DNA from: Amphiura filiformis
Taxonomy: Eukaryota; Echinodermata; Ophiuroidea; Amphilepidida; Amphiuridae
Reading direction: 5' to 3'
Length of the DNA stretch: 64,000 nucleotides
NCBI RefSeq assembly: GCF_039555335.1
Contig: NC_092647.1
Span: forward strand, 6,772,608 to 6,836,607
Shown here in pieces: positions 1 through 64,000 of the stretch. Both the position numbers and the translations under genes were made by a program. Numbering within the stretch: position 1 is the first letter of the stretch; each line of letters starts with the position of its first letter. The notes under the pieces were generated by a model that saw only the letters and a list, made by a program, of their open reading frames with translations, did not search any database and was not told the origin of the DNA.

Positions 1-420
1 AACCCATTTTGGGCTACCGTTTTTCCGCGAAGGTCATTTATGTCGACAAATTGTTCACAAATCCACAGTAGGGTTGCAAATATACCATATGTCACTCGTA
101 GTGCGACAATTTGTATTTTTCTATTAATTTGGCCATTCGTCTGCATATTACCAAAAATAACGCATTTTGGGCCACCTTTTCTCCGTGAACATCATTATGT
201 TGACAAATTGTTCGCAAATCCACCACAGGGTTGCAAATATACTATACGTCACTCGGAGTGCGACAATGTGTACAGATAAATTTATCACAGGTATTTTTCT
301 ATTAATTTGACCATTCGTCTGCATATTATGAAATATAACCCATTTTGGGCTACCGTTTCTCCGAGAAGGTCATTTATGTCGACAAATTGTTCGCAAATCC
401 ACCGGTTACTTTTAAGGATA
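1..420. repeat. Tandem repeat, unit about 160 bp, about 2.6 copies
   Basis: The phrase beginning AACCCATTTTGGGC recurs near positions 1, 160 and 338. Each time it is followed by a shared stretch about tiny-gap phrases such as GACAAATTGTTC and GTCACTCG. The second unit carries an extra insertion of about 18 bp. The array probably extends left of the window. No coding sequence is seen. Confidence 0.8.
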
Positions 421-536
421 TTAATACATGGCATAAAATGTGACAATTTATCAAAATAATTTTATAATGAACGCTTTTATGGATATTTGCTAATACAATA
501 TACCGTACATCTGACATGTACATGGTATATTAGGTA

Positions 537-1100
537 TGCTAGGTGAATTCAAATTTGCCATCAAACTGCATCATTTTATATATCAAATTAAAGCTCTTGA
601 GCAGGGGTAGAGTTTTAAGGGGTCTTGGGGTCCAGGACTCCTTGATTTGGCAGGTCCCCGTGATTTGGACCCCTTAATTTTGTACGTCTGTGTAGAATTA
701 GATGCCTGGACCCCTTTATTTGCCAATTTGGACCCCTGGACTCAGCAGGTCACCGCTAACCCTGCTCTTGAGTAAACAAAGCTAAAACTGAAAACCTTTT
801 TTTCATAGCACTTTCCGTAGCAAAGTTACATCTTGTCAAAGATTGACTTTCATCAAAAAGATTCAGCTCACAAAATTCCCCAAAATGGCATTTCGGGGGT
901 GTTTCTAGATCTTAGTCTCATTATGATAGCAGCTTTTTTTTTAATGGAACTGCTATCAAAATCCTCTAAAATTCCTTGTGCGATTGTCTTATCACCATTA
1001 TATTTGGGTCAAGTGAAGTATAGAAAACATATTTATGTAGGTTTCCTTCTTCGGCCAGTTGTTTTAAATTTCTATGTAAATATGCACATAGATGAACTCC
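537..1100 (+). repeat. Segmental duplication, copy A
   Basis: The stretch starting TGCTAGGTGAATTC, with blocks at about 537-601, 765-820 and 1003-1085, matches 5447-6605 in the same order and orientation. A further matching block lies at 2490-2545 (copy B 6617-6660). Copy A carries a 163-bp hAT-type insertion that copy B lacks. Copy B carries a 924-bp insertion that copy A lacks. It also has about 1.4 kb (1085-2490) absent from B. Confidence 0.75.
602..764. mobile_element. hAT-type MITE, 163 bp
   Basis: Terminal inverted repeats are CAGGGGTAG at the left and CTAACCCTG at the right. They are flanked by an 8-bp direct repeat CTCTTGAG (594-601 and 765-772). CAGGG termini and 8-bp target duplications are typical of hAT. 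The paralogous copy B (about 5505-5517) shows the empty site with one target copy, which confirms insertion. It has no coding capacity. Confidence 0.88.
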
Positions 1101-2489
1101 TGGATGGGGCAGCTTTAATTAGCATGAGGCCACATTGATATGTAAATAGCGTATTGTTATTTAAATTTGTGCCCAGACGTATTGAGGGCGACAGTCATGT
1201 TACCCAGACGGAGAATGGCTGCATATGCCAGGCATGTCAATTTGCTGAGTGAAGGCTGATAATCACCTTTCTGTATAGGTAATAAGCTAGTATATTTCGT
1301 GTACCAGTTGGTTATAACAAAAAATTAGTATCATATTAAATATATTAAATGTATAAACTTTGAAATTTACATGAATTTGAAAAGCAGAGCTTCGAAATCT
1401 AGCTAAGTCAGGTGATGTGAAATTCTGCTGCGTGACCCCCTCTGCGTGGTAGAATTATATTCATAAAACATTGAATTTAACAGATATCATGGGCAGCCAA
1501 CCACGATTTATCAGCATTTAAAATATATGTTAATTAACAAAGATAAATAATAAAGAGTACAAATGGCAATTAACTAGTAAACAAGCCTGAAATCTTATTA
1601 AAATGTTGCCACGTGATTTCCCGAACACATGATATTTCAACATGTGACCACTATTCAGATTTACCGTAAATATTTGGAGTATGCTTGCACATCATGCACA
1701 TACACTGTGCATTTCTTTACCTCCGGGTAAAAAATCAATAATTCATGCTGGGAGCCAAGTAACATTGTCTACTCAGTGCAGATTGGTATTTTATTTTACT
1801 TGAGAGCATAATAGAAATACATAAGACGAATAAGGCGCCATGATGGAGGTCAGGTCGGGTATCAAAGGTTATTATAACTTAAATACTACTTTTATTTCCC
1901 ACATTGCCTCTGTCACATATTTCCTTCATATTATTCAGTATCGAAGTTACGTAATGTTACTATGTCAACGGGATCACGCGCTAGAGTAATGAACCACGAT
2001 CGAAATGATCACCACATAAAGTATATGGCACTCGAAGGCATACCAAAGTAGCGTGATCCGGTAACCAAGAGAATTACGTAACCACTTCGATGCTGAATTG
2101 CCAGCAAGTCCTAATTTTGACTTTGCAAATTGCAAAATGTCATTTCATATCAAATTAGTAGACTTTCTTTGTAAAAAACATATCACTGGTGCCTGATGGG
2201 AATACCCGTCCGCCATTTCATTAAACTGGATCGTTTTCGCCTGGTTTGTGCCCAGATGTATTGGGGGCGCGCTATACTCTCATTGAACAGGCAAAGTTCG
2301 CAAAACTAACAACGTTGTTATTTGCGAAACTCAATTAACATGATCCAAGGGGTCGAACATGAATTATTCATAACGAGCTATAACGGATCGATAACTGGCC
2401 TCACTTTCTAGCTAGTAAACCAGCTGAATTTTTCATAGATTTTGCGTTGCTAAATAGAACAACCGTGAATTTAGTGTCAACCCCTTGAT
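1101..2489. other. Non-coding stretch
   Basis: AT-rich sequence without a supportable gene. A short phrase TTTGTGCCCAGA is repeated near 1168 and 2246, and an imperfect hairpin lies at 1936-2095. The 101-codon open frame at 833-1138 shows no recognisable protein features and overlaps the duplicated segment. Confidence 0.6.
1936..2095. repeat. Imperfect inverted repeat (fold-back, about 45-bp arms)
   Basis: The left arm (1936-1980, CAGTATCGAAGTTACGTAA...GGATCACGC) pairs imperfectly with the right arm (2051-2095, GCGTGATCC...TTACGTAACCACTTCGATGCTG). A 70-bp spacer separates them. It is probably a relic MITE. Confidence 0.65.
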
Positions 2490-2965
2490 TTGCATTTTGT
2501 CGGCGAATTTGGCTGACTAGCAAATGTGTTAACTAAGGTTTGCCTGGGATGAGTACATCATCAGGTTGTAGTAAGCTACAAATTTCAAATGTTTGAGGAC
2601 TTGTTCTCATTGCTTACCTGTGTTTTCACATCATATTTTGTGGTCAAAATGATTACAAATGTGTAATTTGCCCGGGGTAATTTGCAATCATTTCCGACGG
2701 CTAAGTAAGATGGCCTTGAACAGGGATCTCTGATTTGAATGCACACTAACCAGGGCCGTGACACTCGTATTCAATCCCTGTATATCAGTAAGCTTAAAGA
2801 CGAAATACCTAGGGGAAACTGGGGAAAAGTGGAAATTTTTTTTTGTCCAGCCCAAACAGGATTACGAAGCAAGGCAAGGCAAAACTTATTAAGGTTTACA
2901 AGATACATATTTGGTGCATACGCACCGATATGAACCTCGCGCCAATCAGGCCATCTTCACGTACT

Positions 2966-3925
2966 AGAGGTAAAGTTTGACATATCAGATATCGCCCGAC
3001 TCTGTGGTATATTTGGTTAACAAGATAGAGGGTTAAATGCACAAAGTGCTATATCTCATTAACCAATGATCCTACAGAGATGTGAGCACTGACTTTTTTT
3101 GTTCTTTATGACCAGAGGAAAAGTTTGACATATCGCACGACTCTGTGGGATATTTGGTTAAAAAGATAGAGGACTACACAAAAGTGACTATATCTCATTT
3201 ACCAATGATCCTACAGAGATGTGACCACTAACTTTTTTGTTCTTTATGACCAGAGGAAAAGTTTGACATATCGCACGACTCTGTGGGATATTTGGTTAAA
3301 AAGATAGAGGGTTAAATGCACAAAGTGCTATATCTCATTAACCAATGATCCTACAGAGATGTGAGCACTGACTTTTTTGTTCTTTATGACCAGAGGAAAA
3401 GTTTGACATATCGCACGACTCTGTGGGATATTTGGTTAAAAAGATAGATTGTTAAGTACACAAAGTACAAAAAAGTGACTATATCTCATTTACCAATGAT
3501 CCTACAGAGATGTGACCACTAACTTTTTGTTCTTTATGACCAGAGGAAAAGTTTGACATATCGCACGACTCTGTGGGATATTTGGTAAAAGATAGAGGGT
3601 TAAGTACACAAAGTACAAAAAAGTGACTATATCTCATTAACCAATGATCCTACAGCGATGTGACCACTGACTTTTTCGTTCTTTATGACCAGAGGAAAAG
3701 TTTGACATATCGCACGACTCTGTGGGATATTTGGTTAAAAGATAGAGGGTTTGGTGCATAAAGTACAAAAAAGTGACTATATCTCATTAACCAATGATCC
3801 TACAGAGATGTGACCACTGACTTTTTGTTCCTTATGACCAGAGGAAAAGTTTGACATATCGCACAACTCTGTGGGATATTTGGTTAAAAAGATAGAGGGT
3901 TTGGTGCATAAAGTACAAAAACATG
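2966..3925 (+). repeat. Tandem satellite, unit 138-150 bp, seven copies
   Basis: The start AGAGG(T/A)AAAGTTTGACATAT recurs at 2966, 3114, 3252, 3392, 3542, 3691 and 3840. Every unit contains GACTCTGTGG, a stretch ATATCTCATT and CAATGATCCTACAG. Units differ in short indels, which gives lengths of 138-150 bp. No ORF is conserved across units. Confidence 0.92.
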
Positions 3926-4012
3926 TGCAATTTCACTTAGTTGCCAGCGGAAGAAAACGGGAAGATTACAGTGGTTTGTTTGTTTCTAGCGGAAGAACCC
4001 GAACGATTACAA

Positions 4013-4048
4013 TACCTAGCTGGGGGGTGTAAACCCCCCAGCTAGGTA
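4013..4048. repeat. Perfect 16-bp stem hairpin
   Basis: TACCTAGCTGGGGGGT is followed by the loop GTAA and then the exact reverse complement. It lies just after the satellite array. The function is unknown. It could be a MITE centre or the target of a replication-slippage event. Confidence 0.85.
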
Positions 4049-4374
4049 AATATTTATTTGTGTAATTTATAATGCACACCCCTCCTCCGGAAGTTAACCC
4101 TCCCTAAAAAAAAAAGTTTTTCGTAACCTGTGATTGGACAATCCATAAATGTGACGGTCTATATTTAAGTGGCGACAGGCTGCTGGTAAGTTTTGATAAA
4201 TTCAGTGATTTTTTGATGTTGTCAAACCCAATTTTGAACCTCTAAAGCCAAAAATAAAGACGATGCAAATGAGATATATTTTGATTGCAATCTGGAGTAG
4301 CCAGCACTTCTAAGGGAGCGATCTTGGTACAGAATTACCTTGGAAAAATTCAGTAAGCTTAAAATTCAGTAAGC

Positions 4375-4947
4375 TTAAAATTTACTGTGCGTATCTACAA
4401 TGTCTAAAATCAAATGCAGTAAAACTTTGTCATTCTTGATTCTTGATTCATTATCATCCTTAAAAGCAAATCTTGCTGTCCCGGATGTTGAATGGTGCAG
4501 TGCGGTCCAAGTGCAACTTATATACAAAAACGGTGAACAACAAAGGCTGATGAAAACATAGGGTGCTGCTAAAAACTTGATGTGGGATTTACCACCCGTT
4601 AATGGAAGCAGGAGGCTGCAGTCTTCGGATGGCTGGTAAAGCTGCCGAACTGAAGCCCTGGTGTGTTGTTGCTGTAAACTGCTTCCAATGGTAGGACGTT
4701 CCAGATTAGTATCACCCGGGGGCAAAAGGAGTACTTATATGAGTTGAGATTTGTGATGACCTGGTGAAACCGGAGATGATGCAGACCTCTAGCTGGCCTC
4801 TGGTTTGGTTTGACAAGAGCGTACTTTAAGCATACATCACATATTTACTGCGTTGAAACGCACTTGTCTCTGATTGGCTGCTGAGGCGAACTGCTGTTGC
4901 TGAGTTGAAATTTATGAATGAACTTTACTTTGCGCCGTACGCGTTAA
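4375..4947. other. Non-coding stretch with unsupported minus-strand ORF
   Basis: A 116-codon open frame at 4375-4725 (-) shows no domain, no repeated codon structure and no flanking splice logic. I see no gene here. A short direct repeat, AAATTCAGTAAGCTT, lies at its edge (about 4348-4378). Confidence 0.4.
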
Positions 4948-5276
4948 AAGGGCATTTCGTGATCCACAGCCTCATCCCCCCACTTTTCTAAAAAAAAGTT
5001 GAGATTTTTATATCACTGGAATGCTCTGGCTACATAATGTTTATCTACAAAATATTTCTTGCAGATTAATCCGTTTAGCAAAGATATCCCGAAATTTGAA
5101 TTTCGTTCTGGTGCACCAGAACAAAATTACAGCGTATTGTCTATGGAGCAGTATACACATAATCATGCATAACTCGCAAATGCAAAATCAAAATCAATTT
5201 TGGGAATATGCTTTTTTCGTGGATATGTACTGAAAAATGTCATAAAAAGAGGATGCTAGGATCACGAAATACTCCT
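4948..5276. mobile_element. TTAA-flanked MITE, 329 bp
   Basis: TTAA at 4944-4947 and 5277-5280 brackets inverted ends: AAGGGCATTTCGTGATCC at the left and GGATCACGAAATACTCCT at the right. TTAA target duplications are characteristic of the piggyBac superfamily, which is the likely source of the transposase. It encodes nothing. Confidence 0.75.
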
Positions 5277-5446
5277 TTAAGTTAGCTGTGACTTTCCAAC
5301 ATCAGGGTAGTATGCACTCGTCAAAGGTTTACTGCATTTGATTATAGTACTACTAGTCACTGTCACCGACACTACATTATACACTCAGGCTTTGCTCGAG
5401 AACTCTAGCCAAGAATTTGCTCACCGATAGCTTCACATTCTATAGC

Positions 5447-6660
5447 ATGCTAGGTGAATTCAAATTTGCCATCAAACTGCTGCATCATTTTATATATCAA
5501 ATTAAAGCCCTTGAGTAAAAAAAGCCAAAACTGAAAACCTTTTTGTCATAGCACTTTGCACTTTCCGTACATTCATATATTTGGGTCAAGTGAAGTATAG
5601 ACAATACATGTATATTTATCAGTCCTTCATTTTTAAGGAGCGCAATTGCGCTAACGCTCCTTGGCTCTTCTGAATTCTGATCCTTTAGCGCAATTCACTG
5701 CGCTCCTTGCCCTGGATGGAGGCACGAGTAAACCAAACCCATCAATACAGCGCAGCACATTGAACTTCATAATGACCTATGCTACACGTACCACGGGTCT
5801 ACACCCCATCAAATGTCAATTGTTCAAATAAATTAAGTACATTTTCGCCCTAATATTCCATATCATATGATCTCATTTCTGTGTCAGTTTTGGTCCAAAA
5901 CGTGGTCAGAAACAGGTGCAAAAACATGCACAAACTCGGCCAATTTCTAATTTATAGCAAATTTTCCTACTTCCGGGGTCCAGACTTCTTAAATTAACGT
6001 GTTGTTGATGGCGCTAAAATGTGGTGCCACAATAATACAAAAAAAAATTATCATTTTGATTTTGCCTTTAAAATTGCTTTTATTCAACGTAACAATAATA
6101 TTAATAAAGGAAACATAGATTATTTATGAGAAAATAAACTTAAAACATTAAAAACTGAATATTTTCAGGTCAACTGTGATAAATAAGTAAATAAACATTA
6201 ACCGCATGTCTTCATTCTTGTACGCCTGTAATAAACAAAGCGTGAATTTCATCATCCGGGCCGCCGGCTGGGATTTCCCCCATCAAATCATTGTTACGGA
6301 AAGCATACACAAAGTGCAAGATTTCCTGACGTTGCATTTACAAATATTGCAGAATTTACTTCAATTCTTAGCAGGTTGGTCAAAATTTTGGGGCTTTTAT
6401 AAAGAATATTTATAATGGAAATTTCTACGCAAAACGATCTGCCTACCAGGAGTGTAATTTTAAGTGCTGAAAGTTGCGCTCCTGAACAATTCTAGGAGAG
6501 CAATTAATTGAGCTCCACTGATTTATTTAAACGAAGGACTGATTTATGTACATGTAGGTTTCCTTGACCTACCGTACCTGTTCTTTTAAATTTCTATGTA
6601 AATATGTATTGTGTTCTAGGCGAATTTGGCTCACTAGCAAATGTGGTTTGCCTAGCATAC
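5447..6660 (+). repeat. Segmental duplication, copy B
   Basis: Matches copy A (537-1100 and 2490-2545) in order: TGCTAGGTGAATTC block, TATATTTGGGTCAAGTGAAG block, AATTTCTATGTAAATATG block, GGCGAATTTGGCT block. It lacks the 163-bp hAT MITE and about 190 bp around 815-1003 of copy A. It is interrupted by a 924-bp insertion. Confidence 0.75.
5619..6542. mobile_element. TIR element, 924 bp, TTTA target duplication
   Basis: The ends TCAGTCCTTC and GAAGGACTGA are exact inverted repeats. They are flanked by TTTA (5615-5618 and 6543-6546). The paralogous site in copy A (about 1031-1040, ATTTATGTAG) is empty with a single TTTA. No transposase is recognisable inside, so it is non-autonomous. Confidence 0.8.
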
Positions 6661-7040
6661 CTACATTCTAGGCTAGTAGAGACCATTGCATTCAAAATCT
6701 AGTCGGATTCGCTGAAGCATGACACAGTGCAAAGCAATGGAAGTTCAGAGGTAAACACAGCTGATCACGAGAGGCGATTGCATCAAAAATGTTGCTAAAA
6801 TTACACTTTAGCAAAATTTTAGACTGTCCAAATTACCAAATCTTGCTCAAAAGATAAGTTGACTCATCGAAATAACTTTCATGAATCCAAATTTCAACAT
6901 TAACAGAATAAATAACCTCCGTGTAAAAAAAATGCACCGCTGTCCGACCGAAAACCCATAGTAAAGTAGTCTAGCATTGAATGCGTAAATATCATGCAAT
7001 AACGATGATCCATAGCATAATTTACATTGTAGCTGTAGGT

Positions 7041-7054
7041 TAAAATGGCGACCA
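7041..7054 (+). promoter_or_regulatory. Possible YY1-type promoter element of COA4
   Basis: AAAATGGCGACC, about 135 bp upstream of the COA4 start codon, fits the YY1 consensus core ATGGCG. Such sites are common near start sites of nuclear genes for mitochondrial proteins. This is inference from one motif; the transcription start is not determined. Confidence 0.3.
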
Positions 7055-7184
7055 TAACCTCTGAAATTCAGTCAAGTAATAGGCTTCCATGCATGCACGT
7101 AAAGGTAGAAATAAATCAGAATATCGAGCTACCCACATTTATGAAAAGGCTTATTCTATTTTCATTTGTTTGCATAGGATACTA

Positions 7185-7448
7185 ATGGCAGCCAATGGAG
7201 GTAAACATGACTGGAGTCGAAAACCAGATGAAGACGATGATGAGGTAGATCCGGTTGATGAGATGATCAAGAGGACCGGGTGTCTGAATAAACATTACGC
7301 GGTACAAGATTGTATGGCAGAACATCGTGATTGGAGAAAATGTCAAACACAAGTGACGGATTTCAGAAAATGCATCGCTAAGTCGTCAGCGGACTTCCAT
7401 CAACGAGCTCGAGATGGAAAGTTTGTTGGCCAACCTGCAACAAAATAA
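7185..7448 (+). CDS. coa4: Cytochrome c oxidase assembly factor 4 (COA4/CHCHD8-like)
   Basis: An 87-residue twin-CX9C protein. Cysteines sit at residues 33, 43, 53 and 63, giving two exact C-X9-C motifs that form the coiled-coil-helix hairpin oxidised by the Mia40 relay in the mitochondrial intermembrane space. An acidic segment DEDDDEVDPVDEMI precedes the first motif, and AVQDCMAEHRDWRKCQ is close to the human COA4 core, which I recognise. COA4 helps assemble complex IV. The start at 7185 (ACTAATGG) gives the family length. The frame is open upstream to 7089, but that extension looks like intron or UTR because TTTGCATAG at 7169-7177 resembles a splice acceptor. The frame is intact, so the gene is probably functional. 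Confidence 0.9.
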   Translation: MAANGGKHDWSRKPDEDDDEVDPVDEMIKRTGCLNKHYAVQDCMAEHRDWRKCQTQVTDFRKCIAKSSADFHQRARDGKFVGQPATK

Positions 7449-7616
7449 GCCACATGGATATCCTATATTAATTTGAGCTGGTAAGTGGATAATTTTACCT
7501 GGGATGTGAGTGTGTAGGGATTTGTGTTGTGTGTGTAGGGATTTGTGTGTCTTTGGAAATGTGGGCCAATATTCTGGAAAAAAAACCCACTATTTTTGAG
7601 TAGCCATACAATTTTC

Positions 7617-7881
7617 ATTCTTCTTCTTCTTCTGATTACTGCTTAACATTCTAGGTGGAAGACAATTAAACAAGCAGGATTATTGCGCATGCGTGAAATG
7701 ATTTAGTCTCTTGCGTTAGCTTCCTTAGATTTGAAATAGTTGTGAAGTGCCTCTTTAAACTGGTCTGGATTGTTTATATCAGTTATGGTGTGTGGTAAGT
7801 CGTTCCAATCTCGTACTGTCCACGGTACATATGAAAATTTATAGATGTCAGTGCGAGATTGTATTTGGGTAAATGAGTTTG
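7617..7881 (-). mobile_element. 3' end of a CR1-like LINE (reverse transcriptase tail)
   Basis: Read on the minus strand from about 7881 to the stop at 7703-7705, the frame ends with a tail of about 58 residues. It contains FSYVPWTVRDWNDLP and FKEALHNYF, the characteristic C-terminal signature of CR1/jockey-type ORF2 proteins (R-x-WN-x-LP then F-K-x2-L). A 3' UTR of about 80 bp ends in a GAA-type microsatellite (about 7617-7633), as is usual for CR1 3' ends. The rest of the element is missing, so it is a 5'-truncated copy. Confidence 0.75.
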
Positions 7882-8472
7882 CGTTAGATCAACTACTAAC
7901 TACGGATGCTCATTTACTTGAAGCAAGTATACTTGTGGTGTTACTTCCATAGAAAACTGGTTCGGACAAATGAATATATCAAAATGGCCATTCCCCATGG
8001 GTGTGATGCTGTCTCAACCTGACTTCTTCAAATCAAAGAGTCATTTCAACTTGTACACCTTCATGACCTTCACCTCAACCCAAGTTTGAAAATGCATCCT
8101 GAATTTGCCGCACATTATTCCCCATACCCTCATTTCCACTAAGACCCCTCCAAGTGCTGATAAAGGTGCTGCTGATCACTGCCAACCAGTAACAACAACC
8201 CTCTGATATCGCACCTAATCTCAAAAAGAGACAAGACAAAGTGTAGAATGAGGTTTTTTTTTTATACCAAACACTTGCAAAATTTATTTTTTATTAAATA
8301 TGCATGTTAAGGTTGAAGAAAGTTAAGATTGGTATGTTTTAGATGCCAGATTTTTTAACCCCATGGGCGCTATACCAACTGCATTATTTGCCTCTTTGCA
8401 AAGAAGGCTATTTCATGTATTGAGTCAATCAGAGATATGGTAAGAATAATTTATAGGGATGAAGGGGATTAA
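7882..8472. other. Non-coding stretch
   Basis: No gene, tandem repeat or clear element is seen between the LINE tail and the fold-back element. Confidence 0.5.
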
Positions 8473-11217
8473 GAGCCAATCTCCCTTATTATGTACGGAT
8501 TTGCGATACAAAAAAAATAGAATTGTCTCTAAAAAATAATTTTGGTACATATTAGCACCAACAACTCACATGTAAAATATGGCGTGCACAGCGCCCTCGT
8601 TCAGCTTTAAAAATTCTTGAAATTTCAGCCTCTCTGTGCCTTACTTGCAAATGGTAAACTTTGGAGGTGCATAACATCGTGCGCCATCATCATCCCAACC
8701 TGCATTTTGCATTTTTTTAAAGTACCAAATGGTTACATTACAAAAACCAAGAAAAAAAAAAAATTGGGATCTTGATGGCGCACAAAATCAGCAAATCAAT
8801 GATTTGATGAAAAGCGCCTCATGCAAACTTCAAAGCATCATAGCAGGCTGCGCCATCAAGATCCCAAGTCCGAACAAGTTTGAAATTAAAGACCTCCATG
8901 GCAAGTTTCATTTTTCAGCCAAAAATTTTTGGGATTTCGTTGGCGCACCAAGTTAACAGAGGTCAAAGGTCAAAATTTCCTATTTTACACATTTTTGCGC
9001 CTGTATTATTGCACCAACGTCACCTGACTCTCCGAATAGGATTTCATCAAAGAAGAGGTAATTCTCTGCAAGAACTGAAAAAATTAGCTTGGGATCTCTT
9101 GATCTTCATATTTTTTCTGATTTTTTGAAGATGGACTTAGCCTCATTTTGGAGGTCAATTTGACCTCTTTTTCCCACACGCTGCACAATGTGGGCTTTTT
9201 ACTGCATCACAAAAAGATGCGCCAACAAGATCCCAATTTTATTTTTCATCGTCTACCTTCTTTGGCGACCAGTAGACAAAAAACAAGCAACAACTAATTG
9301 GGATCATGTGGGCGCACTAATATAAAAGAGGTCAAAGGTCACGCTTTGTGCCAAAGTGATGCATATTTGCCTATGTGCAGCACGAAAGTGGAACTTTGAC
9401 CTGCAATAAAAATGTGCGCCAACAAGATCCCATCTTACTTTTTGGATGATTGGATAAAGGGGCTTATGTATAGCTGATAACAAGTAAAAAAAAGTGGGAT
9501 CATGTAGGCACTAATTCAATAGAGGTCAAAGTTCATACTTTGTGCCCGAATTGGCATTACTTTGCCTATGTGCAGCACAAAAGTAGAACTTTGACCATAA
9601 TAAAAATGTGCGCAACAAGATCCCATCTTACTTTTTGGATGATTGGATAAAGGGGCTTATGTATAACTGATAACAAGTATAAAAAAAGTGGGATCATGTT
9701 GGCGCACTAATTCAATAGAGGTCAAAGTTCATACTTCATACAAAATTTACCGATTTTTAGCCTAAAGTTGCCGAATTCGGCAACCTTTCACTCAAATTTT
9801 GCAAAATATGACTTAAGTATTTTGACAAAAATTTTTTTTACTCTCACCAACTACCATGATGGAATCAGCATCATCTGAAATGCACTCACACAAGTTTCTA
9901 TGAGACATGTCTGGTGATCCCCATTGAAAAAAAAATTCGGCACAAAGTATGAACTTTGACCTCTATTGAATTAGTGCGCCCACATGATCCCACTTTTTTT
10001 TTACTTATTATTAGTTATACACAAGCCCCTTTATCCAATCATCCAAAAAGTAAGATGGGATCTTGTTGGCGCACATTTTATTGCAGGTCAAAGTTCCACT
10101 TTTGTGCTGCACATAGGCAAAATAATGCCAATTCGGCACAAAGTATGAACTTTGACCTCTATTGAATTAGTGCGCCCACATGATCCCACTTTTTTTTTTA
10201 CTTGTTATCAGCTATACATAAGCCCCTTTATCCAATCATCCAAAAAGTAAGATGGGATCTTGTTGTCGCACATTTTTATTGCGGGTTAAAGTTCCACTTT
10301 TGTGCTGCACATAGGCAAATATGCATCACTTTGGCACAAAGCGTGACCTTTGACCTCTTTTATATTAGTGCACCCACATGATCCCAATTAGCTGTTGTTT
10401 GTTTTTTGTCTACTGGTCGCCAAAGAAGCTAGACGATGAAAAATAAAATTGGGATCTTGTTGGCGCATCTTTTTGTGATGCAGTAAAAAGCCCACATTGT
10501 GCAGCGAGTGGGAAAAAGAGGTCAAATTGACCTCCAAAATAAGGCTAAGTCCATTTTCAAAAAATCAGAAAAATATGAAGATCCCAAGCTAATTTTTTTC
10601 AGTTCTTGCAGAGAATTACCTCTTCTTTGATGAAATGCTATTTGGAGAGTCAAGTAACGTAGGCGCAATAATACAGGCGTGCAAATATGTGCGAAAATAG
10701 GAAATTTTGACCTTTGACCTCTGTTAACTCGATGCGCCAACGAAATCCCAAAATTTTTTTGCTGAAAAATGAAACTTGCCATGGAGGTCTTTAATTTCAA
10801 ACTTGTTCGGACTTGGGATCTTGATGGCGCAGCCCGTTATGATGCTTTGAAGTTTGCATGAGGGCGCTTTTCATCAAATCATTGGATTTGCTGATTTTGT
10901 GCGCCATCAAGATCCCAATTTTTTTTCTTGGTTTTTGTAATGTAACCATTTGGTACTTTAAAAAAATGCAAAATGCAGGTTGGGATGATGATGGCGCATG
11001 ATGTTATGCACCTCCCAAAGTTTACCATTTGCAAATAAGGCTCAGAGAGGCTGAAATTTCAAGAATTTTTTTAAGTTGAACGAGGGCGCTGTGCACGCCA
11101 TATTTTACATGTGAGTTGTTGGTGCTAATATGTACCAAAATTATTTTTTAGAGACAATTCTATTTTTTTTTGTATCACAACCCCCTTATTCATGTACATA
11201 ATAAGGGAGACTGGCTC
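8473..11217. mobile_element. 2.7-kb fold-back element with alternating 19-bp motifs, TTAA-flanked
   Basis: The left arm (8473-about 9735) is repeated in inverted orientation in the right arm (about 9940-11217), with a unique spacer of about 200 bp. The outer ends are GAGCCAATCTCCC at the left and GGGAGACTGGCTC at the right. They are bordered by TTAA (8469-8472 and 11218-11221), so a piggyBac-type origin is plausible. Each arm holds about ten copies of a motif near TGGGATCWTGWTGGCGCAC, in alternating orientation and usually 80-115 bp apart. Part of each arm is also a tandem repeat of about 195 bp. Open frames inside are mirrored in both arms and show no transposase. The arms have diverged by substitutions and small indels. 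Confidence 0.9.
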
Positions 11218-11390
11218 TTAAGCTTGAAATTGCTCTAAAAGCTCTATTTTGATTGGTTACTGAGATGATTATATCATGTAATTAACCATTCATGGGCTCT
11301 GTAAGAAAAGCAGTAGTGTATAAGGAGTTAATTGTTGTCTGATTTATGAATCTATTTTCCAGGTGCAGGTGTATGACTCGGCAACCAAAG

Positions 11391-12233
11391 ATGGCGACTT
11401 TGAGACCATTTAGATGCAAGTATTGCAATAGATTTGCTACACACAACTCCCATAGAAGGCACGTACAGAGGCATGAGAAGAAATACTTTAAATATTGGTG
11501 TCGCACGACTACATCTTGTTCAAACGTATGGACATTCTACAGGTGTACACATTTTGCATGCCAACAACAAGATATAGCTTTTGAAAAAGCTTTTGATCTG
11601 TTGGAGCACTACACATGTTACCACCCAGATGTGGTAAGGAGACTACAATTAGGAAAACTATTGCAAGCACTAGCAGAGTCAGAAAGACCTGTTGTAAAGA
11701 CGTCAAAAGGTACTGGAAATCTGATGTGCCCTCATTGTCTTGCATTGTCTCATTGGGATGATATTGGTCTTAAAGCACATATAAAGATGGAGCATCCTTT
11801 CCAATGTGTGTTGTGTGAGAAAGCTTTCAAGGTAGCCGGCTCAGTAAAAGGTCACTGGAGGAGGTGTCATATAAATGTATGTAGGTATCCATCAATACTG
11901 TATCAAGACAACAAGAGAGTTGCACATCAAGATGGTACCACAAAAGCTGCAGTGGGTAAAATTTACCAAAAAAGTAGCACGTCTAGGACGGGGTCTAGGA
12001 CTCTTAGACCTGCGTCATCCGCTTACACTGGGTATGTGTATAAATGTACAAAGTGCCAACAACATTCTAAAATGTTTTTGTTTCAAACTGTTTTTATCAA
12101 GCAACATGGAGCCACTAAAGATGATACCAAAAGAGCTGCAGCTGCAGTGCAGACAACATCGTCAGGTGCTCCAACGATTGTATGTCCCAGATGGGAATGT
12201 GCAGTGTGTAAAATCAGCCAAACAAGTGACTAG
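11391..12233 (+). CDS. C2H2-type zinc-finger protein, uncharacterised
   Basis: A 280-residue frame from the ATG at 11391 (the frame is open from 11346, but a TATTTTCCAG acceptor ends at 11362). Four zinc-finger-like units are visible: C9/C12/H24/H28, C52/C57/H73/H78, C113/C116/H130/H135 and C139/C142/H155/H160. The first and last two fit C2H2 spacing; the second is longer. A nucleic-acid-binding role is inferred. A GTATGT at 11877 right after finger 4 could be a splice donor, so the sequence after residue 162 may be intron or a second coding part. However, the segment FQTVFIKQHGATKDDTK recurs in frame in an inverted copy at 12968-13062, which argues that the downstream part codes. The family is not recognised; it could belong to a transposon. 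Confidence 0.55.
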   Translation: MATLRPFRCKYCNRFATHNSHRRHVQRHEKKYFKYWCRTTTSCSNVWTFYRCTHFACQQQDIAFEKAFDLLEHYTCYHPDVVRRLQLGKLLQALAESERPVVKTSKGTGNLMCPHCLALSHWDDIGLKAHIKMEHPFQCVLCEKAFKVAGSVKGHWRRCHINVCRYPSILYQDNKRVAHQDGTTKAAVGKIYQKSSTSRTGSRTLRPASSAYTGYVYKCTKCQQHSKMFLFQTVFIKQHGATKDDTKRAAAAVQTTSSGAPTIVCPRWECAVCKISQTSD

Positions 12234-12506
12234 TCCGTAGGATGTGCAGCTCCTGAATGCAACCCGTCCTGCCTGGAAGTATAAATCTGTCAATCTTTAG
12301 TATTTCTACCATTGGTTTACTTTAATTTTCGGAGCACAGGAGCTGTCTTTGTATGAAGTTATCAACGAGGCAAAATTGTCCAGCTGACCTGCTACCAAAA
12401 TGACATTAATTAGAGGTTTATAACTGTGCATGATTGTGAAAAATGTAAACATTTTGCTTTTGGAACCGAAGCAAAACGTTTAGATTTTTCAACATATGAC
12501 GACATA

Positions 12507-12735
12507 TGTGACCCCTCAGCACAACTGAGCCTGGATGTCGCCAGTGCCACTATTGAGATATGCTCCATTGAACTTAACAAGAAACAACAGGAAACAAAGG
12601 ATTTATTGACTGTTTTATTGATTTTTCGCTACTTAAATGTCAAGTACTATAGACATGATATACATCATTTTAAAGCTAATTTCAAGCAGAATATTTTGGT
12701 TGAATATCTCAAAAATGTTGTGCTGAGGGGTCACA
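12507..12735. mobile_element. Mariner-type MITE, 229 bp
   Basis: Perfect 19-bp terminal inverted repeats (TGTGACCCCTCAGCACAAC and its complement) are flanked by TA on both sides (505-506 and 736-737 of the 12-kb block). TA duplications fit Tc1/mariner mobilisation. An open frame across it is incidental. Confidence 0.8.
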
Positions 12736-12967
12736 TATTACCGATACAATTTTATTAACCTCATTCATAACTGTCACTTTTATCTCTTCACTTAACAAAA
12801 TAACACACAATTTTCCTCAAAAATAAACAATTTTTACGTTTTGATCAGGCTAACACAGTACGACCAATAACAAAAGTGCACACAATCTAGTGCGCAATCC
12901 ATATACGGTGGCCAGTGCTCTCACAATTTGGTCGACGCAAAACTAATATAAAGACTCACAGCCTTAC

Positions 12968-13062
12968 AGCACCTGACGATGTTGTCTGCACAGCAGCTCT
13001 TTTGGTATCATCTTTAGTGGCTCCATGTTGCTTGATAAAAACAGTTTGAAACAGAAATGGAC
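12968..13062 (-). pseudogene. Inverted copy of a zinc-finger-gene segment with splice sites
   Basis: Reading the minus strand, 12968-13051 matches 12080-12170 of the zinc-finger ORF, apart from a small deletion of a GCTGCA-like unit. The same reading frame is kept (FQTVFIKQHGATKDDTKRAA). It is bordered by an acceptor-like TTATTTCAG (to 13063) and a donor-like GTAAGG (from 12967), so it looks like a free-standing 95-bp exon. Whether it belongs to a transcribed gene on the minus strand cannot be told. Confidence 0.55.
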
Positions 13063-15836
13063 CTGAAATAAGGATAACATGTGGTCTAAACAAGCCAAAA
13101 GGAAGATAAACATCACAAATTTGGCAAATTTTTGGTTGATTATTGTAATTTGAGGAGTCCTAAAAATATTGGTTCCACTAATATAGCAAAAAAGTTGCTA
13201 ACTCAAATATGACTACATGGATGTACTAAAATATAATATATTGTATCCATCAAAGATCATGGGAGATACCATTAAATTTTGAAAGTATGGGAACTGATTT
13301 TCCTGTGTGTGTTTGATTTGGGTCATGGACATTCTGGAAAGAGGGGGACATTTCCCCCATTTAGTTATGCGGTTGTGTGTCTTTAGCTCTCCACCAAAAA
13401 AAGGTGGCGACGTTACATTTTGCCTAAGTCGACTCAAAATAAATGATGATATCTCTGTCAAGCAAGAAGTTATTGTCATGCTTGTGGTCTCATTTTATTG
13501 CTGAATAAAATACACTTTCAACCCTGTAAAAAGAAATACTTGAACTTTTTTAATACTGACACTGTGCTTCATAGAATTCAGAATGGGCATGGTGGCGGTG
13601 GTGGGGGATGTGGTGGTGGGGATGTGGTGGTGGGGGATGTGGCACACACAAACTCTATGGGATTGGTATTTTTAGTGCGTAATCTGCTTCTGTAAAGGCT
13701 GTAAATTGGAGTTGGACTCTATTTAGCATCTAAACGACTCACAGCCTTGCAGCTAAACAATTCTACTAATTGTTTTTAATCATTTATGATTGGTTTAGTG
13801 TAGAAAATACAAACTTTTCCATACAAAACTACCCGTTGTCATATTAAACACTGTAGTAAGTAATGCAGATGTCTTCAAAATCTGAAAGTTACTGTAAAAT
13901 TTTAATTACTTATCCTATCATAGTCAAAGTATATATTTTCTGAAGGGGAATTTGACAATGAAGCTAAATATGGACATATTTTTTCTGTATGGGTTAGGGG
14001 GGAAAATGTTTAGGTTCAAAATATGTTGAATTGTAAAAAAATCTAACATACTTTGGGACACCCTATATTCCGAGATTACCAAACAGCTGTGATTTTGGTT
14101 TCTTCCAAAGTCAGTTGGCTCTCCATTTCCTCTAACCAAATGAACGATGTTTACTTCCAGTTTACTACTGTAGGTTGGTAATAAGCAATGCATTGAGTGA
14201 CCAATTTGTTATCAAAATCTTTTTTATTCCACCCTGTATAACTTGCAGGTCACCCTGTATAATGAGTTGAAATGTATATATTGGAAATTTTTTGCTGATG
14301 CCTTCAGCTTTCCAAAAATGTATACTTTTGCTAGTTTAGGGTTGATGATTGTCGAGATAATCTAATTAGAAACCCGGTTGGTGTAAAAATTCATAATATT
14401 TGTCATGTAATGCTAAGGGTGGCGAGTTCAGGACACACGGCCATGCCACTGCTGCCCATAAACATTTGACTGCATTCTCCAATCAAAAACGATCAGAAAT
14501 GGACTACAGATTTGCATGACCAAAGTGTTTTTCAGTGTCATGGTACTTCAGTGCTCGGTAGTGTGTATTTGCCTGAACATTTTGGAATGAATAAAATGAT
14601 ATTCATGATATACATTGCCAATGTTGTTTTTGAATCACATCCAATTTTTGTGTAGTTATAGTCACTATGAAATAAAATCACTGAAATCTCAAATGAGCTC
14701 TGAAGTGAGTAACACTGCAATTCTCATTGGAAAGAAATAGATTCATATAGCACAGTAAGATCATTGCGCTTCACAGAAAGTTGCCACTGCTGTGGCCCAA
14801 GACACACCTTGTAAACCAATTAGCATCAATCAGGGATGTAGCTGTATACATGCACAGTACCCTGGTCAGTCTACATATAATAGCCATCACAACCAGGATC
14901 AGGTTACCGGGACAATCAGCAGTAAAGTCCTTGTCCAGGGGAATTTCAAGCTGAAATCCTGGAAATAAAATAGTTGGCACACTTGTACCAAAAAATTGAA
15001 TTGTGTACCCTATCAAAATTGAAGAGAGTGAAACAAGGATGCAATATATGTGAAGCACATGCTCCCTTGTATCTCTTCCCCACTCCTCATCTTTCAATGT
15101 TGGACTCTCTCACGGATCTGCTAACAACATGTCTTGGTCCAACATTGAATTGGGGGAGTGAGGGCAGAGATATACCAAAATACAGGCAAAGTGTTCCAAC
15201 CTTTTTTTCCAGGATTGTAGCTCAATATTCCACGAGAAAAAATAGACACTGAGGATTGAGCTAACTTCATTGCTGAAAATTTGAATAGTGTCCAAGATCA
15301 ATTCACTAATCACACCAAAACTCACTAATCATGCCAAAATTATTAAATTTTTAGTGGTGTTTCAAACTCAAGTGTGTATTTCAGTGATTATAGTGTTACT
15401 CATTACAGTATTTTTTCAGTGATTTTTGTCTCACTTACTTCTGTTACCAAAAGTAATAGAGGTTATCCACATTACTCATGTGACTTTTAACAAAAGGCGC
15501 TGCTTCTTGTAGTATTCCTCATTCAAACCAATTCAATGCACGACCTCAAGAGTTGCCTGCATGACTTTGGCGGGCAATGCAACTTATAGAACATGGATAA
15601 CATCTATTGCGAATGCAAGCGGTCGCAAAAGCAGACAAGCATGGTTTGAGAGCTGCCTTGTTGTCTTTGCGAGTACTTATCTAAAGATGACACCTGGTAG
15701 CTATTTCAGTAATAACCCCTCAATTTCTAGACTTGATAGTGGAGAACCGTGTCTTAGGGAACAAACCAAAAGTTTGACATTATATAAATTAAAGTCTTTC
15801 ATTAGGGGTAGGGGGGTCATTATGTCCGATTACGTT
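13063..15836. other. Non-coding stretch
   Basis: No gene is supportable. A G-rich GGT/GGGGAT microsatellite at 13584-13640 could form G-quadruplexes. A phrase CCCTGTATAA is repeated at about 14232 and 14254. Otherwise the sequence is ordinary and AT-rich. Confidence 0.5.
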
Positions 15837-15840
15837 TTAA

Positions 15841-16197
15841 GGGGTACTACACCCTGGCCAATTTTGGCCTATTTTTGCATTTTCTCAAAATTATAGTGCA
15901 TTGGTGACAAGTAAGATATGTATATTATAGGGCAAGGACTACAACTACTGGACTGAAAATTCAGCAACTCAAGGCAAATAGTTATTGATTTATTGATCAA
16001 ATATTGGTTTTCCCTCATTTTTGACTGTAACTCCACAACTGTTGTCTGTGCTGAAATAAAATTTCCAGTGCAGTAGTTGTAGTCCTTGCCCCTATAATAT
16101 GCATATATTACTTGTCACCAATGCGCTATAATTTTTGAGAAAAATGCAAAAAAAGGCACAAAATTTGCCAAGGGTGTAGTACCCCGGGACTACCCCC
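15841..16197. mobile_element. TTAA-flanked MITE family T1, copy 1 (357 bp)
   Basis: The ends GGGGTACTACACCC and GGGACTACCCCC lie between TTAA at 15837-15840 and 16198-16201. Related copies are at 29290-29623 and 61926-62284. Almost the whole element is an imperfect palindrome: the arms hold CAAGGACTACAACTACTG and its complement, with an asymmetric centre. TTAA duplication suggests piggyBac mobilisation. Confidence 0.88.
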
Positions 16198-16424
16198 TTA
16201 AAAATAATAGTTAAAAAACATCAGTCAAAGTTTAACTTACATAAATTTAAAACATTTCAGGGGTTAACCTCCTAGCACTTTTGTTCATAGAATGTCAGCC
16301 AACTTTTGGTTTGTTATTTAGTTTACTGTCATATTGGACAAAAATCACAGGCATTTGTTTAAATTACGAATTACAAAACAAACTAACCCATATGAATACA
16401 AATTTGAACATTGAGCCCCCAATT

Positions 16425-16593
16425 CAGGGGCGGATCCAGGAATTTTCAATAGAGGGGGCGCCGAGCCACCGTCGCTGCCGCGGCGGCTCGGCGCCCACAC
16501 AAAGTCAGGCGCCGCTCTGCAAAAATGCATTAAGTCGGGCGCCACTTTGCAAAAAATAGAGGGGGCGTGCGCCCCCCTCTAAATCCGCCCCTG
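16425..16593. mobile_element. hAT-like MITE, 169 bp, CAGGGGCGGAT ends
   Basis: The ends CAGGGGCGGATCC and AAATCCGCCCCTG are inverted repeats. They are flanked by CAATT (16420-16424 and 16594-16598). The interior is unusually GC-rich for this region (GGGGGCGCCGAGCC). CAGGGGCGGAT termini are, from memory, widespread in invertebrate hAT-like MITEs with short target duplications. Confidence 0.8.
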
Positions 16594-18452
16594 CAATTGG
16601 TAGTAGAAGTCTGCTTGTTGTTGTAAGATTTGGTATTTTTAGTCCAAAGGAATTCGCATCAACTGGAACAGACAGACAATTTTGGATCTCTGTAGTAATT
16701 TTTGATTCTCCACTGCAATTTTTGTTTTTCATAGATAATTTTCTGCTCAAATGATAACCTTTGAGACTCACAGATTCGTAATAGTGTACTATAATTAATG
16801 TGCCTGGTAAATTTGGATTTGAAGTGTCTGCACCGGCTTTTGTTGATAAATACCAGTGGTTTCCATTCATGACAAACCAATATGGCAGACATAGCATTAC
16901 ACACAGGCTCCATTCTCATTGGGTTTAATCTCTTTGCAACAGAAAAAACCCCAGATAATGCCCATATCTACTAGCAGTCGCAGTGTTATTGCTAGCAATC
17001 AATGTTGGTAGTATTTTCACATTCCCTAACAATGTCAAGGCATTTAGGGTGTCCAAAATGGTCAAAAATACCTTATTCTACAAAATCAGGGTGTCCACTT
17101 CCTATTCACTCCATTATAAAAAATCAGAATTTTAGGGTGTCCAAATTGAAAACAGGGTGTCCAAATGACACCTGGACACTCTCTCTGGCTAATGCCTTGA
17201 CCAGCGTTCAGTCTTGGCTAGCGACAAAGTTTCCTTCAAGTCAACTGCTTGCCATTTGACACTAGGGTATGCTAACGACTTATCGATCAGGCATCGGCAA
17301 TCATTTTTTCAATAAGCAACATTTAGGTAACAACAAAAATGCTACGTTCTTTAAGATTAGTATGTCATGGTCTTTAAGGTACAGCTCTGAAAATCACATG
17401 TTAAGTTTGTTCCTCTTTGCTGGAAACATGAGTCAAACTCAATGAAACTAGTTCACAAACCTGTTTTTTGTGTTTTATGACATTCAATGTCATGTTTATT
17501 TCAGTCAAGCGTTATAAGGTCAATCATACACTGGTGCATTGATGGTGTAAAAAGGCCTGTAAATAAAGTCAAAATTGTTGTGGGCCTCATGTGTTTCTTA
17601 TGAATTGGAAATTTGTTCACAAAACATTGAGTCGCCCTTCAATAAAGCCCTTGCACATTTTTAGGACATTTGGTCCAAGACCTTGCCTTATTTGGAAGAA
17701 TAAAATTTAGTAAAAAATCAGCAAATTAAAAGGTGTGTTACCACACATTGAGACCCATCACCAAAACATTCTTATTCTAGGTTTTGAGTTAAATTTCTCA
17801 GGAGATATGTAATCAAGAAGAAAAAATGTTTTTTCACATTGGCTCATAGTACATGACTTATATGAAACATATTCAGGCTTAAAATTTCACTGGAGTTATG
17901 AGAAAAATATGAGGTTTCACCTGATACCAAAATCTGCATTTTGAACTGTGCAAAATTATGAGGCTGTCAATTGGGTCACAGACCACCACACATCTTTGAA
18001 CTGTATTTTTTATATCTCTACTAATAAATATTAGATCACTGTAGAGTGTAGACACATCTGTTGTCTACTTTGATCAGTACCATAGCCTTCCAACCACAAA
18101 AATTACAATTTGCATCTGACAATCAACTCCCCACGGCCTGTGATTGGTCAGGAAGGCAGATTCATAGGTCTCTTCATCAGAGAAAAGGAATTGCAGAAAA
18201 TGGCTAAATATATCTAAACTTTGAAAGGAAAAAAGCAACTTTTCTAAGCATTGTTGACATGGAACCTTCAGGAAAGAAAGTGTCTTAATACTAATATGTA
18301 ACTTTTGAGTCAGTTTGTATGTTTGAAGGTGCAAAATTAACCATAAGGCATACTGTTTTACAGCTGTATTCAGAAATTGCAATCATCCCAACAAATGGTA
18401 TAAAGATCATTTCTGAGTTTGATTGACAGATGACATCAGATGCAAAAGAGTC
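16594..18452. other. Non-coding stretch downstream of DHFR
   Basis: No gene is seen. A phrase AGGGTGTCCA recurs five times between about 17045 and 17162, as a loose tandem pattern. This is the 3' flank of the minus-strand DHFR gene. Confidence 0.5.
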
Positions 18453-18458
18453 TTTATT
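18453..18458 (-). terminator. Poly(A) signal of DHFR
   Basis: AATAAA on the minus strand (TTTATT on plus), 209 bp downstream of the DHFR stop codon. It is the first canonical hexamer after the stop, so it is the likely 3' processing signal. Confidence 0.55.
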
Positions 18459-18666
18459 CAGTATCAGATAATTCCTTCATTTTTTTTGCAAGTGACAACG
18501 GTACAGGATAAAGATGTTAATAACAGCTGTAGGTGAGAACCTAGCCACAAACATGTGACTAGTGGATGGAGTACATGTAGTACCACTACCAATCATATCA
18601 GTCTTTGTCCACATTCCACATCTAACTAATTTGAACAGAACAAACAAATGCTGGTACAAATGTCCA

Positions 18667-26484
<7,818 letters not shown>

Positions 26485-26586
26485 TTCTGATACTAGATGA
26501 TTTGGGGCAATATAAAAAATGCACTGTGTTGATCTGATCGGTGTTGATCACAGAATTAATCTGTGGTGTTGATGTTGTGCAACAAA

Positions 26587-26613
26587 TTTTCGCGGGGTTT
26601 CCTAACCGGAAGT
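26587..26613 (-). promoter_or_regulatory. Candidate DHFR core promoter: E2F-like and ETS sites
   Basis: About 100-130 bp upstream of the DHFR start codon, TTTTCGCGGGG (26587-26597) resembles an E2F site (consensus TTTSGCGC, one mismatch). ACCGGAAGT (26605-26613) matches the ETS consensus exactly. E2F control of DHFR at G1/S is established in mammals; here it is inferred from position and motif only. Confidence 0.4.
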
Positions 26614-27406
26614 AAATGTTGACTAATCGACTAATAAAAGGGGTAGCTACACTGATATCATGAATATAGTAATCTTAAAAATCCAACTTCTGTAAAAGCG
26701 CTGTAGCAAGTTCATGAAGTTATAGCCCTTTCTCTTCAAAGTTTTGTTCTTTAATTTGAAAATACAAAAGAAAAAGATATTATGCACCATAAGTGTTTAA
26801 ATATTATATTTGGTAAGTTTAATTCCAGGATAACTCCCTCAAGATTAGTTGACGAGTCTGACCTTTTGCCCCGAACTGTTTATGATGACGAGCTGTAAAT
26901 ATCAGGACACCGAGCAAAAATTAAATAAGCTTATCATTTTACATTAAAACGTACTGATACTGATGCCTATTAAAGTACTTATAAACTATTATAATTATGG
27001 TCATCTTGATTCTGAGGATGCAATCAACAAATTTAATCTGAGGACGACGAGTCGTGTCATTTCGACTATAAACGTACGTAGGCCTACTAGTCTAGTAGAC
27101 TAATTCCAATCAGCCGTCTACACTTCGCATGTACTATGCTTCGTAGTGACGACTGATTATCTTACAGCCAATATCATGACGGACTTCTGAAAACTATGCA
27201 ATGCGACTTTGGTTGTGCGCCATAGCCGATTGACTAAGCGGCGCCGTGTACCGCGTCGCTGTACCGCTACCGCTGTGACAAGATCGCGCTCTGAACTTCT
27301 AAAAACAACAAACTCGGTCAAAAGGTCAATTTGGACACAACTGCGCATGCTCTATGCCACAGGAATCCTGTTGCAAAATCGGTCACTTTTTTTTCCACGT
27401 AGTTTT

Positions 27407-27439
27407 CTCAGTCGTCAATCCAGACGGTTGACGACTGAG
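27407..27439. repeat. Hairpin, 12-bp perfect stem
   Basis: CTCAGTCGTCAA and TTGACGACTGAG are separated by a 9-nt loop. It lies upstream of DHFR among repeats. It may be a remnant MITE terminus. Confidence 0.7.
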
Positions 27440-27532
27440 GGCAGCAGTCTACTAGTCTAATGAGATGTCAGTAAAAACAGTCTGAACATGCAGGCATGCA
27501 TGCATGCATGCGTGCATGTGACTTGTATGAAT

Positions 27533-27832
27533 AGTCCGAATAATCAGACCGGGAATCAGACCCAGAACAAAATATTAATTTCTGACATGATCCTGTTCTG
27601 GGTCTGAACTGTTTCCATATGAAATCTTGATTGCAAATAGTACAAAAGAAGCACATGGTTCTACTTGACAGCTTTTTAATCCCTATTCATGCTAGTGTGG
27701 ACCATCCTTAAGATACTTGAGTGTTTGGACAAGCGGAACGGTCTTTTGTCTACCTCTCTGTTTGTAAACAAACCAGGAGGCCGAAATCGTCCTCCTCGCC
27801 GAATACGAAAGTCAGCGTAATAGTACTGCACT
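27533..27832 (+). repeat. 300-bp dispersed repeat, copy 2
   Basis: Begins AGTCCGAATAATCAGACC and ends CAGCGTAATAGTACTGCACTA. It matches copy 3 at 28030 with small indels. Confidence 0.85.
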
Positions 27833-28029
27833 AGTGTATGTAGTTCCAGTAACTGTAACTCGTCATACCTAGAGTTACAGTGCACTCTATTGCTATCTTT
27901 TCCACAAATAAGATACATCACAATATGTGGGCTCATTTTGGGCTCTTAAGAATGTAGCTGAGGAACTCTCTCAAGGACAGTTTGGGCATGCACTGATGAT
28001 TTTAATCCCATTGTACCAGGGTTTGGGCT

Positions 28030-28332
28030 AGTCCGAATAATCAGACCCAGAACAAAATATTAATTTCTGACATGATCTTGTACTGGGTCTGAACTGTTTC
28101 CATATGAAATCTTGATGGCAAATTGGACAATAGAAGCACATGGTTCTACGTGACAGCTTTTTAATCCCTATTCAGGTTACGTGAATCACGCTATTGTGGA
28201 CCATCCTTCTGATACTTGAGTGTTTGGACAAGCGGAACGGTTTTTTGTCTACCTCTCTGTTTGTAAACAAACCAGGAGGTCGAAATCGTCCTCCTCGCCG
28301 AATACGAAAGTCAGCGTAATAGTACGGCACTG
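28030..28332 (+). repeat. 300-bp dispersed repeat, copy 3
   Basis: Same orientation as copy 2, about 200 bp further on, and better preserved (it retains GGTTACGTGAATCACG, partly lost in copy 2). Together with copy 2 it may be a local tandem duplication. Confidence 0.85.
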
Positions 28333-28954
28333 GGTTTGGGCGTGCCTGGATGATTTTAATCCCACTGTACTAGTCTATACTCACAAAGTTGAGATAATTG
28401 ATCTACATTGATCTCATCTTTTGGGTGGGTTCAAAATTCTCTGAGTTGGAAAAACCTGCAATCTTCATGGGAGTAATTTAAAGTAAAATGTCTTGATTTT
28501 CATGATTTGGATTTATAATATTGAGCAGCATTCTACTTGTGATGTTTCTACACTGTGTAGAGAGGGTCTACGGCATCTCTGAGGTAAAACTGACAAATAC
28601 AAGGTATATTTCTTGATGCTTGAAGTTTGGATTTCTTAAACATACAGCGCATCCCTATGTACCGCTGCAAGACTTCAGGTCCGTAGATGTCATTATGTTT
28701 ATGATAAAGACTGAAGTCTTGCTGGCAAGACTACTAGTGTATGAATAACTATGATGTACTGTACAGCCTTTTGCAAAGATCGTTTCCAGTTTTTATCACA
28801 CCTCGTACGCTCGCGTAACTTGACCCCTGCGCCACGCGATTGATCGGCGAATGAGGTGCTGATGTAATGATGACGACTTTATGTTTACGCCATAAACTGG
28901 GCCAAAATAAAAACTGCAAGTGCCAAAGTGCAAAGGAAATTTGCAAGATCGATA

Positions 28955-29658
28955 AGGCCCTTCGCACTTGATTATTAGTTTCCTGTTTACCGCCCGCGTC
29001 CAAAATTGAAAATCTCAAAATTAGTAATTATTTCTAATTTTCTCCTTTAAAATAACTTTCAACTACTTCTACTTGCCATTTTTTAATAATATCAACAATA
29101 ATGATGAATGAACAAAGAGTACAACTCCACCTTCACTTATTTATAAAATCAAATGTTGTTGTGAAATAATTAAATTCCCGCTCTAGTCAAAACGAGTCAA
29201 TAGTTGCTTGTAATAGTTCAAACTAAATAAAGAAAATAAAAGATAATTAATAATTAAAAGTCACCTCGTCCCTTTTTCAAAATCTTTAAGGGGGTACTAC
29301 ACCCCTGGCCAATTTTGTGCTTATTTTTGCATTTTTCTCCAAAATTATAGTAAGGTAAGATATGTATATTATAGGGGCAATGGCTACAACTACTGCACTG
29401 AAAATTCAGCAACTCAAGGCAAGTAGTTATTGATTTATTGATCAAATATTGGTTTTCCCTCATTTTTGACTGTAACTCCACAACTGTGGTCTGTATTGAA
29501 ATAAAATTTCCAGTGCAGTAGTTGTAGTCCTTGCCCCTATAATATTACTTGTCACCAATGCGCTATAATTTTTGAGAAAAATGCAAAAATAGGCACAAAA
29601 TTGGCCAGGGGTGTAGTACCCCCTTAACAGGAAACTAATAATCAAGTGCGAAGGGCCT
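28955..29658. mobile_element. TIR element, 704 bp, perfect 33-bp ends, with nested MITE
   Basis: Terminal repeats of 33 bp (28955-28987 and 29626-29658, starting AGGCCCTTCGCACTTG) are perfect inverted copies. This implies recent mobility. No clear target duplication is seen. A T1 MITE (29290-29623) is inserted just inside the right end, so that one TTAA overlaps the terminal repeat. Confidence 0.8.
29290..29623. mobile_element. TTAA-flanked MITE family T1, copy 2 (334 bp)
   Basis: TTAA at 29286-29289 and 29624-29627 brackets GGGGGTACTACACC and GGTGTAGTACCCCC. It has the same internal order as copy 1 at 15841. Confidence 0.9.
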
Positions 29659-29740
29659 ATTCATATATGTATGTAGAGTATATAGACTAGACTAGTGTTT
29701 AAAGAGAATCTAGACTATAGTCTACCTAACCTCCAGTCAC

Positions 29741-29788
29741 CGGCTGCCACCGAGATCTACACGCTTTCCCTTCACTACGCTCTTCCGA
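29741..29788 (+). other. Illumina adapter-derived sequence (assembly artefact)
   Basis: These 48 bases match the Illumina universal P5/TruSeq adapter from its CGGCGACC portion to CTCTTCCGA with about five mismatches, including unbroken CCACCGAGATCTACAC and ACGCTCTTCCGA. In one frame it translates to TEIYTLSLHYALP, almost the well-known adapter peptide TEIYTLSLHDALP found in contaminated databases. It is not biological sequence. The junction here may be a misjoin or a badly polished gap. Confidence 0.9.
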
Positions 29789-30596
29789 AATTCTACATGA
29801 CACAGCACTGCAATTTCACCGCACATATTAAAAGTATGCTTAAATTCCAGTGCCTGCACTACCAATCTCTTCTCATTACCATGTATTCAGTTAATTTACG
29901 CTAAATTCTTTCCAGCTTTTTCATGATAAAAACGAATCACCAGCACATTTATTTAATTATTTATTGTAGATCTGAATATTTCCCACCTAGTGACCTTTAT
30001 CAGTTAGCTAGCCACACTAGCTCTGACTCGTTGTTTGTTTAACCGGTCGGTCTGGGTGGGCGGCTTCCTGGGCGCATGCGTTTGGGTCCTGATGGGACCA
30101 GGCTCAAGCAAAATGCTTAAGCAAAAATTGGCCAAGCCTTTTAGAAGGAAAAAGAACAAGGAATAAGGCCACTCCCAACAAATCAATTGGCTGTTCTACA
30201 AGACTTCTTTGGACTGGATATTAGTAATGTAATACATACCATGTATGTACAGGATCTTGGATGGAAAAACCTGGTGATGATGAGCAGGCGATGTCATTTG
30301 GTTATAGGGCGCTTGCACAAAAGGTTTTAAGGTTGATAAAAATGACCTGCATTGAGAGTCAGTCAAGTGACGCTGGAGGACAAACAAACTATTATCATCC
30401 TCTGTGAATCTTTGGCGCATTATTCAAACCCATGCTTTGTAAGGAATACTAGCACTCTGTGGGTGATATTTCATTTTCACATGCTCATGATGCTCCAATA
30501 TCGTTTTTGTGCCTCCAGGGCTAGTGACCCGTGGCATACATGAAGCCTGCCTAGAATGAGCTGTGACCGATTCATTTGTGGAAAAAGAAAAGAATT
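29789..30596. other. Non-coding stretch between the two DHFR genes
   Basis: No gene is recognised. It holds the right half of the intergenic region, with no repeat that I can define before the arm at 30597. Confidence 0.45.
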
Positions 30597-31093
30597 AGAG
30601 AATAAACGATAGGAATTTTTATTTTGCCTATCCTCTACCGTGTGATAGACGACAGGCAGGTCCAATATTTTGCACTACGAAAAAAATATTGGACCCGCCT
30701 GTCGCCTATCATAGGTGAGGATAGGCAAAATAAAAATTCCTATCGCTTATTCTCATTCTTAGTCAGTTAAATATTATTTTAATAACTGTAAACAATTTTT
30801 TAAAGCAAAAACTAAGTTACCGTCATAAAAACTCCCTCATTATAAAATGAACGAAACTTGTTTACAACTTCACGTATTCTGTTGCGCGTGCTGCTATCGC
30901 GTCGCGTATTCCGCACTAGTCTCACGCATTACAGCGCAATACATACGCGCACCTCTACAAGCGTGTAAGGCATTATCAAGACGCATGATGGCGTGGGGTC
31001 GTCTACGGCCTGATAAACGGCACCCGAAATCTTGCGATTGTCCAATCAAAAATGTGTCTACGAACTAGACCACTCCCACTGACTAAGAATGGT
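30597..31093 (-). mobile_element. Right arm of the 6.1-kb inverted pair
   Basis: A palindromic MITE (30597-30754) followed by a MITE of about 339 bp (30755-31093) ending CACTGACTAAGAAT. It is the inverted counterpart of 24939-25460. Together the arms enclose DHFR exon 1 and its presumed promoter. Confidence 0.8.
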
Positions 31094-31767
31094 AGTCAAA
31101 TCACCATAGATTATCATAGGTTCATGATATTTGGTGGGAATGACCACCTAAATGAGACAAAGAATGTCAAGGTTATTTTAGGGTCATCTTGGATCAAATC
31201 ACCATAGATTCTTGAATGTTCATGAAATTTGGTGGGAATGATTAAACCTTCCGCTATTCACGGTCAGTGCAAAAGCAGAAGGTTGCAAAAGCAGATGAGA
31301 CTTGTGGTTTGAAAACAGCCTTGTTAAACCTAAAATGTAAATGATTCCTCTTGCAAACAATAAATACCATGCTCTTTTCACAGTAATATATTATTACGAT
31401 TTATGACTGCATTTGAAATATTTAATAGATGAGCAAGGCAATAAAATACCATTCTGTTCACGTTGGATTGTGCTACTCAGTGCTTATACTGATTCCAGTT
31501 AGTAGACTTTACTTAATTTATAATTCGCCTTTTCCAATGGCTTCACAGCGCAACATCAAAACAACACCAAAAATGATCAAATACAGAATACAAAGGCAAC
31601 AATATTATGGAACAAGATATGTCTTGAGCATGTTGATTACTAAAAGTGTTAGCAAAACATCAGACTATACATTGTATGGAGTTTGTTCAATAAAAGATAG
31701 AGAGACAGCCAGGATAGAGACCCTTTTTGAATGTAAATTGAAAAGCAATTTCATGGTTTTCTTGCAG

Positions 31768-34700
31768 GACAAATACACTGTGTAGCAGATCCACCAACAT
31801 TGCACATAATGGCAACCCTCAGGCAATTCAACATGATTTGTGCTGCTGATGAGTGTCTTGGAATTGGTAAAGACCAACGGCTTCCATGGAAATTACCGTA
31901 AGTTCACCCAAATTATCGAATTCATTTGTTTGTCTGTTGAAAATATGTCTACTTGTATTTTACTGAACTGTCATGATGCCTTTTGTTTGGTTTATATTGT
32001 TTGTTTGGAAACCACATCATTTTCAGCACCAGTTTATCCACAAGTAATTGCCCTTTATGTAAAATACTGTGCCCCCCCCAAAAAAAAAAACACCAAACCA
32101 AACAAACATGTCATTGATCAAAGTTGGCTTGTACATATGTGACTAGTTCACAACATTGACTCGACCATTGACTTACCATAAATACTGCTGACCCACAATA
32201 TTTTTATTTATTTTGAGGGAGGATCGAGTATTCAAATAATAATGATAAGAAATTGGCTGTAATATCAGAGTACCGTATTCACTTTTTGAGATATTGGACA
32301 GGTAAATTCTGTTCAAAGTAAGCTTTACATGATACATACATGTCCAAGTTGATTGTTTGCAAGATAGTAAACATCCGTAACAGAGGTGAGAAACACTTAG
32401 TTCTCTTTTGTTTTTTGAGAAGTTTAATGGACCATATCTCAAACCAAGTTCTGCCCACATAACAACCCATTGGTTGAGGAGGCTCACAAATATGTATTTT
32501 AACAGTCTCATGATATCCTGTATGCATCACTGCCCCGGCACTGCATGTCCTTTAGTATTCGAAAACAGGTCTGATTTAGTATAGTCTTTGACCTAACAAA
32601 AACTGAACATTTTTCTTCAATTATAATGATTTACATTTCTTTTCTTGCAGATCTGAATTTGCCAACTTTCGGCATTTGGTTTCACTCCGAAAAGATAAGA
32701 CCAAGAAGAATGCTGCCATCCTTGGCCGTAAAACATTCCTACTAGAAGGAGAACGGCAACCAGAAAAAAGCTTCTGCTATATTGTCATTAGTACAACATT
32801 AAAGTAAGTTTCTTTTTAGAACATCTAATTTTAATTGATATAGGGGGTGCCAGTCTGCCAGATGTATCAGGTATTGTGAGAATATCAGATGAAAAGAAAT
32901 GTTGCCATATTTTGAAAAAAAAATTGGCTGCAGAGATACTGATGAGTACTTCTGTAATGGTTAAAATAAAAGGCATGTTGGGTGTTAGCCCGGGGGGAGG
33001 CACTCAACTTAAATTTTGGTAGGGGTATGCGGTGCAGAGCGCCAAACTTTGGGAACTAAGAACTGATTTTTAGGCAAAATAGGGGCTTGATGAACTGAAA
33101 TTTCAACATTTTTCAGGGGTGTGAAATCTCCTTTTTATGCTGAATTCCTCTTTTTTGGAAATTTCTCTGAGGCAACATTTTAGCTTTTTCTTTCATTTTC
33201 AGCCCATTTTGAGCATATTTCAGTGCTTTTCCACTTTTTCCCTCTTTTTTGAACAAAGTTCCTCTTTTTTCAATAGGGGTCACTCACACCCCTGATTTTT
33301 GTGGGGTCTGTGAACTAAAATTGGGCCTATTTAGAGGTTTTGGAGCTAAAATATTCAAAAATTTTCTAAATTTGAGCTAAAGAGCTACAATTGACAGAGT
33401 TTGAGGCACAATGAACTGGAACATGATGCAAATGTGGGACTTAAGTTATATTTGTATGGATGTACCTGTATAAGGTTGCAATATGTATGGGAGTGTGTGT
33501 TTTTGTGTAGTTTTGGTTCAATTAAAACAAATACTCCCTCTCATGCCTCTGGACATTTAACTTTGACACAAGTGTCAATTAGCAGTAAGGTAATATGAAA
33601 GCTATGTTTTGGGTCAACTGTCGAAGGTTGTAGCTGTATGCATCTCAGGTATAGCTATAGAATACCCATCTCACCTCCCAACACACACCCATCCAGGGCT
33701 CATTGGGTTAGCGCTCATATATTGAAATACCCTACCACGCTTTCACACAGAAAGAAGGCAGGATTCCCCTCGCTAAGCACCCGCCTCAGGAAAGCTTGGT
33801 CATAAAACGGATGGATTATATGCATCAGTGATACACCCTGCCTTTTGAAGTGGTCTGGTGACAAGGATTATAATAAAAGTTTATCAAAGACTGGCAATTT
33901 TATTGATTGTTGAACTAATTGAACTAATCGGCTCATCGCACAACCCAGGAAAGCGCACTCCTAATTTAAGTGGCTAATTGCAGTGTTATAATCACACAGG
34001 ATTTAAACAAAAGAAGGCTAGCACAGGAAAGCTGCAGGATGGCGCACAGCCGCACACCTTCCTGTGTAAGGGAATTTCAATATGAGCCCTTAGGGTTAGG
34101 GCTCATTGGGTTAGGGTTAGGGTTAGGCACCCTGAGCAGGGTATTCTATATTTACTCTACATCTCATTATGATGTCAACAACGTATATGTGACATGATCA
34201 AGGGGAATGAGTCACATGTAGGCCCTGATCGAAAATGAGTTTTACACATGTTTCTAAAGAGGACATTTAGAGCTTTCAGAAACTGAAAACCCCATGTTGA
34301 TATGACTTTTCTTTGTGAAGTTACGTCAATTTATCAATCGCTGAAAACAATATAAAACAAAAGAATTTTAACACTTTCTTTGCCAATATCTCAAATTCAA
34401 TATTAGCGACATCCAACTCATTTCCCTTGATCGCGTCACATATAACATTTTGGTTTTTGATTTTGCAACTCATTCATCCTGTACCGATATTGCTTTGTAT
34501 TCTTTAGAGAGAAGCCACCTGTTGCATCGTATATGTGTAGAAGTGTTGCTGAAGCCATCCAACTAGTCTCCTCACCAGAACTGGCACCAGAAATAGAGAA
34601 TGTGTGGATATGGGGAGGACATGGAGTCTACAAAGTAAGTAATATTAATAGAGAACAGGACATCAATCCATTTTGAAAAGTGAGGGGGGGGACACAGATT

Positions 34701-36686
34701 TGTTAAAAGTGGACTTTGGACATCAGCACAGTATGTCACACTTGTGCAGGGTGTTAGTCAGTGGAATGTGGATGTGCCCCCCTGAGAAGTTGAATGAAGC
34801 AGTTGCATAATGCACATTTTATTATTGGTCATGCACAACCTCAAATGGTGAATATAATACACTATTAGATAAATATTGTGCAGGAGGTTGACTATCATGT
34901 CTCTGCATTTGTTCACAAAGGATTTGAGTATTGGACACTCAACAGACACCGTATTCACCCTAATTAGCGCCCTCCCTTGTGAATTTTTGTTCAGTCACTA
35001 CTTTAAATATGCTGGTTGTATGATATAGATAAAACTACTAGTTGAATCACAACAATATCATCTCGGCATAGAGTTGCAATTATAAATGTGATATTTGTTC
35101 TCTGGGTAATATTTCTATCTTCTTGAAGTGGCAACTCATTAACACAAACTTTGCAGGTCTTCATGATTTAGTTTGTGTTATCAGGTTACATTATAATGTA
35201 GAATATAAGCTTGGGACTTAAAACACAAGTGCCTGAGGTACCTGCTATTTGGGTTGAATGTGGGACACAATGTACAGCATCACTATTTTTTCTGATTAGA
35301 AAGTGGAACTAATCTACAATTTTGTTTTATGTATCTTAAATTTTATCCAGGAAGGTATGTCATTGCCACAGTGTCATCGTATATACCTCACAAGAGTGTA
35401 TGCCAATTTTGAGTGTGATGCTTTCTTCCCTGGAATTGACACCACAAACTACAAATTAGTAAGGTAAGAAAAACAGGATAATCTGTTTAAAAAAGAATAG
35501 GTTGTTTACCCCTGGTTGGGGAGCTCTTTAAGATTACCATCGCTAGTTAGATACCATCTTTTGAAGCAGTAAATCAAAATAAATGAAAAAGCATTTCCAT
35601 ATAAATTTAACTTTATGAGGTTTGGGAAAACTGACATATGATAAATTGTAAAAACCAAAAAATCAGGGCCCAGTGAGGTTTGAATTCCAGGCTTCACGAT
35701 TATCGGCAATAAGTCATACCATTGCACTACCTGAGATCACAGCTGCTAGTCCAGATTGCATACTCTCTCCCATTGTCTTAGCAGCCAATTATATAATTAA
35801 GATGTGAGGAGGCCTACAAAATTCTTCACTCTAGCAGAGTGTAAGACAATGTGAGACACAGTTTTATCATGTAATGAATGGAAATAAATGGTGAAGTCCT
35901 AATGCAACTTGCAAGTGCTGGCATCATCTATTTCCTGGCATATTGATTGTGTCTCTGTCTTTCGCCCTGCTTAGGCCGCCTCATTTCTTAAATATTTAAA
36001 AATTATCTAAATTTGTTAAAAATCTTGCAACATTGCATTACATTGGATTACTACAATAATAAAATTAAGACAGATGAATAAGAAGCAAAAAAAACCCAAA
36101 AAACCCGACAACAACAATCAGGTCATAGGGTCAGAAGCCTCAACAAATGGGGTCATTCATTGAGACCTGGAACATTTTTGGCCCATAACAGTGCCAAATA
36201 CAGGAATGTCAAAGAAGGAGTCTAAATTGAGTCAAATTTGGCAATTTTGGTGAGAGGGTATTTAAAATTTGTTCAGAACTATTTAAAAAGAAGTCATTTG
36301 GTGAAAGTGAGTTTGAAAAATGGGGTCAGATGTAGCCCCACATCCCCATCAATCATTTTCATTGAGTATAAAGCTAGGCAAAACAAAAAGCCCACAGTTT
36401 CTGCCCATTTGTGGTGATCAAAGTAAGGGTACTAGGTTCATTCTTTTTTGTCTTGAAATCAACATCTTTCTTTTTCAATTATGAATAAAATGTTCACTAT
36501 TTAGTGAGCTATCTGTCTATTATTATGTCAAATTAGTTTTATTTAAATTATCTATTCATTGCATACTGACTTAGATAGTGATCTTCTTGTTTTGTTTACA
36601 GTGACCCTAACATCCCAGAAGACATCCAGGAGGAAAATGGCATCAAATACAAATTTGAAATCTATGAGAGATTCCAGGTGGGATAA
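31768..36686 (+). CDS. Divergent DHFR-like protein, five coding exons
   Basis: Coding exons 31809-31897, 32651-32803, 34508-34634, 35351-35463 and 36602-36686 have GT/AG borders and matching phases, and encode 188 residues. The first coding exon begins at an acceptor after TTCTTGCAG (31768), so a 5' UTR exon lies upstream. Exon 3 (127 nt) and exon 4 (113 nt) have the same lengths as in the neighbouring DHFR, and all intron phases agree. Recognisable parts are CLGIGKDQRLPW, SEFANF (Glu30, Phe31 and Phe34 of human kept), GRKTF, WIWGGHGVYK, RIYLTRV and EENGIKYKFEIYER. The SIPEKxRPLxxRxN block is replaced by LLEGERQPEKSFCY, so the residue matching human Arg70 (folate glutamate contact) and the Ile60-Pro61 pair are lost. 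It probably binds NADPH, but its substrate use may be altered. The frame is intact. Confidence 0.85.
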
Positions 36687-36819
36687 AACAATATATCTCA
36701 GACTGAAGATTTCACAAAAGCGCACAGCTGTGAAGTACAAATTGAAATGGTACAGGGTTGTTCACATAGCACTAATATAGATTATTTAAATAAGAGCTGT
36801 GAAATGGTAACCAGAATGG

Positions 36820-37790
36820 TAAAGGGCTGTTCACACAGTTCACACAGCACTATTATTATTGGATGGGAGTTGTGATATACAAACCAGGCAGGTAAAGGAC
36901 TGTTCACATAATAGATCTAGGTTATTTGGATGGGAGTTTTGTGATATACAAACCAGGCAGGTAAAGGGCTGTTCACATCGCACTAATAGATCTAGATTAT
37001 TTGGATGGGAGTTGTGATATACAAACCAGGCAGGTAAAGGACTGTTCACATAATAGATCTAGGTTATTTGGATGGGAGTTTTGTGATATACAAACCAGGC
37101 AGGTAGAGGGCTGTTCACATAATAGATCTAGGTTATTTGGATGGGAGTTTTGTGATATACAAACCAGAATGGTAAAGGGCTGTTCACACAGTTCACACAG
37201 CACTATTATTATTGGATGGTAGTTATGATATACAAACCAGGCAGGTAAAGGACTGTTCACATAATAGATCTAGGTTATTTGGATGGGAGTTTTGTGATAT
37301 ACAAACCAGGCAGGTAAAGGGCTGTTCACATAATAGATCTAGGTTATTTGGATGGGAGTTTTGTGATATACAAACCAGGCAGGTATAGGACTGTTCACAT
37401 AATAGATCTAGGTTATTTGGATGGGAGTTTTGTGATATACAAACCAGGCAGGTAGAGGGCTGTTCACATAATAGATCTAGGTTATTTGGATGGGAGTTTT
37501 GTGATATACAAACCAGACTGGTAAAGGGCTGTTCACATAATAGATCTAGGTTATTTGGATGGGAGTTTTGTGATATACAAACCAGACTGGTAAAGGGCTG
37601 TTCACATAATAGATTTAGGTTATTTGAATGGGAGTTTTGTGATATACAAACCAGGCAGGTAAAGGACTGTTCACATAATAGATCTAGGTTATTTGGATGG
37701 GAGTTTTGTGATATACAAACCAGACTGGTAAAGGGCTGTTCACATCGCACTATTATAGATCTAGATTATTTGGATGGGAGTTGTGAAATG
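36820..37790. repeat. Minisatellite, unit 69 bp, about 14 units
   Basis: The unit begins CTGTTCACATAATAGATC and includes GATATACAAACCAG. Successive units start 69 bp apart (for example 37253 and 37322), with variants of about 62-78 bp at both ends. Because 69 is divisible by three, all frames stay in register. This yields a spurious minus-strand frame of 175 codons built of 23-residue repeats. It begins about 130 bp after the DHFR-like stop codon and may lie in its 3' UTR. Confidence 0.93.
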
Positions 37791-38244
37791 CACACCAGAC
37801 TGGCAAAGGCTAGCACTGCTTGCATAATTAATGCTACTATATCCATATCAATTTGAATTGGAGCTTGGAAGTACAAACCAGATTGGTGAAGGTTTATTCA
37901 CATAGCACTACGAGATTCAGATATAAATTTGGATGGATTTAAATTAATTCGGATTAACATGGTAGCAGTGAACTGTATTCATGTGTTAATATTTTAGGTA
38001 AAATTAGTGCAATTATCTGCCAAGCATGCTGATTAGACCAAACAGTAAATTAATTTGGTGGTGTGGAACTGTATTTATACAACGATGTTATCATTTTTAG
38101 GTCATCCGAAGGAGAGACCTTAAGCAGCATGAATTGTGTATCTGTGATTCTGCATGTGTGTGTGTCAACAATATGTAACTTTTGGACAGTTCAAATCGTA
38201 TTGCAACCAAACTTGGGTCATAGCTGCACCATGGGAACTGTCAT

Positions 38245-38537
38245 CTAACCCTAACCGCCTAAGGGCTTTTTGGCGACGGGAAGGGAAAGAAGGAAAGAAT
38301 AAAGAGAGAAAAGAAGGAAAGAAGTTGTTTGCTCTGGGTGGGATTCGAACCCGAGACCCCTCGCATGCCAAGCACTCGGTCGGCGACACTTTGCCACAGG
38401 TCTTGGGCTTCGCTGGCCAGCAAAACCGTGCCTATATATCACTTGGGGCGATTGCGTCATCACACCATGTGGGATGCATGCACGAACAGCGCATATATCA
38501 AGTAGTATTTTGTAGTATTCAGGAGGGTTAGGGTTAA
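38245..38537 (-). mobile_element. tRNA-derived SINE with telomere-like ends, copy 1
   Basis: The minus strand carries an RNA polymerase III promoter: A box TGGCAAAGTGTC (38385-38396) and B box GGTTCGAATCC (38341-38351), with the usual spacing, inside a tRNA-Ala-like region with loop TTGGCAT. The element ends in TTAGGG-type phrases at both sides (CTAACCCTAACC and GGGTTAGGGTTAA). A second copy follows at once. It is inserted into a unit of the 160-bp repeat that continues at 38869. Confidence 0.8.
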
Positions 38538-38569
38538 GGAAGCCTATACTGAGTTTCGATAGTGGTAAC

Positions 38570-38868
38570 CTAACCCTAACTGCCTAAGGGCTTTTTGGCG
38601 ACGGGAAGGGAAAGAAGGAAAGAATAAAGAGAGAAAAGAAGGAAAGAAGTTGTTTGCTCTGGGTGGGATTCGAACCCGAGACCCCTCGCATGCCAAGCAC
38701 TCGATCGGCGACACTTTGCCACGGGTCTTGGGCTTGGGCTTCGCTGGCCAGCGAAACCGTGCCTATATATCACTTAGGGCGATTGTGTCATCACACCACG
38801 TGGGATGCATGCACGAACAGCGCATATATCAAGTAGTATTTTGTAGTATTCAGGAGGGTTAGGGTTAA
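38570..38868 (-). mobile_element. tRNA-derived SINE with telomere-like ends, copy 2
   Basis: About 97% alike to copy 1 by eye, with the same A and B boxes and the same CTAACCCTAAC / GGGTTAGGGTTA borders. About 32 bp of unique sequence separates the two. The pair may have arisen by nested or tandem insertion, or by unequal exchange through the telomere-like ends. Confidence 0.8.
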
Positions 38869-39120
38869 TGGTGGAAGTGTTCAGGGTCACATACTGAGGT
38901 CAAAGAGTCATTTGAGGTCAATATGTAAAATAGGCTGAAATGAAAAAAATCTTGTCTCTCATGAACAGTTCAAATCCAATTGCTACCAAAGTAAACCATA
39001 GCTGCACTATGGGGACTTTCATGTAATGGTGGTGTTCAAGGTCACACACTGAGGTCAAAGGTTATTTGAGGTCAACTTGTAAAATAGGCTGAAATTGGAA
39101 AAAAAGCGGACTCACATGAA
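38869..39120. repeat. Direct repeat of about 160 bp
   Basis: GGGTCACATACTGAGGTCAAAG (38884) and GGTCACACACTGAGGTCAAAG (39040) begin two similar units. Each continues with TAAAATAGGCTGAAAT. A partial third unit (about 38185-38244, GTTCAAATCGTATTGC) lies left of the SINE pair, showing that the SINEs split the array. Confidence 0.75.
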
Positions 39121-39825
39121 CATTCAAAGTTGGTCATACTGCAGTATGTGTGTTGTTCACTACCCATATCTTTGGATGACCTATTTGGAACCACTGTCCC
39201 TATTTTGTATTATTCATATGCTTAGGTAAGCTTAGTGCAATTATTCATTAGGTAGGCTGATTAGGTGAAACAACAACATGTTTGTTTCCTGTAGGTGTAC
39301 CAGAAGCAATACACATGACATTAATTCTTATTTAGTTGAAATATTGCCGTAGTTTGTTCTGTCTGTGTTTATATGTAGACACATGTTAGGGTGTTGGCTA
39401 GCCACCCGTCCACTTGTTAAATCCTAGCTAAGACCTGCATATGCAGTGTATTCGGAATTTTGGGTTATAAGGGAAGAGTCACTAATTAGGTTGAATACAG
39501 TATATGTGACACAATCTGATCCATGGGGGCCAACGGCGGCAAATTTGAAATTGAGTATGCTAGACCTTTGGTTTTTTTAGTATAATGATAGCCTAATTTT
39601 TGTATATATTTTAAATATTAAACTCAAATTTCAAAAATGCCTCCTTGGCCCCATGGAGCAGATTGTGTTAAATTACTATTCATGCTCCACTGACATACAC
39701 TAGATTATTCCTGATGGTAACAGAGACATTAAGACTACACAGGTGAGATGGACAAGTAATCTAAGGCGCTGTATCGGCGGCCAGGAGAATACAATCTGAA
39801 AGAGATCAAGCCTTGGTCTCAATGC

Positions 39826-40277
39826 CCGGGGGTGGGGGCACAAGTAGCGTTTCAAGTTGATTCATCCACGTGCAAGAAAGCAAGTAAAAAGGGTATTGTT
39901 TTTCATGGCCAGACGGATATGCAAGTATCTTGTTTAGGGTATCAGAAACAGCAAAAAATTGATACCTTAATTGCACAGGTGTTTCTCAAGGGTAGAGCTG
40001 ACTTTGGCACCAAGATGCCAACAAAAATCAGTTGAAAAGAAAGTAAACTTCAATTGTACTCAAAAACTCCTCAAATCGTGTGTTTTCTCATTGGTTTTTC
40101 TTCAGGCATCTTGACTGATCTCTACCGGCGATTTTAGGTGTGATCATAGCAACTCATAACAGTAAAATGCTTTCTTAGGGTAGGAAAACAACTGCATAGT
40201 ACTTGCTTTGGGTCCATTTTAGACGACTGAAAAATACTTGCTTATACAACTTGAAATACAAGTGGCCCCCTGGGTCT
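39826..40277. mobile_element. MITE-like inverted-repeat element, about 450 bp
   Basis: CCCGGGGGTGGGGGCAC..TTTCAAGTTG at the left pairs with CAACTTGAAATACAAGTGGCCCCCTGGG at the right. No clear target duplication is seen. An open frame inside is not convincing. Confidence 0.55.
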
Positions 40278-40485
40278 TGATTGCCTCAGGTTACAATTCT
40301 TTTCCTCATCCAAAATGCACCTATAAGGTCAGAAATCCAGCGAAATGTTCAGTTATTCTGATGTTAGTTTAACCGTGTTTATTTCTCTGATTATGAAGAG
40401 GTGCTGAATATAATTCTAGAATGTCTTCTCACCCGCATACACTGCTTAGCATGTGCAGGTATAGGTACATGTAATGTGTGTGCAG

Positions 40486-40592
40486 CACCTCGTGGCTCAG
40501 AAGTCGCGTTACCTGCTGGGCCAGAGACGTACAACCCTGTACACATAAGTGCCAGAGCTGCATTCAATCCTAAGTTTCAGGATTATGCATAG
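40486..40592 (+). CDS. Possible orphan terminal exon
   Basis: After an acceptor-like TGTGTGCAG, a frame codes about 35 residues rich in protein-like composition (ALPAGPETYNPVHISARAAF, NPKFQDYA) and stops. I do not recognise it and found no partner exon nearby. It could be the last exon of an unseen gene, a processed fragment, or chance. Confidence 0.2.
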
Positions 40593-43564
40593 TACATAGT
40601 GGCTGGAAAGCCTTTGCGATAATTCTCAACACATTGAGGTATAGCTAGACTTCTCCGTAGTCCACTTGTCATTGTGCATACTCAGTATTACCTTTGCATT
40701 TAAAACTCCGATTGTGTGCACAATTGATAGATTTTCCTGATCTGTTCAGTCACCGTACGCCCTCTGTTAGCTTGATACCCAAGTGAATTTTTCTCGGGGA
40801 CAGCAGTTAGTAACGTGAGCAATTCTCCAAAATAAAACAGACTGCTGGAAAATCACTGGTAGGCATGAAGGGAGCCCTCTTTCAAAAACTATTAAAAAAC
40901 ACCATTTTTATTGGTTAAAGTAAGGCAGGACACAAATCACTTAAGAATGCCTATATAGGGCATCTAGATTTGTGGTACACGATATTGAGACTATTTATTA
41001 CATTATAATATCGAGATTAATAACATAGGCCTAGGCCTATTTCTAAATTTATCAAAATTCGACTATGGCATAGTCTAAGGTATAGCATGTAAGACAGAAG
41101 AGGTTCAATTTCCTTTCTTCAAATGGATGTGATATTGAAAATTTGTTTTTGCTTGGGACCAAACACAGCAAATAATGCAACATGGGTCCCATCACAGGAA
41201 ACGCTCTCCAGATTCATGTAGCTATGAAAACATGCTGCATGTATCATAGGTATAGTCAGTATTCCCAGATATATTTGTCAATCTCAGGTAAACTAATCTC
41301 AACTGCTGTGTGCATTCAGCCTCTCATTCTATTAAGCCATGTTTATGTATTAACATGTTTTCTAAATACATGTATCACAGGGGGGGGGGTCATAGTGCAA
41401 ATGAGGATACAGGGATATGTGGCAGACACAGGTGCATTTTCAGCCATTTAGTTTGGTTTATTGATGGCCCTCAATTTCATGAAAATTTGGTTTAAGAAAG
41501 GGTGGTTTTTTTTCAAAATTTTCTCAAAAAAGTAAATTTTTCAGGAAAATTATCAAAAATTTCCCCAAAATTGGTATAATTTTGGGTCTGTTTTTCATCA
41601 AATTTGGTTTAAAGTCGGGTAGTTTTTCAGATTCCCAGCCACACAATCCACATCCCCGCCCAACCAAAGTTGAGAACCCCCAGGTATATCATAATTATGT
41701 ATAATTAACTTGGATACAAAGGTTTACATATTGTTTCTTTAACATGTTTAAAATGTGATCATGTTCCAAGATATTGTACACGAAAGGTTATTTCTTCGGT
41801 CGCAACACAGTGGCATAATGTGCAGGGCAAATGCAAATATGTTTCCGAGAAAAACATGTTTGAAAGATATGCTACTTATAATAACAGAATCGGTACTCTT
41901 CCACTATTATCTCTCAGTGGGCCAATTCCATTGGAAATTGAAGTATAAAGTTTAAATTATCAAACTGTGACTTTAATAGTTAAAATGGAATAGCTTTAAC
42001 TCTAAACCTATACGTCACTATGTGAAATGGAAGATTGGGGTTTGGGCCTGTTTTTGAAGCTTAGGTCGCATGTACGACATGTGAAATGGAGCATATCGAA
42101 CTTTGTGTCTTTTTGTACCTTGCACCACTGTGGCCACATCATCCATCATGTAAAACTGGTTTACATGATGTTTAAAAACGTTGGACCAAATTTCATAAAA
42201 ATTACCAAAATCATTCTACACCACTATGTGTTGCGATCAATGATTTGATACATATACTGGACTAACTGGTTTTAAAATATTGGATGAGACATTGTCAAGT
42301 CCAATATTTTAAAACTTGTAGCTCAACCAATTAATATGGGCTCAATCGATCCAATTTGATATCAACATATCAGTGTGTGCACATTGATTTTCAAGGGGCT
42401 GTGCAGTAATTGAAGGGGGTAATGAGGGATGTTGGTGAGCCAAAAAGAAGGGGAAAGCCATGTATGTCAGTAATGGGCAAGCAATTTTTGGCACGCATTT
42501 ATATGGGGTACCTTTTCAATATTATGCACTAAAACGAGTAGAAAAACAGTGAGGGGGGGGTAAGTAATTATTAGCATACCAGGCAAGAGGGGCATGAAAT
42601 GTTATGCTCCTATGGCTCGTGTTTGCACAGCCCCTAATTTCTTTATATCTAATTTTTGGCAGATGGGTTTTCATTTTATAATGTAGTCATATTCACAAAA
42701 TTATGTGTTCCATTATATTTATTATAGTTTTCTACTAGGAAAGTATACTATATTTTGTGTAACTATTTATGGGTGAACTTTTATGGCTGCAATACATATA
42801 ATATATATGGGTGTATGAAATACAAAGTAGGTATTCATATCGTGAGGTGCAAATTATAACTTCCATTATGTATAATTAGCATTTTATATGTATCTGGTTG
42901 AAATAATAAAGGATATATCTGGATCATGTAAGATAGTAATGAATTCAGTGATTGATGGTGTTACATTTAAGAGCTAGAAGAAAATACAAGTTAAAAATTA
43001 AAACCTACCAATAGTATACACATACTACATGGTTAGAGGGGAAATAAGGCACTCAAAATCTGTGAAATTAGCATCTTGCATCGTTGATATATGACAATTT
43101 AGGCAAAGTCATGTACTCATGTTTGTCCGCAAAATTGATATCATTTTGTTCAAACTTTGTTATAAAATTCACAGATATTAATGCCACCCCCCCCCCCCAA
43201 AAAAAACTTAAACCCAGCATGTACCCATTTACAAGCGAAAAATAAACACTACACTAAACAGACATTACAAAATAAAATTGATAGGATAGAAGTTTAGGTA
43301 AACATTACTGTAAATCATTCATCAAATAAGTACCATGTACCGTCCATTATCATAATGCAAAGCCCTTAAAGGAAGTGTCCAGTAATCACAACATTATGTC
43401 TGCAGCACAATGCGCAGACTTTGAATTAATGATTCCTTATTTTATTATAAATTAAATTTCTATTTACTTACATACATTGATTTTAAATTAAAGGAAGTGT
43501 CCGGCAATCACAACATTCTGTCTTATATGTTAGAAAAATAATTATCAAGCACAAATCACATGGT
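40593..43564. other. Non-coding stretch
   Basis: No gene is seen. About 41366-41689 (ACAGGGGGGGGGGTCATAG to GAGAACCCCCAGG) looks like a decayed relative of the MITE at 23857. A hairpin at about 42268-42315 (TTTTAAAATATTGGA and TCCAATATTTTAAAA) is perfect over 15 bp. A C-tract lies at 43188-43198. Confidence 0.5.
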
Positions 43565-43912
43565 TTTATTCAAAATCTTGAAATCCACACCAGCATTGTT
43601 ATAATCTTAAAACCCACGCCAGAATTGTCCAAGTCTTGAAACCCACACCAGAATTGTTCGAATCTCAAAACCTATCAAAAAAATCAGACTATTCAAATCT
43701 TGAAACCCACCCTAGAATTGTTCTTGAAACCTACACCAGAAGTGTCCATCCAAATCTTGAAACCTACTCCGCCAGAATTGTCCAAATCTTAAAACCCACA
43801 CCAGAATTGTTCATATCTTGAAATCCACGCCAGAATTGTTCAAACATTGAAACCCACCCTAGAATTGTTCAAATCTTAAAACCCACACCAGAATTGTTCA
43901 AATCTTGCCGTA
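43565..43912. repeat. Minisatellite, unit about 30 bp, 11-12 copies
   Basis: Variants of CCACACCAGAATTGTTCAAATCTTGAAA (read in two halves, CCACACCAGAATTGTTC and AAATCTTGAAAC) repeat about every 30 bp. Imperfect units of 19-34 bp are mixed in. The LINE starts exactly in the last unit. Confidence 0.88.
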
Positions 43913-46350
43913 CAACAGGTACTGCTGGACGTCGCACACTTGAGATGTGTAATGCTCTTGGCCTAACACAATTTCTCAAAGAACCTACCCCGGAAGACCA
44001 GATTCTTGACTTGGTCTTCACTGATCTTGATGCCAGATGCCACCTGCAGAGTACATGCAAGACTAGATACTTCAGACCACGGTCCAGTTCATTTTAAACT
44101 GAATGTGCCGCTGTACAGAGATAAACCCTACAAGCGCAAAGTGTGGCAGTACGACAAGACTGACTACTGGGGAATAAGAGGTTTTCTTGCATCTGCAGAC
44201 TGGTCTCTTGCGCTCCAATCTGATGACCCAGAAGAAGCTTGCAGCAACATTACCACTATAATCAGTGATGCTATGGAGATTTTCATACCAGCAAAGCTCG
44301 TTATCAAGAAGACTGGAGACAAGGTATGGTTTGATGACCACTGCAAACGAGCATCAATCAAGAAGCGCCGATTATTCAGGAAGCTGAAAAATAATAACAC
44401 CAAGGAATGCAAGGATAAGTTTACCAAAGCTAGAAAAGGGTATAATCGTGCAGAGAAGGTAGTCAGAAAGAGCTATAACAGCAAGTTGAGGAAAGATGTC
44501 AATCTCAGCAGCAAGAAATGACAGAACACTATCAACAACCTGTCTGGGAGGTCCACCAGAGTTGATATACCAGTGCTTAAGGGTGGCCGTCAAGTCTACA
44601 CTACATCAAAACACAAAGCTGAAAATGCCTGCCAAACCTTTGCCGCTAAATGTCAGCTTGCCAGCGCAGAAGAATCTGCTCCTGAAGTTCCGCATTCAGC
44701 AACGTGCTCAATTGAAAAGTTAGCTTTCAAGGTCAAAGATGTTAGGAAGATTCTCAGGAATCTCCAACCAGATAATGCTACTGGTCCTGACGAAATCCCT
44801 GCAAGAGTCATGAAGGAGTGCAGCGCAGAACTTATCTTGCAAGACCACTCAGCCTGCTGTTTGAGTTTTGCTTCTCCAAGGGAGTTTTCCCAAGCCAATG
44901 GAAGACTGCATCTGTCATCCCTATTCACAAGAGAGATTCGAAGTCTAATCCATCTATGTACCATCCCATCTCTCTGCTCTGCATCATCAGCAAGGTCATG
45001 GAGGCTGTTGTACAGAGCCAACTTCAGAAGTACCTCCTAGGAAACCAACTGATTTCAGATAGACAGTTTGGATTTAGGCCACACCACAGCACGGCTGACA
45101 TCCTCACCATTCTGACTCAAAGGTGGTCCAACTCCCTGGACAGAGGCAACGAAGTGCGCCTGATTGCCCTGGACATCAAAGGAGCACTTGACAAGGTCTG
45201 GCATAATGGCCTTTGCTCGAAACTCATGGCAAAAGGAGTATCCGGCAAGCTGCTCACCTGGATTAGGAGCTACCTGGGAGATTGTTCCATCAAAGTTGTC
45301 CTATCTGGCCATTCATCACGTACTTCCTCCATCAATGCATCAGTTCCCCAGGGGTCAATATTGGGCCCGCTTTTATTCTCTGTCTTCATTAATGACCTGG
45401 GTGATGAGTGTGCAAATCAGCAAATGATTCCACCTTGTTTTGCGAGATTACATCTCGAGACAACCCTGAGGCTGTTACTGCTAGCCTAAACAGAGACCTG
45501 GAGAAAATGAGGATCTGGGCAGACAGATGGAAGGTGACCTTCGAGCCATCAAAATGTAAGGCAATGACAATATCAAGAAAGAGGCATCCAATCAAGCTAG
45601 ATCTTCTCTTTGGTACCACCAAACTGGCTGAGAAGGAGGAGCTGGAGATCTTGGGAGTCACAGTTGACAGCAAGCTGACCTGGACAAAGCACATCTCCAA
45701 CGTCTCACACAGAGCAGGACAGATGCTGGGCGCTCTGAGGAGAGTTGCAAACAAACTTGACGTGAGAGGCAGAGCAACCGTTTACAAGGCCCAAGATCGC
45801 AGTGTGATGGAATACGCCTCACTGTCTTGGATGAGTGCCAGCGCCACCACTCTAGGATTATTAGACTCTATCCAGAGGAAGGCCCTTCGAATCATAGGTG
45901 TGAGCGAAGAAGAAGCGATTACAAAGCTGAATATCACATCTCTTCATCAAAGACGTCAAGTCGCTGCAGCAACAGTCCTCAACAAAATGCACACCAGCTT
46001 GTACCCACCAGATCTGAAGGTACTGCTACCAAAGCCATCTGTAGTCAGAAGAGCTACCCGCTCCAGCTTGTCCATGCCTTGCCATGCTCTCACAGTACCA
46101 GTTTCTAGAACCATATCTACTGGCAGAACCTTCATCCACACTGCAGTTCACTTTTGGATTAGCCTACCAGATGGAGTAGTCGGAGACGTAACTGACAACG
46201 GCGCACCATCCTTCAAGAGCAGAGTGCATAAGCATCTCCTGTACCCCTTCACTCTTGTTGTTCCTAAGCTGCTGTGAACCACTGATTCGCACTGTCTGTT
46301 ATAGTGCTACTCCTCATGGGCTATTGTTCACTCTAGCATTTTTTTTTTTA
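43913..46350 (+). pseudogene. 5'-truncated CR1/jockey-like LINE ORF2 (endonuclease end and reverse transcriptase)
   Basis: The element begins within the end of an AP-type endonuclease domain (LDLVFTDLDARC). It runs through a linker and a reverse transcriptase with recognisable blocks: PDNATGPDEIPARVMK, ASVIPIHKRDSKSNPSMYHP, ISDRQFGFRPHHST, LDIKGALDKVWHNG, SVPQGSILGPLLFS, and a thumb ending WISLPDGVV. Lesions are a frameshift near 44075, an in-frame TGA at 44519-44521, frameshifts near 44840 and 45410, and a catalytic YADD motif changed to SAND. The last stop is at 46275-46277, followed by a short 3' part ending in a T tract. It cannot encode an active enzyme. Host-type GC-richer codon use contrasts with the AT-rich surroundings. 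Confidence 0.9.
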
Positions 46351-47273
46351 AAGTCTTCTGGAATGGTAAGTTTTTCACTAATCGAACATTGGGGCATTCA
46401 ATGGGGTCCACCACAAATCGTACGTTGATGAGTCCACATTCTCGGGGTTTTTTTTCTCGCAGGTGAAATATCACCGAAAAGGATCCAATAAAATTAGGCT
46501 CTGCAAACTAAATTATTGCCACTGATGTTTTCTACATAAGGATGAAATACAGTTTGATTGAAGGCTTATTAGAAAAGAATTATGGCCTATAATAGCCTCT
46601 CGTTTAAAAAAAAAGGAAGTGAGCAAGTTGTTGGGTTAAAATAACTCGCCGTTTAAAGACTCTGTAATAACAAATCAAGAAAGATCAGATATAATTAAAA
46701 CTACATATATTATGAAACGCTTGAATCTTGATGTATCCAATGTGTCCCTTATATATTTAGCTGTCCAATTTATGTGCAATATTTTGTTATTGTTATTTAC
46801 AGTCATGGACAAAAGTTTGGAATATTTTTATTTTTGTATAAAATTTTTCATTCATATTAGGAACCGGTTTATTGTTCTGGAGTAGTGCTCAGTTGAATTT
46901 AATTGAAAGATACAAATGTCCTTTGATGTTTACATCACACAGTTGGTCACTTAAACAAAGAATTACATGAGGAATGGCATTACAATGGAAGGGTCACACA
47001 ATTGCAATACTTTTTGGCGGCCTCTTTGTATCACAAAATGAGATAAAAGACACAAGCAAACTAAGCCTTTATTGCTTAAACAAAAACGTAAGCTCTCACT
47101 GTGACATGTTCAGATTAGTCTCTTGCTTGAGAAAACACAGCTCAATATTTGGTGTGTCCACCCCTTGCCAGCTCAAGGTCACGTACGCAACGTGGCATTC
47201 CCTCGACCAGGTTTGCCAAGGTTCCTTGTGGAATATCTCGCCAGCAAGCAATGATGAGGGCGTGTCTAAGTTC

Positions 47274-48180
47274 CTACAAGCTGATTGGTTGGTTGTCCAT
47301 GTTACCTAACATCCGGGATACTTCTGCCCATAAGATCTCTATAGGGTTCATATCCGAGCTCAAAGCCGGCCAGTCCAGGCGTTCTACATTCTCATTTTCA
47401 AGGAATTCCCTCACGCGTCGAGCTCTGTGCGCCGTAGTGTTGTCATCTTGGATCACGAAATTGTTCCCAAAGTCTCTTCTTGCAAACGGAAGCATAACTG
47501 TATCAAGAACATGCAGGCATTGGTCCTGGTTCATGCGTCCTTCTAGCATGTAGATGTGTGATTTTGACATTTTGAAATGCTCCCCATACTGTGAGATTGC
47601 CATCACCTCCCTGACCTCCAGGCAGGATACAATCTTCAAGCAGGGCTTGACCAACCTGTCTTCGGACCTTGAATCGGCGACCATGTCTGTAGAGGAGGAA
47701 CCGGGCCTCGTCACTGAAGATCACATTACGCCAGTGGCCTACTATCAAATTCCTGTGTCTCTGTGACCAACGCAAGCGCGCATGCCGGTGTCTTTGCAGA
47801 GGTATCGGCTTTCTTATTGGTCGCTTTGCGCGAAAGCCTGCACTAACCAGTCTATTTTTCACAAGTTTCCTGGTAACAGGCGTGTTTATGGACCTCAGTT
47901 ATTCTGTTCGTAGCTGAGAGGCAGGCTTTGTGCGGCCATTGCGGCAAAGTCTCAGGAGAGATCGGTCTTCCCTGGCGGTTGTCTTTCGAGCCGACCTGAC
48001 CTTGAACTAGGTGTAGCAGTTCTCTTCAAAATTTTAGGAACTGCACCTTGTGTAATTTCTAAAGTGGCACCAATATCCTCCGCTATTACGTATTTCAAAT
48101 CTGCGCTCAACTCGCACCCCATGATCAGAAATATCGTATACAACAGACAGATGCAACAGAGTAAAGCTGGTCTCTTCACA
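47274..48180 (-). pseudogene. Tc1-like DD34E transposase, frameshifted
   Basis: Read from about 48140 to 47274 on the minus strand. A helix-turn-helix-like part (GATLEITQGAVPKILKR) comes first, then a Tc1 linker (RHARLRWSQRHRN). The first catalytic Asp sits in VIFSDEARF, the second in VIQDDNTTAHRA, and Glu in SSDMNPIEILW, 34 residues after the second Asp. All three catalytic acids remain, but the frame is broken at least near 47520 and between about 47870 and 47950. The protein is therefore not made intact. Confidence 0.9.
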
Positions 48181-48354
48181 CGGTAATCGAAAAGCCAATG
48201 TAACCTTTTGAATCATATCGCTAAAATAACTGCAAAAAGGATCCCCGATGGTTCGTTGGTCAGGCATAAGAAGCCATTGTCCTACATTACGTAATGTGTG
48301 ATATGGAATGGTACCTAAGATCTTGCCAGACACCCGTGAGCATGGTGAGGCGCG

Positions 48355-48733
48355 TGAAAGTCGATTCCGAGTTTATCGTCCCCCGCCCGCGTCACTTTTT
48401 GGAAACCAAAAACACCCGCGTCAAATTTTCAAAAATGCCAAAATAATTCATTATTTTAAAGTATCGGTGTTTTCACCAGTTTTTAGCAATTGAAACATAT
48501 ATTTTGTTTGTAAAACATATAAATTCATAACTTGGAAGCAAAACCAGGCTCTTTTCTAACTTTTCTAGTCCCTACCCATATAAAAACCTGTTTATAAATA
48601 ACATGTATGAGTGTGGCTTTAAATCAACACGCATTTTAGGTCAATAATGAAATCTGATGAAATAATGAAAAATGAAAAAGTCACCTCACCAACCCGGGAA
48701 AAAAAGGGACGATAAACTCGGAATTGACTTTCA
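48355..48733. mobile_element. MITE nested in the Tc1-like element, about 379 bp
   Basis: 28-bp inverted ends (48355-48382 and 48706-48733) begin TGAAAGTCGATTCCGAGTTT. They differ at one position. It sits between the transposase start and the right Tc1 end. Its interior has CCCGCCCGCG and AAAACACCCGCG. It dates the Tc1 copy as older than this insertion. Confidence 0.8.
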
Positions 48734-48884
48734 TGGGCCTGATCCATTCTGCATGGCTGACGGATCATTGATGATAAGAAATCTGCACTTAAAAACAGGG
48801 CTATGCAAAAAAATAAAAATATTCCAAACTTTTGTCCATGACTGTATTAATTACTGTTTTATCAAATTAATTTTTAGTGCTTCT

Positions 48885-49369
48885 GTGGTGTGTGTGTGGG
48901 GGGGGGGGGTGTTTGTAGAGGGCCGATAGTTTGGGTGGGGGTGTATGTAAGGTGTGTGTGGAGATGTATTGTAGGTGGGTGTGAGCTGTATGAGTATGAG
49001 TGTAAGATTTTGCCTCAGCAAGTGCAATTAATTTCTTTGAGCAATTTTATTGTGATTTTATGTATATTTTATATGTTTTATGTCTTTTAATGTAAACAAT
49101 GCAAATGTAATATTTCAGGTAATATGGTCTATGGGTCACGAATTCGACTCTGAATCTGAATCCGAATCTGAATCTGAATCTAAGCTACAGGCCCGGGCTA
49201 CTTGTCTACATACTTCCGACCAATGTAAAGGCAACTCCATAAACCACAACTCTACAACTATTCTTTCTTTCCTTCCTTCATTCCGTCCTTCCTTCTGTTA
49301 CTTATGTTTTTTCAACAACAAAAATAACATCATCAACAAGAAATGAAATAATAATATCAATAATACGCT

Positions 49370-49435
<66 letters not shown>

Positions 49436-49436
49436 T
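48885..49436. repeat. Microsatellites: GT/GGGGTGT, GAATCT and TAA
   Basis: A GTGT/GGGG-rich tract lies at 48888-48985. A hexamer (GAATCT) array of six units lies at 49141-49180. A pure TAA run of about 22 units lies at about 49370-49435. Confidence 0.9.
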
Positions 49437-51597
49437 TGCATTATTGTCAATTTGAATTTACATAATAACATTATTATGTTCATGTTCATTGAACTCATTT
49501 TGTGTTCATTCAACTATTAATTCCGTTAGTACATAAACAATTTGGTGTACTGCTGCCGATTCCTTTTCATTTCAACTATAACATGAGTGATACAGTATCC
49601 AATGTACATGTACTTGGAGGAAACACGGCAATTCATTAAGCGGTAAGTAAAATACTTATTGGTCTAATAGTGAAACTTACGATTTAGAAATATGGGACAC
49701 ATACTACAATAAGCACTACTACATTTTGATAATCATAGCCTACAAAAACCAATACCATTGTTCTAAATTATCACAAATGAAGCTGTAGACTATGCACGCA
49801 CAAGTTGTTGACACTTCAGTTACGTTTTGATGTGTAAGAGTGGTCTAATATATATTTATACTTACTCAGAGGCAATTAATCAACAGACGGATTTGATGTG
49901 CATTTTATAGTAATCCATGAATTTTTCATTTTTGACCCCTGTATTAAATATAGGTGGTCATGGAGAAAGAGTTCAATCCCCATTGAACTTTATGGAGCTT
50001 GACTTATTTTGCGAACAAAAGATCCTCGATGATGCAAACTATTCTTTGTATGAATTGTTTTTTACAAGAGGAACCAATTTGAGACAATAGGTTTCGACCC
50101 CTGTAGAATGCAAAAATTCGACATTATACCTTTTTTTGCTAATAAACTCAAGGACCGTACATTACAGATAGGTCAAACTATACTTTTTCTGAATCCTTAT
50201 GAGCTCTAATGGCAAGAGGAATACTACTATTTAATACATTAGAATGGGTTTCAACAATATATGAAATTTGTATATTGAGTTTGATGACCTTTTTTCTTTT
50301 TTTATTTCGCATGGGTTAATTTTTTATACAATTATTTCATACAGAAACAAAGTAGAAAATGCATTGCGAAAACAGAAATTAGGTTGCAATTTTTTTACCT
50401 ATTTAGATACTAGCCCATATTAACTCAGTTTAGCAGAAAACCTATAATTTGGGATATTGCAATACTTCATGGCATGTGTGTGTAGTTTTTAAACTTGCCT
50501 GTTAAAATATGGTAAGGAAATAAAACGAAACTAAAATATATATTTGGAAGTTTGATAGCAGACCAAGTGACACGTACAGCATGGATCAGTAAATCATTAT
50601 AAACATGACTAAAATGAATTCACTGAGTTGAATCTATCAATCATAACAAAACACAATTATACTCATTACACTGTATACAGGCTGTATCAAAATGATTGGT
50701 ACTCATCAGTTTTGGGTGTTTATTGAAAAGCCTGCTTCTTCAATATGCAACACTATATCCTCTTGATCCTAAGTTTTATGACCTTTTATATCATCTATCT
50801 ATAAATAAGCTAGCTCGTATGTTGCATTTTGATGTGGTAAACATCGTCCACACCAGGTAAATATTTTGACAGGCAGTAAACGAACTAATAGAAATACGAA
50901 ATGCAGCGAAGCACGTGTGCCCGCCAGCTGCATGAGAGTAGCTGCTATTACAAAATAAGCTGAATTTTATACTCCGCGCTCTGTGAGGGAATGTTTAAAA
51001 CCAATCATGGGCTAAAACCCAATCGCTAATAGCTCAGCGATATAATAGATTCAGCTATGAGTTGTCTTTCAAAATATCCAGGCTAAATCCTAATGTTGAA
51101 CGTCGTGTTTCTCAATGTCTGTACAGAATTGAAAACTCAGTGACAGAATAAGAACACATTGCTCAAGCACATAGTTGCATTGAGTTAAATTGAGTGACCG
51201 CCACTTGAGATTATTTCTGGTATTTATTCCTAGCTGTAACAAAAAACAGTGAAAAAATGACTGCATTATATTTTTGGTGGTGTATATTCTTTTGATATTC
51301 AATGAATGATTATATCTCAAATCTTTGAATATATCCCGTTATTGTTGGTATTTGTTAAAATCTATTGCTTGATTTGCAGTTGAATATATGTGTTGAAGGA
51401 ATATGGTAAGCTCCTGTCTGTGGTTTGAACTTCCAATCTGTGCTTTGAAAACAAAAACTGACAAAAATCATATTTCCTTAACGTGGTAACGTTGAAGATG
51501 CGTACTTAGCTTGCGCAGATCGTAAAAAGGAGTCATTTCAGCTGATGAATAGCAGCAGTGGGAAAGAAAATCTATATATCGTACAGGTGGTGTGCTC
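49437..51597. other. Non-coding stretch
   Basis: No gene is seen. The phrase GATAGGTCAAACTATACTTTTTCTGA near 50168-50193 recurs inverted near 61185-61212, next to the hammerhead-like motif there. Otherwise it is ordinary AT-rich sequence. Confidence 0.5.
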
Positions 51598-51775
51598 TTT
51601 TTATAGCCTCAGTCGCTTGGCCTATCTCGAAACTATATTAAACACGGCGGAACAAAATTGCCGCTGTGTGACTGCTGAAGAACTAGTGGATGCGAATATA
51701 AACTATCATGGCAATTTCTGATACGAAGATACAGGGATGATAGCTGATGATGACGCTGTGTGATAATCTTATTCA
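51598..51775 (+). repeat. Dispersed repeat, copy 2 (see 19905-20090)
   Basis: Shares ATCTCGAAACTATATTAAACA, CGGAACAAAATTGCC and ATGGCAATTTCTG..GAAGATAC with copy 1, in the same order. Confidence 0.6.
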
Positions 51776-52080
51776 TAATCAGTGATGGGTGCCAACTGCC
51801 TATCATTTTGATACAGCATGTATACGTATACTGCTTACAATGCATATCTGCTGGTTCAATATCTAAATCATAATTAACATATTATAACGTAGGGGATTGT
51901 TGGAAAATGCTGGAACTGGTGATTCCATTAATAATATAACGATATATTCCAGTAACAGGTCATTCTATGTTAAAATAAGACTTATATATTTATTTAATAA
52001 TCACACAAATAGGTACGGGGCAACCTACAGTACTTTGCTGCAAACTCCCTGCATTTGCGTTCTTGTTTTCTGCTGACAAG

Positions 52081-52300
52081 GGGGCAGTCTTTAGGGTTTT
52101 TATTCAGAGCCACCAAACCTTTTACAATAGCAGATAGGCGAGGTCTGCTTGTTCTCTGTTGACAAGGGACAGTCTTCAGTGAACGGCTCTTTTCAGAGCC
52201 ACCAAACTTTGAAAATCAGCAGATAGGCAAGATCTGCCTGTACTCTGTTGACAAGAGACAGTCTCTAGTGAACGGCTCTTTTCAGAGCCACCAGTAGGCA
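52081..52300 (+). repeat. 89-bp tandem repeat carrying histone-mRNA-type stem-loops
   Basis: GGCTCTTTTCAGAGCCACCA occurs at 52185 and 52274, exactly 89 bp apart. The 16-nt hairpin plus ACC tail is identical to the histone mRNA 3'-end stem-loop consensus. A third unit near 52095 is degenerate (GGTTTTTATTCAGAGCCACC) but can still pair through G-U wobbles. Units share GTTGACAAGRGACAGTCT and CAGCAGATAGGC. No histone coding sequence is nearby. Confidence 0.85.
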
Positions 52301-52479
52301 AGGGGCGGCCTACATGTCTCATTCTTAGGTACTTTGTCCTGAAGAAGTCAGAGCTACTCCTGACGAAAGCTTGATAGTTCTAAACTTGTTCGACGGCGAA
52401 CCCGCTAAAACTTACCAATTATGAACTCCCGTCGTAAAAGCCTATCCCACAATAAGACATAACAACGAAACTATTGCTG

Positions 52480-52765
52480 ACTGTTCTGTCATATAGTTGT
52501 TGCTGACGAATCTCGCCGCTTGTCTTTGGATAGCTTCAATCCTGTTCACCTTGGTTTACGTCAGATGACCAGGAGGAAATATTTCTTCTAAGGATGACCA
52601 GTGTGCTCCGAGCACTGGAGGTGATGCTTTGTATGTGCTGTTCCCAGTTCATGTTTCTCTTGTATTTACCTTGGATTTCTATGTGGTGGTCATCAACTTT
52701 ATAAATTCCGTGGTTTTTCTTGCGAGTGAGTTTTTGACATTTGGGGGCGTTGAAAGATATTTGAC
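52480..52765 (-). pseudogene. CR1-like LINE reverse transcriptase fragment
   Basis: On the minus strand, FNAPKCQKLTRKKN, NMNWEQHIQSITSSARSTL, LRRNISSWSSDV and then, in another frame, RIEAIQRQAARFVSNNY follow the usual order of the thumb region of CR1-type RTs (K-C, W-x2-H, L-R-R-N, QR-x-AARF). It carries frameshifts and an internal deletion. It is a different family from the LINE at 43.9 kb. Confidence 0.75.
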
Positions 52766-52799
52766 TGCGCGGTGCATATGTCTTCTTGGAGTTGGTTTA

Positions 52800-54220
52800 A
52801 TCGAATGACTCCCATTCACGGGAGTGACGTGTTCAGCATCCCAAAATACTACCAAAAATAATCCTTACACTATAAGCTTTCAGACAGCTGCATGCAGATG
52901 CGCATGCACTATGATTTTTCTCCTATTTTACGAAAAAAATATTTAAGGTTAGTAAGTATTTTAAACTGTTGCGATTTGGTAGTGAGCGTTGTCAAAAATG
53001 CAATAAACATATCATAGCGAGCGTGTAGAAGAATTAGAATATCACAGATATACCTTTGTAGGTCCTATATGTGGTTCTTGAGTTATGATGTAAATAGAGC
53101 TGAAACAACATCACCTTTGTAAAACGTACATAACTCATTAAAGGGCAGGTCTATTGCAAAAACAACATCATATCATTGGCAAGCTATTATTATGAGGACA
53201 ATGAAAATGACTCCTTTTTTGAGAAAATAAGACGTTTAAAATTGATATTCCGCAAAAACCAACTTAAGCGATAAGTTCCTTAGAACGAGACAGATTTGAC
53301 CTAGAAAAAATTGACGTCATGAAATGACTGTGCCTGCTTTGCGAGAAGGGATTATAAAGATTCTCAATGCACAGAACGTATACTGTTGTTGTTCACAGAA
53401 AAAACCCATCTAAATTAAGTATTACAAATTTAATGGTCTTTAAACATATGCATAAAATCAGCTGCTTTTTTAAAAATATATATTAGTAAATTGTGATATT
53501 ACAATTCATATGTATATCAATATCATGAGAAATATTAGAACTAAAAATGAATAAATAATTTGAGCTTAGAATTTCATCGTGATCAATCTAAGACTAGCAT
53601 ATAAACCGTGTTAAGTCCACAAACTCATGTATCTGATTTCCCTGTGCTATATTTATTATAGTTTCAGTTGGATGAAATATTACAAAGCAAACGCATAGTA
53701 GCAATACTGTGTGCGCTTTGTTTACGAAATGAGAACAATAGTCTGCATATTGTTATGCAGCATTGTCATGGTAAATAATACAATGTAGTACAACTCATTG
53801 TTGCTAGTGTCAAACTTGTCACACAAGTAAATGAGAGCATGATATATTATTTGCTTCATTTACTTACGTCATAGCCCGCTGCCTTGAAAATTAATTTTGC
53901 TTCAAACGGGGGAGAACACGTACGAGCCCGAATTTTACCCACACAATTTCTCTTTTTTAAGGAGAAATACGCATAAAAAAATTGCAACGAGTGTCAACTT
54001 GTAAAGTAATAATTATTCTCTTCGAATAGAGATAAACTTGTTTTTGCAATCGACCTGACCTTTAACATCAATAAATCAAGCAAGTTGTCAAAGTATATGA
54101 TTTGTAGAATGAACTTCTGCAAAACATCAAGTGTTATTTTTCAATAATATATTGATTTAGATAATGAAAATCGATCTTTAAGGTGCCTCTATATTTTGAC
54201 AGAACACCGAGTCGATCAAC
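52800..54220. other. 5' flank of the ion-channel gene
   Basis: No exon is supportable. AT-rich. A promoter or a UTR exon for the channel probably lies here, but I cannot place it. Confidence 0.4.
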
Positions 54221-55268
54221 ATGAGTATGTTCAACATGAGTAAGAGAAAGCAGCAACTTACAGCAACATCCGAAACTAATTTTACAGAGATTATAGCTGG
54301 AATCCGGAGGGTTGAAAAGACGTTAAAGTTCATAGAAATCAATGGACGCAGCTCCGTTTCAGAAGTGAGGCATACACCCAGGGCAGACGAGCAGCAGGTA
54401 AAGATGATGGTATGTGTGCATGGGGAAAACCCAGTACAGCCCTGGTACAGCCCGCTACCGGGAGTTGCTTTATTTCCGGTAGCGTGACTGTACCGGTAAT
54501 ATAAAGGCCACAAGCCCGGCAGAGCTTAAAACCAGCAAACCATGTCTCGGACAAACAACATCTAGCAATCAACATACTAAGTTCACAAACCCTAAGACAA
54601 TATCAGGAACTAAAAAACTACTCCATTTACAAACCACGTCCACAACAGTAAATTAATATAATTAACATTTAGCAATCCAGGGGTCAAGCAAAAGCAATGA
54701 CCCAGCTCCGCATAAGGAGCAAACCAAACACACACACACACACAGAGCTGAGTCCCCTGACTTCCATAGTAAAGTCTTGCAACTGATAGAGTTCCAGTAT
54801 ATTAAAGCCCCGCAGGGCATGAAAGCAAGTGTAAATAATACAAATTTATGACACCACAGAATATATCAATGAGTAAATTGTTAAGTTAAAGCATCCCGGG
54901 GGTGTGGTGGAGAGGGAGACTGGACATTTTTAAGGTAAACCACAAAAAGCAATTTATGTACAGCACAGGTACAGCCCTACTCCCGGAAGTAAAGCAAATT
55001 CCGGTAGGTATGTTTATTTCATTTCCTCTTCCTCTCCTCTCCTCTCCTCTTCTCCTTCAGGTTAAAGTTCGAATTCGATGCAGTGTTATTCAAGTAGGGG
55101 ACATTGACACAGTAAAACGGGAATTTACGGCAGAAATCTATCTCGGAGTCAGATGGAAAGAACCAAATGTAAAAGAAAAACAAGTCGAGGTAATGATTGC
55201 ACAATGAAAGAGAAGTATAATATCTCCCTTTAGTTCAACACTTTTCAGTAATTTTACCAAGATGATGA

Positions 55269-55308
<40 letters not shown>

Positions 55309-55345
55309 ATTACGACGACAACGATGATATAATGGTATAATAATT

Positions 55346-55377
<32 letters not shown>

Positions 55378-58300
55378 ATAATGGTATAATAATTCAAGAC
55401 ATTCTCTAGCTAAATTGTATATATGTTACAAATCGTGAACACCTAATTTTGTTTATATGATACATTTTAAGGCATGCGCAATAGAAAGATTAAAATGTAA
55501 ATATATTACATTTTAAGAAAAATCAGACTTCTGCGCATTTCACTGAAGTGATGATGATGCTTATTTTGTATATTTAGCACGGCAGTAATTAGCGCCCTCT
55601 GTGTTACATTAATGGTGCTGTTGGCCAATTTTATACATTAAGGTTACTGTTGGTCAATGTTACATTAAGGTTAGGGTTAGGGATAGTGGATTAGGGTTAG
55701 GATTAGTGAGTTAGGGTTAGGGTTAGGGTTAGTGTTAGGGTTAGGGTTAGGGTTAGTGTTAGGGTTAGGGTTAGGGTTAGGGGTTAGGGTTAGGGTTAGG
55801 GGTTAGGGTAGGGTTCGGGTTAGGTAGGTTAGGGTTAGGGTTAGGGTTAGGGTTAGGGTTAGGGTTAGGGTTAGGGTTAGGGTTAGGTTAGGGGTTAGGT
55901 TAGGTGGTTAGGGTTAGGTTAGGGTTAGGGGTTAGGGTTAGGGTTAGGGTTAGGTGGTTAGGGTTAGGGTTAGGGTTAGGGTTAGGGTTAGTGTTAGGGT
56001 TAGGATTAGGGATAGGGTAAGGGGATTAGGATTAGGGTTAGGGTTAGGATAACCTTAAGGGTGACGGGCTGTCTCTACTAGGTGACGGGCTGTCGATAGC
56101 GAAAATCACTTCCTACTTATTTTACATTTTTACCCCGTAATTTCCCTCATTCTTCAGGCCCTGCCCTCTATCGGTGGCTAATTTACAGTTTAAGCTTGTT
56201 TGCTATTGTATTGGGAGCAACATTGTTTCTTTATAGGCCTGCGGCGCAACCTTGAACAATATTGTCCTCCTAACCCTAACCCCCTAACCCTAACCCTAAC
56301 ACTAACCCTAACCCTAACCCACTAACCCTAACCACTAATCCTAACCCTAATCCACTATCCCTAACCCTAACCTTAATGTAACATTGACCAACAGTAACCT
56401 TAATGTATAAAATTGGCCAACAGCAACATTAATGTAACACAGAGGGCGCTAATTACTGCCGTGCTAAATATACAAAATAAGCATCATCATCACTTCAGTG
56501 AAATGCGCAGAAGTCGGATTTTTCTTAAAATGTACTATATTTACATTTTAATCTTTCTATTGCGCATGCCTTAAAATGTATCATATAAACAAAATTAGGT
56601 GTTCACGATTTGTAACATATATACAATTTACCTAGAGAATGACTTGGATGATTACGACGACAACGATGATATAATGGTATAATAATTATGATGATGATGA
56701 TGATTGAATATGGAGATAACGGCAAATATACTGAAGTTTATAGTTCGCTATATTAAATTCTTACATGCAGGAGATTGACTGGAATGAGCAATGGGAACCC
56801 AGAATTTACTTCTTCAATTTAGTCCGCAAAGATAAGATCCAGACATCTCACGAAATCATTAAACCAGATGATGGAGGTGCTAATACTAGTAATAGTGTAC
56901 CTGATGTCAAGATGGGAATACGGATGAAAGCTACATTCAAATGTGATATGGATCTTAGAGACTTTCCTTTTGATTGTCAGGTAAAAACCCCTACACATAA
57001 ATTGACAGTGTTTTTGTCCAATACACCTCTGGGTGCAACCTCTGGGTGTAAACTGCGAAAAATTGTTAGTTTTATTCAATTAAGTATAACTCGGGTTTAG
57101 TAAAGCAAATACAACAATTCTTTTTTCTTAATTTAGACGTTCAGAATCTGCTCTTTTGAATGATATTTTCATTTACAGCGGAATCCTAGATTTCGTAAAA
57201 AAGCACCACAAATATATGAGTTTACTTCTTTTTGAATTACCTTGCATTCAGAATGCAATTTTGTGTGTCTGATGTGCTCTCAGGTCCAACAAACAATACT
57301 GTGCAAACGTCGCTATCCAAGCCCTTAAAGAACATTTCATATTCCGGTTTTGTTCGTCGCGGCATTAAAATATTCCAAAATTAAATTTTCCAACGGTACT
57401 TCAACTTTCATTCAGAGACACCCTGTACACCGGGCTGTACACGGGCCTGCTGTACATGATTAATCATTTTGTTATAAAAATGTGCGCGGGGTTTCTATCA
57501 GACAAGTAGAATTCAGTTGCAATAAACAATAACTGCTTTTATGTGACTTGCTACTACGAAATGAGCATAAAGTCGCAAGTTGGTAGTTTCGAGACGTCCT
57601 GACTGCTGCGTTGGTGTTCTTTGTTTCACACGCACCTGTTCAAGCCAATAGTATGTCTCTTTGTCCATTGTGAACAGTAGACTTCGGTTATATATATAAA
57701 TGCGCATTTATAAATGCGCACGTGACCAGATGGCCATCGCCATATTTGCATTACATCACTGTCAATCACTGAAATTGCGACCATTGAGGGAGTGGCTACA
57801 ATTGTGACCTTGTTTCGTGGCTAGCTCTGGCAAGGAACATTGGCTGGAGGTTCGATGCTATAAATTTGCAAGGATAAATCATGGATATCGAAGGATCATG
57901 ATTAGATATGATTATTGCACAGCACACCCCCCATGTACAAACATAACTAATTTTTATTTATTTTCTTTCTTTTTTTTTGTATTTTCTCAAATTGCAAATT
58001 ATTTACAGATTTTGGGTTATTTAAAACAAAAACAAAAACAACTAGACTTAGCTGTGGTCTAAGACCACGAACACAGCCGTGTTGTGACCCCTTAATGACC
58101 TTTGACCCTAAAACATATGAAAACCCCATAGACATTGGCTAATGTCAATGCATGTGTGCACGTGGCATCACTTTGCCATGTTATTTGTGGCAGAAGGGCA
58201 TTTTGAAGTTTTTTTTGTCTCAGACCGGAAGTGACCCCTTAATGACCTTTAACCCCAAATAAAAAAATACCACGTATACACTGAGTAACATCAATTCATG

Positions 58301-61300
58301 TGTGAATGTACCGTCTATGTGCTATATTTTTCTTGGCTGATAAAGTTTTTTGAAGTTATTTCGGTTTATACCGGAAGTGACCCTTAAATACCTTTGACCC
58401 CAAATCTGTGTACACCCCATAGACACTGGGTAATAACAATGCATATGTGCAAGTGGCATCACTGTCCTACGTAATTTGTGGGAGAAGATGTATTTTAAAG
58501 GTATTTCGTTTTATACCGGAAATTACCCCTTAATGACCTTTGACCCCAAATAAAAAAATACCATATATACATTGGGTAGACATAATTCATGTGTGAACAT
58601 ACCATCACTCTCCTATATTTTTCTTAGCTAATAGAAATTTTTTCAGGTATTTCGTTTTATACCGGAAGTGACCCCTTAATGACCTTTGACCCCAAATCTG
58701 TGTACACCCCATAGACACTGGGTAATAACAATGCATGTGTGAAAGTGGCGTCTCTGTCCTACATAATTTGTGGAAGAAGATGCATTTTAAAGGTATTTCT
58801 TTTTATACCGGAAGTGACCCTTAATGAGCTTTGACCCCAAATAAAAAAAATACCACATATACATTGGGTGACTGCAGATCATATGTGAACATACCGTTAC
58901 TGTCCCATGTTTACTGAGCTAATAAAAAATTTTGAAGGTTTTTCGTTTTATACCGGAAGTGACCCCTTAATGACCTTTGACCCCAAATCTGTGTACATCT
59001 TATAGACACTGGGTAATTACAATGCATGTGTGCAAGTGGCGTCTCTGTCCTACGTAATTTGTAGGAGAAGGTGCATTTTGAGCTGAAATGACGTTTTTGA
59101 CCCCTGTGACCCCTGCGTGACCTTTGACCCAACAAGTTTCATGTGACATGTAGGGGCACGGTCAATAATCATTGTGACCAAGTTAGGTCAAAATCGATAT
59201 AAGCATGTGAGTGCTAGAGTAAATATAATGGTTGACAGAAGAAAGAAGAAAGAAGAAAGAAGAAAGAAAGAAAGAAAGAACCTGTAAGAAAAAAGACACA
59301 GCCGTGACTAACGTCACGGCTGTGTAAAAAACGACCGACCGACCCTACTTGAAAGGTCCGTCCGCCCGTAGAACAGGGTTTCTTTTTTTCTTCGCCTTAC
59401 TTATAATTTTATAAATATATTTGTTCCCCCTTTCGGCTAGACAAAACCCCACCTCCCCCCTTTTACACTCATAAATTAGTTGTTTTTTGCTAAGTTTCCC
59501 CTTCCGTGTAAAGTAAAACTTTATAAGCCGTTTGAACCAAACTGAACAAAATTGACGTATACATTTACAATATACCATGACAATAATGTGTATGACGATC
59601 TAACTCACCATACGATACTAGCCGAAAATACCATGATTTACATACGTGATTGTACGTCAACTTGTCATATAACGTATGAGTGTGATGTATAGTATACGAG
59701 TCTTCCTCAACATCTTCCAGCTGGGATGATTAGATCATGTACAGTCATCTACGTGTTTATACTCTAAATTGTACGTCAGTAATACTCTAAATTGTACAGA
59801 TTACCGATTTAGCATGGGGGACACAAAAAGGTGCTTAAAAACACATTTGTTTTTTGTCCATTTTGATACTTATTGTGAGCGAGCGAATGAGTAAGTTAGG
59901 GTTGAGGAGGTCAGGCGGGAACATCTAGCCTATTAGTTCGAGAGGGTCATTATTCCGAAAAGGGCTAAAGTTACAGTTTCGTCAATTTACGTTAAAATTA
60001 GAGTTAAAATTAGGGTCAGGGGTATGTTCAGTGGCGGCACTACGGGGGGATACTTATCTTGACTCCCAAATAAATAAATCCATGACCCATTCCTTTCGAA
60101 GAAAATGACAGCCCCCTAAGTTTCCTATCATCACGCGCAAAAATTATCAAATAACATCATCGGCAGCTACTCAGTTCTGACCTTAATGCCAGTAAGAGTC
60201 ACATTTCGTCATCAATATGGCCAATAGTTTTTAAATCAGCTAAATCTAGCTTTTCCGTCATTAATTTTTTTTGTCCGTAATGGAAAATCCAAATAAAGAG
60301 TTTATGTTTCGGATCAAATAATTTTGCACTTTGCAATCAATGCCACTATTTTGCAAACACGATTTTCCTTGTAACCTGTCATTTTCGGCTATACTTTTGC
60401 GTGTGGAATTTATGTACATCCGGGTACCTTACATCGTTGAACACGGTATGGCGACTTGTAGATGTCACGTGCACATTTATAAAAGCGCATTTATATATAT
60501 ACCCGAAGTCCACTGGTGAACCCATTCATTGGACTATTCATAGGTACATGTGCGCGGCAAACATCAACTCAGCAGCCTGGATGTCTCGAAACTACCAACT
60601 TGCGACTTTATTCTCAGTTCGCGGTAGCAGGTCACATATATTTGTTGTCCCTCTCACAGCCCTTAACCATCAAGTTGATGTCAGACTGGACCTCATTGCA
60701 GGTGAAGTTCGTCAAAGATAGAAGCGAAAAAGATTCCATCAGAATAGATACCTTCACAGGTATGTATAGCACAATATAAGATTTTTATTGTGGCGGGATA
60801 GGGCCTCCGGCTCTTTGTGTGTACCAGATTGGAAGGTATGTAAGTCAGATGGTCAGTGTTAACACCAGAACTCCACCTTTAGAGTCTTTTTACAACCAGA
60901 TGTGCATCTAATGTAACGCATTTCTCCCCTCCAATTTCAACAGTAGAATGCTTTATTTATTTCACTGTGCTCTATACAGTCTACCATATATAATATACTA
61001 AGAAGGGGCTAGGGTGCACCCTCGGAAATCAACTTCTAATCGACGTCTATAGATCAGAAAAATGCGTAGAAGACGATAAGTTAATTTAAGCCTGGATGTC
61101 TCGAAACTACCAACTTGCGACTTTATTCTCAGTTCGTGGTAGCAGGTCACATATAGATACAATTTCACAATTGCTTAAAACGATTCAGAAAAAGTATAGT
61201 TTGACCTATCTGCGACCTACCGTTCTTGAGATCATTATGACCATATCAGTCATACCTGATGAAGTCCTCCGATGTGAAGGACGAAATATTGTAGTGAGCA

Positions 61301-64000
61301 AAAATTCACTTGGTTTTGTCAAGCAAAATTGAAATATTTATAATAAGATAGGTCATGGTCAATAGGCCTTATAGGCTGCAGTGGGGCAATAAAAGCATTC
61401 TAGACAGTTCAAACTATTACTTATTTGACTTTTTGACAAAATTGGACCAGTTTTGAACTTTGACCCCTGTATAAACTTTGACCATGGATACCTCGAATGT
61501 CCCAAAGGTAACAATTTTACACCCATCGGAATCTGATTTTGTATCAATCATAGAACATTAACCAACGAAGAAAAAACTGGCAAAACCAACTTACCTTGCT
61601 CTGCTACCGGACTACTTCCCCGGGACTTCCCCCGTCGTGAACAGAAAGTACTCTCTTCTAACGCCGTGAACTGTCTCCCCAACTCCCGGCCCCAACGGTT
61701 TAACAACGTCTCCCCCAACGCCCGGCCCCAACGGTTTAACCGTCGCGGCGTGAACAGAAAGGCTGAGTGAATTGCCGTTTTTTCCACACGTCACGCATGG
61801 ACCAATATTACATAATTACAATCGCGTCATCCAGCAATGAAAATTAAAGGGAAACTACCTAAATAATGTTATATGTTTGCTTGCACTACTAATACTAGGA
61901 TACCGTTTCAATTGTCACCACTTAAGGGGGTACTACACCCCTGCCCAATTGTGCACCTATTTTTGCATTTTTCTCAAAAATTATAGCGCATTGGTGACAA
62001 GTAAGATATGCATATTATAGGGGCAAGGACTACAACTAACAGCACTGGAAATTTTATTTTAACACAGACAACAGTTGTGGAGTTACAGTCAAAAATGAGG
62101 GAAAACCAATATTTGATCAATAAATCAATAACTACTTGCCTTGAGTTGCTAAATTTTCAATGCAGCAGTTGTAGTCCTTGCCCCTATAATATACATAGGC
62201 CTACGTTACTTGTCACCAATGCGCTATAATTTTTGAGAAAAATGCAAAAATAGGCACAAAATTGGCCAGGGGTGTAGTACCCCCTTAACGTCACAGAAAA
62301 CAAAACAAAACACGATTCAAAGGATCAAACCCGGCAATCATATCGCTAATAGGCGGGTGTTCTTTTCTTTTATGTGTATTTAGGTAAACACGAATGGAGC
62401 CTACATAAACACGTAAATGCTAAACCAGAGAAAGAAAAGAAAGAGCAAACTGGTTCACCCAGAGAGTATCCTATGTACCATTTAACCACTCACGTCGAGC
62501 GGAAAAGCGCCTACTACTTGTGGAATGTTGCACTCATTGTGGTAAATATCATTATTTGGATCGGTTGTGTCTTTCCATTTTATGCAGTACATTACGTGGA
62601 CAGTGCCTTAAAAATCGAAGCAGATAGACCAGTGAATAAAACAAAGTCACTGGTCATATATGTTCCAGCGTCATCCTAATTTTTCACCTGTATAGCACAA
62701 TAGGGCTTGGTGCTATTGTGCAAATTGTTTGTGGAGATTATCATCCATCCAGGTAGTAAACAATAATAATATTTGAACTACAATCTAGGCAACTGGACTT
62801 ACGTTTTTGAGTGGGAAATTTTCACGGTCGATCCTGAACGCATCCTCAGCCCTACTGATCTTCTGGCGGTAAACGTTCATTGACCTGTGAAGCGGATGTT
62901 GTTGTATCACAGGTCACCTTGGAGTTCAACCTGAAAGGTATCTTCCTGATCGCTGAACTGTAGGCACCGGCCAAGTTATGACGTAGACCGCCTCCCCTAT
63001 TCAGTAAAGGCTCCTCCCAGTGACTTCCATGGTTTCACGTAAATCGCATCTTTGACTCCTCTCTCATACCATCTGCTTTCTCTGACCAAGATCCTTGTTG
63101 TCAAAGAAGCGATTTACGTGAAACCATGGAATACAGATGATTGAATCCATGTATTTGGCTAATATTAAGGACTGAATATTTTATACAGTTACTGATTGTA
63201 GTGTTGAGTTTCACGTCATTTGCCGTAAGCCCAGACGAACCTGCCAATAGATTAGGCGTCACGCTAACACTTCTTTTGACGGCCGTGGCGTTCAAATTTG
63301 TTGTATCACAGAGTTTGCCAACTATCTCCTACCTTACTATATTGGTAAGTATTCAATAAACATAAGAAGTATGTCTCTTCTTGGTATGTTTAAAATGTTG
63401 GTTTGAGCTTAGTGCGCAAAGTTTGTGCACAATGTCAAAGCGTACGTTATGCAATAGAACCAAATTAGTTTTGACTTTCGATCGACCATTGGTGCTTGGT
63501 CGATCCTTATTATTTATGAAATCAATAATTATTTGGCCATTGTTAATTGTGATTTCATATATGAATCTTTGTATGTAATGATATTGACCAATAAAAAATT
63601 AGTTGATGGTTCATTAATAACAAGCATCGAAGCAGCATCACGGTCGATCCAAAGATCGAACAAATTTGGTTCTGTTGCCAATTTACTATTTTAAACATTG
63701 GGCTTAAAATGATCAGAACACATTATATATACCAATATTTGTTTGCATGGTATGTTATTTTAGAGTCGAGAGTTCCTTCCAAAGAACTTTCATATTTAAC
63801 ATATTACCCATTTCTCCAATTACAGGACAAATACGTGTTATTAGGCCTCGTCATCCAATGTTTGATGGTTGGTCAGAATGCCTTAGCATCTATCTTCTCT
63901 AGCGAACAAGACGCGGCACTTTTTGATCATATTAGTTTGCGTGTGTTCGCAGTTATCATTATTTTCGCACAAATTGTCTTCATAATCGTGGCAATATATA
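54221..64000 (+). CDS. Pentameric ligand-gated ion channel subunit, non-canonical Cys-loop (3'-incomplete)
   Basis: Seven exons (54221-54397, 55061-55189, 56771-56980, 60660-60759, 62384-62541, 63189-63344 and 63826 to the window end) join in frame and give 368 residues. Extracellular-domain signatures are AEIYLGVRW, WEPRIYFFN and CDMDLRDFPFDCQ. Then come pre-M1 (ERKSAYYLWNV), M1, M2 (NRLGVTLTLLLTAVAFKF), the M2-M3 loop (LPTISYLTIL), M3 and the start of M4. The loop keeps FPFD and the first Cys, but the second Cys sits 11 residues on instead of 14; the canonical position is Leu. The M3-M4 linker is only about 12 residues, as in prokaryotic channels, with no large cytoplasmic domain. No signal peptide is visible in exon 1, so the first exon may be missing. 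The ligand and ion preference cannot be told. The frame is intact. Confidence 0.88.
55262..55394. repeat. GCT/GAT microsatellite with internal duplication
   Basis: (GCT)n then (GAT)n at 55268-55303, followed by a GACGACAACGATGATATAATGGTATAATAATT phrase split by a further GAT run and repeated in part at 55371-55394. A stretch of about 55 bp (GATGATTACGACGACAACG onwards) is duplicated on the far side of the next element, at 56647-56702. Confidence 0.85.
55395..56646. mobile_element. Fold-back element containing interstitial telomeric repeats (1.25 kb)
   Basis: The inverted ends CAAGACATTCTCTAG and CTAGAGAATGACTTG start arms of about 300 bp (left to about 55700, right from about 56325). The left arm runs into about 350 bp of TTAGGG-type repeats (55662-56050), the right arm into about 120 bp of CCCTAA (56266-56385). 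A unique spacer of about 210 bp lies between. The element is in intron 2 of the ion-channel gene. The telomeric repeats are degenerate (GTTAGTG, GGGGTTAGG), so this is not a recent telomere. Confidence 0.85.
57513..57730 (-). repeat. Dispersed repeat R3, copy 1
   Basis: The minus strand shares with 60455-60640 the phrases GGTCACGTGC, ATTTATAAA..GCGCATTTATATATATA and a block around TCTCGAAACTACCAACTTGCGAC. The frame RLETTNLRLYAHF is conserved against CLETTNLRLYSQF. The origin is unknown. Confidence 0.7.
59232..59282. repeat. AAGAAAG microsatellite
   Basis: AGAAGAAAGAAGAAAG and AAAGAAAGAAAG units lie between the satellite and the hairpin. Confidence 0.85.
59296..59325. repeat. Perfect 13-bp stem hairpin ACACAGCCGTGAC
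   Basis: Arms 59296-59308 and 59313-59325 with loop TAAC. The same sequence ACACAGCCGTG occurs at the other border of the satellite. Confidence 0.9.
60455..60640 (+). repeat. Dispersed repeat R3, copy 2, ending 19 bp before channel exon 4
   Basis: The inverted counterpart of 57513-57730. It ends at GTAGCAGGTCACATATA (about 60640), immediately before the acceptor of exon 4 (60660). The polypyrimidine tract lies in the short gap. Confidence 0.7.
61090..61330 (+). repeat. Dispersed repeat R3, copy 3 (partial), and hammerhead-like motif
   Basis: 61090-61155 repeats GCCTGGATGTCTCGAAACTACC onwards from copy 2. It continues into sequence containing CTGATGA, a 5-bp stem GTCCT/AGGAC and GAAA (61256-61286). 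Confidence 0.65.
61926..62284. mobile_element. TTAA-flanked MITE family T1, copy 3 (359 bp)
   Basis: TTAA at 61922-61925 and 62285-62288. The ends GGGGGTACTACACCCC and GGGGTGTAGTACCCCC. The asymmetric centre is inverted relative to copies 1 and 2. It lies in channel intron 4, about 100 bp before exon 5. Confidence 0.9.
63026..63130. repeat. Strong hairpin 58 bp upstream of channel exon 6
   Basis: 63026-63047 and 63109-63130 are perfect 22-bp inverted copies (TCCATGGTTTCACGTAAATC..). Pairing extends to 31 bp with one mismatch (GCATCTTTGAC against GTCAAAGAAGC). It may be a small MITE or may influence splicing of exon 6. Confidence 0.8.

Follow-up and report, generated by a model that had tools for sequence, protein, structure and literature searches.

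The window analysed here, a stretch of 64,000 nucleotides, ends in a gene for an apparent animal ligand-gated channel without the normal disulfide of the Cys-loop, which raises the question of whether its prokaryote-like features point to prokaryotic ancestry, to the loss of a cysteine once present, or to a group of channels already described. We suggest, with a probability of roughly 0.8, that the gene is eukaryotic and spliced, comes most likely from an invertebrate, and encodes a pentameric ligand-gated channel (pLGIC) subunit that is Cys-less in the sense of Jaiteh et al. (2016). The gene spans positions 54221-64000 of the plus strand, and its seven exons join across six introns, all GT-AG, into one frame of 368 amino acids, free of stops and frameshifts and still open within M4 where the window ends.

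Exon 1, 54221..54397, plus strand: first ATG; 59 codons with no hydrophobic signal sequence; an unseen exon may precede it.
Exon 2, 55061..55189, plus strand: early ligand-binding domain.
Exon 3, 56771..56980, plus strand: the loop CDMDLRDFPFDCQ at its end (C160, C171).
Exon 4, 60660..60759, plus strand: Leu174 where the canonical second cysteine would be.
Exon 5, 62384..62541, plus strand: last part of the ligand-binding domain, Arg245 ahead of M1 and start of M1 (I257 instead of the usual proline).
Exon 6, 63189..63344, plus strand: remainder of M1, M2 and the M2-M3 loop.
Exon 7, 63826..64000, plus strand: M3, the 13-residue M3-M4 linker and M4; open at the window end.

A sequence-only reading of this DNA had taken the seven spliced exons as the mark of a eukaryotic gene, and the junctions that yield this open frame agree with it, whereas genes for prokaryotic pLGICs are intronless. 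No tandem paralogue was found within the window, where the single match outside the gene's own exons was 16 residues long (E 1.1).

Residues 51-246 match the Pfam ligand-binding domain Neur_chan_LBD (57.6 bits against a cut-off of 26; E 1.6e-15), and the hydrophobic stretches that follow fit the four transmembrane helices M1-M4 of the superfamily, with M4 cut by the window end and the membrane model Neur_chan_memb at 25.3 bits, below its cut-off of 28.1. A phmmer search against PDB chains returned glycine receptor alphaZ1 as the best single-sequence match (65.3 bits) and ELIC at 58.5 bits, with GABA-A receptor chains also present among the best 60 of 300 distinct sequences (E up to 1). Judged as sequence similarity, the PDB and Pfam match to pentameric ligand-gated channels is far beyond chance. 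When a five-row alignment was used for a PDB profile search, GLIC constructs ranked first, a ranking from which nothing is drawn because four of the five rows were bacterial. Beyond its domain order, the protein has the F/YPxD loop with the superfamily's invariant proline (F167, P168, F169, D170), the arginine before M1 (R245) and a proline in the M2-M3 stretch, and both F167-D170 and R245 align with their counterparts.

For comparison, the window protein was aligned with 27 bacterial rows and with three Cys-loop receptors that have PDB chains (nAChR alpha7, GluCl and GlyR). The bacterial rows, mostly picked by Pfam PF02931, came from 34 loci after removal of six duplicates (L002-L007) and of L033, which gave no blastp match; one row (L025), whose frame stops before the membrane part and whose letters beyond the loop are unreliable, was kept among the 27 in column counts and left out of the tree and the charge counts. 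PF02931 was matched in all six genomes reached through the loci, in 11 of the 294 genomes from one phylum and in 7 of the 398 from another. Among plasmids there was a single match, at E 5e-4 and covering 51% of the query, in a Legionella adelaidensis gene annotated 'hypothetical protein'; it supplied one row of the alignment and was also included in the query with which genomes were scanned. Three scans of viral contigs found no relative, and a search of phage records gave no match.

In this alignment the loop CDMDLRDFPFDCQPL reads C160-x10-C171, not the C-x13-C of the metazoan disulfide loop. C160 lies exactly at the first canonical position, as in the three Cys-loop receptors, an additional cysteine, C171, directly follows FPFD, and the second canonical cysteine aligns to Leu174, so that the normal disulfide site is missing, as had been proposed from the letters alone. 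The 27 bacterial rows have no cysteine at any of these three sites (first canonical, C171, second canonical), and the Leu174 column holds leucine in 16 of them, phenylalanine in five, isoleucine in five and methionine in one. The proline of FPFD had been described as kept, and P168 is indeed aligned and present in 27/27 bacterial rows, together with D170 (27/27) and R245 (26/26 with a residue there).

It had been allowed that a different exon might restore C-x13-C, or that an extra exon might lengthen the region between M3 and M4. Neither was found within the window. Candidates for an alternative exon 4 were sought in introns 3 and 4 after an AG, in the right phase and open for at least 25 codons; one of the 54, a number that includes the real exon, has a correctly placed cysteine, and its score of -10 against the real exon means that the two do not resemble each other. 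M3 and M4 share exon 7, and no GT dinucleotide occurs in the 39 bases that encode their linker. The linker FSSEQDAALFDHI is 13 residues long, against about 12 in the earlier estimate, and there is no large cytoplasmic domain of the kind that GlyR, GluCl and nAChR alpha7 carry between these helices; the ligand-binding domain family, the F/YPxD loop and the pre-M1 arginine are shared with those receptors.

The traits called prokaryote-like are found in bacterial pLGICs (the 27 rows, and GLIC and ELIC in the PDB), which likewise have a hydrophobic residue in place of the second loop cysteine, a short M3-M4 linker and a similar M2-M3 sequence; the window protein departs from them in its introns, in its cysteine at the first position and in the loss of the M1 proline. 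That loss was read correctly, M1 14' being I257, but it does not belong among the prokaryote-like features: the proline is kept in every bacterial row that has a residue at this place (26, the remaining one of the 27 being gapped) and in all three Cys-loop receptors. The pore entrance before M2 reads P-A-N-R; with neutral residues at -1' and -2', it gives no indication of ion selectivity. Such an odd entrance, the loss of so constant a proline and the repeats that fill introns 2 and 3 might be expected of a decaying gene copy that no longer functions, a reading compatible with the others discussed here. We consider decay very unlikely, given the 368 codons without stop or frameshift, the six GT-AG introns and the published record, in which the M1 14' proline stands in only 77% of 561 sequences (Jaiteh et al., 2016, PMC4795631); by that figure, the loss is uncommon rather than unique.

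Several repeats and other elements were recorded across the window. Intron 2 contains a foldback element (55387-56654) whose arms, each 322 nt long and 98% complementary to the other, enclose degenerate TTAGGG arrays in both orientations, and intron 3 a tandem array (58084-59079) with units of about 146/291 bp. Upstream of the gene lie tandem 89-bp repeats (52103-52293), in which the histone 3' UTR stem-loop model RF00032 scores 34.9 bits against a gathering threshold of 34, and an array in which a 69-bp unit is repeated about 13 times (36859-37745). Pfam searches, which covered 10 of the 21 open reading frames of at least 120 amino acids, placed a reverse transcriptase fragment at 44791-45486 (RVT_1, 85.9 bits), where retroelement reading frames are scattered over several frames, and a DDE_3 transposase fragment, which we take to be Tc1/mariner-like, on the minus strand at 47277-47720 (39.8 bits), with inverted end repeats seen by eye near 46800 and 48840. 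An open reading frame at 7083-7445 has a weak CHCH match (21.7 bits, below the cut-off of 27.2) and is perhaps an exon of a gene for a CHCH protein.

The absence of the Cys-loop disulfide is not anomalous for an animal channel, since such channels have been in print since 2016 (Jaiteh, Taly and Henin, PMC4795631) and their broad distribution since 2023 (Johnson and others, PMC9874803). The former describes Cys-less channels in invertebrate Metazoa, including one cnidarian and one echinoderm, a group that holds five deuterostome sequences from Branchiostoma and Strongylocentrotus, and secondary cysteine losses in some nematode channels, while the latter reports 182 RefSeq sequences without loop cysteines from taxa that include Echinodermata, Chordata, protostomes, unicellular eukaryotes and bacteria. 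The screen of Jaiteh et al. took sequences with a Pro-loop motif that miss one or both loop cysteines, a description that fits the window protein by virtue of Leu174. As far as these published descriptions go, it shares with the Cys-less Pro-loop receptors the F/YPxD loop, the pre-M1 arginine, the absence of the canonical disulfide and a eukaryotic gene, and such receptors are known in deuterostomes, echinoderms included. It differs from them in retaining the first cysteine, in having its second after FPFD, in the isoleucine at M1 14', and in N and A at M2 -1'/-2', where Johnson (2023) finds an acidic residue to be frequent in Cys-less sequences. The missing acidic residues and the retained C160 are points against a Cys-less assignment, and because C160 occupies the first position and C171 follows FPFD, we do not assign the protein to the strict Cys-less set.

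A tree of 30 rows (26 bacterial, the three Cys-loop receptors and the window protein) bears on origin. In the best tree the window protein adjoins the Cys-loop receptors (76/60.8, not starred), the three receptors share a branch that excludes it (support 92/85, not starred), and the branches of the window protein and nAChR are long. AU tests rejected none of three forced groupings of the window protein: with GluCl and GlyR (p 0.125), with nAChR (p 0.124), and with the 13 rows of the main bacterial group (p 0.226). The tree of these 30 rows is compatible with a separate Cys-less lineage, which it does not demonstrate, and also with secondary loss. Because nothing in the tree is firmly resolved, prokaryotic ancestry is not shown, and of the prokaryote-like character it is the traits that stand. 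Secondary loss would mean that a former true Cys-loop receptor exchanged its second cysteine for leucine and kept the first; the exact position of C160, the glycine receptor as top PDB match, the place beside the three receptors in the best tree and the unrejected groupings with GluCl and GlyR or with nAChR are all consistent with this. We nevertheless judge it unlikely, since those three receptors group without the window protein, the M2-M3 stretch and short linker resemble the bacterial rows, and leucine is the commonest bacterial residue at the second position.

That the host acquired a bacterial channel gene by recent transfer, with introns gained later, is suggested by the loop and linker style shared with the bacterial rows and by the bacterial relatives from the genome scan, which are 22-28% identical over the best segment. 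It is extremely improbable, however, in view of the six introns, of the tree alignment, where identity to any row is at most 24% (316 columns) and the end branch measures 2.41, and of the wide occurrence of Cys-less channels in animals and protists described in PMC4795631 and PMC9874803.

The reading of the gene as a spliced eukaryotic Cys-less channel leaves the start of the protein to be considered, as exon 1 encodes no hydrophobic leader and no signal peptide is visible, unlike in the bacterial channels. No upstream signal-peptide exon in phase 0 with a donor score above 3 was listed between 38000 and 54150. A looser scan listed eight rows, of which those with donors at 52951, 47087 and 44323 are in phase 0; donors 47087 and 47151 lie inside the apparent transposon delimited by eye, donor 44323 lies within a retroelement-like reading frame, and the other rows offer no clear leader. 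The scan, which covered unsplit leaders from 38000 on, thus yielded no convincing leader exon in 38000-54150. An acceptor-like CAG at 54202 leaves room for an upstream exon, and a missed first exon is much more probable than an altered topology.

The M3-M4 linker has a net charge of -2, and none of the 26 bacterial rows is as low (range 0 to +7). Together with the missing signal peptide, this could be taken to place the ligand-binding domain in the cytosol, as a reversed topology or a cytosolic sensor, in which the disulfide would be unneeded, an intracellular ligand could gate the channel from an inner membrane or organelle, and C160 and C171 might form a redox switch. We regard this as highly improbable. 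In the other segments many bacterial rows are as low or lower (pre-M1, 21/26) or as low (M1-M2, 11/26; M2-M3, 17/26), and as only the linker charge stands out, the idea has little to rest on.

By analogy with the family, five subunits would assemble around a pore lined by M2, with a ligand site between subunits in the N-terminal domain. Gating would involve Arg245 together with the FPFD and M2-M3 loops, and movement would reach M2 by way of the FPFD loop and a putative salt bridge between Asp170 and Arg245, without a disulfide, as in the bacterial channels; such an Asp-Arg pair is described for the superfamily in PMC4795631. Packing of the hydrophobic Leu174 may make up for the missing disulfide, and the hydrophobic residue at this place in bacterial channels may do likewise.

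The gene adds a further member to a known, little-studied Cys-less group. According to PMC9874803, planarian homologues, as cited there, occur in mechanosensory neurons, the function of the schistosome channels is unknown, and the ligand and ion selectivity of flatworm Cys-less channels were undetermined in 2023, so new members chiefly help in choosing what to express. Less usual here are the single canonical loop cysteine joined by a new one in FPFDC, the neutral M2 -1'/-2' positions, the net-negative M3-M4 linker and the lack of a visible signal peptide. What the window contributes is a spliced gene for a disulfide-free pentameric channel in which one canonical cysteine remains, the M1 proline is absent and the pore entrance is neutral, and if the missing signal peptide is real, it would raise a genuine question of topology.
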